Made by a program: the position numbers and the translations under genes. Of a DNA stretch of 62,404 nt, positions 1 through 62,404 are shown piece by piece (positions within the stretch are counted from its first letter, which is position 1; every line of letters starts with the position of its first letter). Where the stretch lies: NCBI GenBank assembly GCA_015228815.1, contig JADGCV010000017.1, positions 1-62,404 on the forward strand. The letters are read 5' to 3'. Source of the DNA: Magnetococcales bacterium. GTDB lineage: Bacteria > Pseudomonadota > Magnetococcia > Magnetococcales > UBA8363. The notes below the pieces were generated by a model. The model ran no database searches, had not been told where the DNA came from, and was given only the letters and a program-made list of their open reading frames with translations.

Positions 1-145
1 CAAGGCGCGCGCCTGCGCGAATTTCCGCAAAAACTGCGGAAATTCGCTTCGGGTGAAAGGGCGCGTGGAAAAACAAAATCAAAATCAAAAACAAAGTCAA
101 AACCCTGGGGGCAATCCCCCAGACCCCTTTTTTCTTTCAATAATT
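1..145. repeat. Solo arm of hairpin-bearing MITE, doubles as terminator
   Basis: This stretch matches the right arm of the complete 453-bp element at 43,544-43,996. It has a perfect 13-bp-stem hairpin (17-47, loop AAAAC), the motif TTCGGGTGAAA, a purine-rich spacer with repeated CAAA, a second hairpin (105-122, CTGGGGG/CCCCCAG) and a T run at 128-133. The outer GTAA terminus is missing, so this is a truncated copy. The second hairpin plus T run looks like an intrinsic terminator for plus-strand transcription. The stop codon of the dehydrogenase gene lies at the element's end. Confidence 0.7.
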
Positions 146-1330
146 TTAAACACTCCCCCTGGGATTGGCATGAGGGACCATGGACGTCTGCCAGAAGGAA
201 ACCAGCTCCTCCCGGGTCACCGCCCGGGGATTAAACCGGGTGCAGATATCCACCAGGGCATCCTGGGCCAAAACGCACGGATCGACAGTAGACAAATCGA
301 TACCGTCACGACGGGTCAATGCGGCCAGATCCACCGCCAGTCCACCCGCCCGCTGAAAATCCCCGACCCTTTGCGCAATGGAAAACCCGATCCGGGATTC
401 CAGGGTTTCGAGTCTCCTGGCAACCTTGTCCTCACCAGAGTTGAACTCCAGAACCCGCGAAAGAAACACACCGTTGGCCTCGCCGTGCCCCACGCCAAAA
501 CGGGCCAGTTGATGGGCCAGAGAGTGACAAATGCCCACCCCACACTGGTTTTGCACCATCCCCGCCAGACAGGCGGCAAATTGCAGCTCCTGGACAACAG
601 CCCCATCCTCCGCATCCTCAAGCCAACAAAGCCCCAACCGGCCCAAACGCTCGAGCGCCGATTCGGCGAGAAGATCGGCCATCGGATTGTCCACATTGGA
701 CACAAACCCCTCCACCGCATGGGTCATGGCATCGATGACCCCCGCCATCATCACCGGACGGGGAATACCGGAAAGGAAACGGGGATCGAGCAACACCACG
801 TCGAACAGAAAATCATGAGTGACCACGGCTTTTTTGGTCCCGGTGGCGCGATCGATCACCAAAGCGGAAGAGGAGGCCTCCGCCCCCGAACCCGCGGTCG
901 TGGGAATGGCACACAGGCGCAGATTGTCCTTCAAGGGAGGAGCCGCGAAGGGACGATACAACCGCTCCCCTTCCCCTTCGGGCCAGCCGATCCGCAGCAT
1001 GACCAGGCGGGCCAGATCCATCACCGCCCCGCCGCCGACCGCCACGATCAGATCGGGCATCCCCCCCGATAACCGGCCCATCACCCCTTCAACCCCGTCC
1101 CAATCGGGATCCCCCCCTCCAGGCCGGATCACCTCCACCACCTGCTCGGCCAGAAGCATGCGTTTGATTTCATGGCGCAGATGGGGCGCCAGCGATCCGC
1201 CCGTCAACAACAACGTCCGCGCCGATCCGATCCCCCTGAGGGCCATCAACGCCCGAGGACCGGCGAACAGATCGGTATTGGCCAACAGACGCGGTATCGG
1301 AAACACTGTCCTGATCCGGGAACATCCCAT
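146..1330 (-). CDS. Iron-containing (group III) alcohol dehydrogenase
   Basis: Predicted NAD(P)-dependent, Fe-dependent alcohol dehydrogenase of about 394 residues, the usual family length. Visible motifs are the dinucleotide-binding loop AVGGGAVMDLAR, the conserved PTTAGSGAEAS, and metal ligands in DAMTHAVEGFVS, HSLAHQLA and GHGEAN. The open frame extends upstream to 1588, but the extra N-terminus is not family-like. I therefore choose ATG 1330, which is preceded by a G-rich ribosome-binding stretch. The substrate cannot be told. The last codons run into a MITE arm, so the extreme C-terminus may have been altered. Confidence 0.85.
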   Translation of the reverse strand: MGCSRIRTVFPIPRLLANTDLFAGPRALMALRGIGSARTLLLTGGSLAPHLRHEIKRMLLAEQVVEVIRPGGGDPDWDGVEGVMGRLSGGMPDLIVAVGGGAVMDLARLVMLRIGWPEGEGERLYRPFAAPPLKDNLRLCAIPTTAGSGAEASSSALVIDRATGTKKAVVTHDFLFDVVLLDPRFLSGIPRPVMMAGVIDAMTHAVEGFVSNVDNPMADLLAESALERLGRLGLCWLEDAEDGAVVQELQFAACLAGMVQNQCGVGICHSLAHQLARFGVGHGEANGVFLSRVLEFNSGEDKVARRLETLESRIGFSIAQRVGDFQRAGGLAVDLAALTRRDGIDLSTVDPCVLAQDALVDICTRFNPRAVTREELVSFWQTSMVPHANPRGSV

Positions 1331-1611
1331 GCAATCCCCCCCTGACAACGATAAACAATACCCCGGCAAATTCCCGGTCCCCAGCCTGAAAAAAATCCTG
1401 CCCATGCCTCGGATCGGACCAACCACCCCCGCCAAGCATAAATCCCAATGCCCCTGCATCACAACGTCCGAAAAATCCCGGACCACCCCATCGACAACAC
1501 CCCCACCCCGACAACCCATGCCCCAATCTCGTGCAACACCACTGGACAGATGATCCAGGCTTTGCTGTAGTGATGAACGATCATTCAACCCCCCTGCCAG
1601 GAGACCGCTCG

Positions 1612-2709
1612 ATGAACCATTTTATCAAAGGATTGCGCCTCGCGGTCGGCCTGGCCCTGGGGCTGCCGTTTCTGATCTTTCTCATTCCCTTCTTCGTCGT
1701 CTATTTTTTCATCGAGCATCGCGCCGGACGCCCCATGCCGTTCGATGTCCGGAAGTTTCTGAAGGAAACCTTCCACGCACCGTCCGCTCCCTCGCTCCAG
1801 TCCGCCCCCTCCTCCTTCGCGGAAGATTCCGGTGAAACGATCCGTTCCACAAGAACGGATACCACCCCATCCGCGTTCTCGAAAGCGAAAGCCACATCCA
1901 TTTCATCCGGAACGGTCCTCAGTGCCTTCGTCGCCGACGGAGAAAGCCTGTTGGGAGGAGAAATCGCCCGGGAACTGGCCCGGCAGGGTTACCGGGTCGC
2001 GATCGCCTGGGAAAAAGACCGGGAAAAGGTGGCGGACCTCGTCCAGACCATCCACAACTCCGGCGGCAGCGCCTGCTCCCTGAACCTGGACCTTGGCGAT
2101 CAAGAAAAAATTCAGAATGCCCTGGACCTGGCCGATAAGGAACTGGGTGGTATTCCCGGTCTGCTGATCAACAACGCCTCGAAATTATTGCCAACCGGCG
2201 TTGAACATCCCTCCTGGGAAGAACTGAATGCAACCATGCGCCACAACCTGCATGGACCCCTTTGGCTCTCTCTCAAATTCGGATCCGCCATGGTCGGTCG
2301 CGAAAACGGAAACATCATTCATATTCTCGACCTGTTCGGGGAATATCCCATGAAAGGGCACTCCGCCTTCAGTGCCGCCAGGGCGGGAATGGCCATGGCA
2401 ACCCGGGCACTCGCCGCCGATCTTGGACCCTGGGTGCGCGTCAACGCCATCGCGCCAGGACTCCATCTTGTGTTCGCCCCCCATGCCGCGGAAGAACTCA
2501 GCCAGGAACATCCCAATCAGTACGCCTCAAAGCCCCAGCCCATGGCGGTGGTCCAAGCCTTGCATTACTTTCTGAAGTCACCAACGGTCACCGGCGAAAT
2601 CCTCCATGTGGATGGTGGGCGGCGAATGCATTCCATTCCCCCTTCGACCATCCATGACCGCCCAGGTTTCCTTCACCAGTCACGCATCCAAACCCATCGA
2701 GAGGGTTAG
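1612..2709 (+). CDS. Membrane-anchored, catalytically degenerate SDR (pteridine reductase-like)
   Basis: A protein of 365 residues with one N-terminal membrane segment (about 10-34), a Ser/Pro-rich linker (about 55-100) and a short-chain dehydrogenase fold. Family marks are NNAS and the cofactor-binding region VADGESLLGG. The order D240 - 13 - F253 - 4 - R257 matches the Asp-Tyr-Lys catalytic spacing of pteridine reductase 1 and FolM, but with Tyr replaced by Phe and Lys by Arg. Activity as a reductase is therefore doubtful; a structural or regulatory role is inferred. ATG 1612 has GGAG about 8 nt upstream. A small membrane protein follows after 5 nt. Confidence 0.75.
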   Translation: MNHFIKGLRLAVGLALGLPFLIFLIPFFVVYFFIEHRAGRPMPFDVRKFLKETFHAPSAPSLQSAPSSFAEDSGETIRSTRTDTTPSAFSKAKATSISSGTVLSAFVADGESLLGGEIARELARQGYRVAIAWEKDREKVADLVQTIHNSGGSACSLNLDLGDQEKIQNALDLADKELGGIPGLLINNASKLLPTGVEHPSWEELNATMRHNLHGPLWLSLKFGSAMVGRENGNIIHILDLFGEYPMKGHSAFSAARAGMAMATRALAADLGPWVRVNAIAPGLHLVFAPHAAEELSQEHPNQYASKPQPMAVVQALHYFLKSPTVTGEILHVDGGRRMHSIPPSTIHDRPGFLHQSRIQTHREG

Positions 2710-2714
2710 AAGAC

Positions 2715-2903
2715 ATGAATGAAACACGCCTCTATCTGGCATCGCAAGGTTACCTCGAAAACGTGGACGAAGGACAACGAATCCTGACCGTGATCATTGT
2801 CCTGCTCGTCCTTGCCATCCTGTTCGCCGGCCACCTCTTTCTCAAAAAAGGAAAGAAAAGAAAACAGGACGCCGCGCATCAAAAACGGGAACGAAAACAC
2901 TGA
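2715..2903 (+). CDS. Small single-pass membrane protein
   Basis: 62 residues: a polar N-terminus, one hydrophobic helix (about 23-43) and a highly basic tail rich in Lys/Arg/His. It starts 5 nt after the SDR-like gene, with GAGGG upstream of its ATG, so the two are probably co-transcribed. The following genes encode flagellar stator proteins, but a link is only positional. I do not recognise a family. Confidence 0.55.
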   Translation: MNETRLYLASQGYLENVDEGQRILTVIIVLLVLAILFAGHLFLKKGKKRKQDAAHQKRERKH

Positions 2904-2978
2904 GCCGCCATCGGAAACAGCAGGATTCGTTCGGGAAGGCTGCTTGAATACAACTTCTTATAAGACTCCGGTACCGTC

Positions 2979-3731
2979 ATGGATATAGCTACAATCATTG
3001 GACTTTTGGCGGGTTTCGGCCTGATCGGCTGGGCCATCCTGATGGGTGGTTCTTTCATGCTTTTTGTCGATGTGCCGAGCGTTATCATCGTCTTCGGCGG
3101 CACCCTGTGTACGATGTTCATCAAACATTCCATGCAGGATGTTTTGGGCTCGTTCGGTATTTTCATGAAGTCGATCATCAACGACCCGAGAAACCCCGAG
3201 GAATATGTTGCCAAACTGAACGAACTGGCCAATCTTTCGCGCAAGGATGGTCTTCTTGCCCTGGAGAAAATCAAGGTCGATGACAGTTTTCTGCAAATGG
3301 GCATCAATCTGTGCGTCGATGGCGCCGACCCCGATTTTGTCAGTTCCGTCCTCAGCAAGGAATTGAGTTACCTGAACGAACGCCATTCGGGTTGGATCGC
3401 CATTTACGAGGGAATGGGCGAGTCGGCTCCCGCCTTCGGAATGATCGGCACCCTCATCGGCCTGGTGCAGATGCTGGCCGACATGAGCGACCCATCGAAA
3501 ATCGGACCTGCCATGGCTGTCGCCCTGATCACCACCTTCTATGGCGCCTTTCTGGCCAACCTGGTGGCCGTTCCCATCGCCATCAAGCTCAAGGCCTACA
3601 GCCAGAAAGAACAGGTCGTGCGTAAAATGATCATCGACGGCCTGGTCGGCATTCAAAAGGGGATCAATCCGCGGATGCTTCAGTATTCCCTGGTGGCCCC
3701 GGTTCCTCCATCGCAACGGAATTTTGACTGA
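2979..3731 (+). CDS. motA: Flagellar stator protein MotA/PomA
   Basis: 250 residues with four hydrophobic segments (about 5-20, 30-48, 145-170, 178-200) and the conserved cytoplasmic loop. The signature GMGESAPAFGMIGTLIGLVQML and the second block GPAMAVALITTFYGAFLANL are typical of the ExbB/MotA proton-channel family, closest to PomA. With MotB it forms the ion channel that drives flagellar rotation in the inner membrane. The gene lies 94 nt upstream of motB. PomA-like spacing suggests sodium coupling, but that is inference. Confidence 0.92.
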   Translation: MDIATIIGLLAGFGLIGWAILMGGSFMLFVDVPSVIIVFGGTLCTMFIKHSMQDVLGSFGIFMKSIINDPRNPEEYVAKLNELANLSRKDGLLALEKIKVDDSFLQMGINLCVDGADPDFVSSVLSKELSYLNERHSGWIAIYEGMGESAPAFGMIGTLIGLVQMLADMSDPSKIGPAMAVALITTFYGAFLANLVAVPIAIKLKAYSQKEQVVRKMIIDGLVGIQKGINPRMLQYSLVAPVPPSQRNFD

Positions 3732-3825
3732 TTTTGTCTTTTTCGTCCACCACCGCCCCTTCGAAGCCGGGGCGGTGGTCCCACATTGGCTTGTACCTCC
3801 AGCGCTGGAATGAAAGGGGCTGGTA

Positions 3826-4530
3826 ATGGCAGACGAATGTCCCCCGTGTAAAAAAGGAGCCCCCGCATGGTTGTTGACCTTCGGGGATCTGATGTCGCTT
3901 CTTTTGACCTTTTTCATCCTCCTGGTTTCGATGTCCACGGTCGATAAACCCAAGTTCAAGGCCGCGGCGGGATCGTTGAAGGATGCCTTCGGCGTACAGC
4001 GGGTCGAGGTCATCAACACCCTGCCGACGGGTGAAGACATCATCGCCATGGAATTCCAGCAGGAACTGATCATGGTCAAACTCAAGGAGCGCCTTGAGGT
4101 TCTCATGGCCCCCGTCGTTGATCGGGGGGAGGCGGAGATGGTCGAAACCGAAGCGGGATTCGTGATCAACATGAGTCGGGACAACCTTTTCGCCAAGGAG
4201 GGGTCCATCCTGCTTCCCGAGGCCAAATCGATTCTGGCCCAGATTGCCGTCCTGGTCCGCGACATTCCCAACATGGTTCGGGTCGAAGGGCACACAAGCA
4301 ACCAGCCTCCCCCCTCCCGATTCGCCAGCAACTGGGAACAATCCGCCTCGGAAGCGGCTGCCGTCGTCCATTTCCTGGCGACCGAAGGAGAGGTCAATCC
4401 TGGCAAGCTCCAGGTGCGCGGCATGGGACAGGTAGCGCCCAAATCAGACAATGAAACACCCGATGGCCGAAAACGCAATCACCGCCTCGAAATCACAATC
4501 TCCAAGGAAACCATCATGGGACGACACTGA
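3826..4530 (+). CDS. motB: Flagellar stator protein MotB/PomB
   Basis: 234 residues. A single N-terminal membrane helix carries the essential ion-binding aspartate (D21, in TFGDLMSLLLTFFILLVS). A periplasmic OmpA-like peptidoglycan-binding domain follows (about 115-230), with VEGHTSNQPP and NHRLEI motifs. It anchors the stator to the cell wall and pairs with the MotA-like protein upstream. Length is short for MotB (often 250-310). A strong intrinsic terminator lies 22 nt after the stop. Confidence 0.9.
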   Translation: MADECPPCKKGAPAWLLTFGDLMSLLLTFFILLVSMSTVDKPKFKAAAGSLKDAFGVQRVEVINTLPTGEDIIAMEFQQELIMVKLKERLEVLMAPVVDRGEAEMVETEAGFVINMSRDNLFAKEGSILLPEAKSILAQIAVLVRDIPNMVRVEGHTSNQPPPSRFASNWEQSASEAAAVVHFLATEGEVNPGKLQVRGMGQVAPKSDNETPDGRKRNHRLEITISKETIMGRH

Positions 4531-4552
4531 TCCGGGACAGGAACAGAAAAAA

Positions 4553-4588
4553 GGGGTTCCCGCCGTAGCAGGGAACCCCTTTTTTTTT
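4553..4588 (+). terminator. Intrinsic terminator after motAB
   Basis: Perfect 9-bp stem GGGGTTCCC (4553-4561) / GGGAACCCC (4571-4579), a 9-nt loop, then nine T (4580-4588). An A run precedes the stem, so it could also work on the other strand. Confidence 0.9.
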
Positions 4589-4686
4589 CACATTTTTCTT
4601 CATGATTCCCTCACCCCATCCGATAAGATTGGAGTCCAGGAAATAAAAAAAGAATTATTATTGCAACCATCCCGTCCAGAGTCACC

Positions 4687-5724
4687 ATGCGGAATCACCT
4701 GACCGTCACCATCCGAACCGTCAACGGGCAGCAACAGTATCGAATCGGGCTGTTCTGGATTGGCGCCCTTCTCATTGCGCTGTGCTTCACCCTCGGGACC
4801 TTCTACAATGTTCCCCCCGATCATCCGCAGTCACAACCCATCCGCGGCACCACATCACCCCCTGATGAAACTGTTCCACCGATTTCCTTTCCCGATCCAG
4901 GCGCAAACGGTGATCCCTTCCGCAAACCGGCCCCGACACACCGGGTCATCCCCGAATTGGCCCCCGAGGTAGCCTCCCTGGACGGATTGTTCGATACTAA
5001 AAATCATTTTGGAAACCCGCCCCGGGAAAAAGAACCGGAATACAAAAACGATCGACAAAAACCGCGGAAAGAAACCCTCGGCAACAAGAAAAAACATCCC
5101 CCCCCTCCCCTTCACGCCGCGACTGCCCCATCCCGGTCCGCCCCCATCCTCCCTTTTCCCGGTTTCGAACGCATCATCCTGGAGTCGATTCCCAACGGTT
5201 CCCCGATCGAATTCAAGGGGATCAACAGCCCCTTCGGTGATCGCTCCCATTCCAAACGCAAACAAAAGTTTCATCCGGGAATCGACCTGTTCGCGCCAAT
5301 GAACACACCGACCCATACCACGGCGGACGGTGTCGTCGAGTTTGCCGGATTCGAAAAAATGAACAGCTATGGCAACCTGGTCATCATCCATCATAATCAT
5401 GGCTTCAAGACGAGTTATGCCCACCTGGACAAGATTACGGTAAAAAACGGCGATTTCGTCAAAAAGGGCGATTTGATCGGCTATTCGGGAACTTCAGGAC
5501 TCTCCAGTGGCCCGCATCTGCATTACGAAATCCATTTTGTCCACCGTATCCTCGATCCCACCGGGTTCCTCGATTGGAATGCCAACAACCTTGCCCCCCT
5601 GTTTCGCGAAAAACAGGTTGCCTGGCAGTCGCTCATCGACCACATCAACCGCCGCCCCGAAACCAGCGAACTCCCCCTGCCCCTGCGCATTGCCCTGACC
5701 CAGGGGGGCTACAAACCACCCTGA
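4687..5724 (+). CDS. Membrane-anchored M23 (LytM) peptidase
   Basis: 345 residues: one N-terminal membrane helix (about 21-40), a long Pro/Lys-rich linker (45-160) and a C-terminal peptidase M23 domain (about 170-300). Zinc ligands are visible: H196 and D200 in HPGID, and H277/H279 in HLHYE; H246 also fits the active site. It is a predicted periplasmic endopeptidase acting on peptidoglycan cross-links, or an amidase activator. Intact ligands favour an active enzyme. It lies downstream of motB but behind the terminator, so it is probably a separate unit. Confidence 0.88.
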   Translation: MRNHLTVTIRTVNGQQQYRIGLFWIGALLIALCFTLGTFYNVPPDHPQSQPIRGTTSPPDETVPPISFPDPGANGDPFRKPAPTHRVIPELAPEVASLDGLFDTKNHFGNPPREKEPEYKNDRQKPRKETLGNKKKHPPPPLHAATAPSRSAPILPFPGFERIILESIPNGSPIEFKGINSPFGDRSHSKRKQKFHPGIDLFAPMNTPTHTTADGVVEFAGFEKMNSYGNLVIIHHNHGFKTSYAHLDKITVKNGDFVKKGDLIGYSGTSGLSSGPHLHYEIHFVHRILDPTGFLDWNANNLAPLFREKQVAWQSLIDHINRRPETSELPLPLRIALTQGGYKPP

Positions 5725-6348
5725 CGGTCCAAGCCAAACCTGACTCATCTTTTATCCCCTGATGATCCACCTTCAGAGTTCCTGATCCCGCAGGATTCGT
5801 TAACGGCACTTTTTGAGCAACATGCACTTTGATTTACCTATCAATTTTGCTAGATTTAGTGCCACCGCCGCTTCCGGTCTCGTGGACAAAAAAGCCAGCA
5901 TTATCTGGAAGGGATCAGGAAGTCTGACCTTCGTTCCCCGTCTCCAACGTTCCACCGATCCCGCATCCTTATCAAGCCTTCATTCGTCATTACCGCCCGA
6001 TCCTCCCCTGGCATTCATAATCAGAATTGCATTGAATAACAGCCATTTCAATAGGATCCAGCGACTTCAACCATGCGGAAATCCCGATAACGAGATAATG
6101 GCCCCCACATTGCATTGACCTCCTCGTCGGGGCTCGGATCCTTGAGTGAGACCGCTGCTAAAAAAGAAAATTCTTACAAAAGAGTGCTGCTTGAAGTTCA
6201 TGGATCCGGCCCCGATGTCAAAAGAGCTACACTTTTCATGAAGAACCTGGCCAAAAGAGTCAACAGTTTGACTTTCGGCCCACCGATCACAAACACTTAG
6301 ACCAACGTCTCAAAGCAACTCTTCAAAGAAAGAATTCCGACTAACAAC
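5725..6348. other. Gene-free spacer before the broken integrase
   Basis: Six hundred bases with only short weak frames (5813-6118 and 6115-6300), which lack family similarity and good ribosome sites. The 17-nt string at 5906-5922 recurs at the start of the IS4-family fragment near 58,140, which hints at an old mobile-element scar. Otherwise I see nothing in it. Confidence 0.5.
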
Positions 6349-7200
6349 ATGGAGTACTACATGGGTGCCTTTCCGATTCCACCTTCAGATGTTCACGAGC
6401 TACCACCCCAGGTCAAAGCCTATCAACAGGGGGCGTCACTGGCCGACAACACCCGAGCCGCCTATTGGGGCGATCTGCGGCGGTTCATGGATTGGGGCGG
6501 AGAGGTCCCCTCCTCGGCCAAAATGATCGCCTCCTATCTTGTGGCCCATGCCGATTCGCACAAATTCGCCACCCTCGCCCGATGGAAGGTTTCCATCGGC
6601 AAGGCGCATACCGCCCAGGGACTGACCGATCCCACCAAAACAGAACTGGTCCATGCAGTGCTCAAGGGGATCAAACAAAAACATGGTCAGGATCAGCGCC
6701 AGGTCGCTCCACTGACCCGAGAAAAAATCATTGCCATCTGTCTGCAAATGGGGGACCGCCTCAAGGACAAGCGCGACAAGGCGTTGATCCTCGTCGGCTT
6801 TGCCGCCGGACTGCGACGTTCCGACCTGATCACCCTCGATGCCAAGGACCTGTATCGTCGAGAAAACGGAATCGAGATTCATCTGAGCAAGGGACGGGTG
6901 GGGTTGCCATTGGCCCGGGGCGAGGTGTGTCCGGTGCATTCCCTTGAAGATTGGTTGCAGACGGCTGAAATCGCGGAGGGGTCGGTCTTCCAAGGGATCA
7001 ACCGCCATGGACGTCGTTCGGGAAAACCATTGACGGGACATGGCGTCGCCCTGATCGTCAAGGAGCGGGTACAATCGATCGGCCTGGATCCGGCCAACTT
7101 CAGTGGCTTCAGCCTGCGCTCCGGATTGATCGCCAGTGCCTCGGCGGCTGGAATCTCCCTGCAAAGCGCCACCTCCCTGTCGGGAACCGGCGTCCTGTAA
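6349..7200 (+). pseudogene. C-terminally truncated tyrosine recombinase / integrase
   Basis: 283 residues with a SAM-like N-terminal core-binding domain (about 15-110) and the beginning of the phage-integrase catalytic domain. The first catalytic Arg is present (R156, GLRRSDL). The HxxR box reads FSGFSLRSG (F254, R257), so the His is lost. The protein ends after 283 residues, before the second His/Trp and the nucleophilic Tyr. It cannot be catalytically complete. A terminator-type palindrome starts 18 nt after the stop codon. It may be a relic of an integrated element; no partner genes remain here. Confidence 0.8.
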
Positions 7201-7217
7201 AATGATGACGGATGGGT

Positions 7218-7242
7218 CCGGGAAGGGGTTTCCCCTTCCCGG
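7218..7242 (-). terminator. Dispersed GGGAAGGGG palindrome, copy A (trxA terminator)
   Basis: Perfect 11-bp stem CCGGGAAGGGG/CCCCTTCCCGG with a 3-nt loop, followed on the minus strand by GACCCATCC and a short T-rich stretch. It lies 8 nt past the trxA stop. Copies of the same element occur at 35,749 and 51,443 in the phage operon. Confidence 0.65.
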
Positions 7243-7249
7243 TGGCCAA

Positions 7250-7609
7250 TCAGTTTTTCTCTGCAATTTCCTGACGCACCTGTTCCATGTCCAGCATCAA
7301 CGCCTTCTCGATCAATTCCACGAACTGCGGTTCCGGCAGCATGCCCGGCTGGGAAAAGATGATGATCTTTTCCCGAAAGATCATCAGGGTCGGGATCGAA
7401 CGAATCTGGAAGGCGTGGGCCAGTTCCTGCTGATCGTCGGTTTCCACCTTGCCAAAAACCACATTTGGATAACGGTTCGAAACCTTCTCGAAAATCGGGG
7501 CAAATGCCTTGCACGGACCACACCAGGAGGCCCAAAAGTCAATGATGACCACATCGTTGCCATTGACCGTCTCTTCGAAATTTTCCTTGTTCAAGGTGAT
7601 CGTCGCCAT
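7250..7609 (-). CDS. trxA: Thioredoxin
   Basis: 119 residues, a single thioredoxin fold with the redox site WCGPC (about 30-34) and the conserved cis-Pro in SIPTLMIF. It is a cytoplasmic disulfide reductant. ATG 7609 overlaps the TGA stop of lpxB by one base, so it is probably translated by coupling at the end of the lpxI-lpxB unit. The C-terminal helix is about 10 residues longer than E. coli TrxA. Confidence 0.93.
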   Translation of the reverse strand: MATITLNKENFEETVNGNDVVIIDFWASWCGPCKAFAPIFEKVSNRYPNVVFGKVETDDQQELAHAFQIRSIPTLMIFREKIIIFSQPGMLPEPQFVELIEKALMLDMEQVRQEIAEKN

Positions 7610-8841
7610 CAAGCGTCTCCTGCCAGACTGTGATTGTCGTTTTCCGGAACCCTGTACGCCCCAGACCTTTTTTCGAGCATGGCTTCGACCACCGTAAACG
7701 GATCCGTTGCCGATCGTGTCAGCTTTTCTCGAACAACCCCGTACCCTTCCTTGATTTTCATGCGGATTCCGGGATCATGCAACACCCCATCGAGATCGGC
7801 GCATAAAATCTCCGGGACGACCTCATGCTGCAACCGTTCCCGCACCACCGCCCACCCCGCGACAAGATTGACAAGCGAAAAAAACGGAATCCGGACGAGT
7901 AGCCTGCCAATAGGGTAGGTCATGGGACTGACCCGATAACAGACGACTTGAGGTGTTCCGATCAAGGCGGTTTCCAGGGTGGCGGTCCCCGATGTGACCA
8001 ATGCCGCGTCGGCACTGGCCACCAGATCATACGTGGCGCCGCTCCTGATGGGAACCTCTCGCTTGAAGGTCGGGTCAATATCTTCCGGCCAATGCCGTTC
8101 CAGTTCGTCTTCCGACACGGTTGGCGCACACGCCACCACAAAACGCATGTCCGGATACGTGCGCCGGAGAAGAAAACAGGATCGAATCATGGGGCCGAAC
8201 AGGCGTCCAATCTCTCCCCGCCGGCTCCCCGGCAGCAGCACCACGCACGACTCGTCGGTGCCGATGCCCAAGGATTGACGCACCCGTGCCCGGCCCGCCG
8301 CCCCCTCGGGGCGCATCGACCAGGGCAATGCCCTCCCGACCAATGGATGCCCCACGAACGTCACCGGAAGCGGTGTTTCAGCGTAAATCGCTTGTTCGAA
8401 GGGAAAAAGAAGCAGCAGATGGTCGATGAAACGATGCAGTCGTTTCGCCCGTCCACGACGCCAGGCCCATACCTGGGGGGAAACATAGTGCAATACCGGA
8501 ATATCTCTAGCCCTGGCGCGACGGGCCACCAGAAAATTAAAATCGGGAAGGTCGATGGTCACCACCAGATCAGGCCGTTCCCGATCCATGAGCCGCAGCA
8601 GATAGTCAAATGCCCGAAGCAGATCAGGCAGTCGGCGCACCACCTCGACCACGCCGATCACCGACAAATGGTTGCTGTCGAACGGTCCCGTCATCCCCTG
8701 GGATCGCATCCCCGGTCCGCCGATCCCCATGAACGACACCTCGGGAATCCGCTCGCGGATTGCCGCCATCAGGTCGGCCCCCAGAAGATCTCCCGAAGCC
8801 TCTCCCGCAATCAGAAGGATCTTCCGCCCCTTCGCGGTCAT
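7609..8841 (-). CDS. lpxB: Lipid-A-disaccharide synthase LpxB
   Basis: Glycosyltransferase that joins UDP-2,3-diacylglucosamine and lipid X into the lipid A disaccharide at the inner membrane. 410 residues from ATG 8841 (AAGG about 5 nt upstream); family length is about 380. Marks include the start LLIAGEASGDLLGADL, GIGGPGM, YVSPQVWAWRRGR and LLPGSRRGEI, and the C-terminal TSGTATLE acceptor/donor loop. It lies directly after lpxI, which supplies one of its substrates. Confidence 0.95.
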   Translation of the reverse strand: MTAKGRKILLIAGEASGDLLGADLMAAIRERIPEVSFMGIGGPGMRSQGMTGPFDSNHLSVIGVVEVVRRLPDLLRAFDYLLRLMDRERPDLVVTIDLPDFNFLVARRARARDIPVLHYVSPQVWAWRRGRAKRLHRFIDHLLLLFPFEQAIYAETPLPVTFVGHPLVGRALPWSMRPEGAAGRARVRQSLGIGTDESCVVLLPGSRRGEIGRLFGPMIRSCFLLRRTYPDMRFVVACAPTVSEDELERHWPEDIDPTFKREVPIRSGATYDLVASADAALVTSGTATLETALIGTPQVVCYRVSPMTYPIGRLLVRIPFFSLVNLVAGWAVVRERLQHEVVPEILCADLDGVLHDPGIRMKIKEGYGVVREKLTRSATDPFTVVEAMLEKRSGAYRVPENDNHSLAGDA

Positions 8842-8876
8842 GATGGCCTTGTTCCCAAAACGTCGCGTTCCATGGA

Positions 8877-9788
8877 TCAAACAGTCCCCCCGGTCTCTGG
8901 AGTCATCATGGCCTCATCACAAGAAACGAAAATCTGTCCATTCTGGTCCACCATCGCCAAGGTTTGTTCCGGATCGAGCAACAATGTCCTGCCCCCCTCG
9001 ATGGCCAATACCGAGACCCCCGCCGTCTGCATCCCCGTGATCGTCCCGGGTCCCACCGTGGGCAGGTCCAGACGTAGGTCCTGTCCCGGTTTGCATGTTT
9101 TCACCAGGACCACGGCGCCGCGCCCGGCCCAGCTGTTTCTGGCGCCCGCCACCAGTTCGCCGGCCCTGCGGAGCATCGCATCGGTTCCTTCCATCGCCTC
9201 GACCGCCACCACCACTTTTTTCTTGACGACAACCCCCTGACCAATGTCAAGCCCGCCCAAAACCTTGGCGGCCCGCCAGCCGATCCGTATGTCCTCCCAC
9301 ACTGCCTCATCGGGAACCTTCCGGCTCAATACACCCACCGGGGCCAACAATTGGGGCAGATAATCGGTCACTGAACGAACCTGCAAACCACACCGTTCCA
9401 ATTCGACGGCGATCGCCCGCAGCAGGTGATCATCATGAAGGTGTTTCAAGCGCCAGACAAGTTTCAGGGCCATGGTGTCGGGGCGAACCTTCCAAATGGC
9501 CGTCTTGGAAATCCCCCCGGCCAGCACCAGTTCACGGACCCCCCGGTCCTTGAAAAACCGGATGATCTTCTTGAACTGCCCCAGAGTGACCCACAACAGG
9601 TCCGATACCTGGTCCTGGACCCTGGGATCGGTCTCGCCACGATGGGCCGCGACCACGACCGTTCTGGAAGATTCGGTGACGATTTTCTTGATGAACAGAA
9701 GGGGCAGGACGCCGTTGCCGGCGATCAATCCGAGGGGCGGTTCATGATTGGACGACAAGGCAGGACCATTTCCAGGGCGTGTTGACAT
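8877..9788 (-). CDS. lpxI: UDP-2,3-diacylglucosamine diphosphatase LpxI
   Basis: DUF1009/LpxI family, which hydrolyses UDP-2,3-diacylglucosamine to lipid X in lineages that lack LpxH. 303 residues; the core starts at GLIAGNGVLPLL. Family blocks include GGISK, DDHLLRA, VVVKKKVVVAVEAMEGTDAML, LVKTCKPGQDLRLDLPTVGPGTI and AIEGGRTLLLD. The N-terminus has about 15 extra residues before the core, so a later start is possible. It precedes lpxB with 35 nt between them. Confidence 0.93.
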   Translation of the reverse strand: MSTRPGNGPALSSNHEPPLGLIAGNGVLPLLFIKKIVTESSRTVVVAAHRGETDPRVQDQVSDLLWVTLGQFKKIIRFFKDRGVRELVLAGGISKTAIWKVRPDTMALKLVWRLKHLHDDHLLRAIAVELERCGLQVRSVTDYLPQLLAPVGVLSRKVPDEAVWEDIRIGWRAAKVLGGLDIGQGVVVKKKVVVAVEAMEGTDAMLRRAGELVAGARNSWAGRGAVVLVKTCKPGQDLRLDLPTVGPGTITGMQTAGVSVLAIEGGRTLLLDPEQTLAMVDQNGQIFVSCDEAMMTPETGGTV

Positions 9789-9895
9789 TCAGTGGATTTC
9801 GGCTCCTTCATGGCGGCCTCGGTCGATTCTAGCCCTGGAAGTCGGCCATTGTCCATGCCTGCCCCCGTCGAAAAATGCTACACATCTCTACGAAG

Positions 9896-9909
9896 GTAGG
9901 ATATCCTAC
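9896..9909. promoter_or_regulatory. Palindromic operator before the Phd/PIN pair
   Basis: Perfect 14-bp palindrome GTAGGATATCCTAC, 16 nt before the antitoxin start. This position fits the autorepression site used by Phd/YefM antitoxins; binding is inferred. Confidence 0.5.
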
Positions 9910-9925
9910 ATGGAGGCTCCTCTAG

Positions 9926-10192
9926 ATGACAATCGGTGCAGACATGGAACAACGAATCAGCCTGCGTGAAGCCAACCAGCATTTAGCCCGTTACATCAAA
10001 GCGGTGGAAGCTGGCGAGGAGGTCATCATCACCCGGCGCGGACAGCCCATCGCTCGTCTGATGCCCTTGCGCCGTGAACGGGTGTTGAGCGAAGAACAGC
10101 AGGCGGCCCGCGAACGCACCCGGATGCGGATGCAACAGGGCTATGCCCTGGGAGGAAAACCGGTTTCCCGGAATGAACTCCATGAACGGTGA
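9926..10192 (+). CDS. Phd/YefM-type antitoxin
   Basis: 88 residues. The N-terminal Phd fold is typical: ISLREANQHLARYIKAVEAGEEVIITRRGQPIARLMP. The C-terminal part is charged and should bind the toxin. GGAGG lies about 9 nt before ATG 9926. It overlaps the downstream PIN-domain gene, the usual antitoxin-toxin order. The protein is predicted to repress its own operon through the palindrome just upstream. Confidence 0.9.
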   Translation: MTIGADMEQRISLREANQHLARYIKAVEAGEEVIITRRGQPIARLMPLRRERVLSEEQQAARERTRMRMQQGYALGGKPVSRNELHER

Positions 10193-10616
10193 ACGGTACA
10201 CCCTCGACACCAACATCCTTCTCTATGCTCTGGATCGCGAGGCAGACAAAAAACACGCCATTGCCTCATCGTTGCTGAATCAGGCAGTCACGGAGAACTG
10301 CGTGTTGATGCTCCAATCTCTGGGAGAATTTTTCCGCGCGGCAACCGCCAAAGGCAAAATGCCCGTTGCGGAAGCCTCCGATCAGGTGCGGGACTGGCTG
10401 ACGTTATTCCAGGTGCAATCCGCCGGACCATCCACGATTACCAAGGCACTCCGTGCAGTGCAAAACCATGGCATTTCTTTCTGGGACGCCATGCTGTGGG
10501 CCTGCGCCAAAGAAGCCGGTTGCGGGATCGTGATCAGTGAGAATTTCCAGCATGGGCGCGTGCTGGAGGGTGTCAGATTTCACAACCCTTTTCTAGGGAA
10601 TATTGACATTCAATAG
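10173..10616 (+). CDS. PIN-domain toxin (VapC-like)
   Basis: About 147 residues with a PIN ribonuclease fold. Acidic residues are visible in TLDTN, SLGEF and FWDAM, plus SENF near the end. It is a predicted Mg-dependent RNase that cuts tRNA or mRNA when the antitoxin is lost. The start overlaps the antitoxin by 20 nt; ATG 10182 is an alternative. A degraded terminator-like repeat fragment (CCCCAGACCC plus T run, about 10,650) follows. Confidence 0.85.
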   Translation: MNSMNGERYTLDTNILLYALDREADKKHAIASSLLNQAVTENCVLMLQSLGEFFRAATAKGKMPVAEASDQVRDWLTLFQVQSAGPSTITKALRAVQNHGISFWDAMLWACAKEAGCGIVISENFQHGRVLEGVRFHNPFLGNIDIQ

Positions 10617-10679
10617 CTTTACAGATAGCCTGATTCTCTGGCACAATTCCCCAGACCCTTTTTTTCTTTCAATCTTTTT

Positions 10680-11471
10680 TCAGCGACAAAAGCCGCGTTG
10701 ACCCGTCTGAAGAAACTCCAGCATACATTGAACTTCAGGGAGCGAGGACAGCTCCTTTTCCAACTCCTCGATCGCCTGCTCCAGGCGCAGGTTGGAACGA
10801 AACACCACCCGATGGGCCTGGCGAATGGCAGAGATGGTCTCTTCGGAAAAGCCACTCCGACGCAAGCCAACCACATTCACCCCCGTCAGACGCGCCCGGT
10901 TTCCCGCCGCCGACAAAAAGGGGACCACATCCATGGAAACCGCCGAGGCCCCGCCAATGAAGGCATTGCGCCCCACCCGGGCAAACTGATGAATGGCTGT
11001 CAGACCACCAATGACCGCATGGTCCTGAATTTCCACATGTCCCGCCAGGGTTGCCCCATTGGCCATCACCACCCGATCCCCCACCCGGCAATCATGGGCA
11101 ACATGGGTATAGGCCATCAACATGCAATCATCACCAACCCGGGTCAGCCCCCCCCCCGACTCGGTTCCCCGATGAATGCTGACGAATTCGCGAACCTGAC
11201 ACCGCTCGCCAATCTCGACCCGGGTCGGCTCTCCACGATAATGGACATCCTGCGGATCCAGCCCCACCGAGGCAAAACTGAAAATACGGGTCCCCGAACC
11301 AATGGTCGTGTGTCCATCAATCACCGCATGCGGCCCCACTTCAACCGCATCCAGCAACACCACATCGGCGCCAACCACCGCATACGGGCCAATCCGCACC
11401 CCTTTTCCCAGCCGGGTCGAGGCGGCGACGACGGCCGTGGGATGAATCTCAACCGCTTCAGGTTGCGTCAT
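10680..11471 (-). CDS. lpxA: UDP-N-acetylglucosamine acyltransferase LpxA
   Basis: First enzyme of lipid A synthesis: transfers R-3-hydroxyacyl from ACP to UDP-GlcNAc. 263 residues, the family norm. The left-handed beta-helix hexapeptide repeats cover about 1-185 (IHPTAVVA..., VGPHAVI, GSGTRIF), with catalytic His in MAYTHVAHDC and the C-terminal helical domain. ATG 11471 overlaps fabZ by 14 nt, implying coupled translation. Confidence 0.95.
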   Translation of the reverse strand: MTQPEAVEIHPTAVVAASTRLGKGVRIGPYAVVGADVVLLDAVEVGPHAVIDGHTTIGSGTRIFSFASVGLDPQDVHYRGEPTRVEIGERCQVREFVSIHRGTESGGGLTRVGDDCMLMAYTHVAHDCRVGDRVVMANGATLAGHVEIQDHAVIGGLTAIHQFARVGRNAFIGGASAVSMDVVPFLSAAGNRARLTGVNVVGLRRSGFSEETISAIRQAHRVVFRSNLRLEQAIEELEKELSSLPEVQCMLEFLQTGQRGFCR

Positions 11472-11925
11472 GGCTGGTCGCACTCCCGGCATCGCGGGTC
11501 ATCGCCATCAACAATGCCTCCGCCGCCAAATCACCGCCGGTATAGGCCTTTCCTTCAAAACGCCAGATGTCTCTGCGCCTTTTGGCCAAGGTCAACACCA
11601 GCCGCAATTGATCCCCAGGAATGACCGGTTTGCGAAAACGAACCCGGTCAATGGTCATGAAATAGACAAGCCGCCCTTTCACCGAATCAGGATCGGTATA
11701 TCCCGCGAACAACGCCCCCGCCTGGGCCATGGCCTCAAGAATCAAGACCCCCGGCATGACAGGATTCTCCGGGAAATGCCCTTGAAAATGCGGCTCGTTG
11801 AAAGAAACATTCTTGATGGCGACCAGCCTTGCCCCAGGAACGAATTCGATCACCCGATCCACAAGAAGAAAGGGATACCGGTGCGGCAACAGTTTGAGAA
11901 TATTTTCAGGTTTGTCCAGGTTCAC
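11458..11925 (-). CDS. fabZ: 3-hydroxyacyl-ACP dehydratase FabZ
   Basis: Hot-dog fold dehydratase of type II fatty acid synthesis, 155 residues. Active-site signature LLPHRYPFLLVDR at the N-terminus, then FQGHFPENPVMPGVLILEAMAQ with the catalytic His and Glu. The start codon is GTG at 11925. It sits between skp and lpxA. In most proteobacteria lpxD would lie between skp and fabZ; here only 4 nt separate them. Confidence 0.95.
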   Translation of the reverse strand: MNLDKPENILKLLPHRYPFLLVDRVIEFVPGARLVAIKNVSFNEPHFQGHFPENPVMPGVLILEAMAQAGALFAGYTDPDSVKGRLVYFMTIDRVRFRKPVIPGDQLRLVLTLAKRRRDIWRFEGKAYTGGDLAAEALLMAMTRDAGSATSHDAT

Positions 11926-11929
11926 GTCA

Positions 11930-12460
11930 CTAAAACCAACTGGTTGTCCGTTTATTGAGCATTTTCAGCACTTGATCGGTGATGTCGATGGCCGAGCTGG
12001 CATACAACACCTGCCCCTTGCCAAAGATGATGGTATAACCCCGCTCCCGACCGATTTCCTCGATCACTTCACGCATCGCCTCGCTTATTTTCTTGGTCCA
12101 GCGTCCGTTCTCCCGGTCGATCACCGACTGATTGTCCTCGACAAGGCGTTGATACTCGCGAAACTTGTTGCGGACACTCTCCGAGGTTTCCGCCCGCGCC
12201 TCGGGAGTCATCAGCCCCTTTCTTTTTTCCAGGTCATCCTTCAACGATTTGATCTTCTGTTCCATGGCATCCACTTCCCTCTGCTTGGAAGCGAGTTTTT
12301 TTTCCAGGAGTTCCCGCGCCCGCTTGGCGGCGTCGGAAGAGGCCATGGCCCTGGGGACATCGACATAGGCAAACGAATACTGTTCCGCCCGTGCCGGCCA
12401 CGATCCCAGGAGACCCACTGCAAAGACCGCCACTGCCATCAACCTGCCCATTCCAGCCAT
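11930..12460 (-). CDS. skp: Periplasmic chaperone Skp/OmpH
   Basis: 176 residues: signal peptide (about 1-25, ending PARA), then the beta strand FAYVDVPRAM and a long charged coiled coil (about 45-110) typical of the Skp tentacles. It holds unfolded outer-membrane proteins for BamA, encoded just upstream. I chose ATG 12460 because GGAGG lies 6 nt before it and a signal peptide starts there; the frame extends upstream to 12514. Confidence 0.88.
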   Translation of the reverse strand: MAGMGRLMAVAVFAVGLLGSWPARAEQYSFAYVDVPRAMASSDAAKRARELLEKKLASKQREVDAMEQKIKSLKDDLEKRKGLMTPEARAETSESVRNKFREYQRLVEDNQSVIDRENGRWTKKISEAMREVIEEIGRERGYTIIFGKGQVLYASSAIDITDQVLKMLNKRTTSWF

Positions 12461-12513
12461 GGTCCGCCTCCAGCGTCCCTGTTTTCGACCATTCTGTTTC
12501 AAAATAGCGCCCA

Positions 12514-14814
12514 TTACAGCGTCGTCCCCATGGTAAAATCGAAAATTCGCGACTCGTCAAATTCTTCTTTCACTATCGGAGTTCCCACGATCACCTTCAG
12601 CGGACCAAAGGGAGAGTTCCAGTTGATCCCCACCCCGGTCGATACCCTGATGCCACCCGAGTATTGAACGTTCGCCGGCAGGTCCCAATCGCCGACATAG
12701 GCCGTGTCCACGAACAGCAAACCACGCACCCCCTTCTCTTTCAGGTCAAGAATCGGGAACAGCAGTTCGGTGTTGAGTTGCTCGAAGTGAAGACCGCCAT
12801 AGGCATCCCCTTCGACCGTCCTCGGCCCCAGTCCACCCCGTTTGAACCCGCGGACCGAAGAGACACCACCCAATTGATAACGTTCGAAGATGGGCACCTC
12901 TTCGCCCATGCCGTCCATGATCCCGAAGCGCCCACGCACATGCCCCACCCAGGCATCATCGAACGTGAAGGGATGATAATATTCATTATCCGAGGTCAGG
13001 CGGGCAAAGGTGACATCCCCCCCCAGGCCGGAATAATCGGTGATCAAACGGTGTTTTCTCCCCTCCGTCGGAAAGACCGGATCATCGACATCATCCCAAA
13101 CGAACGCATGACTGACCATCGATTGATCGTAGGGACTCTTGGCCACCATCGCCAGAATTGCCGCCGAGGCCCCGGCAGCCACCTCTTCGATGTCGGTGTG
13201 GGTGAAGCCGTAACTCAGATTGCTGCGCAGATTCTCCGAAATCGGGAAACCCAGCCGGACACTGCCGCCATAGGAATCCTGCTTGTAGGAGGAGACCGAA
13301 CGTTGATCGGTCTTCTTGTTGAAAATGTCGAAACCGGCGGACAGATTCTTGCCAAGGAAATAGGGTTCGGTAAATCCCAGGCTGTAATCCTGAGTGATCC
13401 CCGACAGCATGAAGGACAACACCAGCCGTTGCCCCCGGCCCAGGAAATTGTTCTGGGTGATGCTTGCCGTCCCGAGGAAATTCTCGGTGCTGGAATAACC
13501 GCCGCCGATGGAAAAGGTACCGGTCGGTTTTTCCTCCACCTTGACATGGATGTCCACCTTTTCCCGTCCCTGGGCCGGCGGGGTGAGGATTTCAATGTTT
13601 TCGAAAAAGTTCAACTGTTTCAACCGAACCTTGGAGCGCCGCAGCTTCGAGGCGGAAAACAGGTCCCCCTCGGTCATCCGGATTTCCCTGCGGATCACCT
13701 CGTCGCGGGTCCGGTCGTTTCCCGACACCTCGATCCGGTTGAGATAGACCCGTTGCCCCTTCTGCACCTTGAAATGGACCGAAACCACCAATGATTCGTC
13801 ATCAATTTTGGTATCGGGCTGAATATTGAGAAAGGCATAGCCAAAATCCCCGATACGGTCGGTCAGGTTTTCCACCGAGGCCATGAGTTTGGATTTGGAA
13901 TACCATTCTCCGGGCTGGAATTTCAGCTCTTCCAACAAGGCCGAGTTGGGAAGTTCATCGAAGTCGCCGCTGATCTCCACCGGCCCGAAGGTGTAACGTT
14001 TTCCTTCATGAACGGTATGGGTCACGACAAACGCGCCACGGTCGGGAGTCAATTCCGCGACCGAGGAATCGACCTGAACACGGATAAACCCTTCGTCGAG
14101 ATAGGTCTTGCGCAGTTGCGATTGATCGAACAGAAGTTTTTCACGGTCGTAGGTGTCATCCTCGGTGAACCATGAAAACCAGCCGCTTTCCTTGATCATG
14201 AGGCTTTTGAGGAGCACCTTGTCGGAAAGTTGGCTGTTGCCGACGATATTGATCTTGGCGACCTTGGATTTTTCCCCTTCGTCGATGCGATAGACCAGAT
14301 TGACCTGATTGCCGTCGGCAGGATTGATCAGAAGGTCGATTTTGGCGAGGAAAAGTCCCTTGATCCGGTAGCCCTGCCGCAGGGCAGCCAGGTCCCGTTC
14401 GGTCCTGGCGCGATTGTAGATGGAGGATGGTTTGACCTGGACAAGTTTTTCCAGTTCTTCCTTGCTGAAGACTTCGTTGCCCTCGAAGGAGACCTCATTG
14501 ACCATGGGATTCTCGGAGACCCGAACCACCAGATCGTCCCCCCGCCGGTCGATGGCGACATCCTTGAAAAATCCGGTATCGAACAGGGCCTGGATGCTCT
14601 TGCGAACCTTCGCGGCATCGAACCGGTCCCCCTCGCCCAGTTCCAGATGGCTCTTGACCGTCTCCGTCTCGACCCGCCCCGCCCCTTCGACCACCACCCC
14701 GCGGATTACATTGCCCGCATTGCCCGCATGCGCCACGATGGGAACGGCTGCAAGCATGGCCAGCAGGAAGCCAAGAAACGCCACTTTGACGAAGGAAGTC
14801 CGGATATGGGCCAT
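12514..14814 (-). CDS. bamA: Outer membrane assembly factor BamA
   Basis: About 766 residues: signal peptide ending AHA, five POTRA domains (about 35-420) and a 16-strand beta-barrel (about 425-766). Typical barrel marks are GGGYSSTENFLG, GRGQRLVLSF, the lid-lock loop VRGFKRGGLGPR, and a C-terminal Phe-containing beta-signal (FDFTMGTTL). It inserts beta-barrel proteins into the outer membrane. It lies in the usual rseP-bamA-skp order but is separated from rseP by two accessory genes. Confidence 0.95.
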   Translation of the reverse strand: MAHIRTSFVKVAFLGFLLAMLAAVPIVAHAGNAGNVIRGVVVEGAGRVETETVKSHLELGEGDRFDAAKVRKSIQALFDTGFFKDVAIDRRGDDLVVRVSENPMVNEVSFEGNEVFSKEELEKLVQVKPSSIYNRARTERDLAALRQGYRIKGLFLAKIDLLINPADGNQVNLVYRIDEGEKSKVAKINIVGNSQLSDKVLLKSLMIKESGWFSWFTEDDTYDREKLLFDQSQLRKTYLDEGFIRVQVDSSVAELTPDRGAFVVTHTVHEGKRYTFGPVEISGDFDELPNSALLEELKFQPGEWYSKSKLMASVENLTDRIGDFGYAFLNIQPDTKIDDESLVVSVHFKVQKGQRVYLNRIEVSGNDRTRDEVIRREIRMTEGDLFSASKLRRSKVRLKQLNFFENIEILTPPAQGREKVDIHVKVEEKPTGTFSIGGGYSSTENFLGTASITQNNFLGRGQRLVLSFMLSGITQDYSLGFTEPYFLGKNLSAGFDIFNKKTDQRSVSSYKQDSYGGSVRLGFPISENLRSNLSYGFTHTDIEEVAAGASAAILAMVAKSPYDQSMVSHAFVWDDVDDPVFPTEGRKHRLITDYSGLGGDVTFARLTSDNEYYHPFTFDDAWVGHVRGRFGIMDGMGEEVPIFERYQLGGVSSVRGFKRGGLGPRTVEGDAYGGLHFEQLNTELLFPILDLKEKGVRGLLFVDTAYVGDWDLPANVQYSGGIRVSTGVGINWNSPFGPLKVIVGTPIVKEEFDESRIFDFTMGTTL

Positions 14815-14945
14815 TTTCTTTTCTTCAACCAATAAGGGTACGTGCCGATCAAGTCGTGACCAAACATAACCTCATTGCCATCCAATGGCAAGATACCGCG
14901 CGACATCCTCTCGGGACATGAGATCCTTCGGGCAATATGTCCCTT

Positions 14946-15359
14946 TCATGAACGATAAGGATCATGAACCACGTCCCGATCCTGCCGGATCAACTCCTCG
15001 GAAGTGGGCGCGCCGGGAGGAAGGGGCGGAGACATGGCCACGATTTCATCCAGTTCTTTCAACAATGCTTCCGCCGAGAAGTCGGACTGATTCATGTCAT
15101 GCGACATCTCCACCGGTTCTTCCACGGGAACGCTTTCCAGATAGAGCGTGTCCCAGCTGAAATCCTGATCGTGGGGCCAAGCCACATAGCCGGACACAGC
15201 CCGAACCCGCCGAAAGTAACCGGGATCGCGCAGTTCGCGGAAAATACCCTTGTCCAGATAAGGAGACACGTCGAACCGCCTGTATTCGCCATTGGCAAAG
15301 GCCAGAACCAGGGAAGCAGTCTCCTCGGGTTTCACGGCAACGACTTTCGGATTGTTCAT
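14946..15359 (-). CDS. DUF2442 protein
   Basis: 137 residues. The N-terminal part (about 5-80) matches DUF2442: MNNPKVVAVKPEE..., FANGEYRRFDVSPYLDKGIFREL, and WPHDQDFSWDTLYLES. The C-terminal tail (about 90-137) is acidic and ends in TSEELIRQDRD, a pattern seen in some antitoxin tails. DUF2442 genes are often paired with DUF4160, as here, and the pair has been suggested to act as a toxin-antitoxin module. It lies inside the conserved rseP-bamA junction. Confidence 0.85.
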   Translation of the reverse strand: MNNPKVVAVKPEETASLVLAFANGEYRRFDVSPYLDKGIFRELRDPGYFRRVRAVSGYVAWPHDQDFSWDTLYLESVPVEEPVEMSHDMNQSDFSAEALLKELDEIVAMSPPLPPGAPTSEELIRQDRDVVHDPYRS

Positions 15360-15366
15360 GGGTGCC

Positions 15367-15636
15367 TCACTTCAACGGGTCGATGGGAAACACCGGGTTT
15401 CCTTCCATGGCCAGTTTCCAATCGGCCATCAATTCGTCGCGATGGAGCTCAATCCACGCCTGGACAAGACGAACCTTCTGGCGTGGCATTTCTCCCGCCA
15501 GAATTTCCCCGTCGTCAATACTGAAAACAGCGTTCACATCGCCATATTCCACATGGATATGGGGAACGTGATGCTGTCTGGCATCGAAAAAGAACATACG
15601 GATGATCAGCCCGTAAAACATCGAAATCACGGGCAT
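15367..15636 (-). CDS. DUF4160 protein
   Basis: 89 residues. The DUF4160 signature is clear: PVISMFYGLIIRMFF, HHVPHIHVEYGD and ILAGEMPRQKVRLVQAWIELHRDELMADW. It begins immediately upstream of DUF2442 (7 nt gap). The frame extends to 15684, but ATG 15636 begins at the conserved PVIS motif with GGAG upstream. The function is unknown; the two genes probably form one accessory unit. Confidence 0.85.
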   Translation of the reverse strand: MPVISMFYGLIIRMFFFDARQHHVPHIHVEYGDVNAVFSIDDGEILAGEMPRQKVRLVQAWIELHRDELMADWKLAMEGNPVFPIDPLK

Positions 15637-15684
15637 ATCGCGCCGCTCCATGTCAACACGCCCTGCATTCGCGTACCGACCCAT

Positions 15685-16773
15685 TCAAAAATCGTTGGCA
15701 AAGAGCCGTGTCAGATCGTTTTTCATCGCCCACACCATGAGCAACACCAGCAACGCCAACCCCACCCGATTGGCCACCGCCTGTACCGCCTCGGTCACCG
15801 GCCCCCCCTTGATCGCCTCGATGATGAAGAAAAACAGATGCCCCCCATCGAGAATCGGCACCGGCAACAGGTTGAGAATTCCCAGATTGACGCTGATCAG
15901 GGCCATGAAAAACAACAGACTGGTCGTCCCCTGACTGGCTGTTTTTCCCGCCATTTCGGCAATCATCAACGGGCCGCCGATCTGATCGGCCGGGACCACC
16001 CGGGTGATCAATTTCCAGATACTCGTCACCGTCAGGTCCATGATCATCCAGGTCTGTTTCACCCCCTTGGCCACCGCCGCGAAAAACGGATAACGCACCT
16101 CTTCATGGGCATCACCCGGTCCAATGCCGATCAATGGATGGCGTACCGTTTCACCGAACAGATTGCGCACCTCCTTCACCTGCGGCACGACGGTCACTTC
16201 GAAGCGCCGGTCGTCACGCTCGATGGTCAGCAGCAGCCCCTCCCCCCCCAATTCCTTGATGCGACGGCTCATCTCCTCCCACCGGGTCACCTCCACCCCG
16301 TTCAAGGCGACAATCCGGTCCCCCACCACAATCCCCGCCTTCGCCGCCGGCATCCCCTCGGAGATCGAACCGACCACCGGAAGGGTTTCCCCGACCCCCA
16401 CCATGAACGCCACCGCCAACGCCAGCACCGCAAACAGAAAATTAAAGAATGGACCGGCAAAAACGATGGCAAACCGGCGATAGACGTTTTGTCCGCCGAA
16501 GGAGTGCGCCCACATTGATTCGGGAATCTCCGCCTCATCATCATCGATCATCCCCGATTCACCCAGCATCTTGACATAACCGCCCAGGGGGACCGCCGAC
16601 AGTTGATAGAGCGTCCCCGTTTTGCCACGCCACCCCCAGATCCGCGGGCCGAATCCCAGGGAAAACACCTGCACCTGGACACCAAAAAAACGAGCCACGA
16701 GAAAATGACCCAGTTCATGGACAAAAATCAGCACTCCCAGGACGACGATCGCCCAGAACACGGTATTCAACAT
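15685..16773 (-). CDS. rseP: Site-2 zinc metalloprotease RseP
   Basis: 362 residues. Zinc-binding HELGH in the first membrane helix (about 19-23), a PDZ domain (about 120-200), and the second active-site motif NLLPVPILDGGHL near the C-terminus. It cleaves membrane anti-sigma factors and signal-peptide remnants in the inner membrane. Four membrane segments are visible. The start overlaps the dxr stop by 7 nt. Confidence 0.95.
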   Translation of the reverse strand: MLNTVFWAIVVLGVLIFVHELGHFLVARFFGVQVQVFSLGFGPRIWGWRGKTGTLYQLSAVPLGGYVKMLGESGMIDDDEAEIPESMWAHSFGGQNVYRRFAIVFAGPFFNFLFAVLALAVAFMVGVGETLPVVGSISEGMPAAKAGIVVGDRIVALNGVEVTRWEEMSRRIKELGGEGLLLTIERDDRRFEVTVVPQVKEVRNLFGETVRHPLIGIGPGDAHEEVRYPFFAAVAKGVKQTWMIMDLTVTSIWKLITRVVPADQIGGPLMIAEMAGKTASQGTTSLLFFMALISVNLGILNLLPVPILDGGHLFFFIIEAIKGGPVTEAVQAVANRVGLALLVLLMVWAMKNDLTRLFANDF

Positions 16774-17990
16774 GATCCGCCCGCCATCCGTTCGGTAGGA
16801 AAGAATCGCTCCCGCACCCGAATGCGGGTCAGGCGATCCAGTTCGATGATGTCCGCCAACGTTTCCGGAGCCGGAATGTCGCCGCCATGGTGCAAGGACC
16901 AGGCGATCATTTCGGGAATGTGCATGAACCCCGTCCGTCCTTCGAGGAAGGCGGCAACCGCCACCTCGTTGGCCGCATTCAAAACCGCCGGCGCCCCGCC
17001 CCCCATTGCCAGGGCTTCATAGGCGAGTCCCAGGCAGGGAAAATCGCGGGAATCGGGTGGACCCAGAAATTCAAGCACGCCTCGTCCCACAAGGTCCAAA
17101 GCGGGGACATCGGTCGCGATCCGTTCCGGCCACGCCAGGGCGACCGCGATCGGGGTACGCATGTCGGGAACCCCCATCTGCGCCAGGACCGAACCGTCGC
17201 GATAGGTCACCATGGAATGAACGATGCTCTCGGGATGGACGATGACCTCGATCCGTTCCGGCGGCAGGCCAAAGAGAAAAAAGGCCTCGATCACCTCCAA
17301 CCCCTTGTTCATGATCGTGGCGGAATCGATGCTGATCTTTCGGCCCATCGACCAGTTCGGATGGGCCAGGGCCTGTTCCTTCGTTACCGATTGCAACGCC
17401 TCCCGCTTCCAGCCACGAAACGGTCCCCCCGAAGCGGTCAGGATCAGTCGCTCCACCGTCTCCCGGTACCTTGCAAGACGTCCCGCCTCATGAAGGGAGG
17501 CGCCATTATGGAGGACCTGAAAAATGGCGCTGTGTTCCGAATCGACCGGCAACAGGCGCACCCCGGCGGATGCGACCGCGCGCATAAACATCTCCCCGGC
17601 CATGACCAGGGATTCCTTGTTGGCCAGGGCCAGGTCCTTGCCGGCGCGAATCGCCGCCAATCCCGGTTCAAGCCCGGCAGCCCCGACGATGGCCGAGACC
17701 ACCAGGTCGGCCTTCGGCCAGGTCGCAGCCGCCACCACCCCTTCCAACCCCGGCACAATGTCGATCCCAAGTCCCCGCAACGCCTCCCGCAACAGGGCAT
17801 ACCGCGAAACATCATGAAGAGCCACCAGTTCTGGCCGGAATCGCCGCGCCTGCGCCACCAACCGCTCAAGATTTCCCCCCGCCGCCAAGGCGACCAGGCG
17901 AAACCGGTCGGGATGCCGTGCAATCACATCCAGGGCATTGACGCCGATGGACCCGGTGGAACCCAGCAATGAAATATTCTTGACCGTCAA
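16767..17990 (-). CDS. dxr: 1-deoxy-D-xylulose 5-phosphate reductoisomerase
   Basis: Second enzyme of the MEP isoprenoid pathway, NADPH-dependent. 407 residues from a TTG start at 17990 (GGGAG upstream); typical length is about 390-400. Marks are the Rossmann loop LLGSTGSIGVNALDV, ANKESLVMAG, VDSEHSAIFQ, LTASGGPFRGW, NWSMGRKISIDSATIMNKGLEVIEA and HPESIVHSMV. It lies in the usual uppS-cdsA-dxr-rseP order. Confidence 0.95.
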   Translation of the reverse strand: MTVKNISLLGSTGSIGVNALDVIARHPDRFRLVALAAGGNLERLVAQARRFRPELVALHDVSRYALLREALRGLGIDIVPGLEGVVAAATWPKADLVVSAIVGAAGLEPGLAAIRAGKDLALANKESLVMAGEMFMRAVASAGVRLLPVDSEHSAIFQVLHNGASLHEAGRLARYRETVERLILTASGGPFRGWKREALQSVTKEQALAHPNWSMGRKISIDSATIMNKGLEVIEAFFLFGLPPERIEVIVHPESIVHSMVTYRDGSVLAQMGVPDMRTPIAVALAWPERIATDVPALDLVGRGVLEFLGPPDSRDFPCLGLAYEALAMGGGAPAVLNAANEVAVAAFLEGRTGFMHIPEMIAWSLHHGGDIPAPETLADIIELDRLTRIRVRERFFPTERMAGGSC

Positions 17991-18018
17991 GGGGATCTCC
18001 CTGCCACGAACGCCCCGC

Positions 18019-18811
18019 TCAATACCGGATCATGACAAAAAACACAGGCGTTGCAAACAACAAACTGTCCAATCGATCCAACAGACCGCCATGTCCTGGA
18101 ATCAATCGGCCCGAATCCTTCACCCCCGCCTCCCGTTTGAACATCGATTCGGCCAGATCACCCATCTGCCCGACAAAGGAAAGGATCAATCCCGCCACCA
18201 CCGCTTCCCCGCCCGTCCACGGCAGGCCCGTCCATCCAACCGACACCACTGCCGCGGCACTTCCCAGGACCAGTCCGCCGACAAACCCCGCCACCGTCTT
18301 TCCCGGACTGATGCGAACCGCGAACCGTCGCCGGCCCAGCCATTTGCCCAACAACATCGCCCCCGTATCGGTCGCCCAGATCACCACCAACAACAACAAA
18401 ATCGCCCGGCCACCCGAATGACGGTGCAATTCAAGCAGCAAGGTCAGCGGCACCACGCAATACACCACCCCCATCACCTGATACCCGATGCGCAACGTCG
18501 TCACCCCCCCCCCCCTGGTACCGTGGCATCGAAAAAACCAGCAATACCATCAGGAAGAGCACCAACAACAGTTCCAGAGGGACCGCCCATCCCGGAAACC
18601 GGCCCGCCAACAAAAAGCATGCCGCAACAATGGCCAGAAACAAGTCCGATGCGGAAGAATACTCCGACATCGCATGCCATTCATGGAGAAGAATGGCGCT
18701 AACCGGCAGCAACAGGACAAACAACCATTCCGGGGAGCCGTAAAGCAGCAGCAACAGCAGGGGTGGAATCAAAACAACCGCGGAGAGAATACGACGCGCC
18801 ATGACCGACAT
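18019..18811 (-). CDS. cdsA: Phosphatidate cytidylyltransferase CdsA, frameshifted at a G12 tract
   Basis: CdsA makes CDP-diacylglycerol, the phospholipid precursor. The N-terminal membrane half is read from 18811; the C-terminal half, with the signature GDLAESMFKREAGVKDSGRLIPGHGGLLDRLDS, is in another frame ending at 18019. The frames change at a run of 12 G on the coding strand (18,504-18,515). Eleven G would restore one reading frame of about 263 residues. The gene is normally essential, so either the run is misread or slippage restores the frame. ATG 18811 abuts the uppS stop. Confidence 0.85.
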
Positions 18812-19531
18812 TTACGCCGAGGCGCCGAACCGGCGTTCCCTTCGCCCGAATTCCTCGATCGCCAGACGCAGATGGTTGGCATCGAATTCGGGCCAGAACA
18901 CCGGAAGGAATACCATTTCGGAATAGGCCAGTTGCCACAGGAGAAAATTGCTGATCCTCTGTTCCCCCCCCGTGCGGATCAAAAGATCGGGATCGGCCAT
19001 GCCGGCGGTCGTCAATTGTCGAGAGAAGAGGTCCTCGTCGATCTCCTCGATGCGCAACCGCCCCTCCCGCACCTCCCGGGCAATGCGAATCGCCGCGTCC
19101 ACCAACTCCTGACGCCCGCCATAGTTCAAGGCAATGTTGAACAGAAGACGGTCATTGGCTCGCGTCCGCTCCTCCAGTTCCCTCACGAGTTCCTGGATGT
19201 TGCGCGGCAACATGGCAATCCGCCCCAACGCCTGAAAACGCACCCCCTCCTGGATCAGCTCATCCATCTCCTTGCGCAGGTGGATGGCCAGAAGGTTCAT
19301 CAAGGCGGACACCTCGTCCTGGGGCCGGTTCCAGTTTTCCGAGGAAAACGTGTACAGCGTCAAAATCGGGACCCCAAACTCAAGGCAGGCCTCCACAGTC
19401 CGCCGAACCGCCTTGACCCCCTGGCGATGCCCTTCGAGACGTGGCAAAAACCGCGATCTGGCCCAACGTCGGTTGCCATCCATGACGATGGCGATGTGTC
19501 GTGGAACCTTGTCCGTTGCAGGAAATGACAT
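18812..19531 (-). CDS. uppS: Undecaprenyl diphosphate synthase
   Basis: Cis-prenyltransferase that makes the C55 lipid carrier for peptidoglycan and LPS. 239 residues from ATG 19531. The signature HIAIVMDGNRRWARSR lies near the N-terminus; later blocks are TLYTFSSENWNRP, ALNYGGRQEL and DLLIRTGGEQRISNFLLWQLAYSE. The frame extends to 19720, but the added part is not family-like. About 215 nt of non-coding sequence separate it from frr. Confidence 0.95.
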   Translation of the reverse strand: MSFPATDKVPRHIAIVMDGNRRWARSRFLPRLEGHRQGVKAVRRTVEACLEFGVPILTLYTFSSENWNRPQDEVSALMNLLAIHLRKEMDELIQEGVRFQALGRIAMLPRNIQELVRELEERTRANDRLLFNIALNYGGRQELVDAAIRIAREVREGRLRIEEIDEDLFSRQLTTAGMADPDLLIRTGGEQRISNFLLWQLAYSEMVFLPVFWPEFDANHLRLAIEEFGRRERRFGASA

Positions 19532-19747
19532 GAACGATGTTTCCAATTCTTTCGATGCCGCCCGATACCGCCGCCAAGGTCTTGTCACGCATGGCGGAGA
19601 CGGCCTGAAGAGGCGGATTGGGAATCGGTGGCCATTCCGGTCTCGATCATCACCCCGAGCCCCGGAAACAGTCCCCACCCCCCTTTTCACTAATGATGAT
19701 TTGTTCTTTATCCAGGGCATAAACCCCCGAACCGGAATCCAACCTCA

Positions 19748-20305
19748 TCAAATCCGCATGATGTCGGCTTCCTTCTGGGCCACGGCCTGATCGATTTCCT
19801 TGATGTATGCATCGGTACGATCCTGAATTTTCTTTTCGATCTGGCGCAGCTCATCCACGGAAATCTTCTTGGCCTTCTCCATTTTCTTGGCCTGGTCCAT
19901 GCCATCGCGACGGACATTGCGCATGGCCACCTTGCCCTGCTCTCCCTGCTTGTGAATCACCTTGACCAGTTCCTTGCGTCGTTCCTCGGTCAATTCCGGC
20001 AGGGGAACCCGGATCAACGTACCGTCATTCATGGGATTGAGCCCCAGTTCCGATTCCATGATCGCCTTTTCGATCACTTTGGTGGTGCTTTTATCCCAAG
20101 GTTGCACCGTGATCAGGCGGGGTTCGGGAACGTTGATGGCCGCCAGTTGGTTGAGCGGCACGGTCGAACCATAGGCCTCCACGGGGATATGTTCCAACAA
20201 TGCGGAAGAAGCCCTTCCGGTACGCACCCCCGCCAACTCCTCCTTCAGGGTGGCCAGGGCCTTTTTCATTCGTGTTTCCAGGGACTGCAACAGCGGATCA
20301 ACCAT
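19748..20305 (-). CDS. frr: Ribosome recycling factor
   Basis: 185 residues, exactly the family length. It releases ribosomes from mRNA with EF-G after termination. Marks are TGRASSALLEHIPVEAYGS, PWDKSTTKVIEKAI, LTEERRKELVKV and RNVRRD. It overlaps the pyrH end by 8 nt. Confidence 0.96.
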   Translation of the reverse strand: MVDPLLQSLETRMKKALATLKEELAGVRTGRASSALLEHIPVEAYGSTVPLNQLAAINVPEPRLITVQPWDKSTTKVIEKAIMESELGLNPMNDGTLIRVPLPELTEERRKELVKVIHKQGEQGKVAMRNVRRDGMDQAKKMEKAKKISVDELRQIEKKIQDRTDAYIKEIDQAVAQKEADIMRI

Positions 20306-21020
20306 GATGTTCCCCGATCAATGTATGGCTCCCTTCCCGACGCACCGCCCGCAAAAGGGCCCCCGGTTGGAAAATTGAAAACACCAGGATGGGAATCCGG
20401 TTGTCACGACAGAGGGTGATCGCCGTCATGTCCATGACCCCCAGGTTGCGATTCCATACCTCGTCATAGGAAAGCCGATCAAACCGCTCGGCCTGGGGAT
20501 TGCGAACCGGATCTTCGGCATAGACCCCGTCCACCTTGGTGGCTTTCATGAGGCAGGAAGCGCCGATCTCGGCGGCCCGGAGGCTGGCGGCGGTATCGGT
20601 GGTAAATAAGGGATTGCCGGTCCCCGCGGCGAAAATCACCACCCGTCCCCGCTCCAGGTGTTCCACGGCGCCCGCTCGGGTATAGAGTTCGGCCACCTGG
20701 GGCATGAAAAGGGCCGACTGCACCCGCGTATCCAATCCCTGTTCCTGAAAGGCGCTCTGAAGGGCCAGCGCGTTGATCACCGTAGCGAGCATCCCCATCT
20801 GATCGGCGGTGGTCCGCTCCATTCCCCGGGAACTCCCCGCCAACCCGCGAAAAATGTTGCCGCCGCCAACGACAACGGCAACCTCAACCCCCGCATCGTG
20901 GACCGCCTTGAGATCAATGGCCAGTTGTCGCAAAAAACCAGCGTCGATGGCGTCTCCGCCACGCATCAACGCCTCACCCGACAGTTTGAGCAGAATTCTG
21001 GGAAAATCGAGTCTGGTCAA
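20298..21020 (-). CDS. pyrH: UMP kinase
   Basis: 240 residues from a TTG start at 21020 with GAGG 9 nt upstream; no ATG fits the conserved N-terminus (ILLKLSGEALM). Amino-acid kinase family marks: VVVGGGNIFRG, DQMGMLATVINALALQ and GTGNPLFTTDTAA. It phosphorylates UMP to UDP. Starts 11 nt after the tsf stop, in the usual rpsB-tsf-pyrH-frr order. Confidence 0.95.
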   Translation of the reverse strand: MTRLDFPRILLKLSGEALMRGGDAIDAGFLRQLAIDLKAVHDAGVEVAVVVGGGNIFRGLAGSSRGMERTTADQMGMLATVINALALQSAFQEQGLDTRVQSALFMPQVAELYTRAGAVEHLERGRVVIFAAGTGNPLFTTDTAASLRAAEIGASCLMKATKVDGVYAEDPVRNPQAERFDRLSYDEVWNRNLGVMDMTAITLCRDNRIPILVFSIFQPGALLRAVRREGSHTLIGEHHG

Positions 21021-21030
21021 GGCACTGTCC

Positions 21031-21942
21031 TCACCCTTGGGCCGCCTTGGCGACTTCCCCGGCAAAATCATCCTCCCGTTTCTGGAGACCATCCCCCAGC
21101 ACGAACCGCTTGAAGCCAACGACTTTCAGGGCGGTCTTCATCTGTTTGGCCGTCTGTTCGACCAGTTTGCCCACCTTCACATCGGGTTCCATGATGAACG
21201 GCTGTTCCAGGAGGCAATTTTCCGCATAGAACTTGGACAGGCGCCCCTCAACCATCTTTTCGATGATATTGTCCGGCTTTCCCGAGGCGCGCGCCTGTTC
21301 GATCAGGATGCCGCGTTCCCGTTGCAAATCCTCCTGGGGAACCGTGGTCCGGTCCAGATAGGGCGGGGCCGACGCGGCAACATGCATCGCCAGCTTGCGT
21401 CCCAGATCGAGCAGCTTTTCCGTATCGCCCTCCCCTTCCACCGCGACCAAAACACCGATCTTGCCCTGCATGTGAATGTAGGTCGCGACGCATCCCCGGG
21501 CCACCTCCAGCAACGCCACGCGCCGAAGGTTCATGTTTTCGCCGATGGTCGAGATCTGGTGCGTCAACTCTTCCGCCACCGTCCGTCCGGTCGCGGGATA
21601 GGGCCGTTGGGCCAGGATATCGATCTCCTGGATCCTTTCTCCCAGGGCCAGTTCGGCGGCGGTCTGGGCGAAGGCAATGAATTTTTCATTCTTGGCGGCA
21701 AAATCGGTCTCGGAATTGACTTCCAGCAGAACCCCGGCTGTCCCCCCGGAGGCAGCCACCACCTTGCCCTCGGCAGCCACCCGCCCCGCCTTCTTGGCGG
21801 CGGCGGAAAGCCCCTTCTTGCGCAGCCAGTCGATCGCCGCCTCCAGATTGCCGCCCGTTTCCGCCAGGGCCTTCTTGCAATCCATCATCCCAACGCCCGT
21901 CTTCTCGCGAAGTTCCTTAACCAGATTTGCGCTTACAGACAT
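21031..21942 (-). CDS. tsf: Elongation factor Ts
   Basis: 303 residues. Recycles EF-Tu-GDP. The N-terminal UBA domain has VKELREKTGVGMMDCKKAL, followed by the core with ETDFAAKNEKF. I chose ATG 21942, which gives the usual MSVSANLVKEL start; ATG 21948 is equally possible. Lies 80 nt after rpsB and should share its promoter. Confidence 0.95.
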   Translation of the reverse strand: MSVSANLVKELREKTGVGMMDCKKALAETGGNLEAAIDWLRKKGLSAAAKKAGRVAAEGKVVAASGGTAGVLLEVNSETDFAAKNEKFIAFAQTAAELALGERIQEIDILAQRPYPATGRTVAEELTHQISTIGENMNLRRVALLEVARGCVATYIHMQGKIGVLVAVEGEGDTEKLLDLGRKLAMHVAASAPPYLDRTTVPQEDLQRERGILIEQARASGKPDNIIEKMVEGRLSKFYAENCLLEQPFIMEPDVKVGKLVEQTAKQMKTALKVVGFKRFVLGDGLQKREDDFAGEVAKAAQG

Positions 21943-22021
21943 CGTCATCCATCCTTGATCGCACCGTGAGCAATAATGACACACACCACCATCCCTGACA
22001 CGCCGGCAACACCGGTATCCG

Positions 22022-22819
22022 TCAGCGTTCCTCGATCATCTCCTCGTCCTGGTCCGCCTCTTCGATCAGCTTGGAGTGGGTCGGAGTCAGTTGAATGGAG
22101 GTATCCTCCTCGCGTTCATAGACAGGATTGTCACCGCGGACCTGGATCCCTTCGAGAATCGCCTCGCCCATCTTGGTCAGGAACAGTTTCAGGGAGCGGA
22201 TGGCATCATCGTTTCCGGGAACGATCCAGTCGATGTGATCGGGGTGACAGTTGGTATCGACCAGGGCCACCACGGGAATCCCCAGCTTGTTGGCCTCCTT
22301 GACGGCGATGGATTCCTTGTTGGTATCGACGACGACGATCAGACTCGGCAAACGGTTCATCTCCTTGATGCCGCCCAGGGAACGTTCCATTTTCATGCGG
22401 GAACGTTCGTAACCCTGGACCTCCTTCTTGGTCAAGGCATCGAAGGTGCCGTCGGTCTTCATTTTTTCGATGTCCTTGAGGCGGCGGATCGATCCCTGGA
22501 TCGTCTTCCAGTTGGTCAGCGTCCCGCCAAGCCAGCGATGGTTGACATAATATTGCCCCGTCTTCTCGGCAACCTCGGAAATCATGTCCACCGCCTGCCG
22601 TTTGGTGCCGACAAACAGGACCACCCCGCCCCGGCTCACCTCGTTCCTGACAAAGACAAACGCATCCCGCAACAGACGGACGGTCTGATGCAGATCGATG
22701 ATGTGAATCCCATTGCGCGACGAAAAAATATAGGGGGCCATCTTGGGATTCCAACGCTTGGTCTGGTGACCAAAATGGAACCCGGCGTCCAGCAGTTCCC
22801 GAACGGAAAATTTTGCCAC
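22022..22819 (-). CDS. rpsB: 30S ribosomal protein S2
   Basis: 265 residues from a GTG start at 22819 with AGGAGAT upstream; the conserved N-terminus ([26 protein letters not shown]) begins there. Further blocks are IYIIDLHQT-like [28 protein letters not shown], and [17 protein letters not shown]. The acidic tail ([12 protein letters not shown]) is longer than usual. Confidence 0.96.
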
Positions 22820-22926
22820 GGTCGATCTCCTGTCTTGATTTCGGTTGGTCCACCGGCGGGTTGGTTTTGACGACAAGGTCCAACCCCATGCGGCTCCTGA
22901 AAGCCCGAAAACATGAGGCACCGGGA

Positions 22927-22950
22927 CCGACAAACACCGCCGTGTGTCGG
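22927..22950 (-). promoter_or_regulatory. Hairpin in the rpsB leader
   Basis: Inverted repeat CCGACA...TGTCGG with further pairing inside, in the ~150-nt leader between the predicted rpsB promoter and the GTG start. Leaders of rpsB often bind S2 for feedback control; that role here is inferred from position only. Confidence 0.35.
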
Positions 22951-22976
22951 TTAGTCCGCTTCACTTAAACCCAATG

Positions 22977-23005
22977 AGTATAGCCACCGGTTGCCAAACA
23001 ATCAA
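22977..23005 (-). promoter_or_regulatory. Predicted promoter of rpsB-tsf-pyrH-frr
   Basis: On the minus strand: TTGATT (23,005-23,000), 17-nt spacer, TATACT (22,982-22,977). A good sigma-70 match, about 155 nt before the rpsB start codon. Confidence 0.6.
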
Positions 23006-23046
23006 GCCGTCATCCCCTTTTTTTCAGAGCAGGCGCCGTCGAAGTG

Positions 23047-23322
23047 CTATCGCTTCAGATTCCGGTAGAAGTTCTCATGACTTCCCAAGGCCAACAGTTT
23101 GAGCGCCCCATTCTCCTCTTCGTATTCATAAGCAAGCAACGTCAACTGATTGGTCATTTTGAATTTGAAAACCCGAACTCCAGCCAAATCGCCCACCTTG
23201 GCATCACCCATGGCTGGATCGGCGGCAATGGCACGCACAGCTTCATCCAAGTCGCATTTCTGGTTCACATGCAACCGTTTGACCGCATTCTTGAAAAGAC
23301 GGCTTTGAAGAATACGCATCAC
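23047..23322 (-). CDS. RelE/ParE-superfamily toxin
   Basis: 91 residues with the compact RelE fold: a first helix (MRILQSRLFKNAVKRLHVN), a basic middle (AGVRVFKFKM), hydrophobic strands (TLLAYEYEEE) and a C-terminal LGSHENFYRNLKR with the late Tyr/Arg typical of RelE-like RNases. It overlaps the antitoxin gene upstream by 4 nt. Predicted mRNA interferase. Confidence 0.8.
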   Translation of the reverse strand: MMRILQSRLFKNAVKRLHVNQKCDLDEAVRAIAADPAMGDAKVGDLAGVRVFKFKMTNQLTLLAYEYEEENGALKLLALGSHENFYRNLKR

Positions 23323-23528
23323 TCGAATTTATATTCCTCAAACTCCTGCAATTCCCGGGCAAGAAGGATGTCCTTGATCATGGAATAGGAGAGATCGGGA
23401 TTATCTTCGACGATTTTGCCAATCCGGGACCAATATTCGATCTGCCTGGGCAGCGATCGATGAAAGATCTGTCCGTAACGTTTGGCCTCGGCAACCAATT
23501 CATCGGAAATTCTGACATTCACTGGCAT
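23319..23528 (-). CDS. ParD-like antitoxin
   Basis: 69 residues. Begins with a ribbon-helix-helix-like stretch (PVNVRISDELVAEAKRYGQIFHRSLPRQIEYWSRIGKIVEDNPDL), a pattern shared by TA antitoxins of the ParD-like family. ATG 23528 has AAGGAGT upstream. It precedes the RelE-like toxin and probably represses the pair. Confidence 0.8.
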   Translation of the reverse strand: MPVNVRISDELVAEAKRYGQIFHRSLPRQIEYWSRIGKIVEDNPDLSYSMIKDILLARELQEFEEYKFE

Positions 23529-23737
23529 ATTGGACTCCTTGTTTCGATTCGCAACAATAATATGCCAAAATGGACCATTCAGGAACCTGAAACCCATCGG
23601 TCACAAAATAACTGCCCCCCCAGGACCATAAATATGGCTGATCATCTAATAAAAGAACAAATTTGAATGAAGACATTCACCAATGTTACACATGGATATC
23701 ATGATCGATTCAACTTTCGGGCCATGGTAACCTCAAG

Positions 23738-24406
23738 ATGAATACCACAACGAATCCCCTCCAATTGGGCGCAGAAATCACACTGAAACAAAGGTACTCC
23801 GTCCGCATGACCGTCAAGGGGGCGCAAACTCTTGAGGGAATGCTCGAACGCCTGAGCGGTCGAACCGCAACCCTGTCCCTCCGGGGCGACCTCACCCAGG
23901 GGCAACGGTGTTATGTCCGATTCGATGCCGATGGAAACGAACTCTACTCACGCGCCATGGTCCTGTCCTCCGAAGCGGGCAACGTGATGGTATGGCTCGA
24001 AAACGGCGTCTCCATCTTCGAAAAAATCGCCCGTCTCGATGCCCTCGCCGAGTCTTCTTCCCTGAAACGATTGCAGATGGCCCAGACGGTCCAGCGCATT
24101 CTTGAAGTTCCCGCGGGCACCCCAAAAAACAGCCATTCCTCCCGGCGCAATTGTTGGGAGGTCAACCAATGCGGCAAGGAACATTACTGCGCCGCCGGAA
24201 TTTCCACCCAGTTTGACGGTTATCTCGGTGGACGCAATGGTGGGCGTTTCTGTGCCTTCATCGACGAAACCCTGTGCAAGGATGGCCGTCCCCTTGCCGG
24301 AGAGAAAAAATTGAAAAAATGCGCCGAATGCCTTTTTTTTCAGGAACTCCTGCGTGAGGCCACCACCGATTTCGCCACCGACCCCGCGCTCATCGCCTTC
24401 GGCTGA
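23738..24406 (+). CDS. PilZ-like plus Two-CW domain protein
   Basis: 222 residues. The N-terminal part (about 15-95) is a small beta-rich module reminiscent of PilZ, without a clear RxxxR c-di-GMP motif. The C-terminal part (about 135-205) has a Cys pattern typical of the Two-CW domain: CWEVNQCGKEHYC, FCAFI, LC, KKCAEC, then a helix. A metal-binding or redox-sensing role is likely. It has its own transcription start region and is followed by a gene for a secreted coiled-coil protein 177 nt downstream. Confidence 0.6.
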   Translation: MNTTTNPLQLGAEITLKQRYSVRMTVKGAQTLEGMLERLSGRTATLSLRGDLTQGQRCYVRFDADGNELYSRAMVLSSEAGNVMVWLENGVSIFEKIARLDALAESSSLKRLQMAQTVQRILEVPAGTPKNSHSSRRNCWEVNQCGKEHYCAAGISTQFDGYLGGRNGGRFCAFIDETLCKDGRPLAGEKKLKKCAECLFFQELLREATTDFATDPALIAFG

Positions 24407-24583
24407 AACCGGGGGCGTCCCGCCCCCCCATGCCGAAAACATCCCCGATTCCGGCCATTCCCATGTCCCGCAATCGCTTGTTTTGCGTCCGGGACAGGCA
24501 TTGACATCGATCGGAAAACGGAGTTTGTTAACCCTTCTTAAGACATCGACCAACCCTCCAGCGCGGGACAGAAAGCGATCCGC

Positions 24584-25888
24584 ATGATTTTTCTTCTTTT
24601 TCGCGCCATCGTCATGGCCTGGACCGCATTCCTGGCGCTTGAGGCCCATGCCGAGTGGGAAAACAAGGTGCAAAACGCCTGGGATGCAACCCGGAAAGCG
24701 GGCCAGGAAGTCCTGAACGATACCACCGATGTCGGAAAAAAAGCGCTCGATGCCACTGGAGAACTGAAGGACAAGGCGGTCACCCGCGCCAGGGAATGGA
24801 TGGGGCACCAACCCCGTGATCCCGACCAGGAACGTTTCGACCGGGTCTGGGAAGAGGCGCTCGGCAAACTCGACCGGGCCCTGGCCACCCACGAAACCTG
24901 GGAACAGGCCCCCGAATCGAGCCTCCTCGGCGCGGACAAGAATTCCGTTCGCCAGGAGTTCGATGAACTTCTCGATGAACTCCTGGCCATTCTCGCCGAC
25001 CCCGGAATCGACGCATCGATCACCGAAATCAATCATCATCGCCAACGCATCACCGATCTTGAAGAATCGATTCTGCGGGACAAGGAAGCCCGGATCACCG
25101 CTCCCGTCAAGCATCTGGTCAAAACGACCCAGGAAGATCTGGACCGGAACATCAAAAACACCCAAACGGAAATTCTGCACCTCAAACGCGACATCAACCG
25201 TAAAAAAGAGGCGCTGCAAACAAGATTGCAGCACATCGGCATCACCCTTTCCCCCGAACAACTCGATGTCCTGCTGGCCCGCATCGATTCCGAAGACATC
25301 CTCCAGATGGCCGCTGTATTCGACATTCTCAAGCAGATCACCCAGCAATTGATGACCCTGACGCGGGAATCAGGAGAAAATCTTCAGGCGGCACGCCGTT
25401 ATTACGGCATGCACATGGTCCTGCTGGAATGTGTCGTACACATGCAGCGGCGCTACATCGATCATGTGGAACGGCGCTACATCGCCGGAATCATGAACAT
25501 CACCGACGAAACCACGCAACTGACCGCCGAAACCCGACAAGAAATGCAACACAGCCAACAACCCCACCATCGGACACTCTATGAAAAAAATCTGGCCGCC
25601 CAACTTCTGACCCTGAAGACCGCCCGACTCTATCTGCAACATCTGCACGAGCAACGGATCAAGGTGGAACAGGCGCGCTCCCGGTCGATCAAGGACCTGG
25701 AGGTCGCAAAAAACACCTATCGCACGGTGCGCATCGGCAGTCAACTCATGGACCTGCTTCAGGCCAGCCAGCAAGGTTTCGATACCCTCATGGGATTGCA
25801 GGTGCCGGAGGTCGTGCCTTTCGAAAACCTTGAGATGCACAAAAAATACGAAGAGCTCTCATCCCGTCTCGCCGCCCAGACCCCCTGA
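24584..25888 (+). CDS. Secreted coiled-coil protein, unknown function
   Basis: 434 residues. The N-terminus has a probable signal peptide (about 1-23, ending EAHA), so export is likely. The rest is almost all alpha-helical and highly charged, with long coiled-coil stretches (about 120-230 and 280-390) rich in Glu, Arg, Gln and His. Repeated Ala/Lys-rich helices near the N-terminus (KVQNAWDATRKAGQEVLND...) resemble LEA-type or YtxH-like repeats. I do not recognise a family. It lies just before the prophage block. Confidence 0.6.
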   Translation: MIFLLFRAIVMAWTAFLALEAHAEWENKVQNAWDATRKAGQEVLNDTTDVGKKALDATGELKDKAVTRAREWMGHQPRDPDQERFDRVWEEALGKLDRALATHETWEQAPESSLLGADKNSVRQEFDELLDELLAILADPGIDASITEINHHRQRITDLEESILRDKEARITAPVKHLVKTTQEDLDRNIKNTQTEILHLKRDINRKKEALQTRLQHIGITLSPEQLDVLLARIDSEDILQMAAVFDILKQITQQLMTLTRESGENLQAARRYYGMHMVLLECVVHMQRRYIDHVERRYIAGIMNITDETTQLTAETRQEMQHSQQPHHRTLYEKNLAAQLLTLKTARLYLQHLHEQRIKVEQARSRSIKDLEVAKNTYRTVRIGSQLMDLLQASQQGFDTLMGLQVPEVVPFENLEMHKKYEELSSRLAAQTP

Positions 25889-26054
25889 ACACAAAAACCT
25901 CGGGGCCCCCGTTCCTTCCCGAATCCTTGGGATCCACGGAAAAGTTACTGAAATTCTTCATCTTGTCAGTTTTTCCCAGACATTGTTCAATGGATCGCAT
26001 CCGCCCGGCTCAACCAGGATGATCCCTTGAGACCACACTGCTGGAGAAAAACAA

Positions 26055-26474
26055 ATGTCACGCATTCGCACGATCAAACCCGAATTCTGGACCAGCGATC
26101 AGATTGTCGCCTGTTCCTATCCCGCACGTCTTCTTTTCATCGGCATCTGGAATTTCTGTGACGATTCGGGTATCTGTCCCGCCACCCCCAAACGACTTAA
26201 AATGCAAATCTTCCCCGGTGACGACATTGGCATCGACCTTCTCTGTCAATGGATCGACGAACTCAAGGCGCAGAAACTTCTCACGGAATACAAGATCAAC
26301 GACCGTCGTTTCTATCAGGTCACCGGATGGCATCACCAGCGGATCGAAAAACCAACCTTCCGGTTTCCGAAAGAGGACGGCTGCATTCCTCAGGCAATAA
26401 AACCTCCAATACGCCGCCGAACCACCCACCAGCGCCCATGCACCAACATTGCCGCCTCCGGCGTCGCCCTGTGA
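26055..26474 (+). CDS. Phage replication-initiator-like N-terminal fragment
   Basis: 139 residues. Residues 1-110 match a widespread phage protein with the start MSRIRTIKPEFWTS and LLFIGIWNFCDDSG, usually about 200-300 residues and linked to replication (DnaT/Rep-like, winged helix). The C-terminal 25 residues are basic and unlike the family, so the gene is likely shortened or frameshifted. It is the first phage-type gene of the block, 36 nt before the next. Confidence 0.65.
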   Translation: MSRIRTIKPEFWTSDQIVACSYPARLLFIGIWNFCDDSGICPATPKRLKMQIFPGDDIGIDLLCQWIDELKAQKLLTEYKINDRRFYQVTGWHHQRIEKPTFRFPKEDGCIPQAIKPPIRRRTTHQRPCTNIAASGVAL

Positions 26475-26509
26475 ACGATTTCATCGAACCGTTTTCCCCA
26501 GGAGCCCCC

Positions 26510-27064
26510 ATGAATCCCAAACGCGCCTTGACCCGTCTTTCCACCCGCATCACCCGATATGAACATACCGTCGCAGGAGGCAATCCCACCCTGACCTGGG
26601 ATGACGTGGCCGGAGCCATGCCCCGTCAACCGCTGCAATCCCTGATGATTCGTGTCAAATGGACCGGAGAGAACCATTATTGGGAAGAGCTGGTCTGGAG
26701 GGCCATGCGCGAACTCTGGCCCGACGAATGGAAAACCCAGGATCCTCGCCGTGTGCGACGACTGATCGAACTGGCCCTGCGCGACTGGGTCGATCCCGGA
26801 TTGTGTCACCGGTGCGGCGGTCACGAAATCGATGGCCGAACCGTCATCCGCACCCGCGACAAAAATCATCCCTTCCGTTCCTGTCCCGCCTGCCAGGGAA
26901 CCGGCATCCGTCGTCCCCGCTCCGGTCGCGGCTTCGCCCGCATCCTCGGAGTCGATGAAAAAACATGGCGTGACACCTGGAAGGAACGCTTCGAAACACT
27001 TGAGACCACGTTGAACACCCTGGAATCAAAAGCACTCGAAACCTTGAGAAGAAATCTTTCATAA
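26510..27064 (+). CDS. Phage zinc-finger protein (antitermination-like)
   Basis: 184 residues from ATG 26510 (AGGAG upstream). Helical N-terminal half; the C-terminal half holds two Cys pairs (CHRCGGH at about 103-109 and CPACQGTG at about 128-135) that look like a DnaJ-type zinc finger, as in late antiterminator Q-like phage proteins. Its position before the terminase genes fits a late-gene regulator. The function is inferred. Confidence 0.5.
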   Translation: MNPKRALTRLSTRITRYEHTVAGGNPTLTWDDVAGAMPRQPLQSLMIRVKWTGENHYWEELVWRAMRELWPDEWKTQDPRRVRRLIELALRDWVDPGLCHRCGGHEIDGRTVIRTRDKNHPFRSCPACQGTGIRRPRSGRGFARILGVDEKTWRDTWKERFETLETTLNTLESKALETLRRNLS

Positions 27065-27341
27065 GAAGATATTTTGCAAGGTAAGAATTTTTCTATTGCA
27101 ACCCCCCGCAAAACACGCTAAAGTCACACCAACGATGGATCATTGTATTCGCACCCTTCAAGCCTGTCTTCCGGATCCTTTCCGTCGCGGCAATGGTCCG
27201 CCCCCGCTTCTTTGGCGGAAACACCGGTCGTTATCCCTTTCATCATCGATCCTGCCCCCTGTTCCCGGATTTTCCGGGAGCCTTTAGTCCTCGTACACAA
27301 CCCCGCACCGATCAAACGCATGAAAGAAATGGACCGCCACC
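27065..27341. other. Spacer before the late structural genes
   Basis: About 277 nt with only one short low-complexity frame. It contains an AT-rich start (27,065-27,105). A late promoter could lie here, but I see no clear -35/-10 pair. Confidence 0.35.
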
Positions 27342-27710
27342 ATGAGCAACGACGACATTGCCAAAATCCGCTCCCTCCTTGAATCGCAGTATGCCGATTT
27401 TCGCGACAGCCAGAACAATCTGGGCGTTCCCTCCTGGGTTCGATGGAGTCTGTCGGGTGTCGGGGCCATGCTTCTGGCGCTGGGCAGCCTGATCATCGAC
27501 ATCACCATGGAGGCGGGAGAATACCGCGAACGCATCAGCGGCCATGAACGCCAAATCACGGCCTTCGACAAGGACATCCGGGTGCTGCACGATCGCTTTG
27601 GCGCCCTGGAACAGGCCCAGGCGGTTGCCGCGACCAAACTGGACGCGATCCTCGATAAACTGGACATCCACGAAAGCCGCGATCGGCAACGTCGCGGTCG
27701 GGAAAACTGA
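27342..27710 (+). CDS. Single-pass membrane phage protein (holin/XhlA-like)
   Basis: 122 residues: one hydrophobic helix (about 32-50) after a charged N-terminus, then a heptad coiled coil (about 58-110) ending in Arg-rich residues. This layout is typical of XhlA- or holin-associated phage proteins. It lies upstream of the terminase genes, where many podoviruses keep lysis genes. No endolysin is next to it. Confidence 0.45.
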   Translation: MSNDDIAKIRSLLESQYADFRDSQNNLGVPSWVRWSLSGVGAMLLALGSLIIDITMEAGEYRERISGHERQITAFDKDIRVLHDRFGALEQAQAVAATKLDAILDKLDIHESRDRQRRGREN

Positions 27711-27802
27711 ACGTACAGAATGCATCCGGAAAAAAATCACCTTCGATCAAAATCCTTGGGGCGCTTTCCCAAGACCTGTTTTTTCCTTCGATACCGGGAA
27801 AC

Positions 27803-27904
27803 ATGTTCATGATTGACTCCTTTCTGACGGTTGTCACCATTATTTGCACCCTCCTGGCGGCATTGCTGACCATCGGAATGATCTCGCGGGACCGCAAGCC
27901 ATGA
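27803..27904 (+). CDS. 33-residue membrane peptide
   Basis: ATG 27803 encodes 33 residues: a hydrophobic helix (about 6-27, FLTVVTIICTLLAALLTIGM) and a basic tail SRDRKP. Its TGA overlaps the ATG of the next gene (ATGA). It may be a mini-holin or spanin-like partner; function not known. Confidence 0.45.
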   Translation: MFMIDSFLTVVTIICTLLAALLTIGMISRDRKP

Positions 27905-28122
27905 GCGCCATCGATCCCGAGAGAATCCTGGAAGAACTGATGCGCCTGCGCGAGGAGGCCGCGACCGCGGGTCAGTTCACCGCGGCGGTCCGGGCGACTG
28001 AACTCATCGGCAAACATTTATCGATGTTCGTCGATCGCGTGGAACACAAAGGCGAGATTGATTTTGCCACCCGTCTGATGTCGGCACGCCGGAGGAATCA
28101 TGAAACATCTGGAGACACCTGA
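27901..28122 (+). CDS. Small terminase subunit candidate
   Basis: 73 residues, all helical: LEELMRLREEAATAGQFTAAVRATELIGKHLSMFVDRVEHKGEIDFATRLMSARRR. The size and the place immediately before the large terminase (22-nt overlap) fit a TerS, which recognises phage DNA for packaging. The sequence matches the central oligomerisation part of P22-like TerS proteins; a longer N-terminal DNA-binding domain is absent. Confidence 0.55.
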   Translation: MSAIDPERILEELMRLREEAATAGQFTAAVRATELIGKHLSMFVDRVEHKGEIDFATRLMSARRRNHETSGDT

Positions 28123-29551
28123 GGAACTGCAACAACAATTGGCGGAGCTTCTGGCCTCTTGTTCCCGAGATCCCTTCCGGTTCGTCTCCTTGTGTTTTCC
28201 ATGGGGAACCGGTGAACTCACGGAGCATGAAGGCCCCGACCCATGGCAAAAAGATGTTTTGCAATCGATCACCACGGCACTCGGGACCGGCAATCTTGCA
28301 CCGGTACGGGTGGCGGTAGCGAGCGGCCACGGGATTGGCAAATCGGCATTGGTGGCGTGGCTCATGCTTTGGTCGATCATGACCTTCGAGGAGACGAAGG
28401 GGGTCGTGACAGCCAATACCGAAAACCAGTTGAAAACGAAAACCTGGGCCGAACTGGCCAAATGGCGACGTCTGTGCCTGGGTGGCGACCTGTTCCGAAT
28501 GACTGCCACCGCCCTGTTTGCCGCCGATGCCCGGTTTGAAAAAACCTGGCGCATCGACATGGTCCCATGGAGTGAACGCAACACCGAAGCCTTCGCCGGC
28601 CTGCACAATGAAGGAAAACGGGTTGCCTTGTTTTTTGACGAGGCCTCGGCCATTCCCGATTCGGTGTGGGAAGTGGCGGAAGGGGCGATGACCGATGCCA
28701 ACACGGAAATATTGTGGTGTTGTTTCGGCAATCCAACCCTGGCAAGCGGTCGATTTCACGCCTGTTTTGGCCGCTTCAAACATCGATGGATCACCCGCCA
28801 GATCGATTCGCGCACCTGCCGCCTCACCAACAAACAACAGATTCAACAATGGATCGACGACTACGGCGAAGATTCCGATTTTGCCCGGGTGCGGGTACGG
28901 GGATTGTTTCCCCGTTCGGGCTCCAACCAGTTCATTCCGGGAGCGGCGATCGAGCGGTGCCGTCACATCAAGGCAGAAGGATATGAAAGCCAACCCCGCC
29001 TGCTGGGCATCGATGTCGCCCGGTTCGGCGAGGACCAGACGGTCTTTGCCCTGCGTCAGGGAAGGAAACTGCTGCCATTGATCAAAATGCGTGGTCTCGA
29101 CACCACCCAGACCAGTGCCCGGGCCGCCCAGGTCATCCGACAATGGCGTCCCCAGGCCGTCTTCGTCGATGGCGTCGGCGTTGGCGGATCGGTGGTCGAT
29201 CAATTGCGGCAACAGGGATTCGACATCATTGAAATCAACGCCGGCGGCAGTGCGATGGCGCCGCAAAAATATTTCAATCAGCGGGCCGAAATGTGGGGAC
29301 GCATGCGCGAGGCGCTGGTCAACGGCATGGAGCTTCCCGACGATCCGGAATTGCTGGGTGAACTGTCCGCGGTGGAATATGGATTCTCCCCGATGCAGCA
29401 GATCCGCCTGGAAAAAAAAGAGATGATGAAACGGCGCGGCCTTTCCTCTCCCGATTGTGGCGATGCCCTGGCATTGACCTTCTCCCGCATCATCGCCCCC
29501 CTTCACGAAGACGAGGCGGCATGTTACCCGGAGGATGTCGGAACCTTGTGA
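28100..29551 (+). CDS. Phage terminase large subunit
   Basis: 483 residues. The ATPase domain has a Walker A (GHGIGKS, about 76-82) and Walker B (FFDEAS, about 178-183). The nuclease domain has acidic residues in LLGIDVARFGED (D305), VFVDGVG (D357) and SPDCGDAL (about 450). It translocates DNA into the procapsid and cuts it. Similar in layout to P22- and N4-gp68-type podoviral terminases. It is the clearest marker of the prophage. Confidence 0.93.
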   Translation: MKHLETPEELQQQLAELLASCSRDPFRFVSLCFPWGTGELTEHEGPDPWQKDVLQSITTALGTGNLAPVRVAVASGHGIGKSALVAWLMLWSIMTFEETKGVVTANTENQLKTKTWAELAKWRRLCLGGDLFRMTATALFAADARFEKTWRIDMVPWSERNTEAFAGLHNEGKRVALFFDEASAIPDSVWEVAEGAMTDANTEILWCCFGNPTLASGRFHACFGRFKHRWITRQIDSRTCRLTNKQQIQQWIDDYGEDSDFARVRVRGLFPRSGSNQFIPGAAIERCRHIKAEGYESQPRLLGIDVARFGEDQTVFALRQGRKLLPLIKMRGLDTTQTSARAAQVIRQWRPQAVFVDGVGVGGSVVDQLRQQGFDIIEINAGGSAMAPQKYFNQRAEMWGRMREALVNGMELPDDPELLGELSAVEYGFSPMQQIRLEKKEMMKRRGLSSPDCGDALALTFSRIIAPLHEDEAACYPEDVGTL

Positions 29552-29614
29552 TCATCCGACGCTAAAGAACGGAATCGCCCCAATGGTGCCCCCTTTTCCT
29601 TGGAGAAACGAACG

Positions 29615-29857
29615 ATGAATGGCAACGCCACGAAAAGCGATTGGGAAACGATGGTTGACCTTGCCCGTGAAAAGGACATCCAGCCCGCCACCGCCTATGA
29701 ATTTTCCAATGGACGCCGTTTCAGTCATCCCCAAAGGCCGTCCCCCCAGCCACCCCCCATGATGGCGGCAGGCGCGGCCCTTCGGCGGCTCGTCGATGCG
29801 CTGCACTGCATGTCCCACGACAAGGAGAACGGCCATGATCAAACCGGAAACCCCTGA
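29615..29857 (+). CDS. Hypothetical phage protein
   Basis: 80 residues from ATG 29615. Helical N-terminus, Pro-rich middle and a short His-containing end. It overlaps the next gene by 23 nt. Probable operon member; no family recognised. Confidence 0.45.
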   Translation: MNGNATKSDWETMVDLAREKDIQPATAYEFSNGRRFSHPQRPSPQPPPMMAAGAALRRLVDALHCMSHDKENGHDQTGNP

Positions 29858-30155
29858 ACAACGATTCGCGGCCCAGATCGGCGAAACCCTGTGGAACGCC
29901 TATCCCGGCTATCGCTGGGCCGTCGCCATCACCGGAGGACTGGCACGCATCCGCAATCTTGATCTTTCAGGACGATGGGGATTCGACATTCCCCTGTCGG
30001 CACTCGACCCGGATCCCCTTTTCAAACAGGTCGTCCACGCCGGCGGCGAAATCCTGGAACGCTACCGGCTGGCCCGGGGAAGGGCCGATGGGGATCGCCT
30101 CGACGAACTGCCCCGTTTCATCACCGGAGAAGCCATGGGAGATGTACACGCATGA
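29835..30155 (+). CDS. Hypothetical phage protein
   Basis: 106 residues from ATG 29835, with AAGGAG upstream inside the previous gene. Its stop overlaps the portal gene start (ATGA). The fold seems mixed alpha/beta, with a conserved-looking GYRWAVAIT and RWGFDIPLSAL. The place between terminase and portal suggests a small structural or packaging factor. Confidence 0.5.
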   Translation: MIKPETPEQRFAAQIGETLWNAYPGYRWAVAITGGLARIRNLDLSGRWGFDIPLSALDPDPLFKQVVHAGGEILERYRLARGRADGDRLDELPRFITGEAMGDVHA

Positions 30156-32206
30156 ACGAAACCCCAACCCGCCCGCAAAACCAGGACCCCTGGGAAACGG
30201 AACCATCGATGGATTCTCCGGACCACGAAACGATCGACGACGCCACCTGGCGCAAACTTTCCCAGGAAGCCTACGAAGAAAGCCGGGAATGGATGGAACG
30301 CAATCTGCGCCGGCAATGGCGACGCAACCTGGCCAATTTTCGTTCGCACCATCCCGAAGGATCGAAATATCATTCGGAAATGTACAAAAGGCGCTCGACC
30401 CTGTTTCGCCCCAAGACGCGCAACGCCATCCGCCGCAACGAGGCCCACGCCGCCGCCGCCTTTTTCCAGAACGCCGAACTGGTCAATCTGGAACCGCGCG
30501 ACGATTCCGACCCGCGACAACTGGCGAGCGCCGAAGTATTCAAGGAAATTCTCCAGCATCGTCTGGAAAAGGATATTCCCTGGTTTCAGACGGTCATCGG
30601 CGCCTTTCAGGATGCCATGGTCCATGGAATCTGCGTTTCCAAGCAGACCTGGGACTATGTCGAAGAACTCCGCGAGGTCGAAAAGGTCCTCACCGATCCG
30701 ATGACCGGACTGGCGATTCACACGCCCCAGGGTGCGCCGATGACCGAACGCTACCTGGAACGGGTCCCGATCGTTGACCGTCCGCGAATCGAACTGCTGG
30801 AACCGGAAAACATCCGCCTCGATCCGGCATCGGACTGGCGCGATCCCATCCATTCCTCGCCGTTCGTCATCCACATCATCCCCATGCGCATCGACGACAT
30901 CAAGAAACGAATGGGTACACAGTGGCGGTCACTCGACGAAAAAGAACTGCTGGCAGCCGTGGCGGAAACGGAATCCTTCAACGACAGCATCCAACAGCAA
31001 CGCCAGGAACGGGTCGCCACAAAACAACGGTCCGGCGCCGATGGGTTTGCCATCGTCAACGTTCATGAAAATTTTATCCGTCACGCCGACCACGATTGGG
31101 TCTTTTTCACGCTCGGCGCCAAGACCCTCCTGAGCGATCCGGTCCCCGTGACCGAGGTCTATCCCCATGGCCGCCCGTTCGTGATGGGTACCTGCATCAT
31201 CGAGGCCCATCGTCCCTACCCCTCGGGATTGGTGGAACTGGCCCAGGACATCCAATCGGCGATCAACGAGGTGCAGAATCAAAGATTCGACAATGTGCAA
31301 CTGGTTCTGAACAAACGCTACTTCGCCCGGCGCGGCAGCGGCGTCGATCTGAAAAGCCTGACCCGCAACATTCCCGGATCGGTCACGATGATGACCAACC
31401 CCGAATCGGATGTCGTCGTCCATCACACCCCCGACATCACCGCCAGCGCCTACGAGGAACAACAGTTGCTCAACGCCGACTTTGATTCGGCCATCGGCAC
31501 CTTCGACCAGGGGAGCGTCAACGTCAACCGGCAACTCAACGAAACCGTCGGCGGGATGAACATCCTGTCCGCCGACGCCAACCTGACGACCGAATACCTG
31601 TTGCGGGTATTTGTCGAAACCTGGGCGGAACCGGTGCTGCGACAACTGGTCCAACTGGAACAACGCTTCGAGACCGACACATTCATCCTCGCCATGGCGG
31701 GACGGCGTTCCCCCCTGGTGCAACGTTTTGGCTTCCATCCCATCATCGACCGCCTGCTGGAACAGGAATTGACCGTCCGCATCAACGTCGGCGTCGGCGC
31801 CACCAACGTCCACAACCGTCTGGAACGATTCCTCCTCGGGGCGCGTACCGTCTCCGATCTTCTGGGGATGGCCCCCGATGCCCGACAGTTGATCGCCGAA
31901 GTGTTCGGTCTTCTGGGATACAAGGATGGCATCCGCTTCTATCCCCAACTCAACACCCCCCCCTCCGAACCCCTGCCCGATCCCCTGGTGGAGGTGGAAC
32001 AGGACAAGGTCAACGTCCAACGGGAAGCCCTCCATCTGCAACGCCAGATCGAAGCGGCCCGACTGCAAACCCGACGCGAGGAAAAAATGCGCACCGACGC
32101 CCTGAAGAAAACAGAACTGGCCACCAAAGCCCACCTCGAACGCCTGCGCATCCAGGCCGCCCTCGCCACGGGAACGACCCAGGGGTTGCGTCGAAACCTG
32201 GGATGA
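30152..32206 (+). CDS. Phage portal protein (podoviral type)
   Basis: 684 residues. Long portal typical of P22/N4-like podoviruses, forming the dodecameric DNA gate in the capsid vertex. Visible family features: helix-rich N-terminus (about 25-130), the central region with DRPRIELLEPENIRLDP, the block QSAINEVQNQRFDNVQL, and the long C-terminal helix (about 600-680) with charged heptads. ATG 30152 overlaps the previous stop. Confidence 0.88.
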   Translation: MNETPTRPQNQDPWETEPSMDSPDHETIDDATWRKLSQEAYEESREWMERNLRRQWRRNLANFRSHHPEGSKYHSEMYKRRSTLFRPKTRNAIRRNEAHAAAAFFQNAELVNLEPRDDSDPRQLASAEVFKEILQHRLEKDIPWFQTVIGAFQDAMVHGICVSKQTWDYVEELREVEKVLTDPMTGLAIHTPQGAPMTERYLERVPIVDRPRIELLEPENIRLDPASDWRDPIHSSPFVIHIIPMRIDDIKKRMGTQWRSLDEKELLAAVAETESFNDSIQQQRQERVATKQRSGADGFAIVNVHENFIRHADHDWVFFTLGAKTLLSDPVPVTEVYPHGRPFVMGTCIIEAHRPYPSGLVELAQDIQSAINEVQNQRFDNVQLVLNKRYFARRGSGVDLKSLTRNIPGSVTMMTNPESDVVVHHTPDITASAYEEQQLLNADFDSAIGTFDQGSVNVNRQLNETVGGMNILSADANLTTEYLLRVFVETWAEPVLRQLVQLEQRFETDTFILAMAGRRSPLVQRFGFHPIIDRLLEQELTVRINVGVGATNVHNRLERFLLGARTVSDLLGMAPDARQLIAEVFGLLGYKDGIRFYPQLNTPPSEPLPDPLVEVEQDKVNVQREALHLQRQIEAARLQTRREEKMRTDALKKTELATKAHLERLRIQAALATGTTQGLRRNLG

Positions 32207-32281
32207 TCGAAAGTCATGGTCTATAATGGTTCGGAAAATCGAAAGACATGTCGCAAAATAAATTTCCAATTCAGGAAAATC

Positions 32282-32310
32282 TTGACAATTTCGACTCCGT
32301 AATGTACAGG
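32282..32310 (+). promoter_or_regulatory. Possible promoter of module A
   Basis: TTGACA at 32,282-32,287 and TACAGG 17 nt later, in a locally AT-rich gap after the portal gene. The -35 is perfect, the -10 is weak, so only a suggestion. The next genes form an isolated unit that ends in its own terminator. Confidence 0.35.
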
Positions 32311-32360
32311 TGAAGGGTTCATCGGGTCAGAAGGATCCCCCTCACTCAGGAGATTGTGGC

Positions 32361-32600
32361 GTGTTCATGCGTCGGTTGCGTGCAGTGTTGTCTTTGATCA
32401 AGGATTCCTTTGATGTCCGCCAATTAAAATCCCGCCCCCGTATCGATCCCTTGAAACAAGCGCAGGAAATGGAACGCCGTCTGGTAGCGACCCTGTCTCG
32501 GGGCAACCTGAGCCTTCAATTTGGTCGCTATACGACAGCCAAGGATATTGAGGACCTCAGGAAATCGTTGCGGGATCATCAGTTTTCCCTTCGCGGATGA
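32361..32600 (+). CDS. Module A small protein (partner of tail-anchored protein)
   Basis: About 79 residues from GTG 32361 (AGGAG 8 nt upstream); ATG 32367 is an alternative. Basic N-terminal half; C-terminal motif NLSLQFGRYTTAKDIEDLRKSL. A similar motif closes the small protein of module B at 48,785 (QSRGYVQSGKEISAEEMDRRTM). The last codons overlap the ATG of the larger partner (ATGA), so translation should be coupled. It is not a structural gene in the podoviral order and is likely a moron. Confidence 0.6.
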   Translation: MFMRRLRAVLSLIKDSFDVRQLKSRPRIDPLKQAQEMERRLVATLSRGNLSLQFGRYTTAKDIEDLRKSLRDHQFSLRG

Positions 32601-33220
32601 TTGACCAGACCATGGACGAAGGACGAAATCCGGAAGACCTGCTGAACACCATTTCGGAACTGTTTCGTAACGCGGAAATAGAAATCAAGTTGGCCGAACA
32701 AATGAGCGGGAATATCATCATTCCCGCCATCAACGAACTCCGGTATGCCGGCAATCATCTTCTCAAAGGGCTTCTGGCATCCTCGCCCAAGGAACAGCGC
32801 GAACAGTATTTCCGTGCCCTACGTCACTGTCAACGGGCCCATTATGATGCCGTTGAAGCGGTACTGCTTTATCTTCTGGACAAATTCAGAACGTTTCAGA
32901 ATGACTACGAAGAAGTGTCCATCCCCGCGGTCTGGCCAGACTACGCCAAGCATCTGTCACGTTTCCATGAGGCGCACAGCCTGCTCAAGTCCGTCGTCAA
33001 AAACCCGGAAGATATTGATGACCTGAAGGACAATCGCGAGAAACTCCTGGGTCCCACCAAGGAAGCTTGCAACAAACTGGCCCCTATCGTCGCATTATCG
33101 GACAGTGTCCGTATCGAATTGAACAAACAGATCGACACCAAACGGACTTCCGATTTGTATGCACGGTGGACAATTGCACTCGCCTTGATTTCCATTCTTG
33201 TGACGTTACTCGCACGGTAG
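32597..33220 (+). CDS. Module A helical protein with C-terminal membrane anchor
   Basis: 207 residues, mostly alpha-helical, with one hydrophobic segment at the extreme C-terminus (about 188-206, WTIALALISILVTLLA), so a tail-anchored inner-membrane protein with a cytoplasmic body. The block INELRYAGNHLLKG...ALRHCQRAHYDAVEAVLL aligns with ANEMFSCLHHIARG...AYESHIKRATLDSYKIAI of the module B protein. Function unknown; superinfection exclusion or abortive infection is a reasonable guess from setting and topology. Confidence 0.6.
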   Translation: MIDQTMDEGRNPEDLLNTISELFRNAEIEIKLAEQMSGNIIIPAINELRYAGNHLLKGLLASSPKEQREQYFRALRHCQRAHYDAVEAVLLYLLDKFRTFQNDYEEVSIPAVWPDYAKHLSRFHEAHSLLKSVVKNPEDIDDLKDNREKLLGPTKEACNKLAPIVALSDSVRIELNKQIDTKRTSDLYARWTIALALISILVTLLAR

Positions 33221-33273
33221 CGACGCACAGTTTCTTCGTAAGCAAATCAATCAATTTTAGTCAGCATTCTCGA

Positions 33274-33306
33274 CAGCCGGACGCAACCCATGCGCCCGGC
33301 TGTTTT
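33274..33306 (+). terminator. Intrinsic terminator closing module A
   Basis: CAGCCGG-a-CGCA / TGCG-c-CCGGCTG stem with one mismatch, a 5-nt loop, and TTTT (33,303-33,306) followed by CGTTTT. It ends the module before the next structural gene. Confidence 0.7.
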
Positions 33307-33335
33307 CGTTTTCACTTCCAACATTCGGAAAAAAC

Positions 33336-33701
33336 ATGGCGCGAAAAACAGAAAAAACGATTGCGAACGAATGGGTTGCCAATGCCAGAGCGGGACGGCT
33401 GATGGATGCGCTGGTCCAGGAGGACAGCCGGCGCATCTGGCTGGCGGAGGTCGATCTTGGATTGCAATGCCAGAAATTTTTCACATCCGATGTTGGCCGT
33501 TATCTCCTGGGTCGGGCCGCCCAGGAAATTCAGGAGGCGCGAGATCTTCTGGAACAGGTCCATCATGAAGAGACCGGCAGTGTCCGGCAATTGCAAAACC
33601 GCATCTGGCGCGCCCGATCCTTCATCACCTGGATCGATGAAGCGATCCGGGATGGCGAAGAGGCGGAAATCAACCTGAACGGATTGACACTGGAGGAGTG
33701 A
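33336..33701 (+). CDS. Hypothetical phage protein
   Basis: 121 residues, helical and acidic, likely soluble. The start MARKTEKTIANEWVANARAG is basic; the centre (about 35-100) looks like a coiled coil. It lies 5 nt before the scaffold-like gene, so it belongs to the late operon. No family recognised. Confidence 0.5.
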   Translation: MARKTEKTIANEWVANARAGRLMDALVQEDSRRIWLAEVDLGLQCQKFFTSDVGRYLLGRAAQEIQEARDLLEQVHHEETGSVRQLQNRIWRARSFITWIDEAIRDGEEAEINLNGLTLEE

Positions 33702-33705
33702 CCCC

Positions 33706-34740
33706 ATGAGCGACACATCAGCCATCCCCCTGGACGCTGAAACGGAACCGGAACGCCCTGAAACCCCGCCCTGGGATACGGAAACCCCGTCCCCAGCCGC
33801 CCCCCATCCCCCCGAAGAGACGCCACCGGTCGATGAACGTCTGGAAGCCCTGAACCGGATCGCCCGACGCAATCATGAACGGAACGAAACGCCGGCAAGA
33901 CCGGAGCCAACCTTCCCGGAAGCCGCTGCCGCCGACCGATCCGATGAAAGCGACAAGGAAACCCCGTCGCAAAACGGATCCATGCCCCCCGGAACCAGGG
34001 ATGGGCATGCGGAAACAATGCCGGTCCGATCCGACGAACGGGTGCCGGTCACCATCGATGGCAAAACCGAACTGCTGCCGCTCGACACGGTGGTCCGCGG
34101 CTATCAGATCGAGGCCGCCGCACGCAAGCGACTTGGAGCGGCGGCCTCGATCTTCAAACGGCTCAAACAGAGGGAATCATCCCTGGTCCCATCGGGACAT
34201 CCTTCACTGGCCGTCGCACCGACCCCACCCCCATCCCAGGGACGGGAGTCGGCCACGGAAACCACGTCGATCCAGGAGATGGAAGAATACCTCCAGCAGA
34301 GCGAACCGGAACAGCCGCGGCCAGCCATTGCCCCGGTCGATCCGGAGCAACTGGCGGAATATGTCTTTCTGCGGCAGGAGGTTCGGAGTGAAAAGCAACG
34401 TCTCATCGACGCGCAGCCGCACATTGCCCGCGATGCCCGATTGTCGGGCATGCATGCGAACATCGTCATGGAGACGATGGAGGCCCAACCCGGCCTGCCG
34501 ACGCGGGATTATTTTGATCACGCCACCGAGGCCATCAACCAATGGTTGCTCCAGTTGACCACGGCCAGGCTTAGCCGGACCAGCGATACCGGACAGCGGC
34601 TCATGGACAAGCGTGAGGCAACGAACAAACAGGCACCCATGGGAATTCACCGCAAGGTTTCCTCGGGAACCGATGCCCCGGCGCCGCCGACCTATGCCGA
34701 CAAGATCCGGCAGATGAAACAGGCGCGGGGCCTGACATGA
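33706..34740 (+). CDS. Scaffold-like phage protein
   Basis: 344 residues. The N-terminal 110 residues are low complexity, rich in Pro, Glu, Thr and Asp; the middle has a short conserved block VPVTIDGKTELLPLDTVVRGYQIEAAARKRLGAAASIFKRLKQ; a charged helical C-terminus follows. Position directly before the capsid gene and this composition fit a head scaffolding protein. Confidence 0.6.
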   Translation: MSDTSAIPLDAETEPERPETPPWDTETPSPAAPHPPEETPPVDERLEALNRIARRNHERNETPARPEPTFPEAAAADRSDESDKETPSQNGSMPPGTRDGHAETMPVRSDERVPVTIDGKTELLPLDTVVRGYQIEAAARKRLGAAASIFKRLKQRESSLVPSGHPSLAVAPTPPPSQGRESATETTSIQEMEEYLQQSEPEQPRPAIAPVDPEQLAEYVFLRQEVRSEKQRLIDAQPHIARDARLSGMHANIVMETMEAQPGLPTRDYFDHATEAINQWLLQLTTARLSRTSDTGQRLMDKREATNKQAPMGIHRKVSSGTDAPAPPTYADKIRQMKQARGLT

Positions 34741-34756
34741 ATGGAGGATCAAACAC

Positions 34757-35707
34757 ATGGCTGGACAAGTATGGAGCGTATCCGCCGACGGCGGATACAT
34801 GTATGCCGACAACCTGTCGGAAAAATTGCGCTTTGCCGTGCAACCGCTCTCCAAGTTTCGCCAGTTCTGCGACATCAAGGAGGCCTTTGGCAAGAATCGC
34901 GGCGACACCTTCCACTGGAACGTCTATGGCGACGTGGCGGCCCAGGGGGGAACGCTGGTCGAGACCAGCACCATGCCGGAAACCAAGTTTTCCATCTCCC
35001 AGGGGACCCTCACCGTCCAGGAATATGGCAACAGCGTCCCCTTCACCGAGAAACTCGACAATCTTTCGGAACATCCGGTGACCGAGGTCATCCACCAGGT
35101 GCTCAAGCATGATGCCAACCGTACCCTCGACGCCGCCGCTCATGCCCAGTTCGCCATCACCCCGCTGCGCCTGACCTCAGGGACCTCCACATCGACCGTC
35201 ACCCTGACCACCAACGGCACCGCCACGGAGACCAACAATGTCGCCTTTGGCAAGGGCCATGTGCAGGCGATCGTCGATCTGATGAAGGAGCGTTCGATTC
35301 CCGCCTATGACAACGGCGATTATTACGCCCTGGGACGGCCCGCGACCTTTCGTCAACTGAAGAAGGATCTGGAATCCCTGCATCAATACATCGAATCGGG
35401 GTTCAAGATGATCATGAACGGTGAAATCGGTCGCTACGAAGGGGTCCGTTTCATCGAACAGAACGGTATCGCCAAGGGGACCGGGACCACGGCGGGGAGC
35501 GCCTGGTCCAACGGCAACGATGCCGTTTATTTTCTCGGTCGGGATACCGTTGCCGAGGCGGTCGGCGTTCCCGAGGAGATTCGCGGCAAGATTCCGGGTG
35601 ATTTTGGTCGCGACCGGGGCATTGCCTGGTACTACCTGGGCGGCTTTGGCATTTGCCATTCCCAGGCGGCCCAGGCCCGCATCCTGATGTGGGATTCGGC
35701 GGCTTGA
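34757..35707 (+). CDS. N4-gp56-family major capsid protein
   Basis: 316 residues in the HK97-like fold family called N4-gp56. Diagnostic parts include the N-terminal VQPLSKFRQFCDIKEAFGKNRGDTFHWNVYGD, TLTVQEYGNSVPFTEKLDNLSEHPVTEVIHQVL, IPAYDNGDYYALG, IMNGEIGRYEGVRFIEQNG and the C-terminal GRDRGIAWYYLGGFGI. Follows a 16-nt gap after the scaffold gene. Confidence 0.9.
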   Translation: MAGQVWSVSADGGYMYADNLSEKLRFAVQPLSKFRQFCDIKEAFGKNRGDTFHWNVYGDVAAQGGTLVETSTMPETKFSISQGTLTVQEYGNSVPFTEKLDNLSEHPVTEVIHQVLKHDANRTLDAAAHAQFAITPLRLTSGTSTSTVTLTTNGTATETNNVAFGKGHVQAIVDLMKERSIPAYDNGDYYALGRPATFRQLKKDLESLHQYIESGFKMIMNGEIGRYEGVRFIEQNGIAKGTGTTAGSAWSNGNDAVYFLGRDTVAEAVGVPEEIRGKIPGDFGRDRGIAWYYLGGFGICHSQAAQARILMWDSAA

Positions 35708-35748
35708 ACGACAAAAAAACCCTGAAATCGTAAGCCTCACAACCTACG

Positions 35749-35791
35749 CCGGGAAGGGGAACCCCCTTCCCGGACCCATCGACACTTTTTT
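35749..35791 (+). terminator. Dispersed GGGAAGGGG palindrome, copy B, after the capsid gene
   Basis: 11-bp stem CCGGGAAGGGG/CCCCTTCCCGG (35,749-35,773), then ACCCATCGACAC and six T (35,786-35,791). Likely a partial terminator that lowers transcription past the capsid gene. Same element as at 7,218 and 51,443. Confidence 0.6.
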
Positions 35792-35814
35792 CTTCCATCG
35801 AGGAGATCGACCTC

Positions 35815-36183
35815 ATGTCCTACAGCGATCCCGATTTTCAGGTACGCCGTGAACATTGCGCCGGAGAAGTCGGCGGCGGGGCCACAACCGAATACGCCCG
35901 TTTTGCCTCTTTCCAGAAAGCCCGTTTGAAGAAAGTCCATTCCGTCGTCACCACCGCCGGCACCACCACCGATCACGGCTTCGACCTTTATTCCGGCACC
36001 TCCTCCATCGGCGCCATCACCCTGGGCACCAGTGCCGCCGGAGCCACCGCCGCCTCGGCAACCCTGGACGCCAGCATGACCGCCCTGGGTCGATTTTCGG
36101 TCAAATCCAAAGCGGACGCCACGGGCAAGGCAATCATCGTCTATGAATACGAAGTGACCCCCGACGCCGTCCAGACCGCCTGA
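35815..36183 (+). CDS. Capsid-associated / decoration protein candidate
   Basis: 122 residues rich in Ala, Ser, Thr and Gly, mostly beta. GAGGAG precedes the ATG. It follows the capsid gene, the usual place of decoration or head-stabilising proteins, and its composition fits this. No specific family recognised. Confidence 0.5.
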   Translation: MSYSDPDFQVRREHCAGEVGGGATTEYARFASFQKARLKKVHSVVTTAGTTTDHGFDLYSGTSSIGAITLGTSAAGATAASATLDASMTALGRFSVKSKADATGKAIIVYEYEVTPDAVQTA

Positions 36184-36218
36184 TTGTATCCCCATGTCCC
36201 CCAAAAGGAGTTTCTTCC

Positions 36219-36395
36219 ATGATCGACGACAGTCATGCCTGGCCCGGCGAGGATCTTCCCGCCGCCACGGGCCTGGAACGGCAAGAGCCGCTTGACCTTG
36301 ACTCCGGAGACGAAGCCCCCGGTGGTCGTCCTCTGGGGATTGGTCCCAGGACGATCCGCAGTCGGGATGGCACGAAGGAATTGACCATCCGTTGA
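36219..36395 (+). CDS. 58-residue phage protein
   Basis: ATG 36219 with AAGGAG 8 nt upstream; 58 residues, acidic and Gly/Pro-rich in the first two thirds, basic at the end (IRSRDGTKELTIR). The spacing and good ribosome site argue for a real gene. It may be a small head protein. No family recognised. Confidence 0.45.
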   Translation: MIDDSHAWPGEDLPAATGLERQEPLDLDSGDEAPGGRPLGIGPRTIRSRDGTKELTIR

Positions 36396-36474
36396 CGAAA
36401 GCCCCCCCTCTCGACCGAGGCATTCCACCCCAGGCGAGAGGGGGATCACCCACCACGAAGCAGGAGTCTCCCTC

Positions 36475-36699
36475 ATGATGCACCTGATCGCCTCCCTGTC
36501 CCCCGAGACACCCTCCGCCGAAGCGACACCGAATTCGAATCGGATCACCCGCGACGGTTGCTGGAAAAAACCGATGAACCCGAAGTACACCGATTGGCAA
36601 GGCAACGTCCACCCGATGTCGTCCTTCCCCGACCGCCGCCATTACCATGAGGATGGCGCCCCCGCTGCGGAACTTGGAGGTCGGGAGGATCTGTGGTGA
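36475..36699 (+). CDS. 74-residue phage protein
   Basis: ATG 36475 (CAGGAG upstream), overlapping the next gene start by one base. The C-terminal half contains KYTDWQGNVHPMSSFPDRRHYHEDGAP with several His and aromatic residues. Probably a small structural protein. Confidence 0.4.
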   Translation: MMHLIASLSPETPSAEATPNSNRITRDGCWKKPMNPKYTDWQGNVHPMSSFPDRRHYHEDGAPAAELGGREDLW

Positions 36700-37025
36700 T
36701 GCTCCTCGACCGGTCCCGCCCCTATGGCGAAGTATGGGGGGCCCCCGGAATTGCCTTCGTTCAGGGAAAATGGGTGTTCAATCATCGTGGACAGGCCATT
36801 GCCGCCCCTGCCGGACCGATCTGGCAAAGAATTCTCCATGATCCCGACCTGGCCCGTCATGAACTGACCGCCAACGCCGCCGCCAACACCGTGCGCGCAC
36901 TGTCGCGTCTTTCCTGGTCCGAGCTGCGACGCATCGCCCGCGACGAATACACGCTGCATCCCGGACGATCGGGAAAGGAAGAATTGATCCAAAGAATCCA
37001 TCGCCGCATCATGGAGCAGTCATGA
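36699..37025 (+). CDS. Phage protein with Rho/SAP-like C-terminal domain
   Basis: 108 residues from ATG 36699. The C-terminal part (SWSELRRIARDEYTLHPGRSGKEELIQRIHRR) resembles the Rho N-terminal/SAP helix-extension-helix fold that binds nucleic acid. It overlaps the next gene by 4 nt. Its role in the head operon is not known. Confidence 0.5.
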   Translation: MLLDRSRPYGEVWGAPGIAFVQGKWVFNHRGQAIAAPAGPIWQRILHDPDLARHELTANAAANTVRALSRLSWSELRRIARDEYTLHPGRSGKEELIQRIHRRIMEQS

Positions 37026-38623
37026 CCTGGAATCCCCTGACCCCCTCGATCAGTGAAACCGCCAAGATCCGTTACTTTGTCGTCCCTTTCACCCGCGGGA
37101 TCGGAGCGGACCTGGGATGCGGTCCGGAACGGATCTGGCCCAAAGCCCTGGGAATCGATCGGACGCTTTCCCCCCATGGCGCGGCATTGGCCCGAGACAT
37201 CGCCAACCTTGCCTTTTTTGCCGATGACAGCCTCGACTACATCTATTCATCGCATGCCCTGGAGGATTTTCCCGCCTCGCGCACCGAGGCCATCCTTGCC
37301 GAATGGTGGCGGGTGATCAAACCTGGGGGCCATCTGGTGTTGTACCTGCCCCACGAGGACCATTATCCCCGCGTCGGACAACCAGGTTGCAACCCGGCCC
37401 ATCGGCGCAACTTCAATGAACAGGATACCCTGAACCTGATGCGCCGCCTGACCTCGGAGGGTGGATCCGGGGCCGTGGTAGCGCTTAACGAAGTTCGTAG
37501 CGCCGGTAACGAATATTCTTTTCTTCAGGTCTTTCGGAAAACACGACACCCAGGCTGGGCCGCCGCCCCTTCACTTTCAGGGAAGAAACGGGCCCTGGTG
37601 ATCCGTTACGGCGGCTATGGCGATATTCTGCAGGCCTCGTCGGTATTTCCGGGACTCAAGAACCAGGGATACGAGGTTTGGGTCAATACCACCGGTCGGG
37701 GGCGGGACATCCTGGCACACGATCCCCACATCGACGGCTGGTGGTTGCAGGATCCCGAGCAGGTGCCAAACGCCTGCCTGGGAGATTATTGGCGCGCCCT
37801 GGAACAACGCTTCGACCGGGTGATCAACCTGTCCGAATCGGTCGAAGGGACCTTGCTGACCTTGCCCCACCGCGTCAACGACCGGTGGCCCGACCGGGCG
37901 CGTCATCTGTTTTTCAACCACAATCAAATGACCGTGATCCATGCCATCGCCGGCGTACCACCGGGATCCAATCTTCGTTTTCACCCCTCGGACAAGGAAC
38001 GGCGGCAGGCGCAACGGATGCGCCGGGGACTGGGTCGGGGTCCGGTCATTCTCTGGGTTCTGGCCGGATCGTCGCTCCACAAGGCGTGGCCATTTGTCGA
38101 TCATGTCCTGGCGGCGCTGCTTCTCGAAAAGCCCACCCTCCATTTCATACTGGTGGGCGATGAGTTTTGCCGTGTCCTGGAGGAAGGATGGCGCAACGAA
38201 CGCCGCGTCCATCGTCGCAGCGGTCGCTGGGACATACGGAAAACCTTGAGCTTTGCCCAATGCGCGGATGTGGTGGTCGGTCCCGAGACGGGGGTGATGA
38301 ATGCCCTGGGGCTGGAGGAGGTTGGCAAGGTATTGTTTTTGTCCCACTCTTCGGTCGAAAACATCTCCAGCCACTGGCAGCGGACCGTCAACCTGAAACC
38401 CCCGGCGGAGGTGACCTGCCATCCCTGTCACCGGCTGCACTATGACTGGGAGCGTTGCCACCGCGACCCGGAAACCGGCGCCGCATGGTGCTCCGCGGCG
38501 ATCCGTCCCGACCGGGTCACGGCGGCGATCCTTTTTCTTCTGGGAGAACTTCATGAACAGAAACGAGGCCATCGAACTGATTCGACTCCGAACCGGACTG
38601 GATCATGTGCCGGGCTGGGATGA
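37022..38623 (+). CDS. Fused SAM methyltransferase and GT9-like glycosyltransferase
   Basis: 533 residues. Domain 1 (about 1-175) is a class I SAM-dependent methyltransferase (LGCGPERIW, SSHALEDFPA, WRVIKPGGHLVLYLPHEDHY). Domain 2 (about 190-510) resembles GT9/heptosyltransferases (LVIRYGGYGDILQASSVFPGL, LAGSSLHKAWPF, VVGPETGVMNALGLE) with a Cys-containing end. It could modify sugars of LPS or a virion glycan. It overlaps the adaptor gene by 71 nt. Similar fusions occur in some podoviral late operons; the substrate is unknown. Confidence 0.75.
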   Translation: MTWNPLTPSISETAKIRYFVVPFTRGIGADLGCGPERIWPKALGIDRTLSPHGAALARDIANLAFFADDSLDYIYSSHALEDFPASRTEAILAEWWRVIKPGGHLVLYLPHEDHYPRVGQPGCNPAHRRNFNEQDTLNLMRRLTSEGGSGAVVALNEVRSAGNEYSFLQVFRKTRHPGWAAAPSLSGKKRALVIRYGGYGDILQASSVFPGLKNQGYEVWVNTTGRGRDILAHDPHIDGWWLQDPEQVPNACLGDYWRALEQRFDRVINLSESVEGTLLTLPHRVNDRWPDRARHLFFNHNQMTVIHAIAGVPPGSNLRFHPSDKERRQAQRMRRGLGRGPVILWVLAGSSLHKAWPFVDHVLAALLLEKPTLHFILVGDEFCRVLEEGWRNERRVHRRSGRWDIRKTLSFAQCADVVVGPETGVMNALGLEEVGKVLFLSHSSVENISSHWQRTVNLKPPAEVTCHPCHRLHYDWERCHRDPETGAAWCSAAIRPDRVTAAILFLLGELHEQKRGHRTDSTPNRTGSCAGLG

Positions 38624-39173
38624 ACGGATCCGAATGGAACTGGAAATGGCGCAGACCTCCCTGGAGTGGAACGCGGTATTGCCCTGGTTTCTCCTTGCCA
38701 TCGATGATTCCCTGAGTGTTTTGGCGGAAGCCGCGACCCTGGCGCTGCCGGCGGGATTTCTCCGTCTTGGCAACCAGGGGGGGCTGTTCCGTTACGACAG
38801 CACCCGTGCCAATCCCTGGATCGGCTTGCAGCGCGACACCTACGAAAACCTCAATGCCCAAACCATGGACCGAGGAACGGTAACCCACTTTGCCCTTCTC
38901 GGGGCGACCATTCATTTGTTTCCCGTTCCCGACACCGCCACCAGTTTTCGTTTGATTCATTTCAAGTCGGGAGGATCCCTGGCGACCAACACCACGACCA
39001 ACCCCTGGCTGGTCCACGCCCCGGAAGTATTGATCCACGAAGCCGCGGCCCGCGTCGATCCCAACCGCGCCGGATTGTGGCTGGAACTGGCGGAAAAGGA
39101 AAAAGCCCGCATCGGCATGCACGACGATCAACGCCACTTCGATGGCATGAACGTCCGCATCGTTGCCGAATGA
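38553..39173 (+). CDS. Head-to-tail adaptor-like protein, copy 1
   Basis: 206 residues. The start MNRNEAIELIRLRTGLDHVPGWDERIRMELEMAQTSLEWN resembles phage adaptor/connector proteins with helix-rich cores. The start ATG lies inside the preceding gene. A longer homologue is at 44,104. The end HFDGMNVRIVAE is repeated with changes at the C-terminus of the SGNH protein, within a ~180-bp direct repeat. Confidence 0.65.
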   Translation: MNRNEAIELIRLRTGLDHVPGWDERIRMELEMAQTSLEWNAVLPWFLLAIDDSLSVLAEAATLALPAGFLRLGNQGGLFRYDSTRANPWIGLQRDTYENLNAQTMDRGTVTHFALLGATIHLFPVPDTATSFRLIHFKSGGSLATNTTTNPWLVHAPEVLIHEAAARVDPNRAGLWLELAEKEKARIGMHDDQRHFDGMNVRIVAE

Positions 39174-39296
39174 CCATCCCGGCAAACGCCCAGGCCAGGA
39201 AGATCCTTCCGTCTCCCTGGTCTGGTGCGTTCACCGCCTCATGATTCGAACTTCCTGGCAGGGTTCTTGTCATTTTTGTTAGAATCAGGAGGAAAT
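39115..39296 (+). repeat. Direct repeat R1 (adaptor 3' end plus promoter-like tail)
   Basis: Paired with 40,461-40,631. Contains the last ~19 codons and stop of the adaptor, then the conserved string GAACTTCCTGGCAGGGTTCT, an extended -10 TGTTAGAAT (39,277-39,285) and AGGAGG. The pair flanks the SGNH gene. The string is strongly conserved, the coding part diverged. Confidence 0.75.
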
Positions 39297-39334
39297 TTCT
39301 TCAATTAATCATCATTTTAATTTTGGACATCATA

Positions 39335-40519
39335 ATGTCAACACGGAATACAATTAATCGCAATAGAATTTATTGGATAATCACTTTCTTCTTGTCCTTG
39401 TTTCTTTTCCTCTTCGTCGCCGAGGTGATGATACGTTTTGCCGCGCCACAAAATCGTTCTGGTACATGGCTGGAACGCAACGAAAATGGATTGATGTTAA
39501 ATCGGGCTTTCCATAATGCCCAACATCAGTTTGGCGACCGAACAGTCATCTACCATACCGGCCCCTTCGGCCTGAGAAGCAAGACGTTAGCACACAGTAA
39601 CCGAAAAATCCTGGTGATTGGCGATTCATTTACCTTTGGCTGGCTACTCAATGAAGAAGATACCTATGTTCAGCATCTCCAAAATCGAGCAGATACTGAA
39701 TATGGTCGGGGAGTCGTTCAATTCTTGAACGGCGGCGTGGGTGGGTCGGGAACAGATTCACATCTTGGTTTTGTTGAGACGTTCGGAGATATGATCAACC
39801 CTGATGCACTCATCGTCTACTTGAATGTTGATGATATAGGCCGCAGTTTTCGCAACAGGATGTATTTTCTTGCCGATACAGATGGGTTTGAACTGGTTCG
39901 ATCAACCGTTGAAATATCATATTATGAGAAAATTAAGTCTATATTAAACAAAAGCACTGTTTATAGTGATGTACTACAATGGATATTGGAAAGGTCGCAT
40001 GCTTTACAGTTCGTTCGCAATTTCCTTGTAACGTTCAATCAGAATGTCGCAGATCGAAAATCGGAAAGAATGGTTATTGGTGGTGCAGTCAACCGAATGG
40101 CCAATGTGACCCCCGCCGATGCAGTCCGCTTGGGACAGGCTTTGTTTATACGCCTGAAAAAATGGACCGATCAACGAAAGATTCCTCTGCTTGTATTAAC
40201 CACCGGTTTTTTTAATCCAGAGGAGAGGATTGATGATCCTACTTATCATTTCTCTAATCAGTGCCATGACTTTTTCAAGTTATCAGGAATCGCTTATGGT
40301 GATCTGTATCCACTCGTTTTGGGAGCGGACGGCAAAGACGGCGTAATACTGAAAAAGCGAATGGAACATTTGATCATTCCGAATGAAACCCATCCCAACG
40401 AGAAAGGGGCGGCCACGGTTGCACTTGCCAGTTGGCCGTATGTCAAAGACCTGCTCCTCAGCATGCGCAACGACCAACACCAATTCAATGGCAAGAACGT
40501 CCGCACCGTTGCCGAATGA
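39335..40519 (+). CDS. Membrane-anchored SGNH/GDSL-type hydrolase
   Basis: 394 residues: one N-terminal membrane helix (about 13-34), then a long SGNH-hydrolase fold with GDSF (Ser block I), GGVGGSGTD (block III-like) and ETHPNEKG near the end holding the catalytic Asp/His analogue. Probably acts on the cell surface, for example removing or adding acyl groups on a glycan. The gene is more AT-rich than the structural genes. Its C-terminus (QFNGKNVRTVAE) copies the adaptor protein, so the reading frame runs into the duplicated repeat. Likely acquired cargo. Confidence 0.7.
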   Translation: MSTRNTINRNRIYWIITFFLSLFLFLFVAEVMIRFAAPQNRSGTWLERNENGLMLNRAFHNAQHQFGDRTVIYHTGPFGLRSKTLAHSNRKILVIGDSFTFGWLLNEEDTYVQHLQNRADTEYGRGVVQFLNGGVGGSGTDSHLGFVETFGDMINPDALIVYLNVDDIGRSFRNRMYFLADTDGFELVRSTVEISYYEKIKSILNKSTVYSDVLQWILERSHALQFVRNFLVTFNQNVADRKSERMVIGGAVNRMANVTPADAVRLGQALFIRLKKWTDQRKIPLLVLTTGFFNPEERIDDPTYHFSNQCHDFFKLSGIAYGDLYPLVLGADGKDGVILKKRMEHLIIPNETHPNEKGAATVALASWPYVKDLLLSMRNDQHQFNGKNVRTVAE

Positions 40520-40631
40520 CCGTCCCAAGTCAAAAGGGTCCTTCCCGCACTCCGGTCTGGTGCGTTTGTTTCCTCATGATTCGAACTTCCTGGCAGGGTT
40601 CTTGTCAAATTTGCTAGAATCAGGAGGAAAT
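40461..40631 (+). repeat. Direct repeat R2
   Basis: Second copy of the repeat at 39,115-39,296. It covers the last codons and stop of the SGNH gene, the conserved string, extended -10 TGCTAGAAT (40,612-40,620) and AGGAGG directly followed by AAATG. It lies 51 nt before the RloA-like gene and probably supplies its promoter. Confidence 0.75.
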
Positions 40632-40681
40632 GACTCCAAATCATCCATTTTGTGACCGGCGATCCACACCAAGGAATCCCA

Positions 40682-42016
40682 ATGCTCCTGCGCTTTTCAG
40701 TCACAAACCTGTTCTGCTTCGCCGACGAGGCGGAGTTGAACCTGGTGGCGACCAAGGATAAAAATCATCCCGAACATCTGTGCCCCGCCGACAAATTCAA
40801 CGCCTTGCGGATTGCGGCGTTGTATGGCGCCAATGCCCACGGCAAATCACGGCTTGTCCAGGCGATGCAATGCGCCAAGACCATCATCACCAAGGGAACC
40901 ACCGAACCTGGTCAGGCCATCCCCGTGACTCCCTTTCGCCTGGATGTTGACCTGCGACAAAAACCAACCCGGTTCGAATTTGTTTTTTCAACAAAAGAAA
41001 CCATATATACCTACGGTTTCCAATGCGACGAAAAACAAATCTTTGAAGAATGGCTTTTTTCAAAACCCGCGAACCGACACGAAGTCAAATTGTTCGAACG
41101 CCGGGTCGATGGACAGGGGAATAGCGAATTCAACATTGGCAGGACCTTGCAACGCGGTAATACAAAGGGTCGGAGTTTCCTTAAATTTCTGACCCAGAGC
41201 GTCCGGGGAAACCAGTTGTTCCTCACAAGGGCAATCAACGATAATCTGGATTATCTATCCCCGGTCCATGACTGGTTCAATCATTCATTGAATATTTGGG
41301 AGGCTGGTGCGCCCATTCTTCCGGTCGCACTTCTTGCGTTGGAAAATGAACGCTTTCGAAATTTTGTCGGCGAGTCGATGAAGTCTTTCGATACGGGCAT
41401 CAATGGTATTCATACGGAAGAAAGATCTGGAAAGCCATCACAAAAATTAGATTTTCTTCTACACACTTTCGAGTTCGGGAAAGATGTTGATCAGGAAGAA
41501 ATAATACTCGAAGACAGTTCCGATCATGGGGGCTTGCTGCATTATTTTTCGAAGGACAAAATTCGATCGATAAGAATGCAAACACTCCATGAGGTCCCTG
41601 GTGACGATCCCGTGTTTTTTAAATTGAGTGATGAATCTGCCGGAACACGCCGTCTGATTCAATTGCTTCCCCTGCTGTTTGCAGAAGAAGCGATGGAAAA
41701 CGTTTATGTCATCGACGAGTTGGACCGCACCCTCCACCCCAGCCTTTCCCGTGCATTCATTGAGCATTTTCTCAAGATCATCGGATGCGACAGGAATCAG
41801 CTAATCTTCACCACGCATGAAAGCAATCTTCTTGATCTTGACTTATTGCGCCGCGATGAGATATGGTTTGTCGAGAAAGATGCCAAGGGAAGATCACAAC
41901 TCTATCCCTTGACCAGTTTTAAAGCCCGACCGGACATCAATATTGCCCGGGGTTACCTCCAGGGTCGGTTTGGCGCCATCCCTTTCATCGGTGACCCTTC
42001 CGCCCTGGGTTGGTAG
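40682..42016 (+). CDS. RloA/AbiLi-like AAA ATPase
   Basis: 444 residues. AAA_15/21-type ABC ATPase related to OLD-family proteins. Walker A GANAHGKS (about 49-56), Walker B VYVIDELD (about 341), and the H-loop TTHESN at about 380. Directly followed by an RloB-like gene, the partner seen in RloAB and AbiL defence pairs. ATP-dependent sensor of phage infection is the inferred role. It has AT-richer codon use than the phage structural genes. Confidence 0.85.
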   Translation: MLLRFSVTNLFCFADEAELNLVATKDKNHPEHLCPADKFNALRIAALYGANAHGKSRLVQAMQCAKTIITKGTTEPGQAIPVTPFRLDVDLRQKPTRFEFVFSTKETIYTYGFQCDEKQIFEEWLFSKPANRHEVKLFERRVDGQGNSEFNIGRTLQRGNTKGRSFLKFLTQSVRGNQLFLTRAINDNLDYLSPVHDWFNHSLNIWEAGAPILPVALLALENERFRNFVGESMKSFDTGINGIHTEERSGKPSQKLDFLLHTFEFGKDVDQEEIILEDSSDHGGLLHYFSKDKIRSIRMQTLHEVPGDDPVFFKLSDESAGTRRLIQLLPLLFAEEAMENVYVIDELDRTLHPSLSRAFIEHFLKIIGCDRNQLIFTTHESNLLDLDLLRRDEIWFVEKDAKGRSQLYPLTSFKARPDINIARGYLQGRFGAIPFIGDPSALGW

Positions 42017-42038
42017 ACACACAAGGGATCGCTTTTTT

Positions 42039-42689
42039 GTGCCCAAATCACTGACATCAAGAAAAAGATTAAAGGGTCGGACCGGGTCGAGCACACGGGA
42101 TTCACGACTCTTTGTCATTGCAACGGAAGGAAGTGAAACGGAACCATTGTATTTTAATTGTTTCAAGGAAAAATTTACAAATGGAAACAGAAAAATAAAG
42201 ATTGCCATTCTTGGAGCCGGTGGCAAGCAGAGGTCTTCACCAAAACAGATACTTGGAAGAATCGATACCTACATCCAGAAGAACGACATAAAGAAAGATG
42301 ATGAATTCTGGCTGGTACTGGATGCCGAGAGCAGAGGCGGAAACGATCTGGACAGTATTGCCACGGAAGCGAAGAGGAAAAAATATCGTCTTGCCATAAG
42401 CAATCCCAGTTTCGAGATCTGGCTGTTATGCCATCGTCAACGCCCACCCGGAGGACCGGTCGAACAACGCCATCTCGAAGACTCGTTGAGCAAAGCCCTT
42501 GGAAAATCCTATGAAAAGGGAAAAATAACGTGCGACGATTACATGAACGCAGTTGATAAGGCCATCGCCATAGCCAAAAAATCAGATCTTTGCCCCGACG
42601 CTGCCTGGCCCAAATCCACGGGCACCCATGTTTATCGAGTCATCGAGTCCATCAAGGCCTTCATCAACGCAACCACCGCATCCATCTGA
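42039..42689 (+). CDS. RloB/AbiLii-like TOPRIM-type protein
   Basis: 216 residues from GTG 42039 (AAGGGA upstream). The RloB signature is clear: VIATEGSETEPLYF at the N-terminus, KDDEFWLVLDAE, and ISNPSFEIWLL; these acidic residues make a TOPRIM-like metal site. Predicted effector nuclease of the RloAB/AbiL pair, starting 22 nt after the ATPase stop. DefenseFinder's AbiL model uses the same two domains. Confidence 0.85.
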   Translation: MPKSLTSRKRLKGRTGSSTRDSRLFVIATEGSETEPLYFNCFKEKFTNGNRKIKIAILGAGGKQRSSPKQILGRIDTYIQKNDIKKDDEFWLVLDAESRGGNDLDSIATEAKRKKYRLAISNPSFEIWLLCHRQRPPGGPVEQRHLEDSLSKALGKSYEKGKITCDDYMNAVDKAIAIAKKSDLCPDAAWPKSTGTHVYRVIESIKAFINATTASI

Positions 42690-42808
42690 TCGGACCGCCT
42701 GATTAACTCCATGCGCACGAGGTACCAGATTTATTATTTCTGGAAAAGGAACCATGCAATTATCATTATCAATCGTCAATCAACCTATTGCCTATTTGGT
42801 GCTCAAGC

Positions 42809-43324
42809 ATGAACGGAAGACCAGAAATACCAACTGAAATAAAACGTAAAGTTCTTGTCGAAGCTGGGCATCGGTGCGCAATTCCGACTTGTCGGCATAT
42901 CGATGTAGATGTTCACCATATCGTGCCTTGGGAAAAATGCCAGAAGCATGAATATGAGAATCTGATTGCCCTCTGCCCAAATTGCCACCGTCGAGTACAT
43001 AAGAATGAGATTGACAGAAAATCATTGGCCATTTACAAAAATAATCTCAGGAAAGCGCACGATAAATACTCGCAATTCGAAATTGACTTTCTTTACGAGA
43101 CGTACTTAATCAGAGACAATAAAAACACTGGCATACAGTTTCCACCATACTTAATTTTACTGATTAAAAGGCTTCTTGAATCTGGTTTTCTGTCAAGGAC
43201 TGTGACTCAAGGTGGTGTTTACCTGATGGAAATGAAGTCAAGCCCAGACATATACAGAATCACCAACATAGGAATAGACTTCATAGAATCATTTTCTAAA
43301 GACAATGAAAAAAATTTACCTTGA
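42809..43324 (+). CDS. HNH endonuclease
   Basis: 171 residues. An HNH nuclease fold (about 15-75) with zinc-binding Cys pairs (CAIPTCR and CPNCHRR) and catalytic DVHHIVPW / NLIALCPNCHRRVH. The C-terminal half (about 85-165) is helical with an unknown, possibly winged-helix, domain. It is AT-rich and sits right after RloB. It may be a third defence component or a stand-alone mobile nuclease. Confidence 0.8.
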   Translation: MNGRPEIPTEIKRKVLVEAGHRCAIPTCRHIDVDVHHIVPWEKCQKHEYENLIALCPNCHRRVHKNEIDRKSLAIYKNNLRKAHDKYSQFEIDFLYETYLIRDNKNTGIQFPPYLILLIKRLLESGFLSRTVTQGGVYLMEMKSSPDIYRITNIGIDFIESFSKDNEKNLP

Positions 43325-43543
43325 TGTTTCCAGCGACTTGCACAGGTCAACCATTCCTGAGTCCCCTGCAAAAAGTCCGTAACTGATTGAAATTGCTAGA
43401 CTTTATTTTCAGACTCGAAATGCGGATTTTCTGAACTATATCAATATGTTGTCCAAATTTTCCCCAGACTTTTTGCAGGAGACTCATTCCTGAATGCGCC
43501 CATTTTCTGCCATCGGGCCAGGCGGCTGCGCATCAACGCCTGG
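43325..43543. other. AT-rich spacer between HNH gene and MITE
   Basis: About 220 nt without coding signal. It ends in the target duplication ACGCCTGG (43,536-43,543) of the following element. An AT-rich inner part (43,380-43,480) has no clear promoter. Confidence 0.4.
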
Positions 43544-43996
43544 GTAACTATTCAGACCCCTCCCCGTATTAAAATTATTGAAAGAAAAAAGGGGTCTGGG
43601 AGATTTCCCCCAGGGTTTTGACTTTTCTTTTTGTTTTGACTTTGTTTTCACGCGCCATTTCACCCGAAGCGAATTTCCGCGTTTTTTGCGGAAATTCGCG
43701 CAAGACGCGCCCCCTTGCTCAAGTCTTTTCGCGGTTTTTGCGAAAAGACCAGGACACATTGCAAGTTTTCAGGCCTTTCAACACGCAAGGGGTTTGTCTT
43801 CCTTCGCAAAAACCGCGAAGAAGGGCAGGCCAAAGGGCGCGTCTATGCAAGATTCCCGCAAAAACCACGCGGGAATCTTGCTTCGGGTGAAATGGCGCGT
43901 GGAAAAACAAAGTCAAAAACAAAACCCTGGGGGCAATCCCCCAGACCCCTTTTTTCTTTCAATAATTTTAATACGGGAAGGGGTCTGAACGATTAC
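43544..43996. mobile_element. 453-bp MITE with 8-bp target duplication and covarying hairpins
   Basis: Terminal inverted repeat GTAACTATTCAGACCCC (left) / GTAATCGTTCAGACCCC (right, complement). Flanked by ACGCCTGG at 43,536-43,543 and 43,997-44,004, a perfect 8-bp duplication. The GTAA ends and 8-bp duplication fit IS66-type transposition. Arms of about 140 nt pair with each other. They carry four hairpins (43,669-43,699; 43,723-43,749; ~43,802-43,820; 43,847-43,881) whose stems differ but keep paired, with A5/T5-type loops. No coding sequence. Confidence 0.85.
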
Positions 43997-44103
43997 ACGC
44001 CTGGTCCGATGGTTCATCCATTGACACGTCCATCGTCGATCGTCGTTGTCCCCCAAGGATCACCATTCCGGCATCAACACATACACCACACAGGAGATCG
44101 TCC

Positions 44104-45132
44104 ATGACCGTCGGACTGACGAAAGGGAATGCCATTTCCCTGATTGGATCACGTTTTGGCAATCGCAGCGACCTTGACACCATCATCGAGGATGAACTCA
44201 ACCTGTCCCAGACCCAGGCGTTGGAAGGGGGAGATTTTCTTCCATGGTTTTTGATCCGCGAGGTCAAGACGACCGTTCGCGCCGGAACGACCCGGGTTTC
44301 CATGGATGCCCTGGGGGCGAGCGAACTGACCACCAATGGTTCCTTCTCCAGCGATACCGGCTGGACCAAAGGAACCGGTTGGACCATCTCGGGAGGCAAG
44401 GCCACCTCCGATGGTTCCCAATCAACCACTTCCGATCTGGAACAGGATATTTCGGTCACGCAGAACAGTTATTACACCCTGCGCTTCACCCTGTCGGCAA
44501 TGACGGCGGGAACCCTTACCCCAAAAATCGCCGCCACCTCCGGAACCACTCGCTCCGGCAATGGTCATTATGAAGAAAGAATCATGGCCGGGGCGGGAAC
44601 CACCCCGCGGCTCGAATTCTCCGCCGATGCCGATTTTATCGGATCCATCGACAATGTGTCGGTCTGGGGAGAGGGAGACGCCAAACTGTTGCGGGTCTAT
44701 GAACACGGCGGCATCTACTGGGGCGCTTCCGGCAGTACCGCGCCAACCGCCGAACTCCTGCGCGGCACCTACAAATACCTGTGGAGCAAACTCAATACCG
44801 AAAGCGCCGGAACGCCAACCCACTACGCCATCCGCGGACGCGATCTGATCCTCTATCCCGTGCCATCCGCCGATTTTGAATTGTTCAGCGTCGGCTACCA
44901 TCGCGAAGCCCCCTTCTCGACCCTGGCCACCGGAAACTCCAACGCCTGGCTCCGCCATGCCGCCGACTGGTTCATCGCCGAGGCCTCCTTTCGCGTCGCC
45001 TATCATCTCAAGGACAACGAAAGTCTGCAAAAATTTCAACAGGAAGCCGCCCTCGCCAAGGCCCGGGTGATGCTCGCCCATCGCGCCAACGCTCATCCCA
45101 CCGAAATGAGCAACACCGGAGGTGCCGCCTGA
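44104..45132 (+). CDS. Head-to-tail adaptor-like protein, copy 2, with inserted beta domain
   Basis: 342 residues. The N- and C-terminal parts (about 1-75 and 200-340) resemble the adaptor at 38,553, including the IPAY-like layout. Residues about 77-197 hold an inserted jelly-roll-like domain: TTNGSFSSDTGWTKGTGW..., LTLSAMTAGTLTPKIAATSGT, ADADFIGSIDNVSVW. The same domain occurs in the tail protein at 47,172. The insertion suggests a surface-exposed carbohydrate-binding ornament. GGAG precedes ATG 44104. Confidence 0.65.
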   Translation: MTVGLTKGNAISLIGSRFGNRSDLDTIIEDELNLSQTQALEGGDFLPWFLIREVKTTVRAGTTRVSMDALGASELTTNGSFSSDTGWTKGTGWTISGGKATSDGSQSTTSDLEQDISVTQNSYYTLRFTLSAMTAGTLTPKIAATSGTTRSGNGHYEERIMAGAGTTPRLEFSADADFIGSIDNVSVWGEGDAKLLRVYEHGGIYWGASGSTAPTAELLRGTYKYLWSKLNTESAGTPTHYAIRGRDLILYPVPSADFELFSVGYHREAPFSTLATGNSNAWLRHAADWFIAEASFRVAYHLKDNESLQKFQQEAALAKARVMLAHRANAHPTEMSNTGGAA

Positions 45133-46052
45133 TGTGGTGCCGTTACGTCTACAAAGCCGCCGCCACCAAAGCCAATATTCTTTCCGACGTGGTCAAACTG
45201 CTGACTGGCGAAACCTCGCTTGCCAACCTGTCGAGCGATTGCGATACCGCCGCCTCGCAACTGGTGACGACCGTCGCCGCCGGCTGGAGCCTTCACGACA
45301 ACGCCGCCGGCACCAATGCCAAATGCCTCAAGGCCCCCTTCGCCGACGATGCCGCCACCTGCAAATACCTGGTGCTCGATACCAATACCACCGGATACAT
45401 CTTTGGCAAGGTTTACGAAACCTGGAATGCCACTGCCCATACCGGCACCAATCTGGCCTACTATTCCGACAACACCACCTACTGCCAGAGGATCAGCACA
45501 TCGAGCGCCAAGATCTACCTGTCATCGTCGGCACGGCATGCCCTCCTGTTTTCCAACATGGCCGGAACCCTCGGCAGTTCGACCGGTAACTCTCCCAGCG
45601 GTCTTCTCGAACGCAGCCGAACCATGGCCTGGGATACCGTCGCGGCAGGATATCCCCCCTGTTCATTCGTCAACTTCAGTCTTGCCAACGGCTCCGGCGA
45701 TCTCTATCCGCCGCGGATCAAACGCCGTTCCACCACCGACGGCACCGGGGCTTCGGCCATCTCGACCCTGGCCAGCACCTGTGTCAGTTATGTCGGCGCG
45801 TTCAGCGAAACAGGACTTATCACCGATGGCCAGGGGGGTGAATACATTCCACTCCTGCCGTTGATCATGACCCGGTGGAACCGGGGAACCACCGCGTTTC
45901 CCGGCATTTTCGGCAATTTTTCCGCGCTCTGCGACGTATGGATGATCCCGACCGGGGTGTTCGCCGTATTCGACGAATTCCTCGCCGGCGGCAACACCTA
46001 CATCGCTTTGAGCAACAGCATCGGGGTCAAATATTGTACAAGGAAAGCCTGA
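45132..46052 (+). CDS. Tail-associated protein, paralogue 1
   Basis: 306 residues; starts in the stop of the previous gene (ATG overlapping TGA). Glycine, serine and threonine rich, mostly beta. The N-terminal block YVYKAAATKANILSDVVKLLTGETSLANLSSDCD aligns with the next gene, so the two are a tandem duplication. Cys residues are frequent. Role in the tail is inferred. Confidence 0.5.
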   Translation: MWCRYVYKAAATKANILSDVVKLLTGETSLANLSSDCDTAASQLVTTVAAGWSLHDNAAGTNAKCLKAPFADDAATCKYLVLDTNTTGYIFGKVYETWNATAHTGTNLAYYSDNTTYCQRISTSSAKIYLSSSARHALLFSNMAGTLGSSTGNSPSGLLERSRTMAWDTVAAGYPPCSFVNFSLANGSGDLYPPRIKRRSTTDGTGASAISTLASTCVSYVGAFSETGLITDGQGGEYIPLLPLIMTRWNRGTTAFPGIFGNFSALCDVWMIPTGVFAVFDEFLAGGNTYIALSNSIGVKYCTRKA

Positions 46053-47002
46053 TGTACTGTAAATATGCCTACAATCCCGGAGCCACCTACGCCAATTTTG
46101 TCGCCGACATGGTCAAGCTCCTGACCGGCGAGGCAAATCTTGCCAACCTGTCATCCCAATGCAATGTCGCCCGATCGGAACTCGTCACCACCATCCCCGC
46201 CGGATGGAGCGTTCACGATGCCCAGCCGGGCGGCGACTATCAGGTGCTGAAAGCCCCCTGGGCCGACAACGCCGGAACCAAATATGCCAAAGTCGGCTCC
46301 CTCCTCGATTCGGGCGCATCGATCAACATTTGCCACGGATACGAAACCTGGGATGCATCAACCCATGCGGGAACCGGACTGGCCTATCTCTCCGGCACAG
46401 GCATCTACGCCCAACGATTCGACCCCAACGGCAGCGGCATTCTATACCTTTTCGCCAGCGCCCGCTTCATGATGATGTTGGGGATCACCGCCTCGGGTCT
46501 GGTCGGCGGCAGCACCTTTTCGGGTCCGTCGGGTCTGTTCGAACATACCCGCGCCATGCCCTGGTGCAGCGCCGCCAACGCCGTCGGTCCCTGGGGCTGG
46601 ACCAATCTGGCCTGGTATGGCAGCTACGATACCGGCTTCAGCCCCATCCGATGCAAACGCCGCTCCACGGGACTCCTGGAAACCGGTTGCGCCCTCGCCC
46701 TTGGCGTTCCCGGTGGTCACGGCATCGCCGATTCCCTCAATACCGGCACCTGTGAACACTCCCTCGTCGATTCGGCCACCATGGCGGTGGTGATGTACCC
46801 CTTGATCCTGACCGGCATCGAATGGGATCAAGCCTCCAATGGCGGCGTTTCCGGTTACCACGGCAACCTGTCCAGCGTCTGCGATGTCTGGGGGGTGCAA
46901 TCGGGAAGCCTGTGCCTGGGAGATACCCTGACCTGGAACGGACGTACCTACATGGCCCTGTTGAATGCCTCCAGCGTCAACATTCTTGCCCGAAAGGAAT
47001 AA
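46052..47002 (+). CDS. Tail-associated protein, paralogue 2
   Basis: 316 residues, about a third identical in the N-terminal part to the previous protein (YAYNPGATYANFVADMVKLLTGEANLANLSSQC) and in the CRRSTG segment. Its ATG overlaps the previous TGA. The two may form different layers of the tail hub or appendages. No known family recognised. Confidence 0.5.
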   Translation: MYCKYAYNPGATYANFVADMVKLLTGEANLANLSSQCNVARSELVTTIPAGWSVHDAQPGGDYQVLKAPWADNAGTKYAKVGSLLDSGASINICHGYETWDASTHAGTGLAYLSGTGIYAQRFDPNGSGILYLFASARFMMMLGITASGLVGGSTFSGPSGLFEHTRAMPWCSAANAVGPWGWTNLAWYGSYDTGFSPIRCKRRSTGLLETGCALALGVPGGHGIADSLNTGTCEHSLVDSATMAVVMYPLILTGIEWDQASNGGVSGYHGNLSSVCDVWGVQSGSLCLGDTLTWNGRTYMALLNASSVNILARKE

Positions 47003-47007
47003 CCCCC

Positions 47008-47154
47008 ATGCCCTATTACGGCATCATCTCCTCCCTGCCCGACATCCCTGCGGCAACATTCACCCTGGTCGGCGACGCCATTCCCATCGAGGGCAGTCCC
47101 GCGGGGATTGTCGGATGTTATTCGGCGGAAACCCGATGGAGTTCGCAACTTTAA
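47008..47154 (+). CDS. 48-residue phage protein
   Basis: ATG 47008 (AAGGAAT upstream), 48 residues with a hydrophobic, beta-type composition (MPYYGIISSLPDIPAATFTLVG). It sits between tail genes and may be a small accessory tail protein. Confidence 0.35.
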   Translation: MPYYGIISSLPDIPAATFTLVGDAIPIEGSPAGIVGCYSAETRWSSQL

Positions 47155-47171
47155 TTCCAGGAGCTTTCACC

Positions 47172-48605
47172 ATGCCCCTCTTCACCGTCACACAACTGGA
47201 CCAGTTCGGCATCATCAGCGACAAACCCGCCCACACCCTCCCGCCGAACGCCTTCTCTTCGGGCATCAACGTCAAGTTCACCGGAGGGGCCGCCCGCAAG
47301 GTGCAAGGATACAAAGCGGTCCTGGGCACCCTCGGTACCGCCCCGAATTTTCTGCGCACCATGTACGATCAACTCTGTTATTGCGGTACCGCCGCAGTCT
47401 TCACCGTCAAGGACGGCACCCATCACGAAGTGACCCGTACCGCGACCGGCGCCGACATGGTCTACGACGGATCCATGACCGACTATGATGCCACCAAACC
47501 CTGGTGGACCCTGGGCACGGGTTGGTCCATCAACACCGGAACCGACAAGGCCCAGTGCAACGGCTCGCAAACCGGCGCCAGCGCCCTGTCGCAGAATGTC
47601 AACATCAAGGAAGGACGGTCCTATACGGTATCGTTCACCATTTCCGGCTATTCCGCCGGCACCCTGACCCCCAAGGTGGGGGGAATCGCCGGAACCGCCC
47701 GCAACGCCAACGGAACCTTCACCGAAACCATCTCCGCCACCTCGATCACCAATCCCCTGCTCACCCTCGAAGCCAACGCCGACTTCGTCGGTGATGTCAC
47801 CGCCATTGGCTGCACCCAAACCCAGAGCGCCTACAACGCCGAACCCAACCTGGGATGGAACGGCGATGCCCTCGGCGGGGTCGGCTATCTCAACAACGGC
47901 ATCGATGCCCCGCAAATGTGGAATCCCCTGTCCCACACCACCCGCCTGGCCAATCTTGCCAACTGGCCTGCGGGCATGACCATTCGCAGCCTGCGGTTTT
48001 TCAAGTCGTTCCTCATCGGTATTTTTCCCACCAAGGGGGGAATCGCCTTTCCCCAGGTCATCCGCTGGAGCCATCCCACCGAGCCGGGGCAGGTCCCTGA
48101 AACCTGGGATGTGGGCGATGCCACCAGACTGGCCGGAGAAACGGTCATCGACGAAACAGGATCGGCCCTGGTCGAAGGAATGCCGCTGCGCGACCAGTTC
48201 ATCGCCTACAAGGATGACCAGATCTGGTCCCTGACCTATGTCGGCCCCCCCTATGTCTGGAAAGTCGCCCCCGTGGTCAAATCGGTGGGACTCCTCGCCG
48301 CCAACTGCGTCGCCATGGTCGAGGGACAACATTATTGCATGAGCCGCGACGACATCTACATGTTCGACGGCCACAACGCCCAAAGCCTCCTCACCGGACG
48401 CAACCGCGCCTGGCTCGAACAACAAATCGACCCCGATAACGGCCAACGCGCCTTCGTCAGCGTCAACCGCAGCGAACGCGAGGTCTGGTTCTGCTTCCCC
48501 GAACGCGCCTCCTCCTGGTGCTCGCTCGCCCTCACCTACAACTACGCCCACAACACCTGGGGCATCCGTGACCTGCCCAACGTGTCGTCGATGTCGGAAG
48601 TGTGA
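47172..48605 (+). CDS. Tail stabilisation protein, N-terminal part, with inserted beta domain
   Basis: 477 residues. It resembles podoviral tail stabilisation proteins (P22 gp10-like family): the start GIISDKPAHTLPPNAFSSGINVKFTGGAARKVQGYKAV, then GLAAPNCVAMVEGQHYCMSRDDIYMFDGHNAQ and FVSVNRSEREVWFCFPE...TYNYAHNTWGIRDLPNVSS. Residues about 100-220 are an inserted beta domain also found in the adaptor at 44,104. The protein stops after RDLPNV, where relatives continue with another domain; that domain is now at 51,503. Module B lies between the two pieces. Confidence 0.7.
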   Translation: MPLFTVTQLDQFGIISDKPAHTLPPNAFSSGINVKFTGGAARKVQGYKAVLGTLGTAPNFLRTMYDQLCYCGTAAVFTVKDGTHHEVTRTATGADMVYDGSMTDYDATKPWWTLGTGWSINTGTDKAQCNGSQTGASALSQNVNIKEGRSYTVSFTISGYSAGTLTPKVGGIAGTARNANGTFTETISATSITNPLLTLEANADFVGDVTAIGCTQTQSAYNAEPNLGWNGDALGGVGYLNNGIDAPQMWNPLSHTTRLANLANWPAGMTIRSLRFFKSFLIGIFPTKGGIAFPQVIRWSHPTEPGQVPETWDVGDATRLAGETVIDETGSALVEGMPLRDQFIAYKDDQIWSLTYVGPPYVWKVAPVVKSVGLLAANCVAMVEGQHYCMSRDDIYMFDGHNAQSLLTGRNRAWLEQQIDPDNGQRAFVSVNRSEREVWFCFPERASSWCSLALTYNYAHNTWGIRDLPNVSSMSEV

Positions 48606-48688
48606 CCCGCGATCGATAACCCACTTCAACACACAAACAGAACAGGACTGGTTATTGCAAGGATTCCCTTGACACGTCATGAAATCCT

Positions 48689-48717
48689 TTGACGCGAACA
48701 TGATCCGCCTGTAGGAT
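48689..48717 (+). promoter_or_regulatory. Promoter of module B
   Basis: TTGACG (48,689-48,694), 17-nt spacer, TAGGAT (48,712-48,717). It lies after the tail gene stop and directly before four 11-bp iterons. A good sigma-70 match; the start site would fall in the first iterons. Confidence 0.55.
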
Positions 48718-48721
48718 TTTG

Positions 48722-48765
48722 CTAAATCGTATCTAAATCGTATCTAAATCGTGTCTAAATCGTTT
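48722..48765 (+). repeat. Four tandem 11-bp iterons upstream of module B
   Basis: Units CTAAATCGTAT, CTAAATCGTAT, CTAAATCGTGT and CTAAATCGTTT, directly after the -10 box. The place suggests an operator array for a regulator of the module; the period matches roughly one helix turn. Confidence 0.75.
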
Positions 48766-48784
48766 CATGAGGGGATCGTTTCTC

Positions 48785-49024
48785 ATGCCTTCATCCTCCA
48801 CAAAAATCGGTTTCTTTTCCGGAAACGTTTCCGAAAACGGGCAGGAAACAAGGTATCGTGACGGTCCGATCATCAGCCGGTCCATGATTCAACGGTTTCT
48901 CCAAACGCATTTTGAGAAAGACCAACCCGATCTTTTCCAAAGCAGAGGGTATGTTCAAAGCGGCAAGGAAATCAGTGCGGAAGAAATGGATCGCCGCACC
49001 ATGGACATCCTTGATCAATGGTAG
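48785..49024 (+). CDS. Module B small protein
   Basis: 79 residues from ATG 48785 (GAGGGG about 10 nt upstream). Ends with FQSRGYVQSGKEISAEEMDRRTMDILDQW, the same motif as the module A small protein. Its stop overlaps the ATG of the next gene (49018), as in module A. Likely partner or antitoxin-like regulator of the tail-anchored protein; the function is unknown. Confidence 0.6.
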   Translation: MPSSSTKIGFFSGNVSENGQETRYRDGPIISRSMIQRFLQTHFEKDQPDLFQSRGYVQSGKEISAEEMDRRTMDILDQW

Positions 49025-49752
49025 ATCAGGATTCCCGCCGTACCCACATCATCTCCCGGCTTCAAACTCCGGTCGTCCAGGAAGCTCTGGCCGATCTGGT
49101 CGATGATTATTGGGATCGGTTTCAGGTCGTTTTCCGTATCGCCACCGCAGAAAAAAATGGGGTTCGTCCCGCAAATGTTGCCAATGAAATGTTTTCCTGC
49201 CTGCATCACATTGCACGTGGGTTGACCTGTGGCACCACAGCAGACGATTCCGTCGCCGAAATTCGCAAAGCCTACGAATCCCATATCAAGCGCGCCACCC
49301 TGGATTCCTACAAAATCGCCATCAACAGCATCCTTGAGGAAGACGAGGTTCTCGCGGGCCTTCTGGATTATATCCTTCTGGCCGACGAAGTGGTTGCCGA
49401 CTTCAAGGACAAGGTCGAAAACATCAAAAACATTCATCGGCTCAAACAGGATTGCAAGACAGCCTATGTCAAGGCCAAGGAATTCGAAGCTGCGGCCCGA
49501 TGGTCCGAAGCGATCAGGACGTACCACGACACCCTGGATATTGCAAAGGATCTCAGAAAATCACTGCAAACACTCCAGGAAGATCCTATCACCATCGCAT
49601 TCCTGGCGCGTGAGGGAAGGCGACGTCAAGAACGCACTGAAGACAGGAAGCACGATTTTCGCAAGGGTATGATCATCGCCATTCTCGCATCCGCCATCAC
49701 AGCCGTCTCCACCCTGCTGATTCGCATTTATCTGCCCCAGTATTTGCCCTGA
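49018..49752 (+). CDS. Module B helical protein with C-terminal membrane anchor
   Basis: 244 residues, helical. Block ANEMFSCLHHIARGL...EIRKAYESHIKRATLDSYKIAIN (about 57-105) aligns with the module A protein. One hydrophobic segment near the C-terminus (about 218-240, GMIIAILASAITAVSTLLIRIYL), preceded by a basic stretch (REGRRRQERTEDRKHDFRKG). Predicted tail-anchored inner-membrane protein. It lies inside the split tail operon. Confidence 0.6.
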   Translation: MVDQDSRRTHIISRLQTPVVQEALADLVDDYWDRFQVVFRIATAEKNGVRPANVANEMFSCLHHIARGLTCGTTADDSVAEIRKAYESHIKRATLDSYKIAINSILEEDEVLAGLLDYILLADEVVADFKDKVENIKNIHRLKQDCKTAYVKAKEFEAAARWSEAIRTYHDTLDIAKDLRKSLQTLQEDPITIAFLAREGRRRQERTEDRKHDFRKGMIIAILASAITAVSTLLIRIYLPQYLP

Positions 49753-49896
49753 TTCGCACGAACATCGGGCCACATCCGTTGTTCCCTCCCCGGGAGCCAA
49801 GGCGCTCCTCATCGTCCGTCATCACCGTATCCGAATCACCCCTGGGCCACCATGGGGCGATCCGTTCATCGATAAAAAAGAATCTGGAGGACTCGC

Positions 49897-51408
49897 TTGG
49901 GAGCCATTGACTTCACCGTTGCCGCCTGGGGTCAGGCGGTCGATGTGGCGGGACCGGGAGGTTGCCTGTGCGGCGGATGCGCCGTGGCGGTCGATGGGGA
50001 AGGCAATCTTTATGTCTCCAGAGTGGTTCAGGGGGGGGCCATCCATGTCGCCCAATCCACCGATCGGGGGGCCTCGTGGAATGATGTCCCGGTGGTTGCC
50101 GGAGGGGTGGAATTCTATCGCCATGCCTCGGCGCTCCTCGTCGATGCCGCAGGAACAGTCCATCTGTTCTACGTCGATGCCGACCATGCCCCCCGGCATG
50201 CCCGCTCGTTCGACGAAGGGGACACCTGGTCGATCCAGTCTCCCGCCCCGACCCTGGGTCCCTGTTCCCGTCAAATTGATGCCGTCACCGACCGCGCCGC
50301 CATCCGGTTATACCTCCTGCTGCGTGACGATGACATGGGTACCCTTTTTCTTGTTCGTTCCCCCGATGGCGGGTCCACCTGGGCCACGCCGGTGCAGGTG
50401 GCAACCCCCCTGCCCCATCTTGGCTGGGCCGTCCATCTGCGATTGGCCATCGACGGCAGGGGAACCCTCCATATCCTGGCGGAGGCGATCATCGCCGATC
50501 AGCGGCAAACCTTCCTGACCCACTCCCGCGATGACGGCGCCACCTGGGACCCCTGGGATCAATCCTGGAATCCCGGACAGGCGGTCGCGGCCAGTCTGAT
50601 CGCCTCGGGCCATGGCCATCTGGTCATCGCCTGCGTCAACGGCCAAACCCTCACTGCCCTGCTTTCGAACAATGGCGGCAAAACATGGCAATCCCGCACC
50701 ATCCTGGCCGCCCCCTTCGTGTTCGACCTCTGGTCCCCCCCGGGATTGCTCAAGGACCCCAACGGCAATCTTCATCTGTTCGTCTATCTGGGCGAACTGC
50801 ACACCATCCGCCACATCCATTCCCGCGACAATGGCAACACCTGGAGCCAAGGGGAAGACATCTTCACCGCCACCCTTTGGAAAACACCCGCCGATATTCA
50901 ACCCCTCTGGGCCAATGGTCGAATTGCCGTCGTCGCATCCCTCGGAATCAGCGCCACGGTGGGCAAGGTGCGTTTTATCAGTGGCGATACCCTGGTCATT
51001 CACCATGCCCCGCGGCTCAACCGAATCGAACCCGACCACATCGCCGCCGGCGTCGGCAACCATTTCTACCTGATGGATGCCGGTGAAACAGGCAATGGGA
51101 CCTCCATCGCTTCAGTGCTGGAACGGACCGGCCTGACCCCCGAAGGACCCGAAGAAATCATCACCGTCCTTGAAGTCTGGCCCGACTGCTCGATGAATAC
51201 CGAAGTCACCCTGCAAATGGGTACCCAGATGACCCTCGACGAGGCGGTCACCTGGCATCCACCCGTCGTCCTCAACCCCTTTACCGCCGATCATGCCCCG
51301 GTTCGGGTAACCGGACGGTATATCGCCATCCGTTTCATCATCGACCTCGACTGCGCCTGGGCCATGCATGGATATACGTTGGTCTATGAAAAGTGCGGTC
51401 GCCACTGA
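49897..51408 (+). CDS. Sialidase-type beta-propeller fused to tail C-terminal domain
   Basis: 503 residues from a TTG start at 49897 (GGAGG 6 nt upstream). Six Asp-box repeats (S-x-D-x-G-x-T-W type) at about residues 54, 104, 155, 210, 257 and 309, spaced about 50, mark a BNR/sialidase beta-propeller. The C-terminal 115 residues (FYLMDAGETGNGTSIASVLERTG..., VTGRYIAIRFIIDLDC) match the separate protein at 51,503. Probably a tail receptor-binding or glycan-binding spike. No catalytic sialidase residues were checked. Confidence 0.7.
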   Translation: MGAIDFTVAAWGQAVDVAGPGGCLCGGCAVAVDGEGNLYVSRVVQGGAIHVAQSTDRGASWNDVPVVAGGVEFYRHASALLVDAAGTVHLFYVDADHAPRHARSFDEGDTWSIQSPAPTLGPCSRQIDAVTDRAAIRLYLLLRDDDMGTLFLVRSPDGGSTWATPVQVATPLPHLGWAVHLRLAIDGRGTLHILAEAIIADQRQTFLTHSRDDGATWDPWDQSWNPGQAVAASLIASGHGHLVIACVNGQTLTALLSNNGGKTWQSRTILAAPFVFDLWSPPGLLKDPNGNLHLFVYLGELHTIRHIHSRDNGNTWSQGEDIFTATLWKTPADIQPLWANGRIAVVASLGISATVGKVRFISGDTLVIHHAPRLNRIEPDHIAAGVGNHFYLMDAGETGNGTSIASVLERTGLTPEGPEEIITVLEVWPDCSMNTEVTLQMGTQMTLDEAVTWHPPVVLNPFTADHAPVRVTGRYIAIRFIIDLDCAWAMHGYTLVYEKCGRH

Positions 51409-51419
51409 GAATAAACGTC

Positions 51420-51480
51420 CTGGGGCTTTGCCCCAGACCCCACCGGGAAGGGGTTTCCCCTTCCCGGACCCATCCATAAT
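51420..51480 (+). terminator. Twin hairpins with dispersed palindrome, copy C
   Basis: CTGGGGC/GCCCCAG hairpin (51,420-51,436) followed by the 11-bp stem CCGGGAAGGGG/CCCCTTCCCGG (51,443-51,467), then GACCCATCC and a T-rich run (about 51,482-51,487). It probably attenuates transcription after the spike gene. Confidence 0.55.
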
Positions 51481-51502
51481 ATTTTTTCGGAGACTTTTGA
51501 TC

Positions 51503-51967
51503 ATGGGATCCATCGATTTTTCGGCCTACGGCAGCGGCGATCGTTACCGACGCACCGAACCCGATCTGCTCATGGCCTCGCCGACCGATCAGAAAATCTA
51601 TCTTTGCGATGCCGGCGAAACCGCCGACGGCACCCCCCTGACCGCCACCCTGACCCGCGACAGCCTCCCCATCGGCGGGATGGGACCGGGCCAGTATCAG
51701 TTGAACGATCTGTGGCCGGAACTCGAAGCGAGCGGAGCGATCGCAATCCAACTGGGATTCCAGAAGAAACTGGGAGACGCCATCACCTGGAAATCGGCCC
51801 ACGAGTTCAATCCCGCCACCCATGCCCATTTCGCCGAGGCCTGTCAGAACAGCACCGATCTTGCCGTGACCGGTCGATTCATCAGCATCCGCTTTCAAAG
51901 CACCACCGACCTGTCCTGGAATCTTCTGGGCTATGCCCTGGAATTCGAACCTCAAGGAAAATATTGA
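51503..51967 (+). CDS. Tail stabilisation protein C-terminal domain (separate gene)
   Basis: 154 residues. Matches the C-terminal half of gp10-like tail proteins: YRRTEPDLLMASPTDQKIYLCDAGETADG, GPGQYQLNDLWPELEASG, and VTGRFISIRFQSTTDLSWNLLGYALEFEP. The start MGSIDFSAYGSG resembles MGAIDFTVAAWG of the spike protein. Suggests that one ancestral protein was split by insertion of module B, with the C-terminal domain duplicated. ATG overlaps the next gene. Confidence 0.65.
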   Translation: MGSIDFSAYGSGDRYRRTEPDLLMASPTDQKIYLCDAGETADGTPLTATLTRDSLPIGGMGPGQYQLNDLWPELEASGAIAIQLGFQKKLGDAITWKSAHEFNPATHAHFAEACQNSTDLAVTGRFISIRFQSTTDLSWNLLGYALEFEPQGKY

Positions 51968-52233
51968 TGAAGACCGCCAACCTTGGCGCCGTCTATGGCG
52001 TCAACCTTCCTCCCAGTCAACCCGAACACCTCGCTTCCTGGGCCTACCAGGAACTCAACCGCATCGCCAACGCCGCCCGCGAAGCCAAAACAATCACCAA
52101 ACTTGTCGTTTTGCACGAGGAACCAGGCAAATGCGAAGACGGCAATCTGGTCTGCGCCGACGGCACCCATTGGAATCCCGGCTCTGGAGCCGGTTTTTAC
52201 GGTCGCATCAACGGCCAATGGATCAAACTGTAA
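51967..52233 (+). CDS. Hypothetical phage protein
   Basis: 88 residues, translationally coupled to the previous gene (ATGA). It contains a short conserved-looking run VLHEEPGKCEDGNLVCADGTHWNPGSGAGFYGRINGQW, with Cys and Gly residues common in tail chaperone or fibre-tip proteins. No specific family. Confidence 0.5.
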   Translation: MKTANLGAVYGVNLPPSQPEHLASWAYQELNRIANAAREAKTITKLVVLHEEPGKCEDGNLVCADGTHWNPGSGAGFYGRINGQWIKL

Positions 52234-52251
52234 TCAGGGAGAACCCATCAC

Positions 52252-53952
52252 ATGCCCAAAAACATCCTGACCCGTGGTCCCTCGAATCCACAAAGAGGCA
52301 AGGAAACCCGTGATGGCATGACGAAACTAAAGGATGCCATCGATTCCTACTGGAACAAGAGCCAGGACGAGGAAGGCCGGACCTTGTACAACCGCCATCT
52401 AGCAGCCCAGGCGCAACTGGAACATCTGGAAACCCTGAAATCGCTGGGGAAGCTGGGCAACGACGGTCAATCCTCCGCGGCACGGGAACAAGATTTCAAC
52501 CAAATCCGGCAACAGTTGCAAAACGAAGCCGCAACCACCCGGCAAACGCTGGAACAGAGACTTGGCGACGACCCCGACGCCCGTTCGTTGCTGTTCCATG
52601 AGGTCCGATACGGGGGCAGCGGCGCCTACAAGACACTGGCCGGGGAATTGGGTGTGTCGAACCTTCCCGGAGACACCCCGGAATGGGAAGGCTCCTACGA
52701 CAAGACCGCCCGGCAGGCGCAGGATCTTCTGGGTCATCGACTGGCGGCGCCCGGAGAAGAAATGCGCCGCAACAGTATCCCATCCCCTGCCACCGGCCCG
52801 ATTGACAATGCTTCGACCCTGCCGGTGCCATCCTTCGCTCCGTCCTCCGCCTCTTCCGCCGTTGTGTCCGACACGGTCGATCATGACCTGATGCAAAGGG
52901 CGTTGCGTGCCGAAATGGCGCAGCAGTTTCAGGATTCGCGGCAGGCCCTCGGTACCCAACTAAACACACAGGCCGATGCCCAACGCCTGGCGTTTTCACA
53001 GGAAATGCTGCCGCAACTGTCGGGAGAGGCGGTCATGATGGGCCATTTTGGCTCATCGCGTCAGGGCATCGCCGAAGGGATCGCCCGGGGGCGTCTGGAA
53101 GCGCAACTGGCCTCGGAACAATCCGCGGCGATTGCCAACCTGGAATCGGGAATCGCCAGCATGCAGAATCAATGGGGGCTGGAACAGATGGGAGCGACAC
53201 ATCAGTTGGCCCTTCAGGACCGGGCCAGTCAGCAGTCCCTGAACGAAATCGGTCTGCGTGCCCAAACCGACGTCGCGGTGGCCCGGCAAAAAGGATTGGT
53301 GGACATGGACATCGCCCGCCTTCAAAGTGGCCTGAACCTGGATCTCGCCCGGCAACAATTCCAGATGAACCAGGAATCCGCCAGCCAACAGGGGGCCATG
53401 CAACAGGCGCTGGCCCAGCAACAGACCGCTCAGGCGTGGGAACTGGAAAAGTGGCGGCGGGAAGAGGAACTCAAGGAAAAACAATGGTCCTTCGACCGTC
53501 AGGAGGAACAACAGGTACGCCTGAAATCGCTTGATTCGGAACAGGCGATGGCCCTGGAACAATTCCGCGCCAACCAGTCTCTTCAACAAGCCACGACCCT
53601 GGAAAAACTTCGCGCCGAGCAAGCCCTCGGGCAGGCCACGACCCTGGAAGAGATCCGCGGACGCCAGGCCCAGGAACAAACCCGGCTCCAGGCAGAAATG
53701 GACATGAAAAAAACCCAGATGGCCGGCGCCATCGACCTGTTCGGCGACATGGCCAAGGTTGGGGTCCTGGAAACCAAGGCAACCCCCGAAAGCCAACGTG
53801 CCGCCATCGTCCGCAAGGAACTGGGATTGCCCCAGTTTCAACCCGCAACCCTCGCCACCACCAAACTCAACCCCTACAAAAAAGTCGTCCCCTCCATCGA
53901 AGACGCCACCCACAACATTCAAGCAAGACTGGCCTCGGTACGCCGCTCCTGA
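52252..53952 (+). CDS. Internal virion / ejection-type coiled-coil protein
   Basis: 566 residues, very rich in Gln, Ala, Glu and Leu. The middle (about 230-330) contains EMLPQLSGEAVMMGHFGSSRQGIAEGIARGRLEAQLASEQSAAIANLESG, seen in phage internal or tail proteins. A long coiled coil (about 380-490) has repeated units around ATTLEKLRAEQALGQATTLEEIRG. The last gene of the phage block, so likely a DNA-ejection or tail-length protein. Confidence 0.6.
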   Translation: MPKNILTRGPSNPQRGKETRDGMTKLKDAIDSYWNKSQDEEGRTLYNRHLAAQAQLEHLETLKSLGKLGNDGQSSAAREQDFNQIRQQLQNEAATTRQTLEQRLGDDPDARSLLFHEVRYGGSGAYKTLAGELGVSNLPGDTPEWEGSYDKTARQAQDLLGHRLAAPGEEMRRNSIPSPATGPIDNASTLPVPSFAPSSASSAVVSDTVDHDLMQRALRAEMAQQFQDSRQALGTQLNTQADAQRLAFSQEMLPQLSGEAVMMGHFGSSRQGIAEGIARGRLEAQLASEQSAAIANLESGIASMQNQWGLEQMGATHQLALQDRASQQSLNEIGLRAQTDVAVARQKGLVDMDIARLQSGLNLDLARQQFQMNQESASQQGAMQQALAQQQTAQAWELEKWRREEELKEKQWSFDRQEEQQVRLKSLDSEQAMALEQFRANQSLQQATTLEKLRAEQALGQATTLEEIRGRQAQEQTRLQAEMDMKKTQMAGAIDLFGDMAKVGVLETKATPESQRAAIVRKELGLPQFQPATLATTKLNPYKKVVPSIEDATHNIQARLASVRRS

Positions 53953-54321
53953 CCCAGGCAACCCTGGAACCGTATACCTCCTGGAAAACATTGAGGAACA
54001 AAATCAGGGGACATGATCCGGGTTCGAGATTTACCAATTTTCAGATTCGTATCATGTCCCCAAACGGTTTGAGCGTGTTGCGGCTGGCTCCGGTCCGCCG
54101 GCCAGGGAGCGGGTTCAGGCAGTCTCCATGGCCAAGAAGGAAAACCATTCCCTTCGGTCAATCCACTGGATGGAGTCCGGAAGGTTGAGATCGCCGAGTT
54201 CTTTCATCATGATGCCATGTATAATGGAATCATGTTTTCTGTTGAATACAGAAAACATTTCCGCCAAAATGGGTTGAAAGGAAAAACTGTGTCACATCCC
54301 TCCTAAGAATCGGACGGCAAA
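53953..54321. other. Gene-free end of the phage block with 11-bp inverted repeat
   Basis: No convincing gene. The inverted repeat GGGGACATGAT (54,007-54,017) / ATCATGTCCCC (54,051-54,061) with a 33-nt loop looks like the foot of an old insertion or a REP-like element. No attachment site recognised. Confidence 0.45.
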
Positions 54322-54567
54322 TTGTCAAAATCCACGTCGGAGATCACAACCCTTGCTCAAGGAAAACAGGATGCTCTTCAACATCTCTATAATTTACAAG
54401 ACCCGACCCATCAACGGCGTACAACGACTCCATGGAATCATGTCATGATGCAAGACTTGACCCCTCCATGTGCTGAAACAGGGGAAACTATTGAAAGGCA
54501 GGAAATAAATCGGCATCGCCCGTGGGAAACAAAAAAAGGTGACAAATCTTTCTGGGATCGTTTCTGA
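54322..54567 (+). CDS. Small protein upstream of interrupted gene
   Basis: 81 residues; the stop overlaps the ATG of the next gene (ATG/TGA, TGATG). Polar, with Thr/Gln-rich first half and ending KGDKSFWDRF. It may be the remnant of a larger protein such as a toxin C-terminus, since the partner gene looks like an immunity-type protein. That is a guess. Confidence 0.35.
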   Translation: MSKSTSEITTLAQGKQDALQHLYNLQDPTHQRRTTTPWNHVMMQDLTPPCAETGETIERQEINRHRPWETKKGDKSFWDRF

Positions 54568-55179
54568 TGGAACCCCCCATCATTGTAAACGAGGATGGCG
54601 ATCTTTCATTTTACAAAACCGTCAAGGATGCAGAATGTTCCATAGAAGGCGTTGATGTTGAAGATGGCGTCTATCAGGGGTTTGATAAAAACGGGACAAT
54701 CCTCAATCGTAACCGTTCAGACCCCCTCTCCCTCCGGAAGAGGGTCGGGGTGAGGGGAAACAGAAACTCCATCATTCAAAGGGCTGTGGTGATCCTTGAA
54801 GAGCCATTCCAATTGCTTGATTTCGTGACGAGATCTTTCTATGGAATTACCGTTGATCAAAGCGCCGGTTCCCTCACCCCTGCCCCTCTCCCAGAGGGAG
54901 AGGGGAAAAAATCCAGGGGGGGTCTGAACGGTTACCCTCAATCTCATTGCCAAGAATGTCAGAAGGAAAAAAGTGCCATGGCTGTTTGGGATGGAGATCA
55001 TTGATATTGGGACAGTCGAAATCAGAGACGGAACCGAGAAGAATCCGGAAATGTTAAAGACGTTATTGAGAAACCATATCTCATCATTTATAGAAAGAAA
55101 AAACATGAACGAGAAGGTGCTGGACGACAATTTGGAATCACTCCTGGCCCAAGCCATCGACCTTAGTGGCTATACGTAG
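54567..55179 (+). pseudogene. Gene of ~125 codons interrupted by a MITE
   Basis: Removing the element (54,709-54,935) and one 8-bp target copy rejoins one frame: the N-terminal MEPPIIVNEDGDLSFYKTVKDAECSIEGVDVEDGVYQGFDKNGTILN runs on into LIAKNVRRKKVPWLFG... to TAG at 55,179. The N-terminal layout (DGDLSFYKTVKDAE, IEGVDVEDG, YDSEGN-like) resembles small immunity-type proteins near polymorphic toxins; this is uncertain. The intact protein would have about 125 residues. Confidence 0.65.
54709..54935. mobile_element. 227-bp MITE with perfect 8-bp target duplication
   Basis: Ends GTAACCGTTCAGACCCCC and its complement. Flanks CCTCAATC at 54,701-54,708 and 54,936-54,943. Shares its ends with the 453-bp element at 43,544 but has different inner repeats: CCCTCTCCCTCCGGAAGAGG and similar GGGAGAGGG-type palindromes. 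Internal sequence is non-coding. It interrupts the gene at 54,567. Confidence 0.85.
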
Positions 55180-55554
55180 AAACAAGTGGGATCAGGTCTT
55201 GCATTGCGACATCTCTAAGAAAAGAACACATCCAAAGGGTGAAGTTTCAATGGCATTTGCCCGATTCATGAAAATTTGGGTTCTGCCGACCAACGAAGCT
55301 GCACTTTTTTCTCTGATGTTCGTGAACATCCGTCTCAGTGTCCAGCGAAATTCATCGCCCCTGCGACTACATTGTATATCATAATTCTATTCGAGGTGAT
55401 GGGGCCTTGAACAAGGACAGGCAAGAGGTTTGATCCGGAACCATCGCCCCCGTTTGGGGGGCATTCCGCTATCGAAACCTCAACGGCGGTTCTTTCCGCG
55501 GCTGGCTTTCTGCTTGGCCCTCTTCGCCTTGGTGTTGGCCGGTTTTTCTCCCCC
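55180..55554. other. Intergenic region with a basic relic frame
   Basis: No full gene. On the minus strand, in frame after the Fic stop, 55,480-55,554 encodes a Lys/Arg-rich run (GEKPANTKAKRAKQKAS...). It may be the eroded end of another protein or a former extension of the Fic protein. Function none visible. Confidence 0.35.
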
Positions 55555-56670
55555 TCAATCGGCAAGTTCGTAAGCCGTGCTTCGCCCGCCACTGGCCATT
55601 TTGCGTAGAACTCCAAGCGCAATCAATTCATTGATATCGCGCAGCGCCGTATCGGACGAGCACTTGGCGATGGCGGCCCATTTGCTGCTGGTGAGCTTCC
55701 CCTGAAAGCCATCGAGCAACCGGTTGAGCAACTTCACCTGCCGCTCGTTCAACGGCATGGTCGCCCAACGCTGCCAGAAACGCGCCTTGACCAAGACGGC
55801 GTCGAGCATATGCTGGGCGCTCTCCACGGCTCGGAGCAGCGCCCCAAAGAACCACGCCAGCCACTTGGTGACATCCAGCGTCCCTTTCTGGGTCTGCTCC
55901 AGGATGTCGTAGTAGGCCTTGCGCTCACGCTGGACCTGCGCCGACAGGCTGTAGAACCTCTGAGGACTGCCATCGGCGCGAGCCAGGAACAGATCGCCCA
56001 CCGCCCGGGCTATGCGGCCATTGCCATCCTCGAAGGGGTGTAACGTCACAAACCACAAATGCGCCAGTCCTGCCTTGATCAAAGCGGGTTCTGGTGTGTC
56101 GGCATTCGCCCAGGCCAGGAAGTTGGCGACATCGACCTCCAGTCGAGCAGCCGGTGGCGCCTCATAATGGACAAGTTGCCGATGAACCGGCCCCGAGACC
56201 ACTTGCATCGGGCCGCTGCCATCGTCGCGCCACGTTCCGACACAAATCCTGGACAGCCCACTGTACCCGGTGGGAAACAGGGCCGCGTGCCAGCCAAACA
56301 ACCGCTCGGAGGTGAGCGGTGCCGCGCATCGGGCCGTAGCGTCAAGCACCATTTCGACCACCCCCTCGACGTGCCGGTCGACCGGTGCCAGGGCGCCGAT
56401 GTCCACACCGAGGCGGCGGGCAATGGAGGAACGCACCGAATCGACGTCGAGCCGTTCGCCCTCGATCTCGCTGGTTTTGACCACATCCTCGGTCAACGCG
56501 GTCAGGCTGGCTTGGTTGCGTAGCGGCATGCCGATATCGGCCAGCCTGCCCAACAGCAACCCCTGGGCGCGGCTCACCTCGCCCAACGGCTTCACCAGCG
56601 AGGCAAGGTCGTAGCGCATGGTCGGCCAGTCGGCCAGTTGCCAGATATACCGTGCATCTTGGTTGTTCAT
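55555..56670 (-). CDS. Fic-family AMP transferase-like protein
   Basis: 371 residues. N-terminal inhibitory helix with TSEIEGE (about 66-72), so class II; the Fic motif HPFEDGNGR at 211-219 is intact, with the beta-hairpin flap upstream (GTWRDDGSG). A C-terminal winged-helix-like domain (about 305-370, KWAAIAKCSSDTALRDINELIALGVLRK). Predicted AMPylator or deAMPylator controlled by its own helix. It is GC-rich, unlike its neighbours. No toxin-antitoxin partner is visible. Confidence 0.88.
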   Translation of the reverse strand: MNNQDARYIWQLADWPTMRYDLASLVKPLGEVSRAQGLLLGRLADIGMPLRNQASLTALTEDVVKTSEIEGERLDVDSVRSSIARRLGVDIGALAPVDRHVEGVVEMVLDATARCAAPLTSERLFGWHAALFPTGYSGLSRICVGTWRDDGSGPMQVVSGPVHRQLVHYEAPPAARLEVDVANFLAWANADTPEPALIKAGLAHLWFVTLHPFEDGNGRIARAVGDLFLARADGSPQRFYSLSAQVQRERKAYYDILEQTQKGTLDVTKWLAWFFGALLRAVESAQHMLDAVLVKARFWQRWATMPLNERQVKLLNRLLDGFQGKLTSSKWAAIAKCSSDTALRDINELIALGVLRKMASGGRSTAYELAD

Positions 56671-57046
56671 GCGGCGAGTGTGGCATGCATGCGGCGCGAG
56701 GGCAAGCTATTCGACGCATCATGCGCGGCGAATGGCCGGGCGATTCTCCGCAGCTATTGCTATTCGCCTGAAAGCAGGAGAGGATGAGCAGTGGTTGCCC
56801 GTTCGACGCCGGGTTCCCTCGCCCCCTGATTGGTGCGAAGAGGGATCGAAATGGTCGCGAGGTTGGTGTGCGTGCAACATGTTTATTTTATTTGCGAAAT
56901 CTGGGTCAAAATGGTGCGAGGTCGGATTGGGCATCCGTCCTCGGCCACAGAGAAAGAGAGAGGGGTTCGGGCCGGTTTTGGCCCGGTTGGGCGGGGGGCC
57001 GACCTCGCGGGAGGTGAACTCTGTTTTGGCCGTCGCCGTAACCATT
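56671..57046. other. Spacer between Fic gene and IS66 relic
   Basis: A 376-nt stretch without a supportable gene; short frames have no family marks. It holds the upstream region of the Fic gene, read on the minus strand. Confidence 0.4.
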
Positions 57047-57067
57047 GTAAGCGCCGAACGAACCCCA

Positions 57068-57385
57068 TCAGCAAAGTGACTTGCTTTTTTCTGAATTTTT
57101 GCAGTTCCAGGGAAGGAGGGCTGCAAACTCTTCCACCGTGGTTGCATTGGGAATCGCACTGAAGACCTTGCGAAGGTAGGCGTAAGGTTCCAAACCTGAT
57201 GCCTTAGCCGTTTCGATCAATCTGTAGAGGTTGGCGGAAGCCTTGGCTCCTGCGACAGAATTGGAGAAGAGCCAGCCCTTGCGACCGATCGCGAACGGGC
57301 GTATGGCGTTTTCCACGGAGTTGTTGTCGATTTTCAATCGGCCATCTTCGATATGCCAGATGAGACTTGGATTAACTTTGCTCAA
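57068..57385 (-). pseudogene. IS66 transposase (TnpC) C-terminal fragment
   Basis: About 105 residues of the catalytic C-terminus: DGRLKIDNNSVENAIRPFAIGRKGWLFSNSVAGAKASANLYRLIETAK, LEPYAYLRKVFSAIPNA and a LLPW end. It lacks the DDE core upstream. Not functional. Confidence 0.85.
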
Positions 57386-57496
57386 GTCGGAAAAGAAGTT
57401 GATATACTGCCCCCGGATCTCCTGCCCCGGAAAAGAAATTGATACACTGTCCCCGGATCTCCAAAAAGACCTCTTTCAAATCATGCGGTGGACGCA

Positions 57497-57880
57497 TCAT
57501 GGCAAACCTGCCGCATGGCGAATCAACGCCCCCAAACTTTTAATCTCCATCCCCCCGGGAAATTCAAAACGGATCTGGTTCGGCAACTGGATCACAACGT
57601 CGCTCAGGGATTCATGACCTGCATCTCCAGATCCATCATGCCCTTGATGCATGACCCGTAAAGAACGAAATGTGGGGAAGATCGGCGTGGTTGTGGTCGG
57701 GAGCATCCCCCTTTTCCGAAACCAACTTCGCCAGCGGTAAAGGTCCTGTGGTTCCAAGCCGTGTTCCAGGGCATAATCCTTCACACCCCCATTGGCGGAA
57801 ACTTCACACTGCCGAATGTGCCTGATCCAAAAACTTTGCAGGGAGGTCAATCCCTCCCCATCCATTGCGTTTGTATCCAT
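57497..57880 (-). pseudogene. IS66 TnpA-like accessory gene
   Basis: 127 residues: HTH-like N-terminus (SFWIRHIRQCEVSANGGVKDYALEHGLEPQDLYRWRSWFRKRG), typical of IS66 TnpA, with a divergent C-terminus. It is open but isolated from its partners in a deleted element. Confidence 0.7.
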
Positions 57881-58010
57881 ATCCTGCTCCTTGATGTTGG
57901 AAATCTTGGATCAGGATCGCAGATAGAAAAAACGATGGGAACCCTGGGGTTCGTTCGGCGCTTACGATAGAAAAAACGATGGGAACCCTGGGGTTCGTTC
58001 GGCGCTTACG

Positions 58011-58120
58011 CATGATCGGGCGATCCATGCGCTTCTGTCAGAACTGAACCAGATCCAGTTCTGCCACCCTGAGACGGGAGATAAATTGATTTACGAATTG
58101 GTGTAATATTCGTCGGAAAA
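58011..58120. other. Spacer between IS66 relic and IS4 fragment
   Basis: About 110 nt without a gene, AT-rich near 58,080-58,110. Nothing recognised. Confidence 0.3.
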
Positions 58121-58588
58121 GTGCCAACTGGAAAGAACGAGGGATCAGGAAGTCTGAAATTGCGATGGTCCGTGGAGGTCAATTTGATGTTCATTAAGGA
58201 AATCATGAAGATGAACATTTTGAAAGGCCGCACTCCAGAAATGGTGCGCAAGGAGATAGGCGTCCATCTGCTGACGTACAACCTGATTCGGACTGTCATG
58301 GCTCAAGCCGCCAACCGGGTGGGAATCATGCCCATCAGAATCAGCTTCAAAGGAGCGTTGCAACAAATGGACGCCTTTGCGCACCGGATCGCCATCGCCA
58401 CCGGCGACCAACAAGCCCGTCTTGTGGACGAACTGTTGCGCGCCATTGCGTACCATCGAATCGGCAATCGGCCTGGACGCGCGGAACCACGAGCCGTGAA
58501 ACGCCGACCAAAGGCTTTTCGACGTCTCAGTCAACCAAGGGCAGAAGCCAGATTTTCCCTGGAGAAATATGATGTTGCGGCCATCTAA
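58121..58588 (+). pseudogene. IS4-family transposase C-terminal fragment
   Basis: 155 residues of which about 130 match the C-terminus of an IS4-type transposase: LRWSVEVNLMFIKEIMKMNILKGRTPEMVRKEIGVHLLTYNLIRTVMAQAA, ISFKGALQ and HRIGNRPGRAEPRAVKRRPK. The Glu in WSVEVNL should be the E of the DDE triad. The N-terminal part is missing. It abuts the truncated Cas10 gene. Confidence 0.85.
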
Positions 58589-59013
58589 GCGCCATTGGAC
58601 TCAAGGCGACTTTTATAATTTATTTCATGGCCAAAGGTGCGAATTCGCTCCCGCTCCCCACTGGAAAAGTGGTCGGCTGCGGCGATCAATTTTTGCAGGG
58701 GGGTGGTGGCCCGATGATGTTTTGCGGCCAGGTTGAGCCAATGATCGGCTTTGTCATCGGTTCTGGAATATCCATCCGGGCGCAGAGTGGCGACATGCCC
58801 GGAATCGGATAGCCACTCACAAAAATGTCTTGAATGCAGAGAATGATAGCTGGTAGCCTTTTCTTGGCCATTTTTTGTGTTTTTCCTTATGCAACAATCA
58901 ATTTTCCATTGTTCCTCATCGTTCCTGTATGCAGAAAATTCTTCACCACGTTCCAGAAGTTTGCCAACATCGTGGAGCAGAGCGCCAAGTATCACATGGT
59001 CAAGGTTGTTCAT
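58585..59013 (-). pseudogene. Truncated Cas10/Csm1 (type III CRISPR) HD domain
   Basis: 142 residues of the N-terminal HD nuclease domain of Cas10/Csm1: ILGALLHDVGKLLERGEEFSAY with the HD pair, HSLHSRHFCEWL, LAAKHHRATTPLQKLIAAADHFSSGERER. Full Csm1 is about 750-850 residues, so the palm domains are lost. The frame ends at the IS4 fragment. No CRISPR repeats and no other cas genes lie in the window. An AT-rich upstream region (59,014-59,100) could be the old promoter. Confidence 0.8.
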
Positions 59014-59365
59014 AAGCTAGATCCAGAGAATATTTTAATAATCTAATATTGTATAAATAACATAGGACAAATTATTTGTCAATGTATTTTCTTAAGTAAT
59101 TAATGCCCCTTTGGGGTAAGGTCCCGGGAATTCAGAGGAAGAACGAGGATGGACGGTCTTGGCCGTGACTCCGGCCATTTTGCAAGGAATGATGCGTATC
59201 TTGTGCCACACCAAGAAATATGATCTTTCATCTTTTTGATCATAAAGTGAATATAGCATGGCCCGTCAAACTTGGATTAGAATCGCAGATTGGGTTGTGC
59301 TATCGTGGAGACGGGAGGATTTGGACAATAACGATGATCGATCATGGTGGATGGGGGCAAAAACG
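59014..59365. other. AT-rich intergenic region before the adhesin
   Basis: Very AT-rich from 59,020 to 59,100. Contains an inverted repeat TATGATC (59,219-59,225) / GATCATA (59,238-59,244). Probably holds divergent promoters for the Cas10 relic and the adhesin; no clear -35/-10 pair. Confidence 0.4.
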
Positions 59366-62300
59366 ATGGCCGGCGATCTCCTGAGACGTTTTCATCATTT
59401 TGTCCGTTCCTTTTTTCACCCGCGCAGGATGAGCGGGAAACCCGCGATTCAAACGCCAGGTTTCCTGGCGCTTGAATCGCGGCTCATGTTCGATGCCTCG
59501 CCCTTTCTTGTCGCGCATGATGGAATTTTCCTCGGGGAAAATCCGGGTGATTCACCGTCGAACGATCATTCGGAAAACAATGGCGATCGTCTTCCATTTC
59601 CGCCGGATTCCTCCCCTCGTGCCCCGCTGACAACGCAATCCAGGCCCACTCCCGAGGAGGTCGTATTCGTCGATTCCTCGGTCTCGATCCCCGCTTCCTG
59701 GCTCGAAAAGGAACAAGCCGCCGTGGTCACCCTGACATCGGGAAAGGATGGCCTGGCGGAAATGACCCGTTATCTGGCGGACCGGGAGGGAATCCAGACC
59801 ATTCATGTCTTTTCTCATGGGGAACCGGGGGCCATCGAATTGGGGACGACCCGGCTTTCCCGGGAAAACCTCGATGCCCGTGCGGCGGAAATCGGTTCAT
59901 GGAAAGACGCCCTGACTGCGGACGGTGACATCCTTCTGTATGGATGCAATGTCGGTCAGTCCCAGGAGGGAATGATGTTTCTTTCTCGACTGTCCACGTT
60001 GACGGGAGCCGATGTCGCCGCATCGACCGATCTGACCGGATCGGCCAATCGGGGTGGAAACTGGACCTTGGAAGCGACCACGGGCGTCATCGACGCAAAC
60101 GTGGCCGTGGATGCCAGGGTCGGAACGTTCTTTGACGGCACCCTGGCGACGATCACCGTCACCAGCAACCTTGACAGTGGTGATTTCGATGGCACGGTCG
60201 GCGGTGTGACCCAGGTAACGCTGCGCGAGGCCCTTTCCAATGCCAACAACGACAACAATTCCGCCGATTCCGCCGCCAATGCGGGTTCGGGAACCGATAC
60301 CATCACCTTCGATCCCTCCCTGAGTGGTACGACAATCACCCTGTCCGGGTCTCAACTGACCATCAGTTCATCCCTTACGATCGATGGCGACCTTGATGAT
60401 GACGGCACTCCGGACATCACCATCGATGGCAATGGAGATTCCAGGATTATCTCCGTCAGTTCAGGGACTACGGTATCATTGCATGGACTCATTCTGACCC
60501 ATGGGGACATTGGTTCCAATAATGGCGGGGCCATCAGAAATCTGGGAGACCTGTCCATCTTCGATTGCACCATCACCGACAATGCCGGTGATCTTGGCGC
60601 CGGCATTTATAACAATGGCGGTACCCTTCTTCTTCAGGACAGCACCGTTTCGCTCAATACCGGAGTCGGCGATGGCGCCGGAATCTACAATAATGCCGGA
60701 ACCCTGACCATCACCGACAGCACCATCTCCCAGAACAGTCTTGGAAACGACCAGGGAGCCGGAGTTTACAGCAAGGATGGAATCCTGACGATCAGTGGTT
60801 CGACCTTTTCCGATAACACCACGAATTCCTACGGTGGTGGTCTCTATATCGATAATTCCACGACCACTATTACCACGACCACATTTACAGGCAACGAGGC
60901 AAGTCGGGGGGGCGGCATGTACATCAACGACAATAATCCCGTCGATCTTGTTTCCGTGACCATGACTGGAAATACCGCCAGTCTCTATGGTGGCGGCATC
61001 TACAATCTTGGAACCGATCTTGGTCTGACCGGAAGCACGATTACCGGTAATTTTGCCTCCTCCGGTACAGCGATCTACACTGCGAGCGGGGCACAAACGG
61101 AATCAACCACCAGTACTGTCGATGACGTTGCCGGATCCGGAACCTTTACCGGCTCCTGGACCCCCATTCTTGATCTGGATGATTCATCCACCGCCGACAA
61201 CCATTTTTCCGCCACCTTTACCGAAGGGGCTTCGGCCATCAACGTCACCGATACCGACGTTGTCATCACCGATCCCGATTCCACCAACCTTGCTTCCGTC
61301 ACCCTCATTCTGACCAATCGTCCCGATACCACCGCCGAGACCCTGTCCGTCAACGGATCCCTGCCTGGTGGCATCACGGTTTCCGATCCCTATGACAACG
61401 CCGACGGTCAAATGATATTGAGCGGTGTTGCCACCATCGCCGATTATCAGACGGCCCTGACCCAGATTGTTTACAATAATTCAAACAACCACCCCGATAC
61501 CACCAACCGCCTGGTCACCATCAGCGTCAGCGATGGAGTCAATTCGAGTGCCACGGCCCAATGCACCATCGCCATCGTTCGGACCAACGATGCCCCATCC
61601 TTTTCCGGACTCGGAGCGACGTTGTCCACTGCGGAGGAGGCTCAGGGGGTGGTGATCGATGGTGATGCCACGGTCAGCGATGCGGAGTTGGATCTGGGCA
61701 CCTTCAATGGCGCCACCCTCCGTTTGGAACGAAATGCGGCGGCCAACAGTGAAGATCTCTTCGCAACCTCCGGCAATCTGTCATTTTCCGGGTCCGATCT
61801 GGTCTGGAACGGAACAACGGTGGGTTCGGTCACGACCAACGGTGGCGGAACCCTGTTGTTGACGTTCAACGCCTTGGCCACCCAATCCGTCGTTGGTTCG
61901 GTCCTGCAAAATCTGACCTACCAGAACAGTTCCGAGGTCCCACCTTCGAGCGTTACCATCGATATTACTCTGAATGATGGCAACGGGACCGATCAGGGAA
62001 GCGGTGGTTCCCTGTCGGTGACGCAATCGGTTGTCGTCAGCATTACCGCCGTCAACGATATTCCTGTTTTCTCCGGATTGAATGGCACACCCACCTTCAC
62101 CGAGGGGGGAAGCGCCGTGGTCCTCGATGGGGATGTTACGGTCGCCGATCTGGAACTTGATTCCACTACCTATGAAGGCGCGACGTTGCAACTGGCCCGC
62201 ACCGGCGGCGGCAACAGTGATGACCAGTTTTCCACGACCGGCAATCTGGCCATTTCAGGGAGTGATCTGACCTGGAACGGAACCACGGTCGCTGCGATCA

Positions 62301-62404
62301 CGAGCAACAGCGGCGGCACTCTGGCGTTACAGTTCAACGGCAATGCCACCACCGCGATGGTCGCTTCGGTGATGCAAAATCTGACCTATTTCAATATCAG
62401 TGAT
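59366..62404 (+). CDS. Giant DUF4347 adhesin with beta-helix and cadherin-like repeats (partial)
   Basis: At least 1013 residues; open to the window edge. N-terminus with ALESRLMFDASP, a motif of large T1SS-exported adhesins. A DUF4347 domain (about 97-245: VVFVDSS, IHVFSHGEPGAIELG, ILLYGCNVGQS) follows. A parallel beta-helix region (about 270-560) has repeated GGGIYN/TIT.NT-type units. Then cadherin-like repeats of about 156 residues (period ~468 nt) with TEGG.AVVLDGD.TV.D.ELD. Likely exported and cell-surface bound. ATG 59366 has only a weak ribosome site. Confidence 0.85.
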   Translation, partial: MAGDLLRRFHHFVRSFFHPRRMSGKPAIQTPGFLALESRLMFDASPFLVAHDGIFLGENPGDSPSNDHSENNGDRLPFPPDSSPRAPLTTQSRPTPEEVVFVDSSVSIPASWLEKEQAAVVTLTSGKDGLAEMTRYLADREGIQTIHVFSHGEPGAIELGTTRLSRENLDARAAEIGSWKDALTADGDILLYGCNVGQSQEGMMFLSRLSTLTGADVAASTDLTGSANRGGNWTLEATTGVIDANVAVDARVGTFFDGTLATITVTSNLDSGDFDGTVGGVTQVTLREALSNANNDNNSADSAANAGSGTDTITFDPSLSGTTITLSGSQLTISSSLTIDGDLDDDGTPDITIDGNGDSRIISVSSGTTVSLHGLILTHGDIGSNNGGAIRNLGDLSIFDCTITDNAGDLGAGIYNNGGTLLLQDSTVSLNTGVGDGAGIYNNAGTLTITDSTISQNSLGNDQGAGVYSKDGILTISGSTFSDNTTNSYGGGLYIDNSTTTITTTTFTGNEASRGGGMYINDNNPVDLVSVTMTGNTASLYGGGIYNLGTDLGLTGSTITGNFASSGTAIYTASGAQTESTTSTVDDVAGSGTFTGSWTPILDLDDSSTADNHFSATFTEGASAINVTDTDVVITDPDSTNLASVTLILTNRPDTTAETLSVNGSLPGGITVSDPYDNADGQMILSGVATIADYQTALTQIVYNNSNNHPDTTNRLVTISVSDGVNSSATAQCTIAIVRTNDAPSFSGLGATLSTAEEAQGVVIDGDATVSDAELDLGTFNGATLRLERNAAANSEDLFATSGNLSFSGSDLVWNGTTVGSVTTNGGGTLLLTFNALATQSVVGSVLQNLTYQNSSEVPPSSVTIDITLNDGNGTDQGSGGSLSVTQSVVVSITAVNDIPVFSGLNGTPTFTEGGSAVVLDGDVTVADLELDSTTYEGATLQLARTGGGNSDDQFSTTGNLAISGSDLTWNGTTVAAITSNSGGTLALQFNGNATTAMVASVMQNLTYFNISD

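Follow-up and report, generated by a model that had tools for sequence, protein, structure and literature searches.

What do two small gene pairs of the same build do among the structural genes of a phage carried by a magnetotactic bacterium? The window analysed here (the whole stretch of 62,404 nucleotides, from contig 17 of the Magnetococcales genome G000) contains a podovirus-like structural gene cluster of ~27 kb flanked by host genes, with a terminase at 28.1 kb, a portal at 30.2 kb, a major head protein at 34.8 kb and structural genes up to ~54 kb. A related portal gene is present in seven of the eight genomes of the genus, at 76-83% identity, and the prophages compared adjoin differing host genes. 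These differing flanks indicate that the structural cluster is mobile, and for the same reason it was no longer considered a gene transfer agent. The cluster is a prophage resident in the bacterial chromosome. Outside it, two host gene pairs resembling toxin-antitoxin (TA) modules were noticed by eye at 23047-23597 and 9926-10616, near rpsB and lpxA.

Two gene pairs of the same build within the prophage

Module A (32,361-33,220) lies between the portal gene and p121, and module B (48,785-49,752) between stN and stC, two genes that correspond to the N-terminal and the C-terminal portion, respectively, of a single virion protein family (Table 1). Each module consists of two genes in less than 1 kb, with the small gene first and an overlap of 4 nt (ATGA) between A1 and A2 and of 7 nt between B1 and B2. 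An earlier note on this DNA had described two modules of equal build set within podoviral structural genes, the larger protein of each carrying a C-terminal membrane helix. The ORF positions and gene overlaps agree with that description, terminase, portal, major head and virion structural proteins were recognised in the surrounding cluster, and one C-terminal membrane helix was found in A2 and one in B2.

Table 1. Coordinates of the modules, their borders and associated features; positions are those of the window unless a locus is named.
Feature	Position	Strand	Remarks
A1, small partner, 77-79 aa	32361..32600	+	start GTG 32361 or ATG 32367; cationic amphipathic N-terminus; C-terminal motif SRGNLSLQFGRYTTAKDIEDLRKSL
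A2, 207-aa tail-anchored helical protein	32597..33220	+	NELRYAGxH and HCxRAxYD signatures; AlphaFold pLDDT 94
B1, small partner, 79 aa	48785..49024	+	C-terminal motif SRGYVQSGKEISAEEMDRRTMDILDQW
B2, 244-aa tail-anchored helical protein	49018..49752	+	A2 homologue by profile tests; HIKRATLD signature; Phe replaces Arg of A2 motif
Portal gene	30152..32206	+	upstream border of cargo site 1
p121, small conserved phage gene	33336..33701	+	downstream border of cargo site 1
stN, virion structural protein	47133..48605	+	N-terminal part of phrog_3287; upstream border of module B site
stC, phage structural gene	49897..51408	+	C-terminal part matches phrog_3287; downstream border of module B site
AbiLi-like AAA ATPase	40652..42016	+	PADLOC E 2e-84; cargo of site 2
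AbiLii-like partner	42015..42689	+	PADLOC E 2e-19; true start uncertain
Hairpin terminator	33272..33304	+	-22.2 kcal/mol, z -5.4; precedes p121
Promoter-like TTGACG-17-TAGGAT	48689..48717	+	sigma-70-like, 9/12; before module B
3.8 tandem copies of 11-bp CTAAATCGTAT	48722..48763	+	between promoter-like site and B1; operator-like
Site 1 alternative cargo	G004 L121:8273-10289; G005 L122:2904-3925; G002 L123:7724-8745; G001 L119:17355-17858		PADLOC 2TM/1TM models

Relationship between the modules

When A2 and B2 were compared by BLASTP, no significant similarity was detected (E 0.34). In profile-profile comparison with hhalign, E was 1.7e-4 when 10+5 sequences were used, and enlarging the profiles to 34+5 sequences brought it to 5.3e-7, at a probability of 92%. 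The aligned segments are NELRYAGxHLLxxL...AxxHCxRAxYDA of A2 and NEMFSCLHHIARGL...SHIKRATLDS of B2. An HMM built from 34 type-A proteins, run on the whole genome, picked out B2 (E 2.3e-5); it also matched a B2 relative in another genome (E 9.5e-6). Judged by these profile tests, A2 and B2 are homologous, as the earlier note had proposed. Its companion claim, that the small proteins end in a related motif, did not hold up as homology of A1 and B1: hhalign revealed no significant similarity between them (E 0.029, probability 1.7%), and their motif score was equalled by 1.6-5% of unrelated 80-residue pieces.

Further pairs of the A/B build, assigned to types C (L084 and L085) and D (L089), were found in Magnetococcales, one of them in a closed 4.7-Mb genome. 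The A model found the type-C large proteins (7e-17 and 7e-15) and the B model that of type D (7e-9); with the A1 motif, the small proteins of type C score higher than any of 4151 unrelated pieces. The residues kept in all four types are a single His in helix 2 and H-x2-R-x3-D in helix 3. Modules A and B are best explained as two diverged members of one uncharacterised two-gene cassette family.

Predicted structure and searches for known families

The AlphaFold model of A2 shows five helices (mean pLDDT 94), the long final one continuing into the membrane segment, and the model of B2 is similar in kind (pLDDT 85). A C-terminal hydrophobic or membrane segment is present in 40 of the 42 large family members, and nearly all of them carry a net positive charge before it, from which a cytoplasmic location of the helical bundle is predicted. 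The small proteins of type A begin with a cationic amphipathic stretch (mean z of the moment against shuffles 1.46, 28 sequences; N-terminus net positive in 26 of the 28) and end in the motif RGNxxLQxGxYxTxxD. No clear A1-like amphipathic N-terminus was seen in B1.

Scans of the four proteins and 34 A2 relatives against Pfam, PHROG, PADLOC and NCBIfam returned only scattered weak matches, many of them coiled-coil-like. No PADLOC match was convincing for A1, A2, B1 or B2, and none of the four had a PHROG match. PDB sequence searches gave no match to the family, fold searches gave helical-bundle and BAR-like structures, all at E >0.1 and none counted as a fold match, and no known effector or sensor domain was detected. 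A pair of the A1-A2 type was not described in the literature found by paper searches.

The published HEPN signature comprises Rx4-6H and a second motif, Ex3[KR] (PMC3710099), and type A has residues of this kind: R49-x4-H54 (R in 34/34, H in 32/34) and E27-x3-K31 (31/34 each), the R-x4-H being retained in types C and D. The large protein might thus be a divergent HEPN RNase anchored in the membrane, perhaps a permuted one, which the small protein inhibits or activates. We regard this as improbable, as all five B2 members have Phe in place of the Arg of NELRYAG and nonetheless keep H..HxxRxxxD, and the residue after the Arg is Tyr in 34/34 proteins rather than N, D or H. Moreover, E-x3-K is common in helices generally, and HEPN was found neither among the 50 fold matches listed per model, where a permuted fold could be missed, nor among the listed PDB sequence matches. 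The HEPN-based Tha/Ith prophage defence (PMC11087260) resembles the present family in its prophage-borne anti-phage function, a candidate function here, and in the R-x4-H-like motif of type A. It differs in that the present family permits no HEPN assignment, is membrane anchored, has another partner and lacks the arginine in type B.

Variable cargo sites in related prophages

Comparison within the genus revealed three variable sites in an otherwise conserved prophage backbone. At site 1, between portal and p121, module A is present in the window and in G003, whereas genes for 2TM-like plus 1TM-like proteins occupy the site in G002, G004 and G005, and a 1TM-like gene alone in G001. These alternatives matched the PADLOC models 2TM-TIR (E 5e-7 to 6e-5) and 1TM-TIR (E 2e-9 to 5e-7), and no TIR gene was recognised among them; in G004 the site additionally holds a DUF433-DUF5615 pair. 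Site 2 carries AbiL in three of the five prophages (the window, G002 and G004) and only short gaps in G001 and G005. An HNH-type endonuclease-like ORF with weak PADLOC matches follows AbiL at 42788-43324 and is possibly more cargo. At site 3, between stN and stC, module B is present in the window, G002, G004 and G005, and G001 is empty, with a gap of ~72 bp.

All three therefore behave as cargo sites, and at sites 1 and 3 absence or replacement was found at a conserved position in close relatives, as expected of morons. The earlier reading of the modules as morons is well supported, as the prophages share their backbone and differ exactly at the A and B sites.

The position of the modules inside the structural cluster, in the same orientation, and the overlap of their membrane-protein genes, as in lysis cassettes, would also suit genes of phage biology proper, that is, a holin/antiholin cassette or a virion assembly factor. 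Such a role is highly improbable: B is missing from G001, A is replaced by unrelated cassettes in four prophages, the PHROG scans gave no match, most relatives lie outside phages, and in L128 the pair and the late genes are on opposite strands. Both the lysis-cassette and the structural readings were rejected, as closely related prophages can do without the modules and most copies are found outside phages.

Variable cargo beside the portal gene is known from the prophage defence hotspots of P2-like phages and P4-like satellites, where phage AC1, for instance, carries transmembrane proteins together with a TIR protein (PMC9122126). Site 1 likewise adjoins the portal, and its alternative contents match the 2TM and 1TM models, but here the phage is a podovirus-like one of Magnetococcales, A1-A2 is not among the PADLOC-DB systems and site 1 has no recognised TIR gene. 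Like the 2TM-1TM-TIR genes found at this site, the modules are pairs of small genes for membrane proteins, whereas A1/A2 and B1/B2 match none of the models of that system, A1/A2 are unrelated to it in sequence, A2 has one C-terminal membrane helix, and a TIR partner is missing. AbiL (AbiLi/AbiLii) is cargo of the same prophages as modules A and B, but it is ATPase-based and unrelated to A1/A2 or B1/B2.

Distribution and genomic neighbourhoods

In a single-protein search, type A was found in 11 of the 48 genomes of the order Magnetococcales, and with the other types included the family model matched in 16 of the 48. In a species-representative collection, type A occurs at 38 loci, from Magnetococcales, other Alpha- and Gammaproteobacteria including Pseudomonas, Desulfobulbaceae, Chlorobi, Planctomycetes, Acidobacteria, Verrucomicrobia including Akkermansia, Kiritimatiellaeota and others; it is also present on three IMG/VR contigs. 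Nothing was confirmed by direct searches of INPHARED phage records and IMG/VR with A2 and B2; relatives surfaced solely through whole-genome searches and family alignments, and the small-protein alignment is too variable for scanning viral contigs. Searches with the B family gave no extension beyond Magnetococcales.

The motif-bearing small gene lies immediately upstream of the large gene at 33 of the 37 type-A loci of a non-redundant set, counted by eye; at the others it is one gene away (one locus), doubtful (two) or absent (one, L052). The expectation of many pairs outside this strain was thus borne out in numerous phyla. An A1-like gene without an adjacent A2 was found in four genomes, and at one Akkermansia locus (L060) three genes follow one another, namely an RGN-motif small gene, a gene for a 221-aa protein and an A2 relative. 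In a tree of 34 large proteins, a single origin of the Magnetococcales copies was neither shown nor rejected (AU p 0.34), and horizontal transfer between phyla is therefore not formally proven. Three A2 relatives (L012 in G034, L013 in G008 and L015 in G029) are interrupted by stops or truncated, which suggests decay of some chromosomal copies, with sequencing errors as another possibility.

Besides sites 1 and 2, several loci lie in defence hotspots or islands. One copy is flanked by XhoI restriction-modification on one side and Cas10/Cmr2 of a type III-B CRISPR system on the other (L041), another adjoins AbiEii (8e-93) and a PifA-like protein (1e-29; L045), and a third an N6 DNA methylase (L046); an A1-like gene adjoins an AAA ATPase that resembles AbiLi (L106). 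Other copies are associated with phages: between a Bro-N antirepressor and a lambda-family portal in a prophage (L038/L072), between a lambda-type terminase and portal (L128), with a phage integrase nearby (L073), or in surroundings that by eye look prophage-like and include SSB (L056). Many copies are solitary among housekeeping genes, with no recognisable defence neighbours, and the association with defence genes is drawn from several clear individual cases. The lambda-type terminase of L128 (5723-8839, 1039 aa) shows LAGLIDADG-like similarity (E 6e-6) and probably contains an intein or is fused to a homing endonuclease.

Two small overlapping genes, patchily distributed and with solitary chromosomal copies, could also form a TA (addiction) module, in which a membrane-toxic partner and its neutraliser would spread by stabilising the carrier replicon and any anti-phage effect would be secondary. 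The overlapping two-gene operon with a small partner is a type II TA layout, plasmid-like genes were seen by eye on some contigs (L070), and the DUF433-DUF5615 pair at site 1 of G004 resembles a PIN-type TA. This explanation is nevertheless rather unlikely, given that no known toxin or antitoxin domain was detected, that the small protein has no DNA-binding domain for autoregulation, and that the four A1-like genes with no adjacent A2 are hard to reconcile with A1 as sole toxin. Two relatives used as queries against plasmids gave no matches. The TA and defence readings overlap and are not fully exclusive.

Proposed function and mechanism

As cargo-site behaviour is combined with matches to defence models at sites 1 and 2, defence or exclusion is the best reading for module A, and it is extended to module B because of homology and position. 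We estimate a probability of about 0.5 that modules A and B are prophage cargo protecting the lysogen through anti-phage defence or superinfection exclusion, their most likely role. Of the earlier suggestion in this direction, the part that stands is association with 2TM/1TM, AbiL, R-M, CRISPR-Cmr, AbiEii and PifA-like neighbours, whereas a match to a listed defence family did not emerge. The numerous solitary copies, together with the lack of an effector or sensor domain and of a fold match, count against defence. The same solitary copies amid housekeeping genes would fit host-fitness cargo with no relation to phages, for instance a membrane-stress or envelope function, but the repeated capture at prophage sites whose remaining cargo resembles anti-phage systems makes this quite improbable.

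For the defence or exclusion reading, a mechanism can be proposed whose computed elements are the pairing, the tail anchor with its positive-inside flank, the amphipathic N-terminus of A1, the predicted fold, the cargo-site behaviour and the defence neighbours; docking, trigger, effector step and the anti-phage activity itself are what we infer. The larger protein would sit in the inner membrane through its C-terminal helix, with the helical bundle in the cytoplasm, and the conserved C-terminal segment of the small protein, RGN-x-x-LQ-x-G-x-Y-x-T-x-x-D, may dock on the bundle's conserved polar face (H...HxxRxxxD). This complex would be disturbed by infection, after which damage to the membrane or a block to the incoming phage could come from the small protein's amphipathic N-terminus, from the large protein's membrane helix, or from both. 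As B1 has no clear N-terminus of this kind, the membrane-attack step may not be general.

A wider and more tentative proposal is that the tail-anchored H...HxxRxxxD bundle and the RGN-LQ-G-Y-T-D peptide constitute a cross-phylum immune family of at least four subtypes, acting as an infection-sensing membrane complex with no known enzymatic effector domain. The family itself is unnamed, and the type of setting, prophage cargo sites, is already known. The defence cargo of prophages ranks among the main sources of new bacterial immune systems, and the search for these has so far concentrated on hosts that are well sampled and on proteins whose domains can be recognised. Here, no database entry was found for the family (Pfam, NCBIfam, PHROGs, PADLOC, PDB), and yet it spans many phyla, at defence-like sites. 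With two genes in so short a segment, several natural variants are clonable for phage-panel tests. If active, the family would represent an additional immune mechanism, with two components and tethered to the membrane, and provide defence catalogues with a search signature, NELRYAGxH / HxxRAxxD downstream of RGNxxLQxGxYxTxxD.

Transcription signals around the modules

The hairpin that follows module A, which the earlier note had taken for the module's own terminator, has a counterpart before p121 in all six related prophages compared, whatever their cargo. Being independent of the cargo, it belongs to the phage backbone and not to module A. Upstream of module A in the window, no convincing promoter match was found. 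The tandem CTAAATCGTAT repeats before module B were not found upstream of the other B modules. Matches to TTGAC-17-TA precede all four B modules and the A module of G003; they are weak singly (p 0.06-0.11) and reach a combined p of 0.0075, with members that are non-independent.

Follow-up and report, generated by a model that had tools for sequence, protein, structure and literature searches.

A direct repeat of an adaptor gene end and a promoter-like core at the cargo site of a phage structural cluster in Magnetococcales

Known systems and the cargo site

Some integrative elements insert at the 3′ ends of genes and restore them. The dusA islands are a related case at the 5′ end (PMC4482086). 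Phages also gain cargo as morons, an example being the ant moron region of the P22-like phages (PMC2629481). According to PMC4503421, promoter early stem loops (PeSLs) mediate shuffling between T4-like phages, and PeSL-like motifs appear in the account of the haloarchaeal virus HGTV-1 in PMC3950731; the primary work on PeSLs is that of Arbiol 2010 and Comeau 2014.

We analyzed a window of 62,404 nucleotides (the whole of the stretch studied, from contig JADGCV010000017.1), which holds a phage structural cluster encoding the terminase large subunit, the portal, the major head protein, and an SU10-type adaptor (PF24175). Its synteny is kept throughout the genus, where the head protein is 89-97% and the terminase 84-90% identical, and a further six species of this Magnetococcales genus have the same adaptor gene. 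What lies between adaptor 1 and adaptor-like gene 2 varies by species; in the window this site holds an SGNH gene, rloA-rloB, and an HNH gene. As in phage morons, the cargo occupies one place in a structural operon, would be independently expressed, and differs or is absent between relatives. Its base composition is also unlike that of the backbone, as with morons (GC of 44% for SGNH and 47-49% for rloAB, against 58-61% for the phage genes). SGNH lies at a syntenic site, and a search of seven other members of the genus did not find it there. The gap between the two adaptor genes is best explained as a cargo (moron) site, the phage structural cluster around it being shared by the whole genus. 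The features are as follows.

38553-39173, + strand: adaptor 1 (SU10-type), intact; PF24175, E 1e-9; orthologs in 6 other genus members
39112-39310, + strand: repeat copy 1, with the adaptor 3′ end, stop, hairpin, and promoter-like core
39180-39236, + strand: strong hairpin after the adaptor stop, a possible terminator; −35.1 kcal/mol, z −6.2
39237-39296, + strand: promoter-like core upstream of SGNH; 57/60 identical to copy 2, 77% to the G004 stretch upstream of rloA
39335-40519, + strand: SGNH/GDSL hydrolase-like cargo gene; PF13472, E 1.8e-7, which falls slightly short of the curated cut-off
40458-40645, + strand: repeat copy 2, with the SGNH-fused adaptor-like tail, decayed hairpin region, and promoter-like core
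40572-40631, + strand: promoter-like core upstream of rloA, with the extended −10 TGCTAGAAT
40682-42016, + strand: rloA, AbiLi-type AAA ATPase, cargo; AAA_21, E 2.7e-29; AbiLi, E 8e-84
41998-42689, + strand: rloB, AbiLii-type, cargo, start approximate; RloB PF13707, E 9.7e-31; AbiLii, E 2.6e-19
44104-45132, + strand: adaptor-like gene 2, which bounds the cargo site on the right; phrog_2941; 83-91% amino acid identity in relatives

The second cargo, an AAA ATPase and an RloB-domain protein in tandem like the known RloAB/AbiL defence pair, is by its domain matches a new member of the AbiL-type pairs with nothing unusual about it. The window holds several other elements. An HNH endonuclease ORF of low GC (42788-43324, 39%) lies at the same cargo site outside the repeat. 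Between it and adaptor 2 is a large imperfect inverted repeat (43544-43996, 94-nt arms, 86% complementary), parts of which recur at window 38-149; it is possibly a miniature mobile element. After adaptor 2, a 172-nt direct repeat (45127-45298 and 46047-46218, 73% identical) lies at the starts of two successive genes that are probably tandem paralogues, and a perfect 44-nt tandem duplication lies at 57922-58009. Upstream of adaptor 1, within the structural cluster, a 533-aa gene with a methyltransferase domain (37022-38623) is kept in all relatives read (65-74%). All 8/8 genus genomes have one terminase gene and no more (window 28100-35707 and relatives, for the terminase/head cluster), and the rest of the order has only four relatives of it, more distant at 43-56%. 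The terminase/head cluster looks vertically kept, and is perhaps domesticated or gene-transfer-agent-like, or else a very common prophage lineage.

Anatomy of the repeat and the fused SGNH gene

An earlier note on this DNA had described a direct repeat that places the adaptor 3′ end again after the SGNH gene. Performing a whole-genome search with copy 1 as the query, we find that just two places matched, copy 2 at 78% identity with an E value of 1.1e-39, and the repeat is therefore real and far beyond chance. It spans about 190 bp (39112-39310 versus 40458-40645) at 77-80% identity; copy 1 proper covers 39112-39296 and copy 2 40458-40631, with weak similarity continuing to 39310 and 40645, respectively. 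The similarity thus extends far beyond the conserved string TTGNTAGAATCAGGAGGAAAT, which occurs exactly twice in the window versus 0.01 expected by chance. In each copy, the last 19 adaptor codons (in copy 1, those of adaptor 1 itself) and the stop are followed by a hairpin region and then by a promoter-like core. The copies are 1346 nt apart in the coding part and 1335 nt apart in the non-coding part, because 11 nt are missing from copy 2. Identity between the copies is 85% over the 62 nt of the coding part, 35/52 positions (with an 11-nt gap) in the hairpin region, and 57/60 in the core. The core holds significantly fewer mismatches than the hairpin region (3/60 versus 17/52, Fisher p 1.4e-4); the core and the coding tail (3/60 versus 9/62) do not differ significantly (p 0.13). 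No RNA family or tRNA inside the repeat scored above chance. We rejected a multi-copy mobile repeat, as the genome has two copies only, and the repeats of a diversity-generating retroelement, as the differences between copies, on which alone this was judged, also fall at bases other than adenine.

Copy 1 has a strong hairpin, which is present in G004 (−22.7 kcal/mol) and lost in copy 2 (−12.3 kcal/mol, z −0.2); G003 and G006 have different hairpins at the same place. After SGNH there is no strong terminator. The core is 77% identical to that of G004 over 53 nt. In it, TGTTAGAAT (copy 1, 39277-39285) and TGCTAGAAT both read as an extended −10 box, and neither has a good −35 ahead of it. A consensus promoter scan, which tests −35/−10 pairs and not extended −10 sites, gave nothing above chance and listed neither core. 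In a sigma-54 reading of the conserved CTGGC-N7-TTG string, made by eye, the copies in the window do not retain the −12 GC. The proposal that the cargo gets a promoter holds to the extent that a promoter-like core, a putative promoter, precedes both cargo units. The sequence AGGAGG follows the −10 box directly in both copies (39287-39292 and 40622-40627). We do not place it as a ribosome-binding site because it is 42 and 54 nt upstream of the ATGs of SGNH (39335) and rloA (40682); it is likely the predicted place where the transcript would start. The overall pattern fits selection that acts on the adaptor end and hairpin of copy 1 and on the promoter of each copy.

The SGNH ORF is the only one between the repeat copies, and its codons from about 40458 on are adaptor-derived. 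It ends in SMRNDQHQFNGKNVRTVAE where the adaptor ends in GMHDDQRHFDGMNVRIVAE, in the same frame and using the adaptor-like stop, so the observation that its last residues copy the adaptor C-terminus stands. Among 48 genomes of the order, the sole SGNH relative is a chromosomal gene of G011 with 42-45% identity, adjoining an MBOAT acyltransferase gene. An SGNH gene beside MBOAT is the layout typical of polysaccharide O-acetylation. The G011 protein ends in ASWPFVNTILLGHRASTVPK, and the window protein reads ASWPYVKDLLL-SMRNDQHQFNGKNVRTVAE there. The G011 relative thus stops before the adaptor-like tail; therefore the last ~19 residues of SGNH are adaptor-derived and the window protein is a fusion. 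The native last few codons of SGNH were probably lost, as this alignment suggests, and the gene probably comes from host polysaccharide acetylation, a function that its relative's neighbourhood points to. Plasmid and phage records searched with SGNH, phage records searched with the adaptor region, and viral contigs searched with the adaptor, SGNH, and the promoter core gave no relatives.

Relatives and the direction of change

Comparing the same site across the genus, we find empty, single-copy, and other states. G005 and G006 are cargo-free, with 193 nt and 110 nt between the adaptor genes, respectively. G004 has adaptor 1, a single hairpin, the promoter, rloA-rloB, and adaptor 2, and SGNH is absent; it is the relative without SGNH and with a single repeat unit that the earlier note had proposed to look for. 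The repeat in place without cargo was not seen in the relatives. G002 and G003 have other reading frames, after which the stretch or contig ends. In G002, the nearest relative by adaptor, there is no recognisable tail past the adaptor stop, and the ancestral state is therefore taken from G004, a more distant relative.

G004 and G005 are 95% identical on both flanks of the rloAB unit, and G005 retains only the first arm of the G004 hairpin; G005 therefore looks like a deletion. The window's promoter is absent from both empty sites. For this reason it is most likely the rloAB cargo's and not the phage backbone's, and the idea of a phage landing pad that comes with a promoter was not borne out. 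The rloA proteins of G000, G004, and G007 are 52-55% identical, whereas the backbone is 84-97% identical, so the cargo seems to have been exchanged or acquired separately at the site.

G007 carries an Rpn-like gene (minus strand), a caspase-like gene, a second Rpn-like gene (minus strand), and then rloA-rloB, the Rpn-like and caspase-like names coming from sequence reading with no family search. Its rloA-rloB is without the window's promoter and hairpin-promoter cassette. Upstream of its caspase-like gene and its rloAB lies a 63-nt direct repeat (L027, 5525-5587 and 9065-9127, 89% identical), each copy beside a divergent Rpn-like gene and with only two copies in that genome. This repeat is unrelated in sequence to that of the window and has no adaptor end; it gives a hint that upstream segments may have been duplicated at the cargo site more than once.

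The direction of change can be read in the coding tail, where the copies differ at nine positions. G002 agrees with copy 1 at 9/9, and all six relatives agree with it at 6/9; at 2/9, some other relatives carry the copy 2 base. Eight of the nine differences alter the amino acid. The best reading is that copy 2 is the one that changed at all nine. Thus, from the agreement of the relatives with copy 1, copy 1 is the maintained end of the adaptor and copy 2 is the relaxed copy. Copy 2 is 85% identical to copy 1 and at most 66% identical to any other relative.

Origin of the duplication

We consider it probable that a promoterless SGNH gene was inserted at offset breakpoints into a G004-like ancestor and that about 190 bp were duplicated in the process. 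The ancestor would have had the adaptor, hairpin, promoter, and rloAB at the cargo site, as G004 has. SGNH would have been joined in by one illegitimate (non-homologous) recombination at offset points, the left joint just downstream of the promoter and the right one 19 codons short of the adaptor stop, and the stretch between the joints would have been duplicated by the offset joining. Copy 1 would then preserve the adaptor and hairpin and supply SGNH with a promoter, and copy 2 would close the SGNH reading frame and preserve the promoter of rloAB. Afterwards, copy 1 would have retained the adaptor end and hairpin, and both copies the promoter, as the remainder of copy 2 drifted. The joining might have come about when a broken phage genome was repaired using a second copy.

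The same arrangement would result if two related phages, one with adaptor, repeat, and SGNH and the other with adaptor, repeat, and rloAB, had recombined out of register, the second copy coming from the other phage. The low identity of rloA relative to the backbone, suggestive of separate exchange or acquisition of cargo, agrees with this. However, the arrangement of adaptor, repeat, and SGNH alone was not found in the 48 genomes of the order or in viral contigs, and no other relative comes as near to copy 2 as copy 1 does; we hold this history to be unlikely. We are still more doubtful that repeated hairpin-promoter cassettes served as PeSL-like anchors for cargo swapping, with the adaptor end as extra homology carried along. 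This genome has only two copies, elsewhere in the 48 genomes there is just a weak match (E 0.04), and the rloAB of G007 does without the cassette, against which stand the hairpin-then-promoter order upstream of each cargo unit, the promoter core being the best-kept part of the repeat, and the unrelated G007 repeat before its caspase-like gene and rloAB. It is improbable that the whole adaptor was first duplicated in tandem and most of the second copy then replaced by SGNH: this would give the same intact first adaptor and in-frame fusion, and a second adaptor-like gene does lie downstream, but two events are needed, no relative has adaptor 1 in tandem, and the similarity ends at 40458 with no further adaptor remnant. 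That SGNH is a small integrative cassette whose attachment-site-like repeats restored the 3′ end of the target gene is hardly credible, for although direct repeats flank SGNH and the gene's end is restored, the repeat is long, 20% diverged, and without mobile copies elsewhere; site-specific integration was rejected since the unit lacks a recombinase and the copies are too diverged.

Insertion at offset breakpoints keeps part of the gene-insertion scheme proposed earlier: a single copy without SGNH, cargo-free relatives, and a whole adaptor 1, which confirms that the upstream gene stays intact. The scheme as a general one did not hold up. No relative has a duplicated adaptor end with another cargo, rloAB in G004 and G007 sits at the site without one, and a dedicated insertion system is not supported. 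It is quite unlikely that cargo gains at this site repeatedly duplicate a local promoter-bearing segment in this lineage; if such a repeatable route were true, structural genes would stay whole, every cargo unit would be expressed, and the independent 63-nt repeat of G007 would be a second case.

Compared with the known systems, the window is like PeSLs in the order of its parts, a hairpin region and then a promoter-like core, repeated upstream of cargo genes in a plastic region. The stem-loop with the promoter-like core between genes is present in copy 1 and G004, whereas the copy 2 hairpin is lost. The window differs from the PeSLs of T4-type phages in having two copies only and not many near-identical ones, in its SU10-type adaptor and non-T4 structural genes, and in a repeat that has a decayed hairpin in copy 2 and reaches into upstream coding sequence. 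As with 3′-end integrative elements, the target gene is intact and its end is supplied twice, but a recombinase and a short identical core are absent. What sets the window apart from phage morons is a direct repeat that takes in the upstream structural gene's 3′ end, with the cargo protein fused to that end. Within a phage structural operon, the locus offers an unusually readable single cargo gain: sister species show the empty, single-copy, and duplicated states, each duplicated piece shows what was kept, and the direction of change can be read. In summary, while a new mechanism is not established, this is a variant of known phage cargo gain, a real and well-polarised single event, which suggests that offset joining, by duplicating the stretch it targets, is one of the ways in which a moron can gain a promoter and the structural gene stay unbroken.

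Follow-up and report, generated by a model that had tools for sequence, protein, structure and literature searches.

A non-coding element of Magnetococcales: a probable IS66-type mosaic MITE whose hairpins covary and reassort

Covarying stem positions are commonly regarded as strong evidence that an RNA structure is conserved. An element at 43544-43996 of the window (the whole stretch of 62,404 nucleotides analyzed here) raises the question of what covariation means when the hairpins are carried by a mobile DNA repeat. The original prediction described hairpins in this element whose stems change in pairs, and took these paired changes as a sign of selection on structure. Our best reading of the element is an IS66-type MITE of mosaic build, in which hairpins covary and reassort. 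Its features are as follows.

43544..43996, element, 453 bp, non-coding: four internal hairpins between GTAA-type inverted ends
43536..43543, no strand: left copy of the target-site duplication ACGCCTGG, read directly, identical to 43997-44004
43997..44004, no strand: right copy of the target-site duplication ACGCCTGG, a perfect 8-bp match to the left copy
43544..43565, plus strand: left terminal inverted repeat GTAACTATTCAGACCCCTCCCC, IS66-like, near-identical to the ends of IS66 element L149 in genus-mate G001
43975..43996, minus strand: right terminal inverted repeat GTAATCGTTCAGACCCCTTCCC, read directly, the inverted partner of the left end
43569..43617, plus strand: left core arm (...ATTATTGAAAGAAAAAAGGGGTCTGGGAG...), an outer terminator-like hairpin, slightly degenerate; elements with different outer ends carry this arm too
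43669..43699, plus strand: HP1, outer hairpin GCGAATTTCCGC-GTTTTTT-GCGGAAATTCGC, stem allele GCGAATTTCCGC, perfectly paired
43715..43753, plus strand: HP2, inner hairpin of class B, core GTCTTTTCGC-GGTTTTT-GCGAAAAGAC; the window copy has mismatches in the outer part
43792..43830, plus strand: HP3, inner hairpin of class C, GTTTGTCTTCCTTCGC / GCGAAGAAGGGCAGGC, with 5 mismatches in the window copy
43847..43881, plus strand: HP4, outer hairpin GCAAGATTCCCGC-AAAAACCAC-GCGGGAATCTTGC, stem allele GCAAGATTCCCGC, perfectly paired
43927..43944, plus strand: right core-arm hairpin CTGGGGG-CAAT-CCCCCAG, then ACCCCTTTTTT, terminator-like
1..149, plus strand: right part of a second copy, ending at the contig edge, with stem GCGAATTTCCGC at the HP4 position

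The element ends in GTAACTATTCAGACCCC and GTAATCGTTCAGACCCC. Read inward, its left half runs from a core arm (ATTATTGAAAGAAAAAAGGGGTCTGGG..), which includes a short G/C hairpin, through a T-rich spacer, the conserved linker CACGCGCCATTTCACCCGAAGC, HP1, a second linker and HP2 to a small palindromic centre, while the right half is the mirror image of the left and carries HP3 and HP4. The interior is a long inverted repeat with HP1/HP4 as the outer pair and HP2/HP3 as the inner pair, and the single-strand DNA folding energy is -186.6 kcal/mol vs -64.8 +/- 4.4 for shuffles (z -27.6). Only short, chance-like reading frames are present in the element, which is smaller than about 600 bp and has no transposase gene. 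These properties, together with the GTAA inverted ends matched by L149 and the perfect 8-bp duplication read on both flanks, bear out the prediction of a MITE with IS66-like ends. The description of its stems as fully paired is correct for the outer hairpins HP1 and HP4 but not for the inner hairpins HP2 and HP3, which have 4 and 5 mismatches. A truncated copy at 1-145 had also been said to hold a stem of the opposite arm; this stem, GCGAATTTCCGC, is indeed present, but the truncation is only an assembly edge, because base 1 of the window is base 1 of contig C17.

The element sits between defence-like genes (AAA ATPase, RloB, HNH) and a run of genes to its right that we take to be phage-like by their look, two of them having been tested without a Pfam match. 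The defence-like cluster at 40652-43324, beside the phage-like genes, comprises AAA_21 ATPase, RloB-like and HNH genes. Directly left of the element, at 43352-43493, is a small inverted-repeat element (GAGTCCCCTGCAAAAAGTC ... GACTTTTTGCAGGAGACTC) bordered by CATTCCTGA repeats. No clean empty insertion site was found in relatives. Conservation of the right flank starts only just before the phage-like gene at 44104; five of six matching relatives show no homology further left, and the sixth, G002, has two short left-side matches, one of which is probably its own core-arm hairpin beside the gene.

Copies or fragments of this family account for 97 BLAST matches from about 40 places in genome G000 (4.2 Mb, 96 contigs), where the end pattern GTAACNNNTCAGANCCC occurs 34 times and a backwards-read control pattern 0 times. 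The same architecture was found in genus-mates G002-G005 and G007 and is degenerate in G001 and G006. Outside the genus, other interiors accompany the outer arm hairpin, and in genus g7 the interior is a single hairpin of similar design. L066, L067 and further loci of g7, which belongs to a different family of the order, hold such single-hairpin relatives sharing the outer arm hairpin. The core arm was also found within elements with other outer ends or without any matching ends; the family is therefore a mosaic. Literature searches for elements like this in Magnetococcales gave nothing relevant. In deletion copies (L058 586-617, L032 717-746, L104 400-435, L118 377-412 and L131 346-374), the 5' half of a hairpin continues into the 3' half of a different one or into a linker. 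Their fusion points lie at loops, as expected of slippage between repeated loop sequences.

IS66 elements have inverted ends of 20-30 bp that start with GTAAGCG, and produce 8-bp duplications (PMC11946415). The GTAACTATTCAG ends are common to the window element and L149, and match the canonical GTAAGCG only as far as GTAA. L149 carries an apparently intact IS66-family transposase of 472 aa (NF033517, 300 bits) between GTAACTATTCAGCACCCC ends, which are flanked by a duplication matching at 7/8 positions. A search of G000 for a full IS66 element with these ends gave none, only a fragment with GTAAGCG ends. The window also contains an IS66 relic at 57038-58009 with canonical ends GTAAGCGCCGAACGAACCCC, the right end being present twice. 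A second GTAA-ended MITE at 54709-54935 is flanked by a perfect 8-bp duplication (CCTCAATC) and differs in its interior, which is palindromic; end pairs like its own occur at nearly equal spacing on contigs C8, C20 and C41. Within the four-hairpin family, perfect 8-bp duplications were seen in three copies, namely the window copy, L027 (ACAATATA) and L031 (AAAAATAT). A lack of duplications at other insertions, which would speak against the original prediction, was observed for several copies (the duplication is missing or unclear in L025 and L029, among others) but not for L027 and L031. The ends of L149, the 8-bp duplications and the second GTAA-ended element support IS66-type movement in trans, and the window copy is best read as a putative MITE that an IS66-type transposase would have moved in this way. 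Such movement explains only part of the family, because many copies have no GTAA ends or duplications.

The covariation of the stems was upheld once copies were collected and paired cells counted against shuffles. Among the inner hairpins (42 distinct, 39 nt), 95.4% of cells pair, both-side changes occur at 11/16 pairs, and 151 cells are changed on both sides vs 47 in shuffles, a count reached by 0/500 shuffles. In the 18 outer hairpins 94.9% of cells pair. Shifting partner columns by 1-3 abolishes the covariation signal. At least 106/169 hairpins are perfect by a strict count, which is an undercount since one allele's 17-nt loop lies beyond the span of the script; part of the assignment of hairpins to classes was manual. 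Read inward, the inner hairpins have conserved loops and a conserved CGC/GCG clamp with differing stems, and the loops retain their polarity. Stems vary faster, with an identity between genomes of 0.55-0.62 vs 0.77-0.80 for linkers and inner loops. No arm-to-arm concerted change was detected in the linkers, though with low power; the covarying units are therefore local hairpins, and one giant stem was rejected as the covarying unit. Mismatched class C stems are common to several separate copies (L025, L028, L045 and the window copy), and pairing is therefore not strictly required. Unpaired stem changes in other copies, which the prediction had named as evidence against itself, thus exist in some copies.

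Within an element, the stems of mirror hairpins nearly always differ. Three outer stems are in use in G000 (GCGAATTTCCGC, GCAAGATTCCCGC and GCGGTTTCTCGC) and two in G004/G005. Mirror stems are the same within an element in 1/33 outer pairs vs 11.4 expected and in 0/33 inner pairs vs 14.6 expected, counts in which a few entries were read by eye and some alleles were hand-grouped into classes. Shuffles restricted to sides gave p 0.035 (G000) and 0.019 (G004/5/7), and with added G004/5/7 copies, fetched after this test and classified by eye, outer stems differ in 16/18 elements (Fisher p 0.001); these p values overstate independence, as the copies are kin by descent and an interior inversion in G004/5/7 would keep the difference. 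The exceptions with the same outer stem twice are L116 and L168.

Template switching makes multi-base compensatory changes and recopies one hairpin arm from the other (PMC8794818). In L117 and L122, a class C stem has one old arm and one new arm, one arm having changed as a block (GCCTTTTTTCGC versus GCCATATTTGCGC); L173 has a similar half-changed stem, and L123 has the new block in both arms. Poly-T and poly-A runs are equal in length in 11/14 stems (p 0.002), and inner stem lengths of 16, 17 and 18 bp are in step on both sides. The half-changed stems, length-matched runs and length-matched arms therefore suggest that one arm was copied into the other, and the lack of concerted change in linkers is as expected because such copying is local. 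In the half-converted stems, events would have run from old arm to new arm. Covariation alone is not proof of selection here, as template-switch recopying, a known mutational process, fits too. The claim that the paired changes indicate selection and not just drift does not follow from those changes alone, given the half-converted stems, equal arm runs and mismatched stems found in several separate copies. With many copies in several genomes and half-converted stems visible, the shares of mutation and selection in covariation could be measured in this family.

Our preferred explanation, to which we assign a probability of roughly 0.55, is a non-autonomous, IS66-moved MITE of a mosaic family, with stems matched largely by local template switching and with reshuffled alleles. 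An IS66-family transposase would act in trans on the GTAA ends and leave an 8-bp duplication. HP1/HP4 and HP2/HP3 would each take stems from an allele set shared by the pair, and in single strand each hairpin would fold alone, since mirror hairpins usually differ in stem. When one arm mutates, a polymerase would copy the new arm into the other, by which several pairs or the arm length could change in one step. Inversion and exchange between copies would reshuffle the stem alleles. Selection may in addition preserve the hairpin shape as well as linkers and loops; covariation would not need it. The anatomy, the duplication, the copy family, the covariation, the difference between mirror stems and the half-converted stems are observed, whereas IS66 mobilization, template switching as the cause of the matched stems and any hairpin function are inferred.

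A possible but clearly less probable explanation is selection on a folded RNA or single-stranded DNA, where compensatory changes are selected and mirror stems must differ to allow local folding, not one long duplex. The strong covariation of inner and outer hairpins, the faster variation of stems than of linkers and inner loops, and the rarity of same mirror stems, outer and inner, are consistent with it, and REP hairpins offer a precedent in which much of the stem acts by shape, not sequence (PMC8266576). The mismatched class C stems of L025, L028, L045 and the window copy argue against it, as do the repeated outer stems of L116 and L168 and the lack of an Rfam family match; the window had no match at gathering score, and other copies gave only matches far below gathering scores. 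The stem covariation characteristic of structured RNA is present, yet it is also expected under template switching. The greater conservation of linkers and inner loops relative to stems leaves room for selection on the hairpin form itself; this contrast and the constant loop polarity suggest constraint beyond mutation, against a purely mutational reading.

Another tentative proposal, compatible with an IS66-moved MITE shaped by template switching, is that transposition has spread the element as a bidirectional transcription terminator. A terminator-like hairpin is present in each outer arm (4 sites vs 1.7 in shuffles). For the 14 copies where genes were called on both flanks, the neighbours are convergent in 8 cases, tandem in 5 and divergent in 1, a convergent excess of p 0.01 if 25% is expected, this 25% being assumed and not the genome's own rate. 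However, the gene calls are crude, avoidance of promoters and operons would yield the same bias, and the four inner hairpins are left unexplained. The terminator-like outer hairpins and the bias to gene 3' ends are hints of a role.

It is somewhat more doubtful that the difference between mirror stems is only apparent, same-stem copies being hard to assemble or, as long perfect palindromes, unstable. All genomes of the genus are fragmented, many contigs end within copies, and the contig of the same-stem copy L168 stops within HP4. On the other hand, L116 was assembled even though its two outer stems are the same, arm identity is already interrupted by T-rich spacers that differ, and the palindromic form and matched changes of each stem would still need an explanation. 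A more speculative suggestion, which we consider rather unlikely, is that the four hairpins take their stems from small exchangeable allele sets and mirror hairpins are kept different for separate folding, the alleles serving as interchangeable modules of folded DNA or RNA recognized by a cellular or element protein. If selection does keep mirror stems different, the family would exemplify a mobile element that maintains hairpins able to fold separately.

By far the least probable reading is that the element is REP-like and moves through a Y1 (HUH) transposase recognizing folded hairpins: Y1_Tnp genes occur in 7/8 genomes of the genus, but four-hairpin elements were found at 0/11 Y1 loci examined, just short matches to the arm hairpin or an outer end lie near L159, L163 and L166, and the window copy's 8-bp duplication is IS66-type, unlike REP elements, so that the REP/RAYT link was rejected with no Y1 gene flanked by these elements among the 11 loci.

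Like IS66-family MITEs, the element has GTAA-starting inverted ends, an 8-bp duplication and no coding capacity, and its ends are nearly identical to those of L149. Unlike them, it has as its interior an inverted repeat of four hairpins, for which no link to IS66 genes was detected, and its core is also present in elements with other outer ends or none. The family resembles BIME / REP mosaic repeats in its many intergenic copies, in hairpin units arranged in mosaics and in stems that are free to vary, but differs from them in that no association with a Y1 transposase was found and no GTAG motif was noted, and in its IS66-type ends. Quasipalindrome (template-switch) mutation (PMC8794818, PMC7202029) similarly alters the two arms of short hairpins at several bases and with matching lengths, and leaves half-corrected intermediates; there it was described in RNA genes or a bench reporter, whereas here it would have acted across a dispersed mobile repeat family.
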